Positions 1 through 64,000 of a stretch of 64,000 nucleotides of DNA are shown here, one piece after another. Location of the stretch: contig CAIIXF020000007.1 of assembly GCA_903813345.2 (NCBI GenBank), positions 34,812,538-34,876,537 of the forward strand, written 5' to 3'. Numbering within the stretch: the first letter of the stretch is position 1; every line of letters begins with the position of its first letter. A program made the translations under genes and the position numbers. Below the pieces are notes generated by a model. The model was not told the origin of the DNA. It worked only from the letters and a program-made list of their open reading frames with translations, and did no database searches. Source of the stretch: Owenia fusiformis (Eukaryota > Annelida > Polychaeta > Sabellida > Oweniidae).

Positions 1-264
1 TTTTTCAATTTTCTAATGCTCATTACTGAAGGATTTCCCTGCATCTCACATCTCAGGTCTTTCAGTAGGGAATAAGACTGTGTGTCATGTGGGGTTCCGG
101 GGGGGGGGGGGGGGTAGGTGTAAATGAATCAAAGCAGAGACATATAAAATATACCCAACTCATTTTCCCCACTGAAGGACATCTTTTGGATAGACTCTTT
201 GTGTCTTATAAGTGTCTTGGATACCAAAAATAAGCAATCAAAGGACCCACAGTGTAATTTTATA

Positions 265-817
265 CAGGGTGTCCTCAAAAAATGCCACCCACTATTTTAG
301 GAATAACTTTCTCAATAATGAAAGAATCCTCATGTTTTAATGTATAGATAGAGTGTTCAATAGAAGAAAGGATTGGTATGCTTGCATAGCATCAACAACT
401 TGGAAATTAAGAGATATCCCATTTTCAAGGAGGCATGCTCTGACACAAATTCACTCAAAAATGTAAATTAGAAAATCTGTCAGTTCATCAAGTTTGACAA
501 AATTATTTTAGAAATGTGGGTTGACATATTAATGATAATATATGTGAAAGCAATTAAAAAATGACTCAATTAATGGCTAAGACAGAAATCCCAATTTCAG
601 AAAATTGTATTTTTGAACATTTTTTGATGATTTCAATGAAAGCATACATGAACCTGGATGGAAAGCATAATACTTCAAAATCTCAGTTGTTGATGCTATA
701 CAAGTACATCAATCTCTCTTTCATTGAACACTCTATCTTCACAAAAATCATGAAGATTACTTCATCATTAAGAAAGTTATTTCAAATATAGTGGGTGGCA
801 TTTTTAGGGTCACCTTG
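265..817. mobile_element. MITE, CAGGGTG-type, TA target duplication
   Basis: The ends are inverted repeats of about 75 bp. The left end begins CAGGGTGTCCTCAAAAAATG, and the right end is the reverse complement of CAAGGTGACCCTAAAAATG. Both are followed by the same GCCACCCACTAT block and by related sequence down to a CTTCATG-like motif. TA dinucleotides flank both ends, as expected for Tc1/mariner-type insertion. There is no transposase; the 76-residue frame inside has no recognisable domain. It is one of several elements in this window with CAGGGTG-like tips (15.5, 25.2, 28.7 and 53.4 kb). Confidence 0.8.
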
Positions 818-1194
818 TATGAAAATATATATTTATAATTCAGAGGCAAAATGTTTATTTGTTATAGTTTGATTAACATATTACATTATACATGTATACA
901 CACCCTCTAATATTGTGATGCCTCTCTGGCATGTTATTTTTAAAACTATTTTCAAGGTTGAATACAAGAGGCCATGTTGTTAGGCTTACTGCATTAAAAA
1001 ACTAAAAATAAGTTTTGTCCCTAAAATATGGATGTATTTTTGCATATTGCACTGTGATCCAGTTTGCTCCTTTTTGGTTGATTGACTCACAAAAGGTGAT
1101 CAGGATTCCGGTTAATCAAAAGGACATAATAGTTTTAGGTGTATAATATTATAGTGTTTTATTTTCATAATTTCAATTCAATAATACTTTACAT

Positions 1195-1200
1195 TTTATT
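1195..1200 (-). terminator. poly(A) signal AATAAA of the RJL-like GTPase gene
   Basis: AATAAA on the minus strand lies 86 bases beyond the stop codon, and a second copy is at 1163-1158. Their position right after the GTPase stop supports a real 3' end rather than a missed J-domain exon. Confidence 0.5.
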
Positions 1201-1285
1201 TTTCATATACACTAATAAATCAATGCTGCTTGGTGATTGCAATATTCATTGTTATATATTTTTCCCTACAACATTTAATTAATTT

Positions 1286-4200
1286 TCATTTTTGTAATAA
1301 ATTTTTCTTTGCTGCAACGTTTGTGAGAAGTTCTTTGAACATTGTCTCTACACCATATCCTGTTGCTGTTGATGTCTCAAAGTAACTGCAATTATAAAGG
1401 AAAACAGTCATCAAAGAAAGAATTGATCAATGGAATATCAGAGAACTATCTAACGTTATGAAACAAATAGGCATTAACATGAGAAAATGGCAATATCTGG
1501 TAATGTATGGCAAAATGTGCTGGCTACAAAGAATTGGTCATCACTTCTTGTTGGTGATTTCTACTAGATAACATCAGATTAATTCTTTACATGCAGATAA
1601 ATGCTAACCTGAACTTATGTTGTGTTGCCCATCTTCTAGCAGATTCCTCTTTCACATTTCTTTTAGCCTTCAGATCATGCTGGAAAAGTGGGGAAATAAT
1701 ACTTTTTATACACGACCAATTAAAGTAGAACAGTTTGCATGCCATCTTTTAATTCATATAGTTATGATAATCACACTATTTTTCACAACATGTGTTTCTT
1801 AAATTGCGGCACTTAAGTCATGGGTTGGTGATGAGTAGTATGTTTGATTTGGAGAGTGTTAAGGTGCTATGGAAGTTAACAGGAAATGACAAAACATAAA
1901 ATGTCAAAACCATGCTGGATTTTGAAAAATTTTTGAACCAAGATAACAGAGTTCTGTTTGGACCTCCAGTCAGTTTAACTAGTTCCACATATCATTTACA
2001 TGACCAGGAACACAATGAAAATGGTCAGAATGACCATAAACATGGTGAAATAACCTTTTCAGCCCTCTGAAAATATGACTGAAAAATAGCTAAAAGTAGG
2101 TGCTCAGGAAAGGTCAATGAACAGAATCTTTTGATTTTTTCAGAAAATGTGTCTATTATATTGCTCTAAATGATACAATCTTTGAAATTTTAAAAAATCG
2201 TCTGAAACAATAATGGCTGTAGTTAAAAGGAAAATAGATCAATTTTAAATTTTTTAAATTGTATCATTTAGAGCAATATATTGGGCACATTTTCTGAAAA
2301 AGTCAAAGGATTCTGTTCAGTGACCTTTCCTGAGCACCTACTCTTGGCTATTTTTCAGTCACATTTTCAGAGGGCTGAAAAGGTTAATTCATCATGTTTA
2401 TGGTCATTCTGACCATTTCCATTGTGTTCCCAGTCATGTAAATGATGTGTGGAACTAGTTAAATTGACTGGAGGACCAAACAAAACTCTGTTATCTTGGT
2501 TCAAAAATTTTTGAAAATCCAGCATGGTTTTGACATTTTTTGTTTTGTCATTTCCTGTTAACTTCCATAGCACCTTAAAGGCCCTATATAAGGTTTGAAA
2601 ATATTCTTTAACAATCAGCTATGATTTATTGCAAATTAATTGAAAGCTAGACCAAAATAATTTAATTATTTGGTTAAGATTATTAACACTATTGTGACAT
2701 ACCATTTTCAGAATACCATTAAAACTTTGGTAAAGGTCATATTTTTCATTTTTAGGCATACATTGTATCCTAAATTTTACTTTTACAATTTTGTGGTGCC
2801 ATGATAGATTAAAGTCCTTCAAAACACTTTTTAAATAATCGCAAGATTCACATATCCTTTTGATAACACAAAGGTTTGCCAGAAGTGGTGTAAAGTTTAC
2901 ATGGTGCCTTTAATTGAAAAATATAAAATATAAGAAATGATTTTTGGATTTTGTTTAACATTTTGGCCCATTTTGTGATTATCAAAGTCTTTTTGGATTT
3001 TGAGGTTTCTAAATAATAATAATGACAGCCTGGGTAATGTACATGTACATGTATATGTACAGGGTATGTATAAGGGAAAATCTGATGGGCATTCAAGCAT
3101 ACATATGACATTAAGAGTGCTTTTCAAGTGCTTCTTCTTACCTTGTTTCCTACAACAACGATTTCTGGCTGATGACCTTGAGAATATTTATGAATTTCTT
3201 TAAGCCAGTTTTCTAAGCATTCAAAACTTCCAGGATTTGTAATATCAAAGACTAGAAATATGGCATCAGTGTTTGTGTAGAGTTCATTCCTGACATCTAT
3301 GTATTCTGCATTTCCTGAGAGATCCCAAAGGTGAACACGCACTGGAATGAAATGTGCAATAATTAACTAACCTCAATGAATAAGACCAAAGCTATGTCTA
3401 TGCACATGATCATCATCATAAATCTTCAATATGTCTTTATCATTCAGATATATCCTCATTTTTTCAGAAAACAGAATTAGGACTGTCAGACTGTAAGGGT
3501 TATATTGGTATAATTTTGAAAAGTTTATTATATTATATGAAACACACTATTCCTTCTTTGTTGAAGAATTGTGAAAACTCAAATGTATACATTTAGGTAC
3601 ATGTACATGTTGCATGTGTGTATACTTACAATCTAAATCAACAATATGTGCAATTTTGAATCCATAATCTACTCCTACAGTTGGTTGATAGACAGAACTG
3701 AACTGAAAATAAATTATATTTGAAATATTAAAAAATAACAATTACATACTACAAGTATAAATAAACTGCAATGTAATATAAATTAACATGAAAAAACAAT
3801 TATACATGGCTATTTATGAAAAAACTACATATATAGTTTGTAAAGGGGGATAGATGTAAATGTATTCTTTGATAAATTTCAAGGCAAAATGGTATATGAT
3901 GAGGTATACTGTATATCTGGTTCATTTTTTATTTTCTTGTATCACATACTGTACGCCCGGTATTATTCGCGAGCTTTAATTTCGCGAATTTTGCGAAAAC
4001 ACGGTTTCACGGCTATTAAATTTCGCGAATTTCACAAGTTCAGAAGTGCGCGCCGGGCTATGTTTGCCCTTTCTGCGTCGTTGTACACTTTATATGTTCC
4101 ACGCTTGGACTTCATGTTATTTTAAGCAATTTGACTTTCAGTTTCTATAATATCGTCGATGTCATTATTAAGCCTAGGCCAATTGGTAGTAGTTGGCCTG

Positions 4201-5231
4201 ACTAGCCAACGTAAAATAGACATGTTGGTGGAAATCATCCAATTATCGCCCAATAACACTAGACGAAACGTTTTACACAAAACGAAATGCATTTTGTAGT
4301 TCTTCTTACAGATGTAGGAATGGAGGGATCAGAAGTTGACGAAATGCATCAGAGCCCCGGGTAAAAACAAATTCCCGGGGATTTAATTGGCAATTTCGCG
4401 ACGATAATTTTTCGCGATTTTAACACCATCGCGAAAAGCGCGAAAGTTAATCGCACGCGAATAATACCGGGCGTACAGTAATCACATTTTTTTATGTAAA
4501 AATGTATTTAAATCATGTTAGCTGTTATCACCAATTTTACTGAAAATATCCTTTTCAAATAAATTATGTAAACAGACTGGAGTGACAAATGCCATTGTTT
4601 CTTACCTTACTTTCACAGAAGTGTTTGATTAGGCAAGTTTTTCCAACTGAAATATTACCAACACCGATCATCTAAAACAAATAAAATGCAAGTGAGTATA
4701 TGCAATTACAGTACATAGATTTACTAGTGCATGAATTTGTTAAAGCACAGTACATCTACATGTAATTATAAAGTAGTTCACATGTAAATATATTTAAAAA
4801 TGAGAATGGTGTATTGTTTTCAAACAAAACAGATATAGCTGTATATTCATATATACTGCACACTATACATCATGATTTACTAATAAAACTGTGTAAATCA
4901 GATACAGAGCTTATGAATGAGAGCAACCCAACATTATTGGGGGGGGGGGGTAATTCAATGGAAATGTACATGTATTTTAGACCAAATGTCTAAAATACTT
5001 ATGTGGGCCTGCCCTGTGTTGGAAACATAAACAACATTTGGAACTGGAAATATGAGTTTCCCTTGAATACATATAACAGTAATAAAAACATTTCTGCTCC
5101 ATCAATATACAGGTATGCTCTCACTGAACCAACAAGAGCCCTGTGTTTGGGCATAAACTCACTTTTATCCACATCAGTGACTTTGTAACATCCTTCACAT
5201 TCTTAGTCAAATGTCCCTTTTTTCGATCCAT
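1286..5231 (-). CDS. DNAJC27: RJL-family Rab-like GTPase (DNAJC27/RBJ-like), no J domain
   Basis: Six exons join in frame: 5231-5163, 4671-4606, 3702-3630, 3341-3142, 1679-1609 and 1385-1286, 579 nt for 192 aa. Every junction has GT-AG signals. GTPase motifs are visible: a P-loop GNISVGKT, switch I with PTVGVDYG, a G3 region WDLSGN, the G4 motif NKHD, and a G5-like ETS. The phrase VRNELYTNTDAIFLVFDI matches the VRNEFYKD...LVYDV block of RBJ. Asn stands where Ras and Rab have catalytic Gln. The C-terminus ends NLLQK with no cysteine, so no prenylation is expected. Vertebrate DNAJC27 adds a C-terminal J domain. Here a stop follows the GTPase fold, and AATAAA signals lie just downstream on the minus strand at 1200-1195 and 1163-1158. 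J-less RJL proteins are known in many eukaryotes. The start is the first ATG of exon 1, chosen because its donor (AAA|GTGAGT) joins in phase to the exon with the P-loop. The two smallest exons are predicted from sequence alone. Confidence 0.85.
1859..2578. mobile_element. Foldback element in an intron, ~350-bp inverted arms
   Basis: The left arm (about 1859-2215) is the near-perfect reverse complement of the right arm (about 2225-2578). The block TTAAGGTGCTATGGAAG starts one arm and closes the other in reverse. The arms nearly touch, so the unit could form a long hairpin. It sits in the intron of the RJL-like gene between the 3341-3142 and 1679-1609 exons. It encodes nothing recognisable. Confidence 0.85.
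3947..4480. mobile_element. MITE, 25-bp perfect terminal repeats, 6-bp ATCACA duplication
   Basis: The terminal inverted repeat TACTGTACGCCCGGTATTAT (continuing TCGCG) is perfect over 25 bp at both ends. ATCACA occurs immediately before (3941-3946) and after (4481-4486) the element and is the likely target duplication. The interior carries many TCGCGA-type motifs and is more CpG-rich than its surroundings. It lies in the RJL-like gene intron between the 4671-4606 and 3702-3630 exons. No coding capacity was seen. Confidence 0.85.
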
Positions 5232-5713
5232 TATATACCAAAAATATGTACAAGATATTCATTTATCGTTCCGAAGTAGTATGGTACATTGACATGACCC
5301 TGTATTGTAACAGATATCCGTTTAATATGAACAATTTCATGCAATTTTTCTGAGCAACCAATAAACAAAAAGTGCATCATGGGAAGGGAAATCCCTAAAA
5401 AGTAGGTCAAGGTATGCGAAAGGATTTCCCTTCATTTCTACAGATAGTCGACATTGTTTCAATTTGAAGATATGATAATACATAGCATATTTGATTCTTA
5501 AGCGCGTTTATAGTATTGATGTATCATTACTATTGTCATATTTGTGACACGTCACTTGTTTATTAAAATGGAAATTCCCTTCTTTGCGCATGCGTAATTG
5601 ATTTTAATTTACTTCCGGGTGGGAAAAAGAAAGTGGAATTTCCCAACATTTGTTGATATTTAGCGATTTCTACGCTTGCACAAAGTAACTTAACTAACAA
5701 ATAAGACAATACA
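5232..5713. promoter_or_regulatory. Divergent intergenic promoter region (RJL-like GTPase / DNAJC22)
   Basis: The start codons of the two head-to-head genes are 482 bp apart, and no other gene lies between them, so both promoters must lie here unless undetected 5' exons exist. A short GC-richer patch around 5585-5630 (GCGCATGCGTAATTG, then ACTTCCGGGTGGG) contains a NRF1-like palindromic GCGCATGCG core and an ETS-like CTTCCGG. Both motifs are typical of TATA-less bidirectional promoters of housekeeping genes. Motif identities are by eye. Confidence 0.55.
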
Positions 5714-8700
5714 ATGGGGAAAAGTATTATAATCACGTACATATTGTGGTTTTTGGGAGGATACTTCGGGTTACACCACTTTTATCTTAGAAGAGACAGA
5801 CATGCATTTGTTTGGTATGCTACATGGGGTGGCGTATTTGGAATAGGATGGTTGAGAGACTTACTAAAAATTCCTGAATATGTTCAAGCTGTTAACCAGG
5901 ACAATGAATATATGTCAGAGTTGACACAGATCATGCGCATCAAAAGGCGTTCAAGTTTTAGCACGTTACGCTTCGCTGGAGAACTAATTTTGGGTTACCT
6001 CTTTGGGTTCTGTTTCCGTCTTGCATTTCCCGAAGAACTGTTCAGCAAGGAAAGCATCTTCAGGATACCACTAGAATTTATTGTTCCATTGGCAATCGCT
6101 ATTGGTAGGTATTCTGGGGCGATGCATTGATCTGTTGGATCATAATTGAAATATTGACTTGACATACTAAACACCTGCTATCTTTATATTCGCTTAGCAA
6201 AATACAGTTAAACCTGTACAACGTGAACACCTCTCAATCTGAACACATACTTGGTCCCAAATTTGTCATCTCCGATTGACTCACATATTGAAAAAAAACT
6301 TGAAATGTGAATACCTACAAATCTGAACACTTTTGGCCGGTTCCAGAGGCCTTTGGATAAGACTGTTTTACAGTATTTGTCATTATTTTTATCCTTACTT
6401 TCATTATCCCAACGAACGAAGGTAGGGATATAGTGATGGTAGGGATATAGTGAAGCCCTCCGTCCGTCAGTCAGTCCGTCCATCTGTCCGGAAGATAACT
6501 CAAATATTAGTTGACGGATTTTCTTCATATTTGGTGAAAATCTTTTTTCAAGATGGTCACCGCTTTAAAAATGACGGGACTTTTTCGCAAAAATCATAAA
6601 TTTTTCATTCTAAACCAAAGTAATTAATATTATTGTTTGAAATTTTGGTAGTATAATTGCAACATCTATATTTTTCACATATATACCGTGTTTTTCATCC
6701 TGAACCCCAGGGGCCGTGTATTGGGGGTCAGGAAAACAAAAATTTTCGCTAATTTTTAGATCTTTCTGAAGTATAGCTTTATTATACTCAAATGAAAGGC
6801 AATTAAGAGTAGATTGCAAATATTGTATCTTTTTTCTGATTCGAGCCTCGTAAAATTCAAAATGGCCGTCTAATGTACGATTTCGCAATAATTTTTCGAT
6901 CCCTTCAAAGTATGGCTATATTATACTCAAAATGAAGGAATTTTGGAGTAGATCACAATTATGGTATTATTTTTCAGATTTATACCTCAGAAAATTCAAA
7001 ATGGCTGCTTTGCAGGAATTCGCAATTCCAAAATCTAAATTTTTCAATTTTAACCAAAGTAATGAGTATAATTGGTTGGAATTCGGTAATTGATATTTTG
7101 TTCGTTGGGATTTGCTACTCTGCGGAGTTGCCGTTATCTAGTTGAATTTGAAAACGGCATAAAGGGCCATGAGAGCTACATTTCTTATTTTGATTGTAAG
7201 ATTTAACCAGCATTAAAATATCATGTTCGTGTAATAATCGTCTGTTATCTATAGTGTGAGAGCACAATACCGTATCTACTATCTAGTGTGTCAAGCCAAT
7301 ATGGGATTCAGGGGTCAAGGTCGCAATAATATTTATTTCATGAAAGTCCAAATTGTTTTAGTTTTCAAGGGTTGACAATGAAATGGAAGTTGCCAAGTGG
7401 GAGAGGACAAAATCTTGAATTCTTTTTCAGAATTCAGGTCCTTATGAGAGATTCTCAAAAACTAGACCCATATTTGAAAATAAGACCAAAAATGAAAAAA
7501 AGATCAGCATGGCTCCCATTTGTCTGAGAAGAGTTTTATCACAATATGCCTATTCTGCATGATTTGATCAATCTAAAGTATAGATTAATGTGCATGTTCG
7601 GTGAAACCTGTAAAATTGAACACCTCTTGAAGTGGAACACCTCTTAAGTAGAACAATTTTAGATGTACCAAAGGTGTTTCACTTAGACAGGCTTTACTGT
7701 ACCATGATCTTTTATCTATTCTATATCATTTTATTAGTTTTAATGTTCAATAAAGCTCTGACACTTGACACTCAAATGATATGAATGTACTAATGCAAGC
7801 ATTGATCAATAATTACTAAATTAAAATGAATTAAAACAACAAATGCAATGAATCAATATGCAAACAAACAGATGAGATGGAGATGATTAATACCTCAGTT
7901 TTATTTGTGCTTAGACAAAGGTATATGCTGCAGTAGAAATACCTGTATAGTATGAGTCGTTACCTTTCCGTTGTTAGTTATGTTAATTATAATCATAAAG
8001 TGGACATCCTTCAGGGTTGGGCTTTACTGCCAGCTTTTCACTGCTATACAGCAGCTATGTAAAGAAGTGAAATGTCCTTGGACCAATGATGTTGACCTCA
8101 GGACCTATGTTGGTGAATATATGCCTCTGACTGTCACTGTAAACCCTTATGATAGTAATCTAGTAATCAAGTAACTAAACATGTACTTTTAATTCAGTGA
8201 ATTTAATTATCTTTCTATGTTTCAGGTGTACACACAGTAGCTAATATAGGCCATGATAAGTGTTCAATGAAATGGCCCCTCATTGGAGCGTATATTACAT
8301 TTCCTATTCTCCTGTATGGAGCTGAATATATGCTATACACTGTCCTCGCCAGTGCCATTGCCGCCAACTGGAAAGGGCGAGAATGGCGGAGAACATATCC
8401 TGAAAAATCGCACGTTTGTAAACGATTTTTAATTCTGGCTTTGTGCTGTACATTATACACAAGTACATGGATGAGTATGTTCTATAACAATGTGTATGTG
8501 ACTAATGAAATGGGGGAAAAGATTCGAGTGAAAGATGCTCTGAAACATTTTTTCAATTCCCCAGCTTGGAAACAGACAAAAGAGAGTCTGCATGATGTTT
8601 GGGAATATTATCAGCAACATGGCTGGGAGAAGATGTATGAAAAAATAGTTGAGCAGCTAGATCCCCTTGGGGAGGAAAATGCGTACAAGGTTAGTATTTG

Positions 8701-9493
8701 TAATTGAATTGGTATACAAGGCTAGTATTTAATTTGCATACAAGGCTAGTATTTGTACATGTGCAATTTGAGTTGACATGCAAGTAAGTATTTGTAATTT
8801 GAATTGGCATGTAAGATTATATTTGTAATTTGAATTTGAATTTGAATACAAGTTTTGATAAATGGAATTAGCGTATTGAATCACCCAGGCCAGATTACCT
8901 ATGTATTTTGTAAAAGTAATCGTTTAATTAGAATAAAAACATTGAAATTATCAAATGTGGCAAAGGTCATTACAATATCTTATGGAAGTGTGATGGACAA
9001 GTCTCATATTTAATTTCATTGCAAATTAGTTGTACATTCGCTTAAATTTTTTTGAGATTTAAGAAAGGCTGAACATACATACACTCATAAGAAATATACA
9101 ATGATATTATACCAGTTTATAAATCCTATGAAACAAATAGAGGTGGTTGAGGTTGAATGAATTATCTGACTTTAACAAATTGGTATTTTACATGTAGGGT
9201 AATGTCCAGAAAATTGTTAACATTAAAGATATGAAGTTTGGTTCAAAGAATTAAATATATTCCAGGTGCTTGGGTTAGAGAGGGGGGCTGACCAGAAGGA
9301 GATAAGACGTCGTTATAAAGACCTTGCTCGTGAATTGCATCCAGATAAAGTTAAAGATCCGAAAGAGAAAGAAGCTGCACAGGAAAAGTTCATGGAAATC
9401 CAGCAAGCTTATGAGACATTATCAGATCTTAAGGAACGTAGAAGTCGCAAGAGTGGTAAACATAAATATGCAGAGTCAAGAACAGAATTCTAG
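5714..9493 (+). CDS. DNAJC22: DnaJ homolog subfamily C member 22 (TM2-type multi-pass protein with C-terminal J domain)
   Basis: Three exons, 5714-6104, 8226-8689 and 9266-9493, join in frame with GT-AG signals (391+464+228 nt = 360 aa). Human DNAJC22 is about 340 aa. The N-terminus has the TM2-like helix-GG-helix block (LWFLGGYFGLHHFYLRRDRH) and further hydrophobic segments near residues 85-105 and 115-135. Exon 2 adds more membrane helices (YITFPILLYGAEYMLYTVLA; FLILALCCTLY). Exon 3 is a J domain with the Hsp70-activating HPD at residues 310-312 after a basic RRRYKDLARE helix, and it ends in a basic tail. The family (Drosophila wurst) is linked to clathrin-mediated endocytosis through Hsc70; that is family knowledge. 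Intron 1 (2.1 kb) contains a 1.5-kb TA-flanked MITE. It is divergently paired with the RJL-like GTPase. Confidence 0.94.
6205..7699. mobile_element. Composite MITE in DNAJC22 intron 1 (CAGTWAARCCTGT ends, TA flanks)
   Basis: The left end CAGTTAAACCTGTACAACG and the reverse complement of the right end, CAGTAAAGCCTGTCTAAG, match and then share AACACCTCT-like blocks. TA flanks each side. This fits a Tc1/mariner-derived non-autonomous element. It appears to contain a second element at about 6407-7110. Confidence 0.7.
6407..7110. mobile_element. Nested repeat with ATCCCAACGAAC ends
   Basis: The left edge ATCCCAACGAAC is the reverse complement of the right edge GTTCGTTGGGAT. Inside, a block with AAAATTCAAAATGGC recurs (near 6852 and 6990), as do the AACCAAAGTAAT phrases, so internal tandem repetition is present. 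The inverted ends are short. There is no coding potential. Confidence 0.5.
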
Positions 9494-10348
9494 TGTTCGA
9501 ACAAACATATTGACATTGTTTATCATCAAAGTTTTTACATAGTGTTCATTTCATTCCATCAAACCCTTGTATTTCTCTCCATTCTCCATAAGACTGGTGA
9601 ATGCTAAATTGACAAAAAGGGGATAAGAAGAGCTGTCTCGCAATCTTCTTTTGACTGGCATTGACAGATTTGGTAATATTGTACCATTATGTTCATCTCC
9701 CAACTAAATGTTTCATTTTGAAAAGATCGCAAAAGAATGCTGGGAGCAAATCCTTCTTTGGAGCTTGGGAGATGATCAGAGATTTGGTGAAAGACTAAAA
9801 GCTTTAATTTTTTTACACACAAAGCTTATTATAACAATTGTTAATAAGATGTTCAGAATCATGCTTATTGAACTTGTGGTGTCAGGTCACTAATATTAAC
9901 TAACTTGAAAAGCGGCACATCACAAGCGACAGTGGCAATTGAGGTGCTGACTTGCTTATTTTTATTTGCCTATCTGATATTACTACTATTTAACATTTAA
10001 TCAAGTATTACTGTTTATTACATTATCTCTAAGAAAACATATTTTTTTGCTCTCTAAGATATCCAAGATATCGCAATATTGTTATATTATATCCCCATCT
10101 TTATCGAGAGTCAAGTCCATATTTTTCATTTTAAATGGATCAGCTGAAGGACCAAACATTAGGGCCATCATGAAATAAGGGGGACATTTATTCAAGAACT
10201 TTCTCAGAGGAGTATCACAAACAATATACATGTACATGTAATACATGTAATAGTATACAATTTTGTCTTGATCATGGATATATGCACAAATATGACCACT
10301 CAACTCACAAGGCGTATTGCTTTTTATTTTTATTAATCATGTTTTATT

Positions 10349-10952
10349 ATGTCACCACCAAAAAGTGATGACATAATTGTTGGTCTCTGTTATTTTTGTG
10401 ATGGCAATTGGCAGGAGGCGGTTGGCATCAGGCAGGTGGCGGTTTGTGGTTGGCATCTGTAACAAATTCTTACAACTTCCAATAACTTAACAAATACTGT
10501 TTAGACTGACTTCAATTTTTTTCAAAATCATCTACCAGTTCTAAGAAGTTCAAATTTGACTTAGATTTGACCTTCAGTGACCTCAAGGTCAAAAAATGTC
10601 AAAAAAGGTATTTTTCAACTTGCTTCAAGTTGACCATTTTTTTGCAAAATCATCTACACGAAATCAGAAGTTAAAATCTGACTTGAGATTTGACCTTCAA
10701 TCACCTTCTCTAGGTCAAAAGAAGGCCAAAAAAGTATTCTTTCAACTTGCTTCAAAATGACTCAACTTTTTTCAAAACCATCTACAAGTTCTCAGAAGTT
10801 CAAATCTGACTTAAGATTTGACCTTCAGTAACATTCTCAAGGTCAAAATAGGTCAAAAAGCTCTCTTTTCAACTTGTTTCAAATTGACCACTTTTTTTCA
10901 AAATCATCTACAGACAGAACTCATAATATCGTGAGCAATTAGGTGGTGACAT
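10349..10952. repeat. ATGTCACCACC-ended element with three ~130-bp internal repeats
   Basis: The edges ATGTCACCACC and GGTGGTGACAT are inverted repeats. The interior is about three tandem copies of a ~130-bp unit built from TTCAACTTGCTTCAAATTGAC-like, AAAATCATCTAC and ATTTGACCTTCAGT...AAGGTCAAAA phrases. It interrupts copy 1 of the segmental duplication, since the partner at 37 kb lacks it. No coding function was seen. Confidence 0.65.
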
Positions 10953-11087
10953 TTTGTCATGTCAATGCCTTGTTACATATAGTGATTACATACAAAATGA
11001 AAATTACAGAGAGCAACTTTGTGTTTACATTAAAAGTTGCAGGGGTAATGCCCCAGGTTGCCTGAATAGGTGATAAACAAAATACAG

Positions 11088-11277
11088 TTCAGTGTAGTGC
11101 AGTGCAGCCAATGCACAGCGCTGCACCACTCTGCACTGCACTATGCAGTGCAGTACAGTACAGTACAGTGCAGTGCAGTTTAGTGCAGTGCAGCCAATGC
11201 ACAGCGCTGCACCACTCTGCACTGCACTATGCAGTACAGTACAGTGCAGTGCAGTGCTGTGCAGTGCAGTACAGTAT
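11088..11277. repeat. CAGTG/CAGTA microsatellite with a duplicated ~100-bp block
   Basis: Runs of CAGTGCAGTACAGT flank two near-identical copies of a block holding GCCAATGCACAGCGCTGCAC (near 11105 and 11192). The repeat is partly self-complementary (TGCACTGCA), which explains long frames on both strands. These frames are not genes. It is absent from the duplicate segment at 37 kb. Confidence 0.85.
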
Positions 11278-11805
11278 TCATTCACCATGGTGGAAGTTAT
11301 CTTTAACTAATGTTAAGATGGACCGTCTGTGTCTTCTCAGATGATTTTGTTATATGCAATTTGACATTTCCAGATAGGGTCATCTGAAATACATATTATG
11401 AATTGTTCTGGGAATAAGGCTTATTTAATGATATTTAATATGCACTCTTACTATATACACAATTATGTACTCATGTATCCACTACATCTTGAAGTACAAA
11501 GTTGAAATAAACATTTTATAAAAAAGCTTGTTAAAAATGTATTTTTAATTTTGAATTGTGGTTCCTCAACAGGAGGTATACCGGGGCAAAGTATCATACA
11601 TGTCGATTTCAATCAAACGTTTGTTAAGTTCCCGGGTTAAGTTAGACCTTTGAACGTTGAAGTCAATAATTGTACCTAGCTATGGTATTATTGGTCCAAT
11701 AATGTGTGACATATTACTAGTATACTGTCGTCTGGTCATCACAGATATTGTACAAATCTCCCCTACCTTTATAACAGAACCTCCTTGTCGAGTCACAATT
11801 TCCTA

Positions 11806-11868
11806 ACATACACTGTACATTCATCACTTAAAAGATGTTCTGCAATTTTATCTGTGAATTCAATCTGA
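11806..11868 (-). pseudogene. C-terminal remnant of a DUF7164-like gene
   Basis: Read on the minus strand, this encodes EFTDKIAEHLLSD followed by VRKL and a stop. It matches the C-terminus of the intact gene at 38363-39574 (EFTAKIVGHIQGDVRKLWLH, stop). The flanking DNA is also duplicated, so this is the tail of a lost paralogue. Nothing homologous remains upstream: the match ends near 11870, and a MITE follows at 11935. It is a pseudogene fragment unless an upstream exon lies outside what can be recognised. Confidence 0.65.
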
Positions 11869-11934
11869 GACGATCATAACATGTTTTAAAAATTTTAGGT
11901 TAGTCTCAGATTCAATTCAAGTTTTCAAACCGGG

Positions 11935-12313
11935 GTTTCTCGCGAATAGTAATCCCATTGGCGTTTATTTGAAAGGCGTGCATGGATTTTCCCTCTTTAT
12001 AGAGGCCCATGGGTGTTCATTTCGATGACTTTTCAATGAAGGCACATTGGGCAAAAACATTCGAGAAAAGGATTGAAATTGCTAATCATAAAAACAGAAC
12101 ATAGTTGGGGTAAAATTGACAAGATGTTGCAAGTGTGAACTTTACGATCGATAATATCCCTCGAAATAAATGCACACTGGCTTGGGAAGGCTATTTTCAC
12201 TTTTAATAAACGCCCATCCCATGGGAAATATGGTGGACGTTTATATATTTTGAGTTCTTTCAAATAAACCCCCGTGTAAAATAAAAGCCCATTGGGCCTG
12301 TTCGTGAGAAACT
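11935..12313. mobile_element. MITE with GTTTCTCGCGAA-type ends
   Basis: The left end GTTTCTCGCGAATAGTAATCC pairs with the reverse complement of the right end, GAGTTTCTCACGAACAGGCC. Both are followed by CCCATTGG-like and GTTTATTTGAAAG blocks. The ~379-bp element encodes nothing. It adjoins the DUF7164-like remnant and may mark where its upstream part was lost. Confidence 0.7.
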
Positions 12314-13130
12314 CTTGTACAGGTTAAAGGACCGAAACGTTGTAGATACCAGTACGTCTGCTGATGACGTTCGTTCCCAGTCGTTCAGTCTTGTAGGGGT
12401 GACATTCCAGATATATTTTTCTCATTTACCCATACGATACGTTTAGTCTCTCGTGTTACTAATTTGTTTGGCCAGTATGGAACAACATGGACGAAATGGT
12501 ACGTAGAACATGCACATGCCCATAGGCCGACGGGGGATGGAAATTATTTTTTAATAAAAAAGAGCAGGTCAATCATATGAGCTTGAGAAAGGTTAATACA
12601 AATCTACCCCCGGGAATCTACCACAGCTGACATCTTTATATCGGCATAACACATGTATGCACACAGGGCATTGGCATTGGTGCTGAATCCAGAATCATTC
12701 CGTCTGAAGTTGTTGTTTTTAAATCTGCACGATCGCATAGTGGGAATACAAAGTTTAGGAAACAATGCCCAAGTGGAATGAACCAGCCACAATGCATCTT
12801 GGACAATTCATGAATAATTTTCATACGTTGAATAAAATATTTTCGACGAAACCACCTACAAGATACGAAATCACTAAAGAACATACTTTCAATTAAACTA
12901 TTTGCAAGGGTGAAGTTGGCATAGCATTAATTTCAATCTCGAGACTAGAGTAAGTTGAGAAATGATGTCAATGATTTATCAATCATACATTTATATTCCA
13001 AGTGTATTTGCTATTATTGTGCATGATTTAATGTGGTATTAGCATCGATATCATTGTTGCCCAATTGTTTTGGTATAGTTATCTGTAAGCGAATATTATA
13101 CATTTAGGGAGTTGTTAACATGAATATGTT
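12314..13130. other. No recognised gene
   Basis: Open frames here are short. Minus-strand frames of 62 and 82 codons (12604-12884) overlap, contain several cysteines and resemble nothing I recognise. An isolated ATGGAACAACATGG followed by a possible donor (AAATG|GTACGT) near 12476-12502 has no visible partner exon. Confidence 0.4.
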
Positions 13131-13530
13131 CGGAATGAAATGGAACATCTATCCGAACCAGCTCATTGGAACAAAATGACACATGCACAACGTGTTTAGG
13201 TCTTTCAATATCGTAATTGTACTAAGTAGTTCGAAAGGTTGATTAAAAAAAGTTAATGAAATAAAATATTTACTTATATTTTTATATATTTTGTTTTTTT
13301 GTTTTAATTTTGTTGAATGCTCTTTGTTAAATGAACCAAAATTTCCTTTGTATAACTATTATATTGAGAGGTCTAAGAAAATGTTGTACATGTTATTTTG
13401 TTCCAACAAAGTTCGGAAAAATCTTTTAGTTCATTCTCAGGAATTGGTAGAAAGGACGAAAAACAACTGGACTACAACAAAAGTTGCTCACAAAAACAAT
13501 AATATAATTCCATAATAACATGTTTTCCCT
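13131..13530. mobile_element. Foldback MITE, family member 1 (partner at 60.47-60.86 kb)
   Basis: The left segment CCGAACCAGCTCATTGGAAC is the inverse of the right segment around 13395-13420 (TTTTGTTCCAACAAAGTTCGG). Further paired blocks are AGGTCTTTCAATAT and ATATTGAGAGGTCT. A second copy with the same blocks and the same outer GAATTGGTAGAAAGGA motif lies near 60.5-60.86 kb. Confidence 0.7.
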
Positions 13531-13539
13531 GGGAAATAA

Positions 13540-13870
13540 ACAGGGAATAGAATTGATCCCGTACCAAATCCCGTTTTGGATCCCGTATCCGCCAAAATCC
13601 CGTATCAGATCCCGTATCAGAACTATTCCTGGGGATTTCTCTTGATTTTACATTTTCGATCTAGAACAATATTATGGAATAAATAGGTATTTAATTGATT
13701 GTCGTGATGGAATATGAATTTTCCCTCGTGAAAATTTTATATTGGCCTCGGAAAATATTATATTAACACCCGGGTTATCGCCCTCGGTAAAATATGATAT
13801 TGCCCTTGGCCAATATCATATTTTCTCTCGGAATAAAATTCGTAGTCTATCCCTCCCATTAAAAACATGT
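13540..13870. repeat. Short degenerate repeats (GATCCCGTATC; CCTCGG...AATAT)
   Basis: Between 13555 and 13625, ATCCCGTATC-type decamers recur five or six times. Between 13710 and 13850, CCTCGGxAAAATAT-like units in both orientations recur. The sequence looks like dispersed-repeat debris. The 81-codon frame crossing it shows no domain. Confidence 0.45.
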
Positions 13871-14001
13871 ATATATTCAGAAATAAGGTCTCATGAACTA
13901 TGTAACTTATTAATACAGGGTGTTGCACCTAGCCTGTCACAGATTTATATATATGAGATGCTAATGTCAGATCTAGTACATAGTTAGAGATTCATGATAT
14001 A

Positions 14002-15046
14002 CTGTGGCGAAGTTGAGTCTCTCTATCTTTTACAAAACATGAAAACAAATATAGTTTAAAATATAAATTTATTAAAGAAAAGTTAAAGTCCAAAAATATC
14101 ATTTCAATCAGTTACTTACAGTTTTTGGTTAGTCCCGAGTTCACGCAACGAGGTTCTGAGGTTTCAATGCCAAAAATGCCTCTTTTATATCCTAATTTTG
14201 AAGTGGGCAGAGCCGAAATAAGAGGTCTTATCCAATAAAATATGAAGAAATCTCATGAACTAAAATTGGCCGAAAAATGAATGTTTAATTTTATAGAAAG
14301 TCAATAAGGAATAGTGATGATTTTCTGCCCACGAATCTTGAATGTTTACCGAAAGTTTGAGAATTTGGCAGAATTTGGTGGGAAAGGAATGTCTAGACAA
14401 AACCTCTGAGCCTTGTCTCATGAACTCTGGATGTTTAATCTAATTATCTAATTTAGTTCATTATCTAATTTATGTCCAAAACACATATTTATACGTCAAT
14501 TTTCACCCTAAAAAGTATACAATTATTCGTAAAATGTGATGTAGATTATAAAGGTATAAACATTTGCAAAGTATATATTAGCAGTATTGATGTTTTGGTC
14601 AGTTGTACTCCAGGTCGTTAGGTTTAATCGCTTTTTACTTTGTTTATCAGAAATTTGCAGTCTTCAAGATGATGCCAAAAACTATCCAAACTTATAAACA
14701 TCTTAACTAAACATTGCAAAATTTCCCATCAGTTGACTTCATATATCATTTCTGCCACTCATATTTCAAGAATAATCCTTTCGTTTGATTGGCTCTAGAT
14801 ATAGTTCATGCCTAAAAACTGCTCTAATATGATGATAAAACATAGGAAATTAAACTGTTGATATTGTGAAATATCACACTGGGTTTAAAGATCACTAAAA
14901 CAACTGTTATAATACAAATATAAACTAATCAAAATAACGCAATAATTATAAACATGAGTAACAGAAAAAGATCATTATGACATCAACTGATGTGAAGTGA
15001 AATAAGTAGACTGACCAACGAGGTCAGCTATGACTTCGTCACAATA
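14002..15046. mobile_element. Possible MITE with CTGTGGCGAAGT / ACTTCGTCACAAT ends and internal inverted repeat
   Basis: The outer edges are short inverted repeats (TGTGGCGAAGT and the reverse complement TGTGACGAAGT). A stronger inverted repeat lies inside: GAGTTCACGCAACGAGGTTC near 14139 pairs with the reverse of the 14400-14433 stretch (AACCTCTGAGCC...CATGAACTC). The outer boundaries are uncertain; the inner repeat is clear. Confidence 0.45.
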
Positions 15047-15240
15047 CCATATAATATAATGTGCTCCAAGTTCCTGTGACAATTTATTCATGAAATGTAT
15101 ATAAATATAATGAATAAAGCAAATATATGATTGATGAAAAATCAACATAGTTGTGATTTTATGGACTGTAAATTTGAAATGATGGCGTTTCCTTGACGTA
15201 AATTTATGAAACTGAGGACTATTGTAACATGGTCATTGTC

Positions 15241-15379
15241 ATTTAAATCAATTGGAATAGCTTACTTTATTATGGTTTTATTATCTATGAATCCACAGCA
15301 ATTGTTATGAGCAAACACAACGCTGCGTGCAAAACTGCTCTCACAACGTACGTCAACCACATATTACAGAGATACAACA
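15241..15379 (+). promoter_or_regulatory. Duplicated promoter / 5' leader of the cysteine-rich secreted gene
   Basis: This stretch is about 75-80% like 22150-22303 upstream of the second signal-peptide exon. Shared blocks are ATTTAAATCAATTGGAATAG, AATCCACAGCAATTG and GCAAAACTGCTCTCACAACG. Conservation in the same position relative to the ATG in both copies marks it as the likely promoter plus 5' UTR, though recent duplication alone could also explain it. Confidence 0.6.
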
Positions 15380-18300
15380 ATGCGGCGCTGTTTTCACCTT
15401 ATGCTATTGCTAGGGGTCGTCACTTTTCTGGCTCACCAGACATTCAGCGAAGAACCAGTAGAAGGTAGTGCATAATTAATTATCTATTTGAATCATCTAC
15501 TACAGGGTGGGCCAATAAATTTCTTACACATTTTTCTGTTTATTCAATTTTCTCTATTATTGCAGTTCAATCCACAAAAAATCAGATATTGGTAGAATTA
15601 TGACTTGTGAAAATGCTAAAGATAAAAATTATTTTTATCTTGTCATGGTCATGATCTGTTTATTTCGTGTGTCATGAAATATTCCAAATTTTCTGTGCTC
15701 GAGACCTCATAGCTGAAAATACAGTGTAGTGTATCTCATACCATAAAATATGTGCCCTTCAAATGGTCTCAACACAATTTCCATCAATTAAAACATATGA
15801 AGCTATCTCTAGGAGAAGCTTGACATGTGACCTCAACTTTTGTCAAAACTGGCACAAAATAAGCCATACATGACTGTCTCATACAGCTCCGACTGATTGT
15901 TCAGGTGGGCGGAGGACATGTTCAGGAAACCCTTGCATTGGGTAATTAAATGTTGAGCTTGTATATTCATATTTACACAAGCTATTGACAATGAATTGTG
16001 TTTTCGATTTTCTAAGTTATTGAAGATGATGCATAACTAACAAAAAAGTTACAATAGATGGAAAAGTGCTCCATTTTTTGCCCCACCCTGTATATCTAAT
16101 ATGTATATTCAAGTCATAATCTTTGAATGGCAAATCTAGAAGATGAAATGGTGGGCCTTATACAATACAATACAATACAGTACGGTACAAAATAGCCATA
16201 CCAGGTGACATGTTATAGTAATACTGTTCAGTTATGTTCACAGTTGGAGAGATTTGTTGCTTGAAATACGTAGTTAGTTGATATAACTTCAAATGATTGG
16301 AAACATAACGATTTAAATGTGCATTACTAAAATAGTGCTTTCTTGGGTTCTGTAATATTTAGGCATTTTTCATGTCTGCTAAGCAGGGGAGAAGGGGACC
16401 CGTTGTAAATGAGCATAACCGGTCTTCAGAATCTGAGTTCATCGGTTTTATAGTCTTGAGAGACACAGTAATTTAAAAGTAAAAAGTAAAGGATTTAAAT
16501 AAATCATTTGTTGTCAAAATTGTGTCAGGTCGACATGGTTAATTGGATAAAGAAGTCACGAAACAAGAAAATGCCAATATTTTAAATTGGAATATCAACG
16601 AAATAAATAGACTTCTTGTCTTAAGGTCCAATCATGGTTACCCCAGTTGAAAAAAGTCCCATACTTTAAAATGACCAAACTGGATCAATTCCTCAAATGT
16701 CTGTTCATCGGAACCAAGTAGGGCGATCTAAGTGAAGATTTGCTTTTCCTGAGTGGAACCGCATATAAAATATGGATCCAGTTGTAGCACAGGTCACAAA
16801 TTGAACTGATCTTAATGTTACTGGCGCAGGATACGTATGTATATAGGGGTTAATTCACAGTAATCTTTCCAGAACCAAAAAAAGAAATGTGGATTTTGCA
16901 CGTTTAAATCGAATTTAGCGAAGAATATCTACAATACATTGTAGCTTGGCGAGATTCATATGCCTTTTCTGAGAAATGGAAATACAGTATAATGAACGCA
17001 ATTATGACATTTCGCTTAAATATCAAAAAGTGTTTGATTTATCATTTATCTGACGCGATTTGAGCGTAAAATATTAAGGTTTTAACAGCCATTTGCCTAA
17101 AAAGACGAGATTGGAAAAAGTCGAGGAATGTATAGAACAACGTCCTACATTAGCACTAAGGGAGCTTTTTACAGATTTTGAGAAGGCATTCGAGAAATAC
17201 TTTTAATAATTTATTCTGGATCTAAAAGTTTGTTTTCAGTGAGGCTAATAAGCAAAATTAGATGAAAAGCCATCCGAAATAAGAGCATTGAGCGTAATCA
17301 AATATACATAATACTATCTACGATATTAGTGTATTTGTTGGATTTATCATTTATCTGACGCGATTTGAGCGTAAAATATTAAGATTTTAGCAGCCATTTG
17401 CCTAAAAAGACGAGATTGGAAAAAGTCGAGGAATGTATAGAACAACGTCCTACATTAGCACTAAGGGAGCTTTTTACAGATTTTGAGAAGGCATTCGAGA
17501 AATACTTTTAATAATTTATTCTGGATCTATATACAAATATACATAATACTATTTACGATATTAGTGTATTTGTTGGACAAAAAACTGACCAAAATGGCTG
17601 GAAATCATGGATTTGCCATTTCAATCTGGTATGAACAAGTATTTATTTGTTTTATAACCCAAACGTTTTCTATGCGCAATTGCTATGGAAATGTTCGAAA
17701 GTATTAATGAAACAAGAATGTACCTACTTTTTCTGTTGCAAAACACAAAAATCGTTGAAACTCGCAACCTTGAGAATCGACTATACTCATTCAACGGATT
17801 CCCTTCACACCCGTGCTAAAAAGCCAATTTAAAAGAGAAGCCCTCGATTGAGTATATCATATAAGTCGTGTTTAAAGTAAAAATACTGAAATCATGAATA
17901 TATTTCGAAGGTACACCTTACTGCAGCACATTACCTTGGGTGAAGACCAATTGCACAAACTGCAATGGCGATTGCTTTAAAGAGTGCGTCTATAGAAGAG
18001 TCAGAAAACCATGCATCAGTGAAGAAGAAAAAACAGAAATGGAAGAGTGTAAGAGTCTAGCTTTGTATGCTCTTGTGGGGTTACCATGTATAATTCAATG
18101 GATGACAGTGGGAACCAGTTTGACTTGGTATATACTTTAAGATGTTAATTTATCCTTGCAACATGGGAAGAACAATCAAAAACTATAGTAAAATATAATT
18201 TTGTAGGCACACCCCCTTGCGAGTCATTATCATGGATACTCGACAAATGTGGCGCCTGTAGGTGTTTTGACAACAAGGCATGTCTTAAATATTGCTCATA

Positions 18301-18625
18301 TAGAAAGGGAAGACCATGCATTGGTACAAGCTACAAGAGAGTTTTAGAAGAATGCCCCGGAGATTGCTCTTGCGTACCCCTTTGCGAGTCATTACCTTGG
18401 GTACGCGACCAATGTGGAGACTGCCACTGCAAGTGTTACGGCCCTGCATGTTGTAAATCATGTACATTTAAAAAGGGAAAACCATGCGCAGGTGTAGACT
18501 TTAAAAGAGAGACAGTAATGTGCCCCGGAGAATGCTCAGATTGCTGGGGAGGTGGAAGAGAAGGAGGTAGAAGTGGAGGAAGAATAGAAGAAAGAAGGAG
18601 TGAAAGAAGAGAATCATCGAAATAG
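15380..18625 (+). CDS. Secreted protein with three cysteine-rich modules (unrecognised family)
   Basis: Exons 15380-15464, 17911-18048 and 18207-18625 join in phase (85+138+419 nt = 213 aa). Exon 1 is a signal peptide (MRRCFHLMLLLGVVTFLAHQ). Modules 1 (residues ~30-75), 2 (~76-128) and 3 (~129-185) share the pattern TPxC-x-SL-P/S-W, CxxC, CxxxC, then K/R-x-x-K/R-P-C and a closing acidic C. Module 1 is encoded by a symmetrical 1-1 exon whose last codon is split T|GC, giving the closing Cys. Modules 2 and 3 are fused in exon 3. The tail after CWGGG is Gly-, Arg- and Glu-rich with no cysteine. I do not recognise the domain. Disulfide-rich, extracellular and possibly matrix or defence are inferences from composition only. 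The exon 2 acceptor (TTTCGAAG|GT) is weak, but the only nearby alternative gives a stop. AATAAA is at 18816-18821. Intron 1 holds a MITE and a tandem duplication. Confidence 0.75.
15503..16090. mobile_element. MITE, CAGGGTGGGCCA-type, TA flanks
   Basis: The left end CAGGGTGGGCCAATAAATTTC pairs with the reverse complement of the right end, CAGGGTGGGGCAAAAAATGG. TA lies outside each tip. It is non-coding and sits at the start of intron 1 of the cysteine-rich gene. The tip sequence relates it to the elements at 265, 28746 and 53364. Confidence 0.75.
16091..17035. other. Intron 1 of the cysteine-rich gene, no further feature
   Basis: Only a short ATACA microsatellite near 16158-16190 was noted. 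There is no exon-like frame with the module's cysteine pattern. Confidence 0.5.
17036..17580. repeat. Tandem duplication, 305-bp period, in intron 1
   Basis: GATTTATCATTTATCTGACG begins at 17036 and again at 17341, and the next ~180 bp are nearly identical. The second unit lacks about 75 bp present in the first after TTCTGGATCT, and both end in the AATATACATAATACTAT...GTTGGA block. The near identity suggests a recent event. Confidence 0.9.
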
Positions 18626-18815
18626 GCAATTCTTGATGAGACGGAGAGAACATACGTATACATGTTTACTTGTAAGCAAATACAGAGTAGGCTAAAAACG
18701 TCGATTTTTTTGATTTATTTTGATAAACCTTTTTTGAAAATGCATGCATTTCGATAAATGTTCGCAAAGGATGAGGGAATCATGTTTGCAATTATATTGT
18801 TCCCAAAATGGCAAC

Positions 18816-18821
18816 AATAAA
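18816..18821 (+). terminator. poly(A) signal of the cysteine-rich gene
   Basis: AATAAA lies 191 bases after the stop codon, and no other gene on this strand is nearby. Confidence 0.5.
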
Positions 18822-18825
18822 TCAT

Positions 18826-19664
18826 CAATCAATCTGTTTAAGAAACACATATAGCAGGGTGTTCAGTATATTCGGAAAATATATCAAGACAAAAATAGAA
18901 TAATAAAAGTATCATAAGATAAATAAGTGAGATGAAGAAATCTGATTCAGCATCAAGAAAAATGATGATTTCGGAAATCTGCCTTAAGAGGGAAAACTAT
19001 GCCGAAAAAGTATTTGTGATAACGACGATCGATATAGTGCTTGATTTCCGACTTATTACTTTGCTTATCTTCCTGGCCAAATCAATTTTCACCTACCCTG
19101 CGTGCAGAGTCTAGTTAAACTACAGAAGACGAAGCTCTCTTTTAAGAAGTGAAGTCAAACGAATGCAAAGGGTAATTTTCACCTAGAATTGGGCTAACAG
19201 TTCCATTCCATTCCATAAACTGTATATTTTCATTTAGACCCCTTTAGTGTCTGTTACCCTTTCTTTTTCAGGAAAATCTGACGATTTATTTATCCCATTT
19301 CGGGAATAATTGCAAACATGCTTCTGCATTCTAGCCAAAAGTATTTTAAAAATATGGACGTTTTTGGCCCATCCTGTACATGTATATTCTGGGACATACA
19401 TCCCAAATAAAAAAAATAAAGAATCTAAATATACACATGCTAATCTTCGCAACCTTATTTATTCCTATAGCATATTCCAAAGCATATATAGCTAGTTTTC
19501 TGATACATATTTCAACAAGCTCATTTCGTAATATAAGCTACATGTATATTGAGTTAAAACATGCATGACGTACATCACCTTCTTCAGAAAGAAGTATGCT
19601 GTGAAACGAAATCAAAATTGCCAGAATAGTTTTCAAAAGGCATGAGTGTAATGCAGGTGTATAT
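18826..19664. other. No recognised gene
   Basis: A CAGGGTG-like motif at 18857 and CATCCTGTACA at 19371 could be the decayed tips of another MITE, but the adjoining sequence does not pair convincingly. The small frames on both strands have no domain. Confidence 0.35.
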
Positions 19665-21600
19665 ATATATTTCTTTATTGCGACCATAATTGATCATCAT
19701 AATATACATTAATTTATGTTAACATATATACAAACATTTAGGTGAACAATACAAGGTCGGGACTATATTTAACATTGATTGCATGGTATTTCTAAAAGAA
19801 GAAATTAAAATGGTGTCATCTGCATAGGATGGAGCACAACATGACATCCCTCGTATAGCACAGCCTAGCCCAGAGTTAACGAGCTCTTCCAATAAGGGAT
19901 TCATGAATCGTACATATAATTCCATTGATAAAACCCCTCCCTGATGAATGCCCTGACTTACAATGAATTTTTCACTACATTTACCCTTTACTCTGACACA
20001 CCATTTATAACCTTCATAAGTTTCAAGGATCATCTTCCATAATTTGCCATTTATACCCTGGTTATACAAAATGTACATTAAGCCATTTAACCACACAGTA
20101 TCAAAAGCTTTTTTCACATCAATAGCCAGAGCGTAAGCCTCAGACCCATTTTCTAATTGATTTGCAATAGTCTCCCTTAGTATTAACGACGTGTCAAGAC
20201 AAGAAGCGCCAGGCTGTGCAGCATACTGTAATTTGGATCGACAAAAATCACCACATAGTTTACTCCGTTCAAGTATTAATCTGTCTAGAATTTTGCTATA
20301 CGAACACATGAGAGTAATACCTCTGTGGTTATCCTTGTCTAAGATATCCTTGTTATTACCCTTGTATAACGTAATTATGACACCAATCTTTAAACTGCAT
20401 GGGACATACTCAAGTTTAAACATACAATTAAAAATCATAGTAAGGACCTCGATAAGGGTCTCACCACCATACCTTAGGTGCTCTGCTGAGATACCATCTA
20501 TGCCACATGCTTTATTAAATTTAAGGATTTAATAGCCATGGCCAGATCATTCTCATCAAAACATTCATTAAAAGAGCCATCATTATTCTCTGAATATCCA
20601 CGCTTCATGAAGTCCATCATTGCATTAACATGTGCTTTAAAATCTATGTCAAAATTATCACATTCCTTTGGAGTAAAAAGCTGACTAAAATAATTAGACC
20701 ATTCTTGCCTTACAGCATCTGGCTCTTGAAGTACTATACCGTGGTCATTTCTAATACAATTGGAATTTTTCCCAGATTTCTTGTGCCTATTGGCCAAAAA
20801 CCAGTAGTACCTTGCATCTATATCTTGACTTTCATCAATATCTTTCTGACAATTAATATTATATTCTACCTCAGCCTGTCTCAAGGCACGTCTAAATGCT
20901 CTTTTGGCATCTTTGTATCTCAACCAAAAAACATTGTTACCACGATGCATACCACTTCTTTTCCACTCTGACCACATTTTATTTTTTGCTTTCAAGAGGT
21001 CTTTAATGCTAGAATTCCAATAAGGTTTAAGTCTCTTGTTATATTTCCTTTTGGGAATTCTATGATTGGAAACAGTTTTAAGGATATCTGTAACCCGGTT
21101 TAACACAGAATCTATATACTCTTTACTGACGTCACAATCTAAAATTTTATTCTCGAGGTTAATCTTAATTTCCGCAAGACCCTGACTAACACCCTTGGTA
21201 AATAATTCTTCAATGTCACATTTTGAAAGCTTATCCCATGCATTGCGGCAATTATTTCCAGGTGCACTATTACCAGCATTGAAATCATTTATATTTGATA
21301 AGTTTACATTTACAACTAAGGACAGATGATCTGATGTGTTGAGTAGTTCATCTTCATTTGTAATCCCTCCATTAACATATCTGTAAAAAGTGCTTGATAT
21401 AACACAATGATCAATGTAAGAGGTCCCCAAGTAATCCCTGCTAAAAGTGTAATTAGGCCCTTTCCACAAATCATTATACATGTCGATAGCCATCAGGCCA
21501 TTCCTCTGCATAAATTCATGAAATTTAAAACCATTACGATTAATGATTCCCGTTGACAGCAACGTGAAATTTTGAACTCCAGTTCTAAACACGAAACTCT
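19665..21600 (-). mobile_element. Non-LTR retrotransposon (LINE) fragment, broken
   Basis: Minus-strand frames 21592-20498 (364 aa) and 20438-19719 (239 aa) belong to one LINE polyprotein interrupted by a frameshift near 20515. The first carries the end of an AP-endonuclease (YIDHCVIS and SDHLSLVV) and a linker. The second is reverse transcriptase: IDVKKAFDTVW, QGIHQGGVLS and the catalytic YADD. Coding stops about 30 residues after YADD, so the thumb and C-terminal part are gone, as are the first ~150 residues or more of the endonuclease. The 3' edge carries a CAATAAAG-type end (minus strand) near 19680, also seen at the 58-kb LINE. Clade is uncertain (CR1/Jockey-like). It is inactive. Confidence 0.85.
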
Positions 21601-22147
21601 GAAGCTGAAAGGGTTCTGTAGTAGACTAAAGCGCTTTGCGCGCATAAAACCATGCGCCCTCTTCACATTACTACGAGATTGATTCATGTACTTTCCGTTC
21701 ACGGTTGCGTTGTGAATAACATTGCAAGCTTAATCTCTCTAGTACCTCACCATTGTTACGTAAACGGAACGGGTTAGATTAGAAGTGCAGATCTTAACCG
21801 TTTTTGCAGTAAATGGTGCATATGCTTAAGTTAAGTCAATACACCCTTCCTGGACTTATACGACCCAAATCCCAGCCTATGTGTGTCTACCGATTAAATA
21901 TTTATTAAGTATTTTTTAGTGTGTAGTCTTAAATTTTTTTGACTTTGGGCGTATTTGCCCAATAATGTACTTCTTCCTTTGAAAGGCTTGCGTTACTACC
22001 TTGACGTTACACTTAGACTTGAACAGTTGTCCTATCTATGTAGTCTGTTCAATCTAAAACGTAATCGTAACTACGTACTAACGTACAGACGTATGTTTAA
22101 CGGGAACTGCTTCTTCAATGTCTGAAATTGATGAACATTTCCACTGC
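21601..22147. other. No recognised gene
   Basis: Upstream flank of the LINE fragment and of the duplicated signal-peptide exon. A TTACGTAAACGGAACGG motif at 21756 resembles the TTACGTAAACGGATCC palindrome at 29808, but the context differs. Confidence 0.3.
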
Positions 22148-22480
22148 CATTTAAATCAATTGGAATAGCCTACATTATTATGATTATATCATTCATCGTA
22201 AATCCACAGCAATTGGTAAGAGCAAACAGTGCGCTACATGCAAAACTGCTCTCACAACGTACGTATCGTAATTCACAGATCACATAGTTCAGCAGTTAGA
22301 ACAATGACGAGCTGTCTTCACTTGATCCTACTAATAGGAATCGTCGCCTTCCTGACTCACCAGACATTCGGCCACGAACCGGTCCGTCTTCTCGCTGCAA
22401 GCAGATTGCCCCGAACCGATCCGTCTTCTCGCTGCAAGCAGGATGAAATTCTTTGTCACAAAGTTTGGCATTTTCTATAA
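22148..22480 (+). pseudogene. Duplicate of the cysteine-rich gene's promoter and signal-peptide exon, modules missing
   Basis: The ATG at 22304 opens MTSCLHLILLIGIVAFLTHQ then TFGHEP, matching MRRCFHLMLLLGVVTFLAHQ then TFSEEP of the gene at 15380, and upstream DNA is duplicated too. Past that point the copies diverge. The donor of copy 1 (GAAG|GTAGTG) is not kept, and a 29-bp segment (GATCCGTCTTCTCGCTGCAA) is tandemly repeated. The frame runs to a stop at 22480 (59 aa). No cysteine-module exon was found in the next 4 kb on this strand. It may be a pseudogene, or a short secreted peptide with a new tail. Confidence 0.65.
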
Positions 22481-22686
22481 AATCAAACGCGCGTCATTGA
22501 AACTCACAAGATGTAAATAGCATGTCATTTACATCATACCTTGATGGGGAAAAATATATCTTATATGTTAGAAGTACTAAATAAAAGTTATCGTGAAAAT
22601 GAGACAGTCGTTCTCGAGAGAAGAGCATAAATGCGCATTTAGAGAGTTTTGGTCCGTTTAAAAATCTGTAAAAAATTGGGGTACTA

Positions 22687-23372
22687 ATGGCCTAGTCACA
22701 TAGCCCGGCCGATGAGGTTACGATGAGCCAGCGATGCAATTTTCACCGAACTCGGCCGAACACCGGCCGGACACCGGCCGGACATCCGTGGCGTTTGTTG
22801 CTTAAAACCGTATCGGTGGTAGCTCGGTGAAATTTTAACTTCGGAGTTAAATTTCACCGGGCTCTCACCGAGCTCCCTCATCATGTCATCGCAGCCCCAT
22901 CGTAACCACATCGGAAAACACGTCGGCCGGTGCACGGCCGAGTATCGGCCGGTGTCCCGTGCATCTGAGACAACCAGAGGACGAGGTTTTTTAACGGACA
23001 GCGGCCGAGCTCCGACCGAGCTCCGGCCGATGTGGGACAGAGCATCGGCCGGTCACTGTTCAAAGCCCGTTAACAACCCGGCCGGCGATCGCACGGTGTC
23101 CTGTTACCTGCTCGGGTACCGGCCGTATTCCTTCCGATGTCCGGCCGACCTCCGGCCGGTAGTTGCTGCCACATCGGCAGAAAAAAACTACCATTTTGAG
23201 ACAGACTCCGTACGGTCACCGGCCGGTGTTCGGTCGGTCGCCTGAAGATGTCCGGACGGAGTCCGTTCACGTCACCGAGCTCTGCTTCCGATGAGGAGAG
23301 CTCGGTGGCACCAAAAAAATCCACCGAGCTCTACCGATGCCGGACATCGGCCGGGCTATGTGACTAGGCCAT
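22687..23372. mobile_element. GC-rich MITE (ATGGCCTAGTCACATAGCCC ends), TA flanks
   Basis: The left end ATGGCCTAGTCACATAGCCC (continuing GGCCGATG) is perfectly inverted at the right end, and TA lies outside each tip. The interior is far richer in GC than the surroundings, with dozens of CCGGCCG and CCGAGCTC motifs in both orientations. Long frames on both strands come from this composition and are not genes. Confidence 0.9.
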
Positions 23373-25231
23373 TAAAAGCATCGAGAGGCATCATATATTT
23401 CAAATTAGACACGAGGAAGTCAATATTGAGCAAGTTATGGCTATTTTGAATTCAAATAAAACCGTTAACCCGTACCGGTCCAGCTTTTGACCCGTACCGG
23501 TCAATTTTCGTTAGCTGCGTATACCAAGGGTGCTACATCTAAATTTAGTAACAAAACTCACTTATTCGTCAATTCAAAAACAAGATGCAATAGCTGAAAC
23601 TTTATAAACCAATCAAATCTGAAGGATTTCACTCAGAATAATCATATATAAATGAAACATCGAAATTGAATTAGTTAGTTAGTTAAATATTTATTATAGT
23701 GTCACAGGCTATACAATATATGAGACATATGATTTACAAAACAGGCAATAGCCCCCAGCCGTCTCCGGCTTATGAGACACTTTATATCAATGAATTTACT
23801 GTGATTGTTGCAATTTCTTTGTTCAATTCAGTTCATTGATTGTCCAGTTTCGATATGATTAAATGGTGAGTCTATGTTATTAGTTTTAATATCAAACTAA
23901 TTACTGTGTACATATATGTCGACATTAATCTGTGCCATATGAATTCAAAAATGAGTCAAATGTTTTTAGTTATTACTCAAGTCGCACAAATAAGTCCATG
24001 TGTTTCTTTTCTTTACAAAATATAATCCTATGGTTTTTCTTGGTTCAGTAGTTCTGCAATGAAACAAGCTTATTAGCCTATAACTTACAATCTAATTGAT
24101 GCCATAATCTTGTACATAGGCAATATGCAGTTGTTGAATATCCAAGATCGACTGGATGTAAACAAGGGTATTACTGAATTACAGTTACCCAAGGCAAAAT
24201 ACACATGTCAGTTGTTATGCCTTTGTGTATAATTTATCCACAATCCTAATGTGTGTGTGTGGGGGGGGGGGGGTTGATAGTCATTTTGGAGAACCGGTCA
24301 TTTTCCTGAGAGAGCAATTAGTTGTTCTGAAATTTGTCACTTACATTTTACAAATAAATCGTTTTGATATCGAAGAGATGCTACTTTGACAATATGCTGC
24401 AATTATAGAAAGGCCTGTTTGTCTGTTGTGCACTGTGTGTGTGCCCTGTGTGCTTACTGCCTGTCAGTCAGTCAGATGTAAAATTTATATTTGATAAAAA
24501 CATATTTATATACTTAGTACTATTTTTGATATTGAAAATAAATTGATTTATTGATATTTTAAATCTTATTTTGTGATTATTGGTTCAAGAGACTCTATGT
24601 AATCGACCCACATACACTCGCCCACTATCCTTCAAAAGCGATGCTGTTAAAATCAGAGAGAGAGAGGACGACGAAAAGAGCAACAGTTGGACAATCGGCC
24701 GAGAGCTGTGATGAGAAAACCAGACTCTCAAATTGGAGACTAAAGTCAGTCAGTAAATCGTTTGAAGATCAATCGGCAGTTTCACCTCTACTTGATTCAA
24801 TCGATAATTTGTTTCACAGTTGATGATTTTTAATAAAAAGGATTTATGGTGAAAATAAACACTGTATCAACAAAGAAGTGATATCTTAACTTGTAATATT
24901 AATCAAATACCTGTAAGCTATGCTATTTGTAGAATAATAAGAAAATATATCAAATCTAACAAAAATAAAGAATTTACAGGAAACTCATACAGGGTATCAA
25001 ATTTAAGTCCCGTCTTCTCTATAGCAAAAGCTTTAATAAATGATACCTAGTGTGATATACCATTGGTAAGACCAACCAAACTAACATTGACTCACAAACT
25101 CTCAAACTTGTTAAAAAAGTTGAATGTCCCTGTAACAACAATGGTACAATTAAAATGATATTTTTGTCAGTTCAATATTGTCACCACCTGTCACCACACA
25201 CAACACTTGCATCTTGTCACGGGTATATGTA
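23373..25231. other. No recognised gene; LINE-tail-like fragment near 23690
   Basis: At 23666-23790 a (GTTA)n run followed by AATATTTATTATAGTGTCAC resembles the 3' end of a minus-strand LINE or SINE. There is a poly-G run near 24260. The 60-codon frame at 24641 has no recognisable domain. A CAGGGTATCAA motif at 24992 could be another MITE tip without a partner. Confidence 0.35.
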
Positions 25232-26032
25232 CAGTGCGTATAAAAAAACGCAACAGATTGTTATCTCGGAAAAGCACAAAACCAGTGATAACAGCATTGA
25301 TTTCATTCAATGCACCATAAAGCCACGTGTCTCCTCTTTACAATGATATATCATTCATTGATATTTGGTCATGATTGGGCGAGTACTCATTCCATTTGGC
25401 CAAGTTGGCCAAAATTAGCTTGGGGCCAAGTTATAAACATCGCAAAAGTCAGTGTACGACGCCCAATGCAATATATATATACATATAACCATTGCTGTTT
25501 GCATCATTTTCATGCAATGTACCAAAAAGCCAAAATACTCTTCTTTGCAATGGAATATCATTGATTCACAGGGAGTCATGGCTGGCTGAATAATCATTAA
25601 TTTTGCAAAGTGGGGCAAAATTCAGCTCGGACCCAGGTTTTAAACATTGCGAAAGTCAGTACAAGGGGCATGGGGGCTATTGGAAGAAGGTGTGACTGGT
25701 GTGGCATAGGCAGTAAAGTGTTCATACTCATATTCTTGCAATAATACATCCTAAAAACCCTCCAAATTGCCACCACTTCATTGCACATAAAGGTGCGCTC
25801 ATCTGTCCATGTCATGCATGGTTCAGCCCTGAGTCATCTGTGGATTAAAGCAGAGAAAAGCAGCCCATGGGCAATTATTTCTCGGGGTTTTGCAATTTCT
25901 GATGGAGGAATTGTGAGCACAGATGCTCCTGAGGTAGCTCCAAAAGAAATAAGTCACAATAATTCAAGTCAGGGGCACTTTTATTGGCACTTAGATAACT
26001 ACTTGCTTGTTGCGCTTTTTTGATACACCCTG
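25232..26032. mobile_element. MITE or decayed transposon, CAGTGCGTATAAAAAAACGC ends, TA flanks
   Basis: The left end CAGTGCGTATAAAAAAACGC pairs with the reverse complement of the right end, CAGGGTGTATCAAAAAAGCG, with TA on both sides. Inside, a ~190-bp segment is imperfectly duplicated (AAAGCCACGTGTCTCCTCTT near 25320; AAAGCCAAAATACTCTTCTT near 25526). A minus-strand frame has TWTDERTF, faintly like the DE-containing segment of mariner transposases, but too little remains to call it. Confidence 0.7.
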
Positions 26033-26994
26033 TATATGCAAATAATCGTTATAATGCTTATAACAATTGGGGTATTGATTACATATAAACATTAACAAAC
26101 GTTTACCAACTTATTGAGGGTAATGGTCCATTTCAAATAAAACAAAAATACAGACCGATCCTTTATGAATGTAGCGGCAAGCCTAACAATATTCAATTTA
26201 ATTTGCAAGAGACACACATTGCCTTTTCAGAAAGCAGTCAAGCAATACACTTACACACATTTGAATTATAAATAAACACATTATCTATCCATTTCATAAT
26301 CTCTAAATTAGTAATATACCTTTTCAACGATCGTATGACATTTACTTTGTTAGAGGGAATGTATAAAAGTTAAGTAGCGGTCACACTAGCCGTGTAGGCC
26401 CACCGTTCGCCACCGTGTGGCTAATTATGGCCAGACGGCGATGGCCGGCATGGTCACACGGTGGCCCGTTTCCCGGCCGTTTGAAAACGTTCAGGGAACG
26501 TTGCCGGCCATCCAAACCCGGCGAATTTTTTGAGCATGCTCAAAACTTTTTCCGTTTGACTAACGTTCGGCTGCGAACGGCGATAGCGGTATGGGAATGG
26601 TATGAGAACGGTGCGGCCGTTAAGGACACGTTCACAAGGCGGTGATGGGACGATGGGGGACGTTGACTCAATCAGCGACGGGTTGCGAACGACAGTTTAC
26701 CGCTTTGGTACCGTCCAATAAACGGGCTTCCAACGGGTGTTTGAAATGTCACATTAAAAGCGTTTTCACGGAACCAGCCGCTTAACGCCTAGGTAACAGT
26801 CCATTGACGTGTTGACGGCCTTATAACGACTTCATAACATCCTCCTAACATCCTATTACCGTGAATTCGAAATCGTACCGTCTAATGACGCAGCTTGTCA
26901 CCGTCTTCTGCAGTTTCTGCAGTTTTTTCCTCTTCGATTTATTCACTCCTGACCATGTGACACTTTTGGTCGTGTCAGACTGTCAGTCTTCATC

Positions 26995-28639
26995 ATGGAT
27001 TGTCCTGAAAAGGTTCGTTTAATGTACATGGTTGCCATTACTCAGAGAGAGCGGGATGAAATTGACTTAGAAATTTGCAATCACATTCGTCGACATCAGC
27101 AGGAAAGGGCAAGGAAAGGTAGAAATGTATGGTCGAGAGAATGGGTGAAACGTCGCAGACAATTTGGCTTGTATGACCAGTGATGGTAGAGCTTAGGAGG
27201 GAGGATCCACAAGCCTTTAAAAACTTTCTCAGGATGCCTCCGGGGATGTTTGATGAAATATTGAACAGAGTTGAGCATCGCCTTACCAAACAACATACCA
27301 GGCTACGAGAGGCTCTCGAACCAGGCCTAAAGTTATCAGTGACGCTCCGTCATCTGGCATCGGGTGCGAAGTACAGAGATCTTCAATACAGCGCGCTGGA
27401 GGATACCCCATAACTCAATCTCCGTTATCATCAGAGAAGTGTGTCAAGCGATAGTGGATGAGTACCTGCCCCCGACCACTCCTGCTGCATGGCAAGCGAT
27501 AGCTAACGGGTTCTTAAGTCGCTGGAACTTCCCAAACACCATAAGTGCCCTGGACGGGAAGCATGTCGCAATGAAATGCCCTGCAAAGTTGGTTTCCCTA
27601 TACTACAACTACAAGGGTTTCTACTCTGTTGTGTTAATAGCGTTGGTAGACTCTGACTACAAGTTTATCTGGGCCGATCTTGGTGGTAAGTGTTTCATGA
27701 CAAAAAGAGACCATTTATAAACACAACGTCTCTTAATTCAATGAAACTCAGTTACACATCGCAAGTTCGTCAGTTTAAAAATAAAATTATTTGTTTTAGA
27801 CGACCATTACATAATTTACACAAAACAACATATTTCTTGAAGACAATATTTCGTAAATGTTTTTTATGATTTTGAGAGACGATCGGTGAATCAAATAAAA
27901 CCTAGAGCGAGCATCAACATTCCCTGGAAAATTTGTGAAATGTCAAGATAAAGTATGACGTTAAAGTCTCACAACGTTTTTGAATTTTTCTAGAAACATG
28001 GTTAGAAAGAATACTTCAAAATGTTCTATAAAGCGCATAGCACGTTTTTAATAAGGTGAAACTGAACGCTGTTCATCTCATAAATGCAACTGTTCTGTAT
28101 TTTTAGGGAAGGGGACAGCGTCTGACGCTCAAATTTATAAGGCCTCAGAGCTCAAGCAGGGCATAGCTGATGGTTTCCTAAATCTCCCCGACCCCTCTCC
28201 ACTCCCAAACGACAACCAGGAGGTACCGTATTTCTTTATAGGAGATGATGCATTCGCCCTCACACCAAACATGATGAAGCCGTATGGTGGCAAAGGAAGG
28301 AACGTGGAAGAGCGTATATACAACTACCGTCTGTCAAGGGCACGTCGCTGTGTAGAAAACGCTTTCGGGATCATGGCGAACCGTTTTCAAGTGTTACTGA
28401 CGACCATGGGCCATGCTCCTGCAACTGTTCGGTTGATTGTCCGGATCTGTATGGTACTACACAATCTGATGCGCATGAGGTATCCCCAAATGCAAAACCA
28501 ACTCATCAACCAGCATGGTGATTACGCACACCCAGCTGGACATTGGAGGGGAGCTAGAAATCTTGAAGATACACAAAGACAGGGGGGGCCGAATCGTGAC
28601 AACCGGGAAACAACGCAATCTCCCCCGGCACTGGTGTAA
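26995..28639 (+). pseudogene. Harbinger (HARBI1-like) DDE transposase, two frameshifts
   Basis: Frames 26995-27183, 27180-27413 and 27364-27685 are consecutive parts of one N-terminal and catalytic region, joined by frameshifts near 27181 and 27395. A GT-AG intron at 27686-28106 leads into 28107-28639, restoring DLGGKGTASDAQ. Family hallmarks are KNFLRMPPGMFDEI, ALDGKHVAMKCP (first catalytic Asp), GTASDAQIY (second Asp), and RRCVENAFGIMANRFQ with the catalytic Glu, then VLHNL. The DDE triad is intact, but the two reading-frame breaks should abolish the product. It is a nuclease acting on its own element's ends. Confidence 0.88.
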
Positions 28640-28745
28640 CTGCGAGGCCGGGTCTGTACCATGGCAAGACAGGAAAATATGAATACGTACACTCCTGGTC
28701 ATGATTTTCCGAGGATATAGAGCAATTGAGACTTGTTAGGTTATA

Positions 28746-29169
28746 CAGGGTCAGACAAAAAAGGTAACCCAAACAAGTTTTAATAACTCAGTCTTCTAAT
28801 ATGGGTTGTTTTAAGCCAATGGCACAAATTAATTTTGTTCAATGTTCTTTCATTAGTCTATTTCGAATGATCAAGCTCGTAATGGTAATTTTAAAAAACA
28901 TGCTCCAAATGCCAAAACATACCAAAATAACACAATCTGAATTCCCAAAATTTTACCTTTGTGGCTTCACTAAAACAATAGAGTAGAAGGAAAATGAGAG
29001 AAGCATTTCGGGCATGTTTGGTAAAATGACCATGAAATGTTCACCGTTTTTGAGTAGACCAATGAAACTTATATTGAATAAGATTTAATTGTGCGAAATA
29101 CGATCTTAAACCCATACTGGATGACTGAAATATAAAGATTTGTTGAGGTTACCTTTTTGGATCACCCTG
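28746..29169. mobile_element. MITE inside the Harbinger element, CAGGGTCAGACAAAA ends, TA flanks
   Basis: Left end CAGGGTCAGACAAAAAAGGT pairs with the reverse complement of the right end CAGGGTGATCCAAAAAGGTA, followed by shared AACCxxAACAA. TA flanks both sides. It is non-coding and sits just past the transposase stop. Confidence 0.8.
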
Positions 29170-29273
29170 TATATCAATAATTACACGTTTCACATATCTT
29201 CTGTGACAAGCAATTTGTTTTACAAAGACATTTGTGTTATTTCTTTCTTATTTACTATACAAGAGTAGATGAA

Positions 29274-29508
29274 AAATTTCTAACCGTTGGCTCTAGATTT
29301 TATAGTAAGAGGGGTTGGATCCTAAAACTTTAACACAAGACAGGGTAGTTAGTTTGCTTGAAACTCTATAGCTATGAGTTTCATATAAATTATAATTATA
29401 TGAAACTGATAGAGTTTCAATCAAACTAACTACCCTGTCTCTTGTTAAAGTTTTAGCATCCAACTCCTCTTATTATAAAACCTAGAGCCAACGGTAAGAA
29501 ACTTTTTG
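29274..29508. repeat. Large hairpin, ~110-bp arms
   Basis: AATTTCTAACCGTTGGCTCT on the left returns inverted as AGAGCCAACGGTAAGAAACTT on the right, and the arms pair through to a centre near 29390 (ACTCTATAGCTATGAGTTTC to GAAACTGATAGAGTTTC). No tip or target duplication could be assigned. Confidence 0.8.
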
Positions 29509-29807
29509 ATCGATCCTTGTATGTATACTCAAAATATTTTTTTTAATCAGTAGAGACTTATGATTACTAGAGTATACAGGTGAGGTAACCTACATCTGAT
29601 ATGGATTGGACAATACAATTAAACCAAAAGTCATTTTTATAGCAATGATAGTTTGTGTGATATGTGTTTTGAACAAGGATTTTCACATGATGAGGATTTA
29701 TGCCTGACATTATATACTTATTTAGTTTCGATTGCACTTATGAAGAGAGTGGTGAGTAGGTAAACTAAACTTATGATGAATACACTTTGGAGGAACTCTT
29801 CAAAATA

Positions 29808-29833
29808 TTACGTAAACGGATCCGTTTACGTAA
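29808..29833. repeat. Perfect 26-bp palindrome centred on GGATCC
   Basis: TTACGTAAACGG-AT-CCGTTTACGTAA reads the same on both strands. A related imperfect palindrome, TACGAAAACGGATCCGTTCT, occurs at 34281-34300 on the other side of the LINE. Confidence 0.85.
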
Positions 29834-30069
29834 CAGTTTGTCACAGCTACGATTTTACTTTTTCCATGAATTCTCAGAATGTAAGTAGAATGTCCACGAC
29901 ATTTTTGGCAAAACTGTGTGGCAGCAACATATGTTTCAGAAAATCGTAACGTTTGCGATCGAATAATCATTTCATCGATATACTTCTCCACTTAAGTTAT
30001 GAAAACGGAGCGTTGAAAACGGTTAAATATCTGCACTTTTAACAGTTCCGTATTCATAATTATAGTGAG

Positions 30070-33000
30070 GAAAAATTTTGATCGTGTTGGCGCCTCGTGA
30101 ACTATTCGTTCACAAATTATTAGATTTTCATAAACATATCTTTTTATTTATTTTTATTTATTTTTTTGTAAAATCTATTTATTTCTTAACATATGTACAA
30201 CATGTATGCATAATATTACATAATTACAGTTACAATACAGAGTTAAAAACTATTTACATTTAATTAAAAATTTTCAATAAATGTACCACTCTCTTAAGAA
30301 TTAGGTTTTCATAATATATCTCTTTTCCTGTTGGTTTTACACCTAGACGTTCCAAAATGTTACATTCATTTCCAATCCAAATAGGTTCAATTTTTTTACA
30401 ACTTACAAAAAAATGGGCCATATTGTCATTTTCATCACAGAATTTACATTTGTCACTATCCATTATGTTATATCTTTTAAGTATGCCCCCATGAGGGTAG
30501 ATTTTATGGAGTATCTTCCATTGTAATTCTAAGAGAACTGTTTCTCTAGTAGATTTATAAAGTGTTTCCCATACATCTTTGAGGATATGCTCACCATCAT
30601 AATACAATTCAACCTTTCTGTCTTGTACCAATTTTTTTCTAAATGAATTTAGCAGTTATTTTATTAACTTCAATATTTCTGAAGTAAAGTTTGTCATTTA
30701 CATGATCATCTTCACAATTATACCATCTAAAGATGTGTTCTGGTTTTAAAGCATTTTTTAATGCCTGATACTGTAAAAATACTTGGCCATTTCTACCTAC
30801 TATGTTGGCAATATCATCATATGGTACCAATGCTTTGTTTCTAATGACATCCTTAATGTATATCAGTTTTTTCTCAATCCAATTAGAAAAATACAGAGTT
30901 TTATTAGCTCTTACAATATTGTCATTATTCCATAATATATACTCATCTTTATAATTACAATATTTTATCCACAATTTTAATATATCAGCATAAAATTCAG
31001 AGCAGTTCTCTAGACCACTTATTTTTTCAGCTGAAGTGTTACTTCTAAAAACAGAGAGGTTTACTCCCAGCTTATCATACATACTAAAGGGAATAGATTT
31101 CCAATGCCCTTTGGAGCTATCCTTAAGTTTTTTGACCCACTGTAATGCATATGCAATTTGCATGTCTTTAACATTGATCATTTGTAGACCACCTTCAGAA
31201 TAGTCTTGTACAATAACATCTCTTTTAACTTTCTCAGGCACAGTCTTTAAGTCACATTCCTTAAATTTTCCCTTGGCCCAAATAAATTTGAAAACCATAA
31301 TGATTGTATTTATTCTGTTTAAAATATTCTCTGGTAAAATAAAGCCTTGCATTATATAGGAAAATTGTGATATAATCAATGACTTTGCAAGAACAATTCT
31401 TCCAAAAATAGTAAGTATTCGGTTTGCCCAAGACTTCATAATACTTTGACATTTTAAAAACTTAGATTCAATATTTACACTGTTGTTTACCACTTTTACA
31501 TCCGGACTGAATGTGATTCCTAATACTTTAATAGAGTTTTCAGGTTTGACTTTCCACTTGACTTTACCAAGAGTATCTTTCCTATTTTTCCAGGAACCAA
31601 GCCACATGGCTTCAGTTTTATTTACATTCATATTTAAGCTAGATATATTGGAAAATCTTTTAAAGACATCAATGGTATTATAAAATGATTGTGAGTCTTT
31701 TACAAACATTGTAGTATCGTCTGCAAATTGTACAATTTTTAAAATTTCTTCATTTGGTAGGGTTATACCTCTGATATCATTTTGCTGCCTTATTTTGCAG
31801 GATAACAGTTCACAAGCAATAATAAATGTAAGTGGAGAAAATGGGCATCCCTGACGAATGCCCCTTTCTAAATTAATATTGCCAATTATCCAACCATTAT
31901 GATAAATGTGATTGTGACCATTTCTATTGAGTACATCTACCCATTTTATAAATGATGGCCCGAAACCAAATTTTTCAAGTGAGTATAACATAAATTCCTT
32001 AGATATCGAATCAAATGCTTTAGAGTAGTCAATTGCCATCATTATACCTTGAAGTTTATTAGTATCTAAATAAATTATAACATCATCAATTGTTCTTAAG
32101 ATATTTGATGCACTTCGCTTTTTTATAAAACCAGATTGGTCATCATGAATAATTGAGGTGATAATCTGTTTTATTCTATTAGCCAATACCTTTGCAACGA
32201 TTTTATAATCCACATTTGTGAGAGTTAAGGGTCTCCAGTTTTTCAGCTCATCCTTTGGCAGATACTTCTTTGGTATTAGTACCATTAATCCCCTTTTTTG
32301 AGAGCATGACAACTCTCCTTTAATAAAACCCTCATTAAATGAGTTCACAATCAAGTGACCTAATTTTGTAAAAAATACTTTATAAAAAGCAACAGTTATG
32401 CCATCTAATCCTGGGCTTGAGTCATTTCTCATGTTCCTTAAAGCTAAAATACATTCATTATAGGTTATTTCACCTTCACATGATAAACGTTCATCTTGGT
32501 TTAATGAAGGAATATGTACATTATTAAAAAAATCATCAGCAATTGCTGGTCGGAATAGAATCTTTTTAGAATATAACTCACCATAAAATCTATTTAATTC
32601 ATTTATAATTTTAGTCTGGTCTCTTGTTACCTCACCATTATCAAGCTTTAAATGTGTAATAAGTTTCTGTTTCGCTTTAACATTTTCTAGTTGCAAAAAA
32701 TACTTAGTGCTTTTTTCTCCCTCTTCACACCATTGAACTTTTGATCTTATCATAGCACCTCTTGCCTCATTACTTACAATGTCATCATATATTTTTTTGC
32801 ACTCATTAACCTTCATGTTTAACTCATTACTGTCTGGCTTTTTACATAATTGTTTACAAGCTTTTTCTAAATTGGTTTTGGCTATTTTTATTTCCTGTCT
32901 TTTTGCTTTTGCAATTCTTTTACCATAATTCAAAGAAAAATCTCTAATCTCTGTTTTACAGTAATCCCATAACATTTGCTCATCTAAATTCCTATTTTTT

Positions 33001-34300
33001 AATTTTACATTTTCGACAATAGTATTTACTTGATTAACATATTCAGTATTTCTTAACAGACTATTATTAAGTTTCCAATAAGATGGTCCCTTTTCACTAT
33101 CATCTAATGAAATATTTAGCATTATGCCTCTATGATCAGATGTTGGCATATCTACTATTTCTGAAGATACCAATTTATTAAAACCTGCATCATTTGTAAA
33201 AATGTAATCAATGCGCCTAGCAATGTTTTTTGATTTATGTTTCCATGTAAAATTCTTTTCTTCAAAATGATGTAGTCGCCATGTATCTATAATATCAGTC
33301 ATGCATATAAATTTGTTAAATGCCTCAATTTCAAATGAACAATGTTTTTCACCTGAAGTTGTATCCATGTTTGGATTTACAACACAATTAAAATCTCCAC
33401 ACAAGAATAGGTTACTCTGAGAAGTGTCAATATCATTTAAGATTTTTTCCAATTTCTTATAAAATACCACCTTATCTCTAGAATTATTTGGTGCATATAC
33501 ATTGCAATACACAAATATTTCATTTTCATATTCAAATTCAATAACAATTATTCTGCTTTCCTTATGTAACACTTTCACATTTTTACAATCCAAATGTTTA
33601 TTTATTAATATGACTTCACCCTTGCTATGTAAGCTACCAGGGCAATATATAATTCTACCTCCCCACTCTTTTTCCCATGTTTGTTTAATGTTATCAGTTA
33701 TGTATGTCTCCTGGAGACAAGCAACATCACATTTGATTTCATTTTTCAGAAATCTGAAAAATCTATGCCGGGTAATCCTATTTCGCAGTCCTCTAACATT
33801 TCCAGAATAGACGTTAATCATTAAGATCTAGGATTATAAGGGGTGTTATAATAATCTAACCATTGTCATCTGGTGCTGTGTTTTCATGTGTATCATGTAC
33901 ATATTCATTCAAGCTCTCCATCATGATTGGAGAACCAAGTTTATGTTTCTTATCATTATTTTCATTGGTCAAAGGGCTACGTTCCTTCCTTTTCAGTTTG
34001 ATATCTGGCATATTTGACTTTACATGGTCACTTGTAAAGATTTGGTTCTTATGGCCCTCCCCCATTCCTTGACTGCTATTGGGACTGATGGGCATATAAC
34101 AGGTAGATTTATGTACATTATCTTGACTAGAGCTGATATTATGCACTCTATGTATGTCATCGCTGGTGGTATGCATATGATGCTGACACATGTTTGTACC
34201 AAAACGGTCGTGAAGATTTTGCCTACAACTCGTGAAATCTTAAAAAAGATAGATCGTACCTTCGAGGTTGCGCCATTTTGTTACGAAAACGGATCCGTTC
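30070..34300 (-). mobile_element. Tx1/L1-like LINE, nearly intact ORF2, inserted in the Harbinger element
   Basis: ORF2 runs 33821-30639 (1060 aa) and continues at 30631-30260 after one frameshift near 30645. The endonuclease is complete, with NVRGLRN, CLQETY, CGDFNC and the C-terminal SDH. Reverse transcriptase shows SPGLDGI, LIPKK, NWRPLTLTNVDYKIVAKVLA, AIDYSKAFDSI, GIRQGCPFSPL and catalytic FADD. The downstream 123-aa part carries a CKFC...H...C zinc knuckle. The NWRPLTLTNVDYKI signature fits the L1/Tx1 group. Upstream, a 111-aa frame (34191-33856) with basic KLKRKERSP may be the end of ORF1. The full ORF1 is not visible, so the 5' end is probably truncated. The 3' end is a (TTTAT)n-like stretch (plus strand) near 30140-30175; boundaries are approximate. 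Confidence 0.88.
33856..34191 (-). CDS. Possible ORF1 C-terminal remnant of the Tx1/L1-like LINE
   Basis: The frame is 111 codons and ends 35 bases before the ORF2 start, the usual ORF1-ORF2 spacing in L1-type elements. It is hydrophilic and His/Asn-rich, with a basic patch (KLKRKERSP). It has no recognised RNA-binding motif. The upstream reading continues open for some codons before 34191, so the ATG may not be the true start. Confidence 0.4.
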   Translation of the reverse strand: MCQHHMHTTSDDIHRVHNISSSQDNVHKSTCYMPISPNSSQGMGEGHKNQIFTSDHVKSNMPDIKLKRKERSPLTNENNDKKHKLGSPIMMESLNEYVHDTHENTAPDDNG

Positions 34301-35089
34301 TCGTATAACTGGCTTTACGAGTTCCTCCATTTAGTTTCGAGGACAGCCTGTCTTTGGAAATGTATTGTAACGTTCTGCTATTCTCCCGGGGCACTGCGAA
34401 ATGAAAATGTGCAAGAACGGAAGTTCTGTCTAGTTAAAGACACCGTCATTTAAAAATGATTTAAATGAGGGGTAAATCCATGAAATATGTTACAGTATAA
34501 TAAATTTAACTTTATTAACTAAAAAACGAAACGGTCGCTGTTTTAATCATGACGATCTTGAATATGAATACAAATGAAACTTTGTCATGATATATTATCT
34601 AGTCCTTGTCACTTTGCCATAATGTTATACCCACAATGAATTGAAAAGAGTAGACAGATGTCCAAACTTATGTTCACATACAGACTAGTCCCAAAGATGA
34701 GTGATTTATAGAGAGCGGTTTCAGGACGTTTTCAATGCGGTTTGGCGGTACCAATGCGTTACCAATGCGTTCCGACCGGTGAAAACCCGGTGAAAGGAAG
34801 GTATAAACACGTTGAAAACACGGTGACAATGGTAAGCCACTACTCTTTAAACACGTTAGCCCGGTTCTAGGTCGGTATAAAGCCGGTGCAGACCCGGTAT
34901 AGCACGGTATAAACCCGGTCATAAATTCAAAAAGAAATGCGACCGTCGCTGAATCGTCACCGTCTTGCCATAATTAGCCACACGGTGGCGAACGGTGAGC
35001 CTACACGGCAAGTGTGACCACAGCATTACATAAAGTTTAATTTCACCCGAACAAATAGACATAATCAGATGCATAAAACTTAGTAAATA

Positions 35090-36215
35090 CAAGGGGCGAT
35101 CCATATATTCTGATAAAAATGCTCTCATTTTGTAATTTTTTCACATATCCCTCTCATTTTTTCAGAACATATAGATTATGTAATTACACATACAGTGCTA
35201 AAGCTATATCTTAAATTAATTTTGAGATAAGGTTGCCATGCCATTCATTGACCTGTAGTTGAACAGAGTCGTTTTATAATTTACATATACATTAATGAGT
35301 CAAAACTATTTAGAGAAAGTGTTTTTTGGTCACCTTTGTATATCTGGTTACCAATGTGTACGCTCGCATTAAACGAGCTCTTTTTATACTCATTTGAAGA
35401 ACAATTTCACCTATTTTGATCATGTCATTTTTAGTCATATGTTCGTGATAGCCGAATACAACGCTCTTTAAATCACATGGGTTACCGTATTTACTTAATA
35501 TAGAAGTCAGTCTGGCATGCTCATCAAAGTAAGCCTCACAGGAGCTAAGGAAATGTTCAATCGTTTCTACCTCAAACATATTACACAAAACGCAAATACA
35601 ACTGAGCCCAGAGTTTTTTACGCGCAGCTCATGGCAGTCTTTAGAGAGAGGCGCATCATTATTTTACATACTGAAATATTTTCTGGTTTCATTTTTGCTA
35701 CTAACCACCATATCGTAAATGGTTTAAGTAGTTCACTAGTCTTATACTATTTTTTTTACATCCGAAATCTTTACACCTATGTCGTGGCGCTTGTACATTG
35801 CGCAAATCGTGTTGTAGTCGTTTCTCTGTTTGGTGCCTATAATATTCTTAACCAATTTTTTTTCATGTATATTTAGATGGAAAATTCGCGTTAGTGATCA
35901 TATTGATCACAAAGTCTACTAGATTGTGGCGTTTTATACAATCCCACATTCTGTATATTGAGGAATCCCATTCTTTTCATTGTATAAATATGCTCATAAA
36001 TTGGCAAGTAGTTGCCAATTGGCCCATGGCCCATTCTGTTAAATATTGCTGTAATACCATGGCAACCTTATCTCTAAATTAATTTAAGATACAGCTATAA
36101 TATTTTAGCATAGTATGTGTTATTACATAATCTATATGTCCTGAAAATATGAGAGGAATATGTGAAAAATCTCAAAATGAGAGGATTTTTATCAGAAAAT
36201 ATGAATCGCCCCTTG
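35090..36215. mobile_element. Foldback MITE with captured LINE fragment, TA flanks
   Basis: Left end CAAGGGGCGATCCATATATT and reverse complement of the right end CAAGGGGCGATTCATATTTT begin inverted repeats of about 180 bp (through ATTATGTAAT, TATCTTAAATTAATTT and AGATAAGGTTGCCATG). TA lies outside both tips. It starts only 65 bp from the Harbinger element. The middle holds a LINE C-terminal coding fragment. Confidence 0.85.
35310..35610 (-). pseudogene. LINE C-terminal fragment (CCHC-like knuckle) inside the foldback element
   Basis: The minus-strand frame reads ICVLCNMFEVETIEHFLSSC, the Cys-x2-Cys...His...Cys knuckle that closes many LINE polyproteins, then about 70 residues ending KVTKKHFL. 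No reverse-transcriptase motif remains. Its placement between the arms shows capture by, or insertion into, the MITE. Confidence 0.65.
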
Positions 36216-36989
36216 TATATCTTGTACTTTAATTTAATAGATCAAACAAGATAGAAAGTATAATGTTTGGTTTGCAATAAGTTGCATAATTAGTCAAAAA
36301 AGCATTTAAATAGCTCTTTGAATTTCAATTTAATATGAATGATACTATGGTACAGATTTTTATAATTAATTCCAAATCGCTCTCACAGATTTCAGAGTTT
36401 AAATATCAGTTGTATACAGATCAAATCACGAAATGTAGAACCGTACATGTATCTTATAAAAACTAAAGGCTATTCGATATATATTTTCGACCCCAGTTAA
36501 AGCCTACGATAATGGCCAAGCGGCCAATTTACAAATGCTCAACAGGTCAAAACATGTGTAGAAATACGTACTAAGCATTCCACATATCAAAACGAGTGGT
36601 AACCTAACCGGAGCCCATTTTAAAATTCATAAAATTTATAATACATGAGTTATTCATGTTCTTGAAGGAATTTTAAGTCATTTGACCGTTCAATTTGTGA
36701 TGTGATCTATCTCTTTAATTAACATTTTGAACTTCTAAGATTTCATCCTAGTGAAATATAAATATTTGTTGATCTAATCTTGTCTTATTAATATCCGTTA
36801 ATATGACACCATCTCTTGGTTATTTCATCGTCTTCTACACAATGCCTTAAATCACTGATGAAATTAAAGTAACAGTGGATGTAATGCCCGGTGTAGAATC
36901 ATATTTCGATTGCTTTGGTTTAAATCTTTGGAATACGACAAAATAAAATGATGAAAATTACCGTACGTTTCGGGTTCAACGTCAACGTT
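36216..36989. other. No recognised gene
   Basis: AT-rich sequence with only short frames; no inverted or tandem repeat noticed. Confidence 0.4.
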
Positions 36990-37182
36990 CTCCCGAATAC
37001 TCATCAGGTAATCATATACCATTATGTACATCTCGTGACTCGTGACTAGATGTTTCTTCTATGAAAGATGGCAAAATAATGCCAAGAGCCTGTTCTCCAT
37101 GGGTGCTTGGGGGATGACCAATAATTTAGTGAAAGATTCAAAGCTTTTTTACACTCAAAGATTCTGTAACAATTTTTGATAA

Positions 37183-37405
37183 CTGCAACATTGAACAATG
37201 CTACAATACATTTACAATTCAACATGATGTAATACAATACAATAATATTTTGTTTTGACTGCAACATTGAACAATGCTACAATACATTTACAATTCAACA
37301 TGATGCAATACAATACAATAATATTTTGTTTTGACTGCAACATTGAACAATGCTACAATACATTTACAATTCAACGTACTGTAATATTATAATATTTTGT
37401 TTTGA
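37183..37405. repeat. Three tandem copies of a ~75-bp unit
   Basis: ACTGCAACATTGAACAATGC followed by TACAATACATTTACAATTCAAC starts near 37184, 37259 and 37334. The first two copies also share the AATACAATACAATAATATTT end. It is not present in copy 1 of the segmental duplication. Confidence 0.85.
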
Positions 37406-37693
37406 CTATTTCAATCAATCTAGGAATCAATTCATTCAGTGGTGGTAGTTATTTTTTAACTTATGTTAACATCAACTGTATGTGTCTTATCAGAGGATTT
37501 TGTTATATGCAATTTGTCATTGCCAGATAAGATTATCTGAAATATATTATAAAATATTTTATTATGAGGCTTATTTAATACTTAGATTACTGTACAAAAT
37601 TATGCACTGATGTATCCATTACATCCAGAAGTACACGTTTGAATGGTTTGAAGTAGTAAGTTGGAATAAACATTTTTTAAAAAGCTTGTTAAA

Positions 37694-38048
37694 TCATTTT
37701 ATTATGCACCTCATTAAAATACTCAAATCTGATTGGTTAAGACCTGCAGGGTCTATTGCCATACGTGGCAGCAAGATCTCGTTCTATCCAGTATTGCAGC
37801 AATTAAATCTCCAACCATCCCGTATGCCAGAATACCTATCCTCGAAAAAAATACCAGGCTCGGCTTCTGTTTTAGTAGACCCATTCTTTAAAATAAAGTA
37901 TTTCTTGACAATTTGAAGGGAGGTGCATAATAAAATAAATACTGGATGACCATGAGGTGGATATGCCAGAATACCTATCCTCGAAAAAGTACTATTCCTC
38001 GGATAGGTATTCTGGCATATCCACCTCATGGTCATCCAGTATTTGTTT
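37694..38048. mobile_element. Foldback insertion with a ~40-bp-arm hairpin
   Basis: ACTGGATGACCATGAGGTGG at 37940 is followed by ATATGCCAGAATACCTATCC and returns inverted, ending at 38041. A third copy of the TATGCCAGAATACCTATCCT core lies at 37823. The end block GAGGTGCATAATAAAAT (37919) is inverted at 37693-37710. The empty site in the 9.65-11.9 kb copy bounds the insertion. Confidence 0.75.
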
Positions 38049-38362
38049 AGTATTTTTAATTTTGAAGTGTGCTATTTCAACAAGACGTGAAACCTCTGCA
38101 AAGTGTCATACATGTACATCTTTGTTTGATACAACTTTAGAATTGTCTTTTTCCTTTCAAGATTATGCTTTTAGTTATTCATACTTTATGTCAATTAGTT
38201 AGTAAGACCTTTGGGCGTTGAAGTCAATGTTGGTAGCTATAAAATTATTGGTCCGATAATATGTGGCAGATATTTGAAGACTCCATTCCATGCTATATAA
38301 GTCACATACTCTCTAATAGTCATCTCAGATACATCCAAATCTTCCTTATATAACAGAACTTC

Positions 38363-39574
38363 TTAGTGTAGCCATAATTTCCTAACATCACCTTGGATAT
38401 GTCCTACAATTTTAGCTGTGAATTCAAGTTTGTCAAATTCTTCGGGTCCTTGCCAGCAATGTATATGAGGGGCCTTCATCACAGAAGTGACATTATCACT
38501 ACTGGCCAAGTCCATATATCCAACTGCTTTGTGGTCTTCAGTGAGATTAGGGATAATGTGATTGATGGCTAGTTCGCTCCCATACATCGTTGAGACCTGG
38601 CGCCACCAGTAAGGCCATTCACCATCTTCACTAACGTTAAACAAGCCTCCAAGGCCTGGTAAGGATTTGTTGAATTCATTATTATAAAAATGAACTGTAA
38701 TGTTCAATGCAAGTCTCGAAACTTTTTTGAATATTCCAGGCTTCGCATACCAAGTGCTTCCAAGATTAGAGATATTCTGATGATGCAAACCAAGTTTTGC
38801 CGAAATTGCCCGTAATCTACCTTCACTAAATGGTACTCCGTAACCACCGATTCCAGTGATCAAGGGATATTTACTCAGCCAACCAAGTATCGCTGGAGAT
38901 ATAAACACATCAGTATCCGTCCTCATTATCCAATCGTATCTGTTAGCGATCTGACCAAAGTTAGCATCAATTAGAAAAGTAAATGTATTAATGTAGCAAT
39001 AATCAGGGGGATAGCCTTCATGATTCTGAACCCGGTCTGAAGGAATGTACCAGCAATTGGGAACATTCTCTAAATATTTGTCCATTATCACCGGGAGGCA
39101 ATCCAACGGGAGAAATTTACATATTTCTGGATGGCAATACACTAACAAGTCAAAAATCATATCCGGCACATGTTCAGCATTGTCGATGGCAATATTTTGT
39201 TTTAGATATTTGTGCATCATCACATATTTCCAGGATGCATATAGAAATACTGTGAATTGTATTATATGCTGATCTCCACTATCTACATACATAAGTAAAG
39301 CATTATGCAGTGATGGTTTGTCTTTCCCGCTTATATTTCTTGATGGAACTTTTTCTGTAATTGGATTATTACTTTTACGCAATGTCTCCACTATTTTCAA
39401 ATGTTCAACATGAGTATCACCTGACGTTAAGTTAGACTCCAGAGTTTTTTCACAATTCAGTCCCACTTTGCGTTTCCAATTAATTGGAGCTAATGAAATC
39501 CAAAGCGATGATGACAAGATGAATCCGAGTAATATATAACCACAATTCATTCCATTAAATATTTTGACAGGCAT
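38363..39574 (-). CDS. DUF7164-like type II membrane protein, glycosyltransferase-like
   Basis: Single-exon frame of 403 aa. Residues ~10-30 (CGYILLGFILSSSLWISLA) form a signal-anchor after a short cytosolic end, so the bulk should face the Golgi or ER lumen. The C-terminal ~310 residues form one domain with a DTD motif at 220-222 (MRTDTDVFISP), conserved-looking YPLITGIGGYG, HCWQGP near the end, many aromatic residues and several N-glycosylation sequons (NIS, NIT, NLT). The DxD-like motif and topology resemble metal-dependent glycosyltransferases. I recall the domain as Pfam DUF7164, but cannot confirm it here. Lack of introns in an intron-bearing neighbourhood could mean retroposition. A broken paralogue tail lies at 11806-11868. 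Confidence 0.8.
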   Translation of the reverse strand: MPVKIFNGMNCGYILLGFILSSSLWISLAPINWKRKVGLNCEKTLESNLTSGDTHVEHLKIVETLRKSNNPITEKVPSRNISGKDKPSLHNALLMYVDSGDQHIIQFTVFLYASWKYVMMHKYLKQNIAIDNAEHVPDMIFDLLVYCHPEICKFLPLDCLPVIMDKYLENVPNCWYIPSDRVQNHEGYPPDYCYINTFTFLIDANFGQIANRYDWIMRTDTDVFISPAILGWLSKYPLITGIGGYGVPFSEGRLRAISAKLGLHHQNISNLGSTWYAKPGIFKKVSRLALNITVHFYNNEFNKSLPGLGGLFNVSEDGEWPYWWRQVSTMYGSELAINHIIPNLTEDHKAVGYMDLASSDNVTSVMKAPHIHCWQGPEEFDKLEFTAKIVGHIQGDVRKLWLH

Positions 39575-39896
39575 TTTTTCTCAATATCCTTGAACAATGC
39601 AGTAAAAATTAGAAATTGTCAAAACATTACCAACGCTATAAGTAAGTCCCGTCCAAAGTACCATTATTAATAACCAGGTAAATACAGGACAGGTAATAAA
39701 GATTACGTAATTAGTTTCATATTAGTTATAAACAGAATTGATAATTTTACTTTTAATTTTACTTTTACCGATAAGACAGTATAAGAACTTAAAAGATTGT
39801 TCAAAATGAAAGACACTGATATTGAAAATTCATAGTGTAATGTACATGTATTTTATCATAATAGTCTCGACTCATGATGATCCAAATCTTACCCTA

Positions 39897-40938
39897 CTAT
39901 CACACCAAACTAGTTCTCACTACGTTCTCGAAAACGGGCTTAAACTGTGCACGACCGGATTTGACGTACTAAGAACCCACTAAGAACCGTATGGGATCTG
40001 TTTACAAACTTCATGAAACTACTCGAACGAGTAGGTCCTCCAGAACTTAGAGCATGCTCAAAATTTTCTAGTGATAGTCACGTTCTGCAATCAGAACGAG
40101 TGACATCGTACTTAAGACGACCTGGACGCACTGGGGACACACTACGAACGGAAGTGTCGTACTTCAATCCTGCTAGGGACGTATTACCACGTTGTGTAGT
40201 CAGGCGTAAATTGCAGCCGTGAGTACCCCAATCAGGAAAATTGCACGGATTAGGGACACGATTTTACTATTTTAGAACGAGTTCAACCGTATCGAAATTT
40301 GATGGATAATTCAGTACCATATTAGAACGTATTGAGAACGAGGTACAAGTAATTGTCAACTGGTTTAAACTGATTAAGGACGTAATTGAACTGCTTGTGA
40401 AGACGAGACGAACGCACAATTTAACCCGATCTAAACTTGATACCAACGTACTGCAGATGGAATAAAGACGAGATGAACGTATTAAAAACTGCTTATGAAC
40501 GAATTAACAAAAATAGCTATCACACCAGAACCAGTTGTCACTGCGTTCTTCAAAACGTTGCCGAATCGGTTTTAAACTGTGTGCGAACTGAATGAACGTA
40601 GCTACAACGTTCTACGGTCTGTTTACGAACTTCATGGACTTTTCCGGACGGGGAATGTGATTTAGAATTTTGAATCGATTCAAAATTCGATGGCGACCAT
40701 ACCGTTCTGTAATCAGGTCATGATGACCTTCTGGACAAAGGGACGCGTTATACGACGTTGCACACCGACGTGGTGCGACCTGAACGAACTGCGAATGAGA
40801 TGGACGTATTGAAGACTGTTTATGAACGAAGAAGCTAATTATTTTAGACATATTTCCCGACCACAGCCAGATTGAGCCCGTTTTATGACGTTTTCGTAGG
40901 ACTGGCAAGAACGGGTAAGAACTTGTTTGGTGTGATAG
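39897..40938. mobile_element. CTATCACACC-family element, copy A (reverse orientation)
   Basis: It starts CTATCACACCAAACTAGTTC and ends in the inverse of the same motif. A third copy of the tip (CTATCACACCAGAACCAGTT) lies inside at 40518. The interior is rich in AACG/CGTT motifs and is homologous in reverse to 61679-62476 and 62902-63699. It is non-coding; the 118-codon frame across it is an accident. Confidence 0.85.
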
Positions 40939-41894
40939 GGGGGTTAGCATGATTGATGTAGAGAACATAGTTTGTGAACTTATGTTTGGTAGTTACTATT
41001 ATCAACCCCGTTCGCATGATTTATGACGGCAATTCGTGATTTAAAAGAAAGACTAATTTAATCAATTTTATTTTCTAAGGCTCTAAAGGTCAAAGTCATT
41101 GTTTAATCATCTAAATATTGATTAATCATATTAAAATAATCTATCATTAATTCTTAAGTTGTATTTGAAATGTTCTGAAAAAGCTGACATTTGAATAAAC
41201 GTTATTAGTATAATATTTATCGAATATTTGAACAAATCATTGGATAGGATCGAGTAAAAGTTACATTGAATTTTTAAAATTGTGATGTCATCAGGTTATT
41301 TTCAAAATTCTTTTTTCTGTAAATCTTATCTAAATATGCTAAACTTGCATAAAACAATAATAAAGGGCTGGATTACTTGAAATGAAGTATTATATTTATT
41401 ATGTTTAATAAGACATTTCAGCAACATTGGTTTAAATGAGAATTGACATTTTTTATTGTTCGATATTGTCGTCAGCTTGGGGGATGGATGGAATGGGCGG
41501 GTCATTTTGGGAAAATGTCAAGGCGGCCATATAGGATTTCCGTCCTAAAATCTTGTAAGATATACATTGTCACTGCGATTAAAGGAATGCCACTTTACGG
41601 CTGGCTTTACACCTGTTTTTTATGGTAAGAAGTTCTAGAGCTTTTACTCTTCGGTGGCGATCTTGTTTTTGGTTCAACAAGCCCACATAGATATTTAGGT
41701 AATTCCTAGGCATTGTTACCAAATGCTACGCAGCTATTTTTTGCGAGGCACTATACTGAAGATCCTTTTTAAAGATACGTAACAAAGTTTATAAAATTAT
41801 GGATATATTTCAAATTTCTTGTGAAAAGTCAAGAATTGAGCAGGCTTTCATTTTGAATACATGAAAGCCTGTAATACCACTGGTCAGGTAACGG
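40939..41894. other. No recognised gene
   Basis: AT-rich. The 61-codon frame at 41443-41628 has no domain, and no repeat structure was noticed. Confidence 0.35.
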
Positions 41895-42232
41895 CCGTAA
41901 CCTTCGTATCAAAGATGGCGGACTGTAATTGTCGATTTCAATATCTTAGGTTGACGTTATGCCTTGATATTTGAACCAAATTAGGCTTATCTCGTCCATG
42001 GGAACTATGGAATATGATAATTTGTTCATATATCGTGGGTGGGCACCACAGTTTAACATTATCTTCCACCGTGGGAAGATAACTGGGATTCTGGTTTTAA
42101 GAGATTGTTAAATCCCCGTAACCTTCCCTTAACGGTGAAAGATATCGACTATAAAATTGTTTAATTCGATGAAAGCTAAAAATCGACACTAACTGTCCGC
42201 CATCTTAGATTCGAAGGTTACGTGAATATTAC
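41895..42232. mobile_element. Small foldback MITE (GTAACCTTCGxATCxAAGATGG ends)
   Basis: GTAACCTTCGTATCAAAGATGGCGGAC on the left pairs with the reverse of GTCCGCCATCTTAGATTCGAAGGTTAC on the right. The inner TGTAATTGTCGATTT also has a counterpart in ACACTAACTGTCC/AATCGACA. Precise tips and target duplication were not resolved. Confidence 0.65.
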
Positions 42233-42514
42233 ATGTTAACTATGTTTCGAGTAATATATTACCTTTATTAGCTTTATGAGATGAACGATCTTCATTTAGT
42301 TCTTTTGTTAAAACGATCTGATTGGCGGAGGCTTAATTTTACATTCTATTTTTCAAAATATGATTCAAGCTTTAAAATGTTATTCCCATAATCCATTATT
42401 CCAGGTTACCTGCGTCACCAAAAAGTTCGAAATCGTCTTTTCTCATCATCCGCCATTTTGCAAAAAGGCGACGGTCTTCAATGTCTGATACTGAGTTTAA
42501 GTTTGTTTTTGAAC

Positions 42515-45500
42515 TCACATATTCCCCATGTCAACGTCATCCTTAGGAGGTAATAGTTCTTTCTTCAATCTAAGTTTCAGACTGTCACTCAGATTGTACT
42601 TCTTGCTTTTTCTTCCATCCTCCTTGTTTTCCTTGTTATTCTTATTTTGAAAGTTATCATCAGTACGGTCTGCACTGCCCATAGAAATCTGTAAACGTTG
42701 TATAGCATTACAATCAATTAATGATTAGATCCTGTAAGTGCATAATTGAATAATTTTAATAAACATTCGGTACATGAAAATAATACAGATAAAATTATCT
42801 TGTTTTAAATGAATTTTAAGACAAACTTTTGATGAAAACAAATATTTTGAAAAAAGCTTATATAAAAATGCAAATAGACTAACTGATAAGTGACGTAATA
42901 GTTGGCGACGTGTAACCTGCTCCATGTTGTTGGCATCTTGTTCCCCAGAGTACCTAACAGGAACATGCATTATATATGGTCAACAGAGATGCTTCACAAA
43001 TATAAACTCTACGGTACGTAATCAATTACCCAAATTTCAACTCTGGTTGAGGGTGACCGTCGGCTAAACTGAATGTCATGCAATATTTGCTTTCCTAGTA
43101 TATGTTTTACGTTTCATGAAAATAAAATTGACATTTTAAATATATGATTTACTCTCGTAAGCAACATGCATATCCATGACAAGGTAAGAAAAGACATATG
43201 ATATACTTACGTTTCTAGTCTGGATCCAGGGTCTCCAATTGGTTTTGATGATCCTTTTCTAACAGCGCATACAATAAGAATGACGATTAATATCAGCACT
43301 ATGCCACCTAATATTCCAACAACAACAGCGACTGAGGCGCATCCATCTCCCAGTTTGATGAAACCATTATTGCAACTGAAACAATTAAGGGCCAATCATT
43401 TGGTTGGCTCACTGAACATTCTATCCTCATCAGCACCTTTTGGTAGCAATATTTTCTTCTTACACATATTACGTGCATCTTCGTCATCTTATGGTTGGAA
43501 TTTCACCATTCCATTCATATATCGTTGCTCATGAGTAAAATGAAAACGAAAACTTGTTAATGTGTATTTCCCGAAACTAAATTCATTACCATTTACCAAA
43601 ACCTTTGTGTATATTTTGCTAAAAAAAGAGTTTCGTGGATCTTTTACTTGACTTTGAGTGATCATTTTTGCATAGTTTCATGAATTAAACAAAGTGTAGT
43701 TGAGAGAGAATTTTTCTGAAATGCCCAATACTCCAGATATGAGCAACGGTGTATGACAATTGTTCAGAAAACGTCAAATCATATTACCAAATTATAAAGT
43801 TCCCAGTTTCATACGAACTGAAGACTTAGGGGCGGCTCAAATCGAACAATGAATAAAATCAACGATTTCAAAAGCTATGGTATAAACACCATGTTGATTC
43901 GAAAATGTGAAGTAAAACCATACGTGCAAACAGTAGTCAGGGAGGTATTATATCCCCCGCTCAAAGAACACGTTCCGCCATAGCACCTGTCATGATCTTC
44001 ATGACTCCATGTGCCAAAAGGGATACGTTGACACATACTGTAACATCCATATTCACCATTGTAGTAATAACATCTGTGTCCATATTCACATCGGAGGATG
44101 TTGCCTGTACACGCACTGGCTACAATAATTGATTGTCTTTAAACAATAGCATTGATAAACTTGAACTATATATTTCTAAATTCTTAATCTCATGTCAAAT
44201 GGACAGATTCTATCGCAAACGTAATACTATACTAGTAGGCCTGTATTTTATGTTCATGTGATGATCATATTTTGTATATTTTACGTGTATTATCACTGTA
44301 CAATTTCATTGCATATTTGCGACACAAGAATTCAAGGGAGAGAGATGGAATTCAAATTCAAGATAATGCAAGTCAAGAGTATTCAAGTTACCCTTATGAA
44401 TCTGTCCATATGTAACATCTCGAAGATAGGCTCTGTCAACCGTAAGATTTTTCATTGTCCCATTAGTGCCGAGCGCATATGTTGTTATGTTTTTGCTTGC
44501 CATTGATTGAATGGTATTATTAACATGCGCTCTGATCGATTCAGTTCCATACTTTGGCATACCGAGATAATATTGTACGTCATATCCCAGTTCAAATTCA
44601 GCTACTATGCTCCCTTTCCTAATTGCAGATATTGTATGGTTTTTATAGCAATTGCTTACAGTTCATATCCTAGTAAAAAGTAATGGTATAACGTCTCTTA
44701 AAGACTAACTTTTAACCAATACTGTATTGTAAAATTGTAAAATGTATGTTTACTGTATGTAACTGTACTGTAATTTTTTTGCAATTGCTTTAACATGCTT
44801 ATTCTTTGAAATAAGAAAAATTAGAAAAAAGAAGTAAATCTCGTGTTGTTGGATTACAAAAGCTCCGATAATGCTATCAGATCTAGAAATGTCTATTTAA
44901 GGCATTGATGCACTCACGTGAATCTTGTAATGTTACAACTAAGTAGTGGAAAATTTGCAAAATCCAAACCGCCATTATGCTAAAAATTGAAGTACGGTCA
45001 AGCCAAGTAACTCAGTCAACATTCGATATTCGTATGTTCATCAATATTAACTAAGAATGGTGACACAATCAAATAGTAAAGCTCTGTTAAATTATTTTCC
45101 ATAAACCTTTCAGCAAACGTGTAAATGATTATTTTGATGTTCTGTTACATATTGGTGAAGCAATCTTGGGGATATGGCCTAAATTTATGAATTTCCACTA
45201 TGTCCCTGTATACCCCTACTTCAAAAGATGTATGTTAATTGTCATTTTTCATTATGAATCAATTATAAATGTATTTTTTCTTGTTTACATACAGAATGAA
45301 CTTTCTGTTTTCAAACATTGAAAGATGGTACTGCATTTATTTTTTCATGATATGGAGCAAACAAATGCGTGTCAATTTATACTGTAATATCCCACTTATA
45401 TTTCAAGGGTAGTTTTGAAGAATAATCAAGAAATTCCATGTTATCAAATGAATTCATCCTTGTCAAAGAACGTTAATGAGGATATGCGGTTTGAAAAACT

Positions 45501-48500
45501 AACAGCATGTTTTAAGTTCTTACAATTCTTGGTTGAAACAAATATTTCGAAAGTTGTGATTTCGAATGTAATATCCAACTCTATGAAATTTGTTGATATT
45601 TGTGAATTTTTTCTGTCGGAATGCACATTGCTGGATCACAGAACCTTGCCTTGTTCGTGATGCACGAAAAGTGCATTGTTAATACTTGACGTCGTTTGGA
45701 TATTTGGATGTGATTGACGTTTTCGTTAATCTCCAATCACTGTCACTTCCAACATAATTTTTGAAAGCCAAATATGATAGCCACGAATTGATATTTAAGT
45801 CACACGTTGATGCATACATCATGTGTGTACATTAACGGTCGAATACATGCCGACTTATATTTTATATAAATATCCACAGTTAACTCAAATCATCAATTCT
45901 CAAAAAGGTTTATCATATAACCTGGTGACTTTAATGTTTCATTTTAATTTATAATTATGGTATCGGATTTAAGTATGATATTAGTCGAGGCTTAAACAAA
46001 GCAATAAAACCTTTTGTGAAACCTTTTGTGAAAATCCGAACGATTTTTCAAGAATCCTCTTTCAAAGTGTTACCACAGTGCTCTCCGGGAGTGGGAATTT
46101 CGTCTTGTGTAATCAAAATAATGTTTTATGACATCACACTGATTTTTGTCTCTGCAACTTTTTTTGGTAGAAAATATCCTTTTTAGTTCAAAAATGCATA
46201 AAAACGTCGGCTGGCTGAATATGTGAAAAATTTATCCATTTAGGCTAGAAAGGGTTAATTTGCCCTACCCCAAATACGTCTAAATATGCTAGTCTAACTT
46301 TGCCACTGTGACGTCACAAATCTAACCTGACTATCTCTGAGTTTATTGAAGAAAATGATACGTTTGACAAACAGCTTTCATTCCCTATATGGCACACCTT
46401 CTACTAAAAGTTGCATCATTGACTAAATCTAAGACAAAGGCCTTGTGTCCCGAGGATTTTGACTGAAATTTGGCCATTTTCACCCAAATCTGACTAAATT
46501 GCAGTTTCCCTCACACCTGTATTTTGAAATAAATATTGCTACAATGTAGCAATTTAAAAATCACACATGCTTACTGTTTATGTCGACCTGACACGTGTAA
46601 CTAGCCTGTAAAATTGAAAAATCGCTACATTGTAGCAATTTCACTGAGATATGGGCCCTGAAGATCATGTAATTTTAGCAAAAAATTAAGAAATAACCTG
46701 CAATTTTGACGGAATTTCAGAGGGCTTTCTTTCATTCATGACCCTCCAAGGGCCTGTTACGACCATTCTTATACTCACAGAAGGGGTGAAAGTTATTTCA
46801 AATCATTGTTTGCCCTAGGCAGTACGAAAAAATCGATTCTGTTCTCAAATTCTGCTAGAATATTGGTCTCTGGCCAACTAGCAGACAATTTTAGGCCTCA
46901 TATTAATGTTTTATGACATCACACTGATTTTTGTCTCTGCAACTTTTTTTGGTAGAAAATATCATTTTTAGTTCAAAAATGCATAAAAACGTCGGAACTG
47001 GCTGAATATGTGAAAAATTTATCCATTTAGGCCAGAAAGGTTTAATTTGCCCCACCCCAAATACGTCTAAATATGCTAGTCTAGCTTTGCCACTGTGACG
47101 TCACAAATCTAACCTGACTATCTCTGAGTTTATTGAAGAAAATGATACGTTTGACAAACAGCTTTCATTCCCTATATGGCACACCTTCTACTAAGAGTTG
47201 CATCATTGACTAAATCTAAGACAAAGGCCCTGTGTCCCGAGGATTTTGACTGAAATTTGGCCATTTACGCCCAAATCTAACTAAATTGCAGTTTCCCTCA
47301 CACCTGTATTTTGAAATAAATATTGCTACAATGTAGCAATTTAAAAATCACACATGCTTACTGTTTCTGTTGACCTAACACGTGTATCTAGCCTGTAAAA
47401 ATGAAAAATCGCTACATTGTAGCAATTTCACTGAGATATGGGCCATGAAAATCATGTAATTTTAGCAAAAAATGAAGAAATAACCTGCAATTTTGACGGA
47501 ATTTCAGAGGGCTTTCTTTCATTCATGACCCTCTACGGGCCTCTTAACGACCATTCTTATACTCACAGAAGGGTTGAAAGTTATTTCAAATCATTGTTTG
47601 CCCTACGCAGAACAAAAAAATCGATTCTGTTCTCAAATTCTGCTAGAATATTGGTCTCTGGCCAACTAGCAGACAATTTTAGGCCTCATATTAAGGTATG
47701 AGTACCGTAATCCAACGCCAAATTCGAAAATTCATAACAATACTTTGCACATATGGCGTTCGTGACCAATTATAAAACGCTTACCCCCCATAGTGTTATA
47801 TATCAAAATATACCTGTTCATATAGGGGTTCGATTGATCTACATCAAATTATAGGGAGTCAGGTTACTTTTTGAGATATCAGCGTCCATTTATTGTGACT
47901 CGCGTTTGCTACCACTTCCTCAATTCTGATATGAGGGGCAAACGCGTAGTAAACATGCTCACGTCGGAACTATTTTTGACATACATCGCTATTTTCGTAA
48001 TTCAAATGAGACTTGAACTCCTCCTCTTTATTTTGATACCAAATAGTGGCATACTACTGTAGCCGGTACCCTAGAAGCCAACTATGGCGTTATTTAGAAC
48101 AAAGCCACACGTTTTTAAATGGACTTTTGGCGGATGGATATGGAACCTCATACCATAATAGCGGGTGGTTTGAATTTTTGTTTGAGTTTATAGCTCAGCA
48201 TCTATAAATTGAGAGGCATGCAGATTTTGGCGATCTATCATAATAAAGGCTACATTTTGTGCAAAAACAGGAGTTGACACGCTTACCTTTGGAATTGAAA
48301 TTTCCTACATAATTGTCGACTCATGTTTAAAAGTCATTAAAACAAAGTTGAGCACAAAACAATGACCTAGCTAGTTACTGTCTATTTAACATGGGATCAT
48401 TAAGGGAAATATTATTAATGACTTAAATCGTCAACGGTTAAGTTGTATTCCAAGAAACTTATCAATTTAGAAATGCAAAATGTTCAATTTTGTTTTTCAA

Positions 48501-51240
48501 TTATAAAAATGGCACCTGTAGAGAACAACGTTCACAAAATTATTTAAAACGGAGATATTTACTTATGTTACATTCGTTGGCATGTGTCAGGGAGTAAATA
48601 AGAAGAATGTGCATTTGATTAATATCTTGTTCCCAAAGGAGTTTGTTAAGGAGCGGTATATCTTAACGTACTTTTATCATCCCGAACTCAAATATTTTGG
48701 AATACTTATTTTGAGAACGCTTTGTTGAGAATGGATTCGAGATGTACTCAAAAATTAATACGTAAAAATGTGTATTATCATCTTAATAACCACCAAAGTG
48801 GCTTATGATGTTTTTTAACAAAGCCGCTCATATGTATGTATGTATTATTATTTGATTTATGGAATTAAAGTTATGATTAAAAAAAAATCATCTCACAAAT
48901 TATTTTTGAAATCAAAGATGCACGATTTTTTAGATTTTTATTTTCGAATGTTGACTTAGTTACTCGACTTGACTGAGTACAGTATAATAGAATACAATTA
49001 ATGATTAGGCATAGAAAACAAGCGTAGAATAAATAAAGATGTTCATTTTAGCAAAATAGATTAAACTATAATATAGACGAGGCAATGGAACAACAGAAAT
49101 TTTACGACTGCATATTCCGATAGAAATTGAGCTGGATCAATTGATTACATATACATTTATGAGAGTACATAGGAAATAGAGATAATATTCACAGTAAAAC
49201 GTATGTTTAGGAGTCCTCGAATACAGGGATGATGAACAAAAAGTATAAACTTACATCTCGTCTCAGTAAGAACCTCCGCACATCCCACGATAATTCATCA
49301 AAGATTGTTGAGGATTGATTCTTAAGGTCTTCATGGAAATTCACTCCTTTCATTAGGATAGTCAGTCCAGTCATTCTTAACTCACCACCTCCTACTGTAA
49401 AGACACCCCAGTACTAAACATGTGATGCAAAATGCAAAGTATTATTCAGATGGGGAAATTCTATAGAATTAAATACAAAATTCTATAGACAATATGGATC
49501 GAAGGTAGTAATGGCGTGTACTTCAGTATATAATGTACTGCAAACAACATCCTCAGTGGCATTTTTGGATACTGATCGTTATACCTGTAGGATTGTAGAC
49601 AGGTAATATTTTGACAAGGGAGCGAGGATTGGATCTCCCAAGTCTCAATAAGGACAAACATCAATGGAATGGAAAATGTGTCCTGGGTAGTTTCAATCAT
49701 TTCAGAACTTACTATTGATAGGAACCATGCTTGGTGGCGGGATGGTCGCAGCTGTAGATGTCATTGTATAACTTATGGTTGTAACTGGTGTATATCTTGT
49801 TGTTGTGTTCCATATTGTGTAAGGCAAAGTTGTAATAGGTGAACTGTGAGTTACACTTGGTGGCCTGGTAGTTGTTGTTGTACCTGGTGGCCTCGTGGTT
49901 GTCGTCGTCGGGGCTGCCGTTGTTGTCGTCGTCGGGGTTGCCGTTGTCGTCGTCGGGGCTGCCGTTGCTTTCGTAGTTGTTGTTGTCGTCGGGGCTGCCG
50001 TTGTCGTCGTTGGGGCTGCCGTTGTCGTCGTCGGTGCTGCTGTTGTTGTCGTCGGGGCTGCCGTTGTCGTCATTTGGGCTGCCGTTGTCGTCGTCGCTGC
50101 TGCTGTTGTTGTCGTCGGGGCTGCCGTTGTTGTAGTCGGGGCAGCCGTAGTTGTCGTTGGGGCTGCCGTTGTCGTCGTCGGCGCTGTCGTTGTTGTCGGG
50201 ACTGCCGTTGTCGTCGGCGGCGCCGCCGTTGTTGTCGTCGGGGCTGCCGTTGCTGTCGTCGGGGCAGCCGTTGTTGTTGCGCCTACTGCTTTCGTGGTTG
50301 TTGTCGCGCCTGCTGCTTTCGTGGTTGTTGTTTCGCCTGCTGCTTTCGTTGTTGGGGCTGCTGTTGTCGTCGTCGGGTTTACCATTGTCGTCGTCGGGGA
50401 TGCTGTTGTCGTCGTCGGGGCTACCGTTGTCGTCGTCGGGGCTGCCGTTGTTGTGGTCGAGACTGCCGTTATCGTCGTCGGGGCTGCCGTTATCGTCGTC
50501 GGGGCTGCCGTTGTCGTCGTCGGGGTTGCCGTTGTCGTCGTCGGGGTTGCCGTTGTCGTCGTCGGGTCTGCCGTTGTCGTCGTCGGGGCTGCCGTTGTCG
50601 TCGTCGGGACTGCCGTCGTCGTCGTCGGGGCTGCCGTTGTCGTCGTCAGGGCTGCCGTTGTTGTGGTCGGGACTGCCGTTGTCGTCGTCGGGTCTGCCGT
50701 TGTCGTCGTCGGGGCTGCCGTTGTCGTCGTCGGGACTGCCGTTGTCGTCGTCGGGGCTGCCGCTGTCGTCGTCAGGGCTGCCGTTGTTGTGGTCGGGACT
50801 ACCGTTGTCGTCGTCGGGGTTGCCGATGTTGTGGTCGGGACTGCCGTTGACGTCGTCGAGGCTTCCGTTGTCGTCGTCGGGGCTGCCGTTGTTGTGGTCG
50901 GGGCTGCTTGCTTTGTTGTAGTCGGAGATGCCGTTGTCGTTGCCGTTGTGGTAGTCGGCGCCGCCGTCGAGGTAATTGTATCAGCCTCACCTGTTGTTGC
51001 ACCAGGTGAAATTATATCAGCGTCAGGTGTCGTTGCACCAAGAGTAGTTATTTCAGCCCCAGCTGTCGTTGCATCAAGAGTTGTTGTCGTATAAGGGGTT
51101 GCCATTGCAGCTCCTGTATTTGCCATTGTTGAAGTCAACACAGCAAAGAGGCATAGCAACAGAACTGAAAATACCAGGCGTCCCAAAAAAGGTGAATCAC
51201 TTTTTGACAAGCATTTCCTCAGCAAATGATCTATGATCAT
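42515..51240 (-). CDS. Transmembrane mucin: Thr-rich tract, SEA domain, EGF-like region, TM, cytoplasmic tail
   Basis: Eight exons join in frame: 51240-49713, 49394-49255, 44979-44918, 44618-44392, 44119-43924, 43375-43211, 42953-42917, 42688-42515 (2529 nt, 842 aa), all GT-AG. Residues 1-40 hold a signal sequence (LVFSVLLLCLFAVLTS). Residues ~85-470 are AAPTTTT-type repeats, heavily O-glycosylatable. A SEA domain (~510-640) is split over exons 2-4: RMTGLTILMKGVNFHEDL, then SCNITRFTKGSIVAEFEL, where G579-S580 matches the SEA autocleavage motif GSxxx. A cysteine-rich EGF-like region follows (654-730), then a TM helix (~731-756, VAVVVGILGGIVLILIVILI) with basic RKG stop-transfer, and a Lys-rich tail ending DMGNM. 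The plan matches cell-surface mucins of the MUC1/MUC3 type, where SEA cleavage leaves two non-covalent chains. The 62-nt exon 3 was chosen because it is the only piece found that fixes the phase and completes the SEA strand. Confidence 0.85.
46119..47691. repeat. Tandem duplication, ~785-bp period, in the mucin intron
   Basis: TAATGTTTTATGACATCACA starts at 46119 and again at 46904, and the two units stay about 95% alike until AATTTTAGGCCTCATATTAA. Each unit contains two copies of the near-palindrome TTGCTACAATGTAGCAA or its inverse (e.g. 46538 and 46622). The 87-codon frame in unit 2 is not intact in unit 1. It is non-coding by present evidence. Confidence 0.92.
47700..49254. other. Intron of the mucin gene, no further feature
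   Basis: No exon in phase with the mucin was found here. A GT-flanked candidate near 48287-48320 contains an in-frame stop. Confidence 0.4.
49870..50970. repeat. Coding minisatellite of the mucin Thr tract
   Basis: Near-identical 24-30 bp units built on GGCTGCCGTTGTCGTCGTCG (plus strand) repeat about 40 times. Read on the minus strand they encode AAPTTTT-type heptads and octads. The other frames and strands give long Val-, Arg/Cys- or Leu/Ser-rich frames of up to 399 codons, which are shadows. Such arrays commonly vary in copy number between alleles. Confidence 0.9.
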
Positions 51241-53363
51241 CCAAATTTATTAAAAATTTCTATTAAGTAGCCTACTGGTATCATTAGCAAATAGGAAAAT
51301 AGGAAAGAGATCGATCACCTATTATGTGAGAATTGCCAATTTAAAAAATGCATGTCAAAAATCCAATATCGGTTCATGGTATTGATAATATTACATAGGA
51401 GGTGGCATCATTTGCAGACCCACACATACATAAGCAGAATATGGTTGTACAATATTAGTCCATGGTATGAAATTCCTAGGATGGCTAATTTATTTGACCT
51501 AATATTTTCATACATGTTCAGTATTGTTTTTTAATAGCCGTTCAATATTCTTTGGGCTTTTGGGCTGAATTGTGTGTGTCAATGGTCAAAAATATTAGTA
51601 AAAACGAAATTCCCCTTTTTATAATTTGGAGTACACACTGCTACAGAATATGATATGAAATAAATTTTGAGATATGCTTTAGGTTTCTCAACTATAAATT
51701 TGATGTTGTTTTCTTAGGAATGCAAAAAACTACATTATCAGCACATCAACATTTTGAATTCTGTTTTTTAATATTGGTAATGTAAATGGTATACCATTTA
51801 CATTGATATCAATGAATCATTGTTAAATAAGACTGAAATATGCTAAAGTCACTGTAGTTTTTCGATTTCATTTTTACGTATTTTAAAAGAATCAAGACAT
51901 ATGGACCTCCTTAAATATTGGTTCAAATGTTGCCGCACTATATTGTGTTACGGATTCTTCATATTACGGAGTCATACCATGGACTTAAGACTTTAAGTGA
52001 CATATAGTTTATGTTTATCTAAAGCCATTTCAGGAGACATGATCCAGATATAGATATATATGTGCAATTGCAGTTATTTATATTTTTCATCAGTTGACTA
52101 TTCTAAAATTCATGTTTATCTCTATCCTCTATCCACTCCCCCTCCATCCAATATTAATTTATTTCGATTATTTTTTGTATAACGCATGGAAACTAACTTT
52201 AAAAAGTGAGCAATGTCATTAGTATTGTGATAATAACGTCCCTATTTATTACAGGTCGTGTAGACCATTGTTGCCTGATTTATAGCAAAAACATTGACTT
52301 TTAATTGCACGTTGGTGATGATGCGCCTTTTTAATAGATCTCATATCTTAGAAGGATATCAGTTCAAAAAATACTAGATGACATAACATATTTTGCCATG
52401 CACTGCGCCTATTCATTTGGCAATTCAGTTGTAAAAAATCAAAAAAAAATCTTCCCAATTTGTTGAGTTTTCTTGCAGAAATCGCCTAATCCCCCTCCAT
52501 CCATTTTGTACGATCACCGGGCGTGAGATATGTACTCACCTCTGAGAAAGAAATTCTTTATTCCCATGCTGCAATTATATTTGACGTACCCCTTCTTCCT
52601 GAAATGCCCGGAAAAGCACACATTATTGAAACACATCAACTCATGATTGTCCTATGCAATTGATATGATAATCGTGTAAGACGATTTACTTAACTCAACA
52701 GAGTAATATACAATGTATGAGCTTTTGTATGGACGTTCTTTGCTATTTTTCAAACTTGATGGTCGGGACTTACTTGATTATCCAAAATGCGTTTCATCTT
52801 TTTCAACTGCTTTCTTTTTATTTCGTTAAATGTGAACACGAGTATACCTGTGTTATTTAAATGTCCGCTGTGTTCCAATAAATGAACTTTGTAATTCCAT
52901 TCCAACAAAAAGTAATTACAATGTAATTAACACACTTACTACTTCAGATTTACTCATATCTCTGGGTAAAGACATGACAGATTGTTTTTCAATGTAATAT
53001 AATGATTATAAACTATTTTGTTACTTATCTAGGCTCACTTTGTTTATATTATTCATATCACGTCGCTATAATATGTGAAGGTACTACTCGAAAAGAATAT
53101 GTGACTATGTCGTTGGTCGTTCAATTTGTTTTTATCAATCTTTCAAAAATAATGAAATTGCATGTTGTACACAATATAGAATGCAAAATACATGTAGACA
53201 GTCAAGACTGATCCCTAAGTCCGGTAAAAAATATTCCTGCAATTTTTTTTATTTTTACATAATATACTAACAAGTAGGAAAAGCTAATTTTTGCTCTCAA
53301 GCTTTTATTTCTTGTCATTCATATTTTCAAGGAAGAACTTCCCTGAAACCATATATTGATATA
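51241..53363. other. No recognised gene; promoter side of the mucin
   Basis: AT-rich with short frames only. A perfect 26-bp palindrome (AATGTAAATGGTATACCATT continuing TACATT) lies at 51779-51804. Confidence 0.4.
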
Positions 53364-53706
53364 CAGGGTGGTCCAAAAATTGGAACATTACTTAAATGTA
53401 TGTAAAAAATGTATTCCTCTCCTAAAATACACCAACATTTCACTGACCATAATTCATCCTAATGTACATTTGCCGTAAAGTTTATAAATGCAGCTTAGCA
53501 TGTTAATAGGTTTTAACAAGCCAATGTTTGATATGACTCCTCTTCTCCTGAATTACAAGTTCAAGCATGAGACCCCATTTCGAAATAATTCGTTCGATTT
53601 GCAGTAAAAAAACTCAACTTGGTCACACTTCCGATATGTTTGGCTCGAAAGATCAAGTCTGGTTACGCAATAAACATATTCTGTAACAAAACTGATTGGT
53701 ATCAAG

Positions 53707-54011
53707 CAAGGAGGATTGGCTCCCAGGATCGAAACTCGATATTTTCCAACAATGAAAACGTCGAAATGTCGTTATTTTCTGAAATTAAAACCGACTATAA
53801 ATTCAAAATAAACAGTTCAAAAGATTCGAACCAATATCTCGATCATTTCTTGTGAGTTTTGGAATTTTTCGTTTGGAAATAAGACCAAAATTCCCGATTT
53901 AAATGTTGAAGTGAACAAAATGGCGGCTGTTTGAATTCGAATTTTGTATTACGACATACCCATATATGGGACAGAATATCGGTGGTGCACTCTGGGAGCC
54001 AATCCTCCTTG
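53707..54011. mobile_element. hAT-type MITE, 305 bp, perfect 8-bp target duplication
   Basis: Ends CAAGGAGGATTGGCTCCCAG are inverted and perfect over 20 bp. GTATCAAG occurs directly on both sides (53699-53706 and 54012-54019), the 8-bp duplication of hAT-like elements. It is non-coding and inserted in the left arm of the giant foldback element, so it is younger. Confidence 0.92.
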
Positions 54012-55267
54012 GTATCAAGCATAGTTTGATGTTTATTGCTGTGTGTAGTACCAGACACATATAAAAAGTAGAACTGACAGAATATTCTTCTCTGGAAAGA
54101 GGGCAGACTATTTAAACTGGTAAATGAAGGCCTCCTTTATGGTAACATATATTAATAATCACAATTTTCCCTTCAGTATCTTAGAGAAGTTTGTTCCTAG
54201 AACACCAATGATACCAATGATAAAAATAAAACCAATGATATCATACATAGCGGGGTCAGATGTCCTTTTTTTGTTCGGCTTTTTCAGGAAAGCAACAAAC
54301 TTGCAGTTGTAGAATCATATGATCTGAGTGAAAAATGATTTCAGGGCAAGTGATTTGGGGTGGTCTTCATGGATTTTTTAGCCTCTGACCCCCCGCCCCT
54401 ACCAGGCTGGGAGGGGTATTTAGTAAAATTAAATAAAAATGGTTTTAAAGTATTTTTCTTTAAATGACTTCATTTGGTGATTGCTTTGAGCCTTGAAATT
54501 GTGTAAAACCCAATTAAGAAGTTGTCTGTAGAAAAACTCATTTTAACCCAATTATCTAAGAATAATTCGTTGTTTAAAGGGCCAAATATGGGACATCCAG
54601 TACTGTATTTCGAGAATGTGATGCCTGATAGTCCTGAAAAAATTCATAGCAGTAGAGGTTTAAGTGTTTATCACAGATATAAAATATATCATGGATGGCT
54701 TAGGTATTTTTTGAGAAAAAAATTCTCGAAATTTCAATTTTTAAGTGCATGCGGCTCAGGGGTAACCTTATTTTTACCTTAATAATTTTTTAAATATGCA
54801 ATGTATGCATCTCATATGAGGCCAAAATGATGCATAGAGCATTGTTTTGTCATATTATTCCTAATTAGATGTAAAAGAATTTTGGAAATTTTTCAAGAAT
54901 CCAAATTTTCATTTTCGCTTCTAAAAGGCCAGGGGTAACCATATTTTACCTTAATAATTTTCAAGATATGTAATATATGCATGTCAAATTAGCTCAAAAT
55001 GGTGCATATAGCTTTGTTTTATCAGATTACCCTTGATTGGATGTAGAAAAATGATTTGACATTTCTTAAAAATCTAAATTTTCATTTTAGCTTATTGTGG
55101 CCCATGGGTAGCCATATTTTACCTTAATAATTTTCAAAGTACGAGACGTATAGATCTAAAATGAGCTTTAAAGGTTTTTTTATTATCTTCTTTTGTCATA
55201 TGTTATTCCTAAGGAATGTAAAAAATGTTTGGAAATTTGAAAAATGACATTTTCATATTAGGCTATA

Positions 55268-55691
55268 AGAATTAGATTCTCTGTTTTGCGTCCTGGCAAA
55301 ATCCAAATCATACAAGGGTACAAGGAACACAAACACAAGCTCAAGAAAAAACACAAACTTGTTTGCTGAAAAATGTATACATTTTATGGGCATTAAAAGG
55401 GATGACATACCAATTTGCAGTGATACAAACACAGATCTATAGATTTATACAATAAATATAGGTGTTATTCAAGGGTAAAAATATGAAAATACACAATGTT
55501 TGCCAAAGTTATCAATAACACTGTCAATTTTGACGCACATCAATTTATCCGCCATTTCGTCTGATTCTGATTGAACAAAATGCGATGTTACTTTTAGACC
55601 CTTGTGGTTGCTTTTTGGATGTGTTTGTTTTTCTCTGATTTACTCAAAATCATGCAAGCAAGGGGACGCAAAACAAAAAGAATCTAATTCT
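55268..55691. mobile_element. MITE with AGAATTAGATTCT...GTTTTGCGTCC ends
   Basis: Left end AGAATTAGATTCTCTGTTTTGCGTCC pairs with the reverse complement of the right end AGAATTAGATTCTTTTTGTTTTGCGTCC. It interrupts the left tandem array of the giant foldback element. The target duplication is not clear. Confidence 0.75.
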
Positions 55692-56381
55692 AACGGCCTT
55701 AGTTTTTGATGCCATTTTACCGTAATAATTTAAATAAAAATATATCACACTTGTTACTCAAACGAGCTTAAAATGTTGAATATAGTCAAGTTTTGTCATA
55801 TATTCCTTCTGAGATAAGAAATAATGATTAAAAAAAATTATAAAAAATCTCAACAGCCATTTATTTATTTATATAAAGAATCTCAACATCCTTTTATTCC
55901 TTTTTAGTACCAGTAGCTCAATACTGTACTATAGTTTTATCGAGCACTTTTCTAAGATATGAAAATGTTTGACAGTCCAGTTTATACTGAGTAGGGGCAT
56001 TGTTAAGATTCTGTGTATAATCATTTGAAAATATAATCCAAATCCATAAAACATAATCAAACAGGTCAGGATTTATAGATTCTCCCCTACAGCTACATAG
56101 CCCAGAGCAAATGAGATATGATTTCAAACATTTGCATATGTTCCCTCAACACTCCTTAAACATCAAACAAGTTTTTTGCATGCCTCGGATGCAACATCTT
56201 TTGTTTTTATACAGATATCCGCCTCATAGGACCTACATTTTCATATGTTGTGGCCTCAGTATCAGCAGTGGGAGTAGTGCAGCCACATTCATGTGGTGAT
56301 AGAAACTGGGTTAGAATGCATCAGAATAACAAATGACTACAACTGCAATGTTTCTAAAAAAGATTCAAAGTTTAAAAACAA

Positions 56382-56992
56382 CTGCAATAGCTCTGGGTAT
56401 ACGCCTTCCATTCCTTCAAATCAGATGATTTAGAGTAGTAGTAGAATGGAAAGGTGACATATCAAATCCAGGGATTGCATGAAAAATTGGGAGGGCTAAA
56501 CTTTGGTCATGGCCAAGTGGTCTTGTAATATTGTGGGCAGGTAGATATTGAAAGGATTTCCCCTTATCATATGCAATCTAAATTGACATTTTCAGTTTTT
56601 CAGCACAAGTTGCCACCAGGATAAACCACATCAAAATCAACTGTTAGGTAATGATTGAAGCAGTCTCTGGTATGGAGAAATATCTTTGATGGCACGTAAG
56701 ACATTGCATTACTTGGTTAATATCATCTTGCCATGTTCTTGAGGGTTTCAGTGTTGATGCCTGGAAGGATGACAGCTCACCCTTGTTCCCACTACATCTT
56801 GGATTGCATTTGGTAAAAGAAAATCCATTCAATAACTAGATGCGCATGATATTGCAAGATCACTTGACCATGACCAGTTTAGCCCTCCCCATTTTTCATT
56901 CAATCATTCTATGCGATGTCACATCTGCATTGAACTACTACTCTAAATCATCTGATTTGGAGGAATGGAAGGTGTACCCAGAGGTGATGCAA
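56382..56992. mobile_element. Foldback MITE near the centre of the giant palindrome
   Basis: Left segment CTCTGGGTATACGCCTTCCA and the following AAATCAGATGATTTAGAGTA return inverted at 56930-56990. A second pair is GGGAGGGCTAAACTTTGGTC (56490) with its inverse near 56870-56895. It is non-coding. Confidence 0.8.
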
Positions 56993-57069
56993 GTGTACTT
57001 AAACCTTATATCTTTATATAATACTTCATTGATTTATCATTTTATATCTCAGTATGAATATATGAACAT

Positions 57070-57960
57070 ATGAATATGACAAAATGCCATTTTGAGCTTA
57101 TTTGAGTTGCAAATGTGACATATCTTAAAAATTATTATGGTAAAATGAGGCCACCTATAACCAGTCAAAAGCTAAATCAAAATCTGATCATTTTTTACAT
57201 CTCCTTAGAAATGATATGACAAAACAAGATTATATACACCATTTCAAGCTCATTTGAGATTTATATATGTAACATACATTGAAAATTATTATGGTAAGTA
57301 TTGGTTACCCCTGGGTTGTCAAAAGCTCAAATAGAAAATTTAGATGTTTAGATATTAGATATTTAGAAATGTCAAATTATGTTTTTATATATATTATTAG
57401 GGGAAATATGATAACAAGACTTCTGGTATATGAACCACTTTGAGCTCATTTGAGATGCATATGTAACATACATTGCAAACTATTATGTTAAAAATATGGT
57501 TATAGAAAATTCAGATTTTTAAGAAATGTCCAATAATTTTTCTTCATCTTATTTGGGGTAAGATAAAACAAGACTATATGCATCATTTTGAGCTCATTTG
57601 AGATGCATATATTACATATCTTAAAAATTATTATGCTAAAATATGGTTACCCCTGGACTGTCTAAAGCTTAAATGAAAATTTAGAGTTTTAAGAATTATC
57701 AATCATTTTTCTACATCTTATTAGGGTTAATATGATAAAACAAGACTAGATGCACCATATTGAGCTCATTTGCGATGGATATATTACATATTATAAAAAT
57801 TATTAAGGTACAATAAGATTACCCCTGGCCATTCAGAAGCGAAAATGAAAATTAATTTTAAAAAAAAATTCCAATCTTTTTTTACTTCAAATTAGCAATA
57901 TTATGACAAAACAAGACTAGATGCACCATCCTGAGCTCATTTGAGATGGATATATTATTC
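57070..57960. repeat. Right tandem array, ~185-bp units
   Basis: Five or so units recur with TGAGCTCATTTGAGATGCAT, TTAAAAATTATTATGGTAA, GGTTACCCCTGG and TGATAAAACAAGACTAxATGCACC in that order. Units are 75-85% alike. The array continues past the LINE at 59620-59840. Confidence 0.8.
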
Positions 57961-59600
57961 AATGCTTTATTGTACTAAAAATCCCTTTCGGGTGAGTGTA
58001 CAGCAAATAAACATGATAAAATAAAACTAAAACTATACATACAATTACAATAACATACAATGCAAATTTTACATGGCATATAATGCCAATATAATGTGAT
58101 TGACTGATCATTAGATATATACCAACAACTACTATTAGCCTACACCTACATGTATATATTTATATTGATAATATAGTTGTTGATCTCTTTTCAATTATTT
58201 CATAAAGGTATTTTGCAAAGGTGATACACATGTTACCCTCAGCATTAAACATATAATTAGCCTTTTCTTCGGTAGTCAATACAGTTAGATTTGGGCAAAT
58301 CGAGTTAAACGTATCAAAGTATTCATATCTCATTTTTTCCAATTTTTGGCACTCAAAAATAAAATGAGTTTCCGTACCAGTGGTGATTTTACATAATTTG
58401 CATTTTCTTTGATCTCTTGGAACTATTGGTCTTGTATACCTTCCTCGCTCTATTTCTAAATTGTGTGCACTTATTCTTAATCGCGTCATAGATTTCCTAT
58501 GTTCGGCGTTCTTTATTAAATTCAAATATGGTTCTTTTCCCCATCGTTGTTTGATATTATTCAAAAATTCTAATTTCCCTTTATTATCATTGACAGTTTT
58601 TTCCCAATATTTTATATATCTTTTTTCAAGGATTTTCTTAATATCAAGCGGTTTACTTTTAATGTAATTTTTATCTTGTGGTTGAACATATGTCATTATT
58701 TTATCAATGTCATAGTACCATGATGGATGATTATCAACTTTTGATAGTTCAATACTATCTGCATATGCATTAATTAGTAATGAACTCGTTCCTTCATTTT
58801 CTATATGATCTAAGTATTTAACTTGTTGGTAAAATATATTGATAAACAGAGGGAATCTACCTAACTCACCCATCGTAGCTAAATTACTCGTTTTTCTATG
58901 CACCCCTAATAGAAACTTCAAAAAAGATAGATGTAGTAATTCCGGTGGAAGTGACTTGTCATATTTCATTTCAAGGCCAAAATCTTTATTTTTCAGAAGA
59001 TCTTTATTAGTTATTAGACCAGCACCCCAGATTTCACATCCATATAATAAAATTGGTTTTACTAATATGTCAAATAATTTCAGGCACAAAGTTAGGTTAA
59101 TATCACCATGTGTAAGCATACTTATCAATTTGAATTTCGCCTTTTCTGCTTTTTCTTTAATAAAGATTGCAGCTTGTTTCATCGATCCGTTGGCATGGAA
59201 TTCCATACCCAAATAAGTATACTTTGATACGTTTTCAATTACCTGGTCCTCAATGTAGAATATATCATTACATCGTTTACCACTTTTATTAAACATTACA
59301 ATTTTAGTTTTATCAGTATTGATATCTAAGTTCCATTGTTTACAATAATTGTTTAATTTTTTCAATTTTATGTCCATATCAGTTTTATTTGCAGTAATTA
59401 TGGCTAAATCATCTGCAAATAGCAGGCAACTTATTTTTTGTTTTTGTAATTTTAAGTCTGATTCAAGTGATAATTCTTCAACAACATCATTGATGTAAAT
59501 ATTAAACATTAATGGACTGAGTGGGTCCCCCTGTTTAATCCCCCTCTCACATTTAAAGATATCAGTATGGTCACCGTTACTGTTGATTCTAACTGATGCA
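57961..59600 (-). mobile_element. 5'-truncated LINE inserted in the right tandem array
   Basis: A frame open from about 59599 to 58160 encodes the second half of a reverse transcriptase and the C-terminal part. It begins with SVRINSNGDHTDI and continues ERGIKQGDPLSPLMFNIYIN, catalytic FADD (CLLFADDLAI), NTDKTKIVMF, LLYGCEIWG, RLRISAHNLEIERGRY and a CKLCKI...H...C knuckle. The first 449 codons after the internal Met have no stop, so it is young. Everything 5' of the RT palm is missing, the usual result of aborted reverse transcription. The 3' end (minus strand) ends in a CAATAAAG-like motif near 57970. It splits a tandem unit, with ATGGATATATTA on one side and ATGCATATCATA on the other. Confidence 0.88.
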
Positions 59601-60469
59601 TATCATATATGTATATATTACATATTTTAAAAATTATTAAGGTACAATATGGTTACCCCTGGTCATTCAGAATCAAAAAATGAAAATTTGAATTTTTTGG
59701 GAACTCCAATCTTTTTTGTACATCTAATTAGCAATAATATGACAAAACAAGACTAGAAGCACCATTCTGAGCTCATATGAGATGCATACATTGACTATCT
59801 TAAAAATTATTGAGGTAAGATAAGGTTACCCCTGAGCCAAATGCACCAAAAAATTGAAATTTCGATAATTTTTTTCTCTAAGAATACATCAGCTATCAAA
59901 GCAATATTTTTTATCTGTGATAAACACTTATACTTCTATTACTGTGAATTTTTTTAAGACTATTAGTCATCACATTCTTGAAATACAGTGATGGACGTCC
60001 CATATTTGGCCCTTTAAATAATGAATTTTTCCTGGATAATTGGGATAAAATGTATTTTCCTCACTAAATACCACTTCTAAAATGAGTTTTCCATCATTTC
60101 AAGGCTCAAAGCAATCACCAAATGAAGTCATTTAAACAAAAATACTTTAAAAACCATTTTTATTTATTTTTTATAATATACCCCCTCCCACCTGATAGGG
60201 GTGGGGGTCAGAGGTAAAAAAATCCATGAAGACCACCCCTAACCACTTGCCCTGAAATCATTTTCCACTCAAATCATATGTTTCTACAAATGTGCCAAGT
60301 TTGTTCCTTTCCTGAAAAAGCCGAACAAAAAAGGGGTTATATCCGGACATCTGACCCCGCTAACATGTAGTTGCTTAGATATGACCTTGAAAGCTTTGTT
60401 AATAACTGGTATGTAAGTTTTTACATGGTATTTTATGTAATGTTGACTGATTGACGACAATTTAATGCG

Positions 60470-60860
60470 AAAATTATTTAGAAATATTTTATATAACTGT
60501 TTTTGTTAACATTTTTTGTTTTTTAGTGCAATTGTTTTTGCTCCTTTCTACCAATTCATGAGAATGAAATAAAATGTCTTTCCGAACCTTGTTGGAACAA
60601 AATAGCATATACAACATGTTTTTAGACCTCTCAATATTAAAGTTATACAAAGGAATTTTTGGTTGATTTTAAAAAAGTATTCAAAAAATTAAAACAAAAT
60701 AACAAGATACTTTTTTTAAATACACCAAAATTCCCTTTGTACAATTACAATATTAAGAGACCTAAACATGTTGTGTTTATGTCGTTTTGTTCCAATGAGG
60801 TTCGGAAAGATTTCATTTCACTCTGGAAACATGATACCAAGAACAAAACAAGTGTTTGAT
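60470..60860. mobile_element. Foldback MITE, family member 2 (partner 13.13-13.53 kb)
   Basis: CTTTCCGAACCTTGTTGGAAC on the left is inverted in GTTCCAATGAGGTTCGGAAAG on the right, and TTTTTAGACCTCTCAATATT with AATATTAAGAGACCTAAAC likewise. It shares GAATTGGTAGAAAGGA-type edge sequence with the 13-kb copy. It is inserted in the right arm of the giant foldback element. Confidence 0.75.
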
Positions 60861-61320
60861 GTGTTTTATGAAACAATATAGATGAAGTATGTAGTTCTAT
60901 TTCAAATTATATTGTTACTATTTAATAGATGGCCATTAAATTGACAATTTGTAAGATTTTCAGAAATTTTTGATGACTGGTTTAAGAGAAACGTGTGTTC
61001 AAAAAGTTCGCCATATCGATACCCATTCTTTCTTTCAACTCAATGTTATTTAATTTTGTAAAATGTGTGTAGCAATCAACATGTTAATTATAGATTGTTT
61101 GAGGAAGTAGAGGCAACATTGACAGGTGTATATCTAAGAAAAGGGGGTCCTATCAAACATAGGCTAGTTTAGGGTTAACTTTGTAGATTGCCGTTATATA
61201 AACTTTACAGCTGATACACAATTACATGAACTGTGGTTGGTAAAACTTCGGTGTATTTTAGATGATAAATAAATATTTCCCATACAATTTACACATGTTC
61301 CAACTTTTTCGACCATCCTG

Positions 61321-61678
61321 TATATTGAATATTCGAACATGACTGTATTCACGCCTTCTATAAACTGTGAACAAAGTCAATACTTCACTCGGTATTTATT
61401 CGTCGACACAATACCTGGTCTGTACTAAATGTTTCGTTTAGTGGATCGGAAGTAGATAAAATATTCCCAAACTTGCACGCATTGTTATGTAACATTATAT
61501 ATTTATTACTTAATATTATTTATATATTGTAATAAATTTAATAACAGGCGAAACACATGTTTTGTTTGTTTTGTGCAACAAAGCTTCGGTAAACATGTGC
61601 GTGTAATAAACATAAATATTAGTCTGGGGAGCAATTTTAACAGTTCACAGCACAGTAGGTTTTGTTGACGTTACCCCC
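61321..61678. other. No recognised gene
   Basis: AT-rich spacer between the giant foldback element and copy B of the CTATCACACC family. Confidence 0.4.
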
Positions 61679-62476
61679 CTATCACACCAAACTCGTTCTT
61701 ACCCGTTCTTGCCAGTCCTACGAAAACGTTGTAAAACGGGCTCGATCTGGCTGTGGTCGGGAAATATGTCTGAAATAATTAGCTTCTTCGTTCTTAAACA
61801 GTCTTCAATACGTCCATCTCGTTCGCAGTTCGTTCAGGTCGCACCACGTCGGTGTGCAACGCCGTAGAACGCGCCCCTTAGTCTAGAAGGTCATCATGAC
61901 CTGGTAACAGAACGGTATGGTCGCAATCGAATTTTGAATCGATTCAAAATTCTAAAATCACATTCCCGTCTGAGAACGTTCATAAAGTTCGTAAATAGAC
62001 CTTAGAAAGTTGCAGCTACGTTCATTCCGTTCGCACATAGTTTAGAACCAGTTTTGAAGAACGCAGTGGCAACTTGTTTGGTGTGATAGCTTTATTTTTG
62101 CTAACTCGTTCATAAGCAGTGTTAAATACGTTCTTAATCAGTTTAAACCCGTTTGCAATGAGTTCTACCTCGTTCTCAACACGTCTTCAGACAGTTCAAC
62201 TCGTTGTTAAAACGTCCCTAGTAGGATTGAAGTACGACGGTTCCGTTCGTAGTACGTCCAGCTCGTCGTTAGTACGCTGTCTCTCGTTCTAATTGTAGAA
62301 CGTGACGACCACGAGAACATTTTGAGCATTGTCTAAGTTCTAGAGGACCTACCCGTTCGAGTACGTTCGATGAAGTTTGTAAATAGATCCCAAACGGTTC
62401 TTAGTACGTCCAGTCCGTTCGTACACAGTTGAAGCCCGTTTTCGAGAACGTAGTGAGAACTAGTTTGGTGTGATAG
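61679..62476. mobile_element. CTATCACACC-family element, copy B
   Basis: It begins CTATCACACCAAACTCGTTC and ends GAACTAGTTTGGTGTGATAG. An inner reverse tip, CAACTTGTTTGGTGTGATAG, lies at 62071-62090. It is 798 bp, exactly the length of copy C, and same-oriented. Flanks read GTTACCCCC before and TAGGGTTAG after, as at the other copies, so the true tip may extend to TTACCC/CTAACCC. It is non-coding. Confidence 0.9.
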
Positions 62477-62901
62477 TAGGGTTAGTTTCCGTTTTGATTA
62501 TAGTTCTATGACTGCTTGACATTTCTATCAAGTTATTAACATTCCATTTATGTTCAAAATAGTTCCCCTTACCTTCCACACATAGCTGGTGTCGTTCTAC
62601 CCACTTGTTTGAAAATGATCTTAGTGGTGAGATCCACGCAATAAATCACGAGCTACAAAATGCCGTTCAATGCCCGCTGACAAATAACTTTCCAGATGGG
62701 TTTACAGAATATACTAGATTGGGTAGAACATCATGTCGATATATAAGTTTTGGGCCGATATAAAGATGGCAGGAGCAGAATGCTATTAATCTTTTAGAGA
62801 AATATAAATAAACACAGATCGATTACCATGACATTTTTATTAAAAAAATTCTATCGACCAAAGCCTAAGAATAAAACCCCCAAAATTTTAACGTTACCCC
62901 C
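62477..62901. other. Spacer between copies B and C, no gene
   Basis: No repeat or frame of note was seen. The spacer is unrelated to the elements, so the pair is not a simple tandem array. Confidence 0.4.
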
Positions 62902-63699
62902 CTATCACACCAAACTAGTTCTTACCCGTTCTTACCAGTCCTACGAAAACGTCGTAAAACGGGCTCAATCTGGCTGTGGTCGGGAAATATGTCTGAAATA
63001 ATTAGCTTCTTCGTTCTAAAACAGTCTTCAATACGTCCATCTCGTTCGCAGTTCGTTCAGGTCGCACCACGACGCTGTGCAACGTAGTAGAACGCGTCCC
63101 TTAGTCTAGAAGGTCAACATGACCTGATTACAGAACGGTATGGTCGCCATCGAATTTTGAATCGATTCAAAATTCTAAAATCACATTCCCGTCTGAGAAC
63201 GTTCATAAAGTTCGTAAATAGACCTTAGAAAGTTGCAGCTACGTTCATTCCGTTCGCACACAGTTTAAAACCAGTTTTGAAGAACGCAGTGGCAACTTGT
63301 TTGGTGTGATAGCTATATTTTTGCTAACTCGTTCACAAGCAGTGTTAAATACGTTCTTAATCAGTTTAAACCCGTTTGCAATTAGTTCTACCTCGTTCTC
63401 AACACGTCCTCAGACAGTTCAACTCGTTGTTAAAACGTCCCTAGTAGGATTGAAGTACGACGGTTCCGTTCGTAGCACGTTCAGCTCGTCGTTAGTACGT
63501 TGTCACTCGTTCTAATTGTAAAACGTGACAACCACGAGAACATTTTGAGCATTGTCTAAGTTCTAGAGGACCTACCCGTTCGAGTACGTTCGATGAAGTT
63601 TGTAAATAGATCCCAAACGGTTCTTAGTAGGTCCAGTCCGTTCGTACACAGTTGAAGCCCGATTTCGAGAACGTAGTGAGAACTAGTTTGGTGTGATAG
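62902..63699. mobile_element. CTATCACACC-family element, copy C
   Basis: It starts CTATCACACCAAACTAGTTC and ends GAACTAGTTTGGTGTGATAG with the same inner tip near 63293-63312. It differs from copy B by scattered substitutions (roughly 5%). The 72-codon frame at 63297 is not a gene. Confidence 0.9.
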
Positions 63700-63710
63700 T
63701 AGGGTTAGCT

Positions 63711-63873
63711 TGTTTTCGCGAATGCAATTTTCGGCTGTCGGCTATGAGATCAACCTACTATTTAATGGGCAACTCTTTTAAGTAGTACTTGCCACTATTC
63801 CATTCATATTTAAATGAGTTGACCATGTAGTAGGTTAAGCCGACAGACAAAAGTTGCATTCGTGAATACAAGT
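63711..63873. mobile_element. Small foldback repeat
   Basis: TTCGCGAATGCAATTTTCGGCTGTCGGC on the left pairs with the inverse of GCCGACAGACAAAAGTTGCATTCGTGAA on the right, and GACCAACCTACTA-like and TAGTAGGTT blocks pair inside. It has no coding capacity. Confidence 0.7.
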
Positions 63874-64000
63874 TTAGAAAGTTTGATCTCTTCTTAAAGG
63901 ATATGTTTAAAACTTGCCATGCAAACATGTTAGTCTACTTTACTGGCCCCCCTTGCTGTAATAAGGAACCCAAAACACATTAAAACGTAAACATAAACCA

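Follow-up and report, generated by a model that had tools for sequence, protein, structure and literature searches.

A probable three-exon gene of Owenia fusiformis for a secreted protein built of three cysteine-rich modules not placed in a known family

Small lineage-specific families of cysteine-rich secreted proteins are common in invertebrates, and several described systems offer a comparison for a locus found in a stretch of 64,000 nucleotides of Owenia fusiformis DNA (hereafter the window). MEROPS family I84 is described as comprising small, secreted, cysteine-rich molluscan protease inhibitors with three exons and tandem duplicated genes (PMC9198434). The mussel mCRP-I genes are reported to have a conserved signal region, last-exon arrays thought to be tandem-duplicated and neighbouring pseudogenes, some with exons missing (PMC10138031), and the cuttlefish egg-case proteins SepECP are characterized by a common signal peptide and three cysteine-rich domains and by the formation of dimers and networks (PMC4500399). 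Two further relevant domains are the VWC domain (PF00093; COL2A1, chordin, NELL2), some members of which carry tandem extracellular modules, and beta-microseminoprotein (PSP94, PF05825); since a mussel array lists a gene named microseminoprotein beta, such proteins may occur in molluscs (PMC3552849).

The locus described here is similar to I84 genes in encoding a small, secreted, cysteine-rich protein on three exons and in being duplicated, but I84 inhibitors have about 70 residues with 12 cysteines and no repeated unit, whereas here a module repeats; a regular expression for the published I84 array, covering its first seven cysteines, found no match. It recalls the Mytilus mCRP-I multi-array knottins, as far as these are described in the source above, in its signal region, in the several arrays of the last exon and in neighbouring pseudogenes, but one module here occupies its own exon, and the knottin array C(X3-6)C(X1-7)CC(X3-4)C(X3-5)C is absent. 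The signal peptide and three cysteine-rich domains are also those of SepECP, which is nevertheless described as a 71-74 kDa protein with another cysteine motif (CX2GX2CCXGCCX8-9C, absent here). The likeness to VWC lies in a C..W-x4-C-x2-C-x-C start, about ten cysteines and the tandem arrangement, but just 9 residues separate the first two cysteines here and the CCxxC end is missing. With PSP94 the modules have in common W-x4-C-x2-C-x-C, and the CC of the third module is followed by C-x7-C-x11-C, compared to C-x8-C-x13-C in PSP94; however, the modules lack the long loop after CC and are in tandem, whereas human PSP94 is a single copy.

The features of the locus (M1, M2 and M3 being modules 1 to 3) and of a second copy of its 5' part are the following:

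15234-15379, plus strand: putative proximal promoter and 5' UTR, delimited by alignment to the second copy
15380-15464, plus strand: exon 1, with ATG, signal peptide MRRCFHLMLLLGVVTFLAHQTFS, followed by EEPVE and the initial base of a Gly codon split by intron 1; end phase 1
15465-17910, plus strand: intron 1, GT-AG
17911-18048, plus strand: exon 2, which is module 1; 138 nt, symmetric phase 1-1, weak acceptor
18207-18370, plus strand: exon 3, module 2
18371-18544, plus strand: exon 3, module 3; 50% identity to module 2, additional cysteines including a CC pair
18545-18625, plus strand: basic Gly/Arg/Glu tail of 26 residues and stop codon TAG
18816-18821, plus strand: candidate polyadenylation signal AATAAA, 190 nt after the stop, a sequence match only
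22142-22380, plus strand: second copy of the promoter and signal-peptide exon, ATG at 22304, MTSCLHLILLIGIVAFLTHQTFGHEPV, matched by BLAST to 15234-15456

The region 14001-20000 was examined in all six frames. Once spliced, exons 1, 2 and 3 give 642 nt with zero internal stop codons and encode 213 residues, in agreement with the initial annotation, which had placed the exons at 15380-15464, 17911-18048 and 18207-18625. Exon 1 (15380-15464) translates as MRRCFHLMLLLGVVTFLAHQTFSEEPVE, and cleavage of the signal peptide was placed by eye after residue 23; under this assumed cleavage the predicted secreted product would have a mass of about 21 kDa. The signal peptide, three repeats and Gly/Arg/Glu tail proposed earlier agree with the reading frame, the homology among modules and the second signal exon described below, and the exon phases confirmed that module 1 sits on a symmetric 1-1 exon ending in a split Cys codon. 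The final base of exon 2 is the T of this TGC codon (T|GC), which yields Cys at the junction of modules 1 and 2; joining exon 1 to either exon 2 or exon 3 yields Gly, and skipping of exon 2, with exon 1 spliced directly to exon 3, preserves the reading frame.

All 3668 GTs and 3105 AGs were ranked with a generic animal splice matrix not trained on this species. According to this matrix, donors 1 and 2 are in the top 4.9% and 6.8% of GTs, respectively; among AGs, acceptor 3 ranks within the top 16% and acceptor 2 only within the top 38%, which bears out the earlier remark that the exon 2 acceptor at 17911 is weak. The open frame of exon 2 begins at 17898. Between the upstream in-frame stop and the module there is a single AG, the one preceding 17911, and it also scores best with the same generic matrix among the 11 AGs listed in 17702-17911. 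A competing GT at 18075 slightly outscores donor 2 (0.97 vs 0.67), but its use would leave exon 3 out of frame. The stretch 15380-18625 is probably a real three-exon gene for an unplaced cysteine-rich module. Intron 1 also contains a TIR-flanked element, seen by eye at about 15500-16096, and a direct repeat (17031-17224 and 17336-17529).

A further promoter and signal exon, the second copy at 22142-22380, is absent from the initial annotation and lies 6.9 kb downstream of the first. A search of both strands of the 64 kb in all three phases for peptides that begin with ATG, have a strong hydrophobic core and run into a donor found two loci only, exon 1 and 22304 (MTSCLHLILLIGIVAFLTHQTFGHEP). 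By BLAST, 15234-15456 and 22142-22380 are 77% identical over 240 columns; the homology ends 8 bases short of the end of exon 1 and the donor sequence is lost in the second copy. Identity to the second copy is 122/146 in the 5' flank (15234-15379), with 16 gap columns, and 60/81 in exon 1, rates that are not significantly different (p 0.12). The exon substitutions between copies fall 11, 1 and 9 at the three codon positions, and a single one of 21 at position 2 (p 0.0023) provides independent support for exon 1 being coding, as would be expected if a hydrophobic peptide has been kept. Downstream of the second copy no module was found in the window by phmmer with the three modules, only the known exons falling below E 0.03, and no further module was accepted among the tblastn matches listed (those of M1, and those of M2 up to E 11). 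The second promoter and signal exon indicate one or more duplications of the locus, and that the second copy either lost its modules or continues differently. An apparent module at 25056-25343 (M1: phmmer E 0.031, tblastn E 0.16) was discarded because by eye it is without the cysteine framework, and the next profile match outside the gene is at 44089-44175 on the minus strand (E 0.037).

The modules have 47-58 residues and contain 7 (M1), 9 (M2) and 13 (M3) cysteines, arranged as C-x9-C-x2-C-x3-C-x3-C-x8-C-x11-C in M1 and C-x9-C-x2-C-x-C-x5-C-x3-C-x7-C-x11-C-x3-C in M2. Thirteen columns are invariant across the three, namely seven cysteines plus P, L, W, K, P and K. The SLPW core previously assigned to all of them is complete in M3, but reads TLPW in M1 and SLSW in M2. 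Against the six-frame open reading frames of the window (20 or more residues), phmmer linked M2 to M3 with E 1.7e-13, and M1 to the exon-3 frame with E 4.8e-7 for the whole frame and 1.4e-4 for the best single stretch. None of 2000 shuffles with fixed cysteines matched the observed alignment score in each of the three module pairs, so that the likeness between modules exceeds their common cysteines.

Among 1000 dinucleotide shuffles of 17800-18700 there were 0 open reading frames with at least 138 codons and at least 22 cysteines; the shuffled frames reached 215 codons but no more than 9 cysteines, and therefore the exon-3 frame is unusual in its cysteine content and repetition and ordinary in length. 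Six open reading frames of 60 or more codons in the window have at least 10% cysteine, two of which contain modules, and the largest of the six (49843-50847) is the frame opposite a Thr repeat. The mature protein has 29 cysteines in the three-module form and 22 without exon 2. That 29 is odd would point to a cysteine that is free or bonded between chains, to a wrongly placed exon boundary or to an error in the sequence.

Concerning the history of the modules, M2 and M3 differ by a dS of 0.47 and a dN of 0.40, and M1 differs from either of them by a dS of 0.96-1.04 and a dN of 0.57-0.58. Since dS between M2 and M3 is about half that to M1, these two probably split later than M1 did. The exon shuffling invoked in the initial annotation fits module 1 but not the duplication of M2 and M3, as these share one exon and diverged later (dS about 0.5 vs about 1.0). 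Between M2 and M3 cysteine columns are preferentially conserved (10 same, 2 different, compared to 18 same and 26 different in the other columns; p 0.02). The M2/M3 dN/dS is about 0.85. The substitutions, 16, 22 and 16 by codon position, show no third-position excess, and exon 3 is accordingly under weak purifying selection or under one that is masked.

Database searches did not place the module. Pfam gave no credible match for the modules, exon 3 or the full protein, and neither did NCBIfam or PHROGs for the modules and exon 3. Antistasin, TIL and Kazal-type inhibitors were not matched in Pfam up to E 10 by the full protein or single modules; Pfam nulls up to E 10 are to be read knowing that the HMMER filters discard most weak matches. 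Two hits of M1, to Fer4_6 (E 0.018, 15.4 bits vs a Pfam cut-off of 25) and DUF5651 (E 0.23, 11.8 bits vs a cut-off of 27), were regarded as coincidences of cysteine spacing, and the PDB sequence search returned a ferredoxin only (E 0.63), which was likewise dismissed. In two scans each of viral and prokaryote contigs, 35, 32, 100 and 15 stretches fitted short patterns and tblastn confirmed none as a relative. No description of the module was found among the papers listed from the open-licence text of PubMed Central, in which the string CESLPW was also absent.

For the structure prediction suggested earlier as a check, the input alignment to AlphaFold consisted of the three modules. With M2 first, the best model had a pLDDT of 85.4 (five models at 85, 79, 67, 65 and 47), comprising strands 10-14, 18-20, 24-32 and 42-48 and otherwise one short helical turn; with M3 first, the pLDDT was 58.6. 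Foldseek with the M2 model gave 67 matches up to E 10 in the PDB, none at or below 0.001 (best E 2.0, among the best 50 of 67), and 196 in a viral library, none at or below 0.001 (best E 0.67, among the best 50 of 196). Thrombospondin-type repeat entries and pleiotrophin appeared with E about 3-8 and query TM 0.2-0.4 and were not counted; the fold search with the M3 model is meaningless at its pLDDT. The predicted fold is not secure, given that M3 reached only 58.6 on the same three sequences and the M2 models range from 85 to 47. The earlier remark that no known disulfide family could be assigned to the module stands for Pfam, NCBIfam, PHROGs, the PDB and the fold libraries searched. Because these libraries, apart from Pfam and the PDB, are not animal collections, absence from them is weak evidence of novelty; the module may represent an undescribed protein family, which is unproven.

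Secretion, tandem modules on a cysteine framework, divergent surfaces and a duplicated locus are typical of multi-headed inhibitors and extracellular binders. As no homologue was found outside the window in the collections searched, any function is proposed from the architecture, and on this basis we tentatively favor an extracellular binder or inhibitor that is disulfide-rich and multi-headed, without holding it likelier than all other readings combined. Each module would fold independently on the common cysteine framework, while the surfaces between the cysteines would diverge, and the protein may act outside the cell, with each module offering its own loops to targets that resemble one another in kind. 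Its most likely role would be that of an inhibitor or ligand-capture protein in host defence or in the extracellular matrix. The odd cysteine number of the mature protein with module 1 (29), compared to the even number without it (22), could leave a free cysteine for covalent dimerisation. This reading ranks above matrix cross-linking, which is followed by VWC-like ligand trapping and then by antimicrobial action.

The odd cysteine count of the three-module form and the low-complexity basic tail would also be consistent with a structural role in a secreted material, such as byssus, shell organic matrix or egg capsule, where the protein would be cross-linked through cysteines that are partly intermolecular and the Gly/Arg/Glu tail would serve as a disordered linker. 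There is a precedent in the SepECP proteins with their three cysteine-rich domains, which are described as forming dimers and networks (PMC4500399). However, the SepECP motif is absent and SepECP is far from this protein in size, at 71-74 kDa, and the conservation of cysteine spacing across modules suggests intramolecular pairing. A structural role is considered rather unlikely.

Less probable still is a very divergent domain of the VWC or beta-microseminoprotein type, which would make the protein a trap for growth factors or other protein ligands, like chordin or NELL. C-x4-W-x4-C-x2-C is found in all three modules and continues with x-C in M2 and M3, M1 being without this last Cys, and M2 from its first Cys has ten cysteines in a VWC-like order, provided that the next Cys, the first of M3, is counted. 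The CC-x2-C at the C-terminus of VWC is absent, M2 having C-x3-C-x1-C (its last Cys being again the first of M3) and M3 C-x3-C-x2-C. The VWC, microseminoprotein and somatomedin B profiles that we constructed comprised 8, 3 and 5 sequences, respectively, and each module score was compared with those of 1000 cysteine-fixed and 1000 full shuffles. With the VWC profile, 709, 585 and 660 of 1000 cysteine-fixed shuffles, and 821, 447 and 395 full shuffles, scored as well as M1, M2 and M3, respectively. The corresponding numbers were 743, 187 and 247 (cysteine-fixed) and 763, 338 and 234 (full) with the somatomedin B profile, and 791, 39 and 102 (cysteine-fixed) and 887, 71 and 1 (full) with the microseminoprotein profile of only three sequences. 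As M3 is matched by 1/1000 full but 102/1000 cysteine-fixed shuffles in the last case, its likeness to microseminoprotein is carried by cysteine placement.

A point in favor of this type is the M2 score on the microseminoprotein profile (39/1000 cysteine-fixed shuffles), which is marginal and holds for M2 only; microseminoprotein membership is not supported by these results. Membership of VWC and somatomedin B, at first perceived by eye as was that of microseminoprotein, is not supported either, given that the modules scored like cysteine-fixed shuffles and that hhalign probabilities for the look-alike families were at most 1.3%. On the VWC profile the modules obtained 5.8-11.7 bits, a score like that of somatomedin B domains, at 7.0-11.9, and lower than that of microseminoproteins, at 14.7-18.8. 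Pfam VWC and PSP94 matched none of M1, M2, M3, exon 3 and the full protein up to E 10; in the controls, COL2A1 VWC was found with E 6.9e-17, and human microseminoprotein was reached by Pfam VWC with E 0.0083, below the cut-off. A similar subdomain in common with VWC and microseminoprotein is possible.

A precursor of multi-array antimicrobial or defence peptides is quite improbable. The model would be mussel mCRP-I, for which pseudogenes nearby, arrays repeated in tandem on the last exon and conservation of the signal region are described (PMC10138031), but no CRP-I array is present, none of the modules is strongly cationic (charges of -1.3 for M1, +2.3 for M2 and +0.7 for M3), and the dibasic pairs present are not spaced as in propeptides. 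The least probable reading is that of a non-functional relic, a locus duplicated long ago and filled with transposable elements. The second copy lacks the donor sequence and a module found downstream in the window, elements lie both within intron 1 and in the 3' region (partly seen by eye) and M2/M3 dN/dS is about 0.85, but the gene retains 213 codons without stop or frameshift, GT-AG sites with compatible phases and preferentially kept cysteines.

The observation of the three-module gene is sound; the gene is ordinary in kind, and its novelty is unproven. If the module is absent from animal protein collections, it would extend by one the large set of small, lineage-specific disulfide scaffolds of invertebrates. 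Such scaffolds are useful for studying how duplication of exons, and within exons, gives rise to new extracellular domains, and also as stable binders, but this one would be of modest value without the discovery of relatives, a structure or a target. A more far-reaching proposal, that the module founds an undescribed lineage-restricted family of disulfide domains and that exon 2 acts as a splice-controlled switch between dimer and monomer, seems very improbable to us; according to it, the three-module form, with its odd cysteine, would form covalent dimers and the two-module form would be a closed monomer.

Scans of the window for tRNA genes and Rfam families had no matches, and a scan for bacterial-type promoters and terminators, irrelevant to an animal gene, found no more than in shuffles. 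Elsewhere the window encodes LINE-type and Harbinger-type proteins, a TM2-domain protein and a DUF7164 protein, which fit an animal.

The predicted three-exon gene for a secreted cysteine-rich protein (gene 1) is accompanied, in its first intron and in the region beyond its coding sequence, by the following features:

15500-16096, intron 1, element with inverted TACAGGGTGGG[C/G]CAA-type ends
17031-17224 and 17336-17529, intron 1, direct repeat pair, 98% identical
18681-19378, stretch ended by inverted repeats, with a 616-nt interior
22142-22380, a further copy of gene 1's promoter and signal-peptide exon, whose ATG is at 22304

Since the candidate polyadenylation signals at 18816 and 18902 both fall within the stretch ended by inverted repeats, whose ends are 76% complementary, an inserted element may be the source of the 3' end of gene 1. 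The element in intron 1 was judged by eye to be mariner-like, and its right end (16070-16102) also matches 53353-53384 at 88%. The direct repeat copies, with a start-to-start distance of 305 nt, each contain a 42-residue open frame that is nearly identical between them.

No Cys module, the repeated cysteine-rich unit of gene 1, was found within the window downstream of the second promoter and signal-peptide exon, which is followed by a 58-residue frame with HFL at its end. A short tandem duplication after this copy was also noted by eye.

Frames resembling those of transposable elements were also present:

19719-21625, minus strand, frame judged LINE-type by eye
27343-28636, plus strand, two frames with partial DDE_Tnp_4 transposase matches
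30642-33827, minus strand, LINE-type frame with endonuclease and reverse transcriptase domains
58163-59602, minus strand, LINE-type frame with a reverse transcriptase domain

A Pfam scan of the 20501-21625 part of the first of these returned no match. The DDE_Tnp_4 frames are Harbinger-like, the second matching at E 2.8e-15 and the first at E 3.7e-4, which is below the Pfam cut-off.

Two other protein frames were identified:

38366-39580, minus strand, open frame of 405 residues with a DUF7164 domain (E 5.9e-109)
49705-51246, minus strand, Thr/Pro/Ala repeat frame of 514 residues

The latter, for which a Pfam scan gave no match, appears mucin-like by eye and carries a hydrophobic stretch close to its N terminus; opposite-strand frames across it yield misleading ORFs, Cys-rich ones and Val-rich ones.
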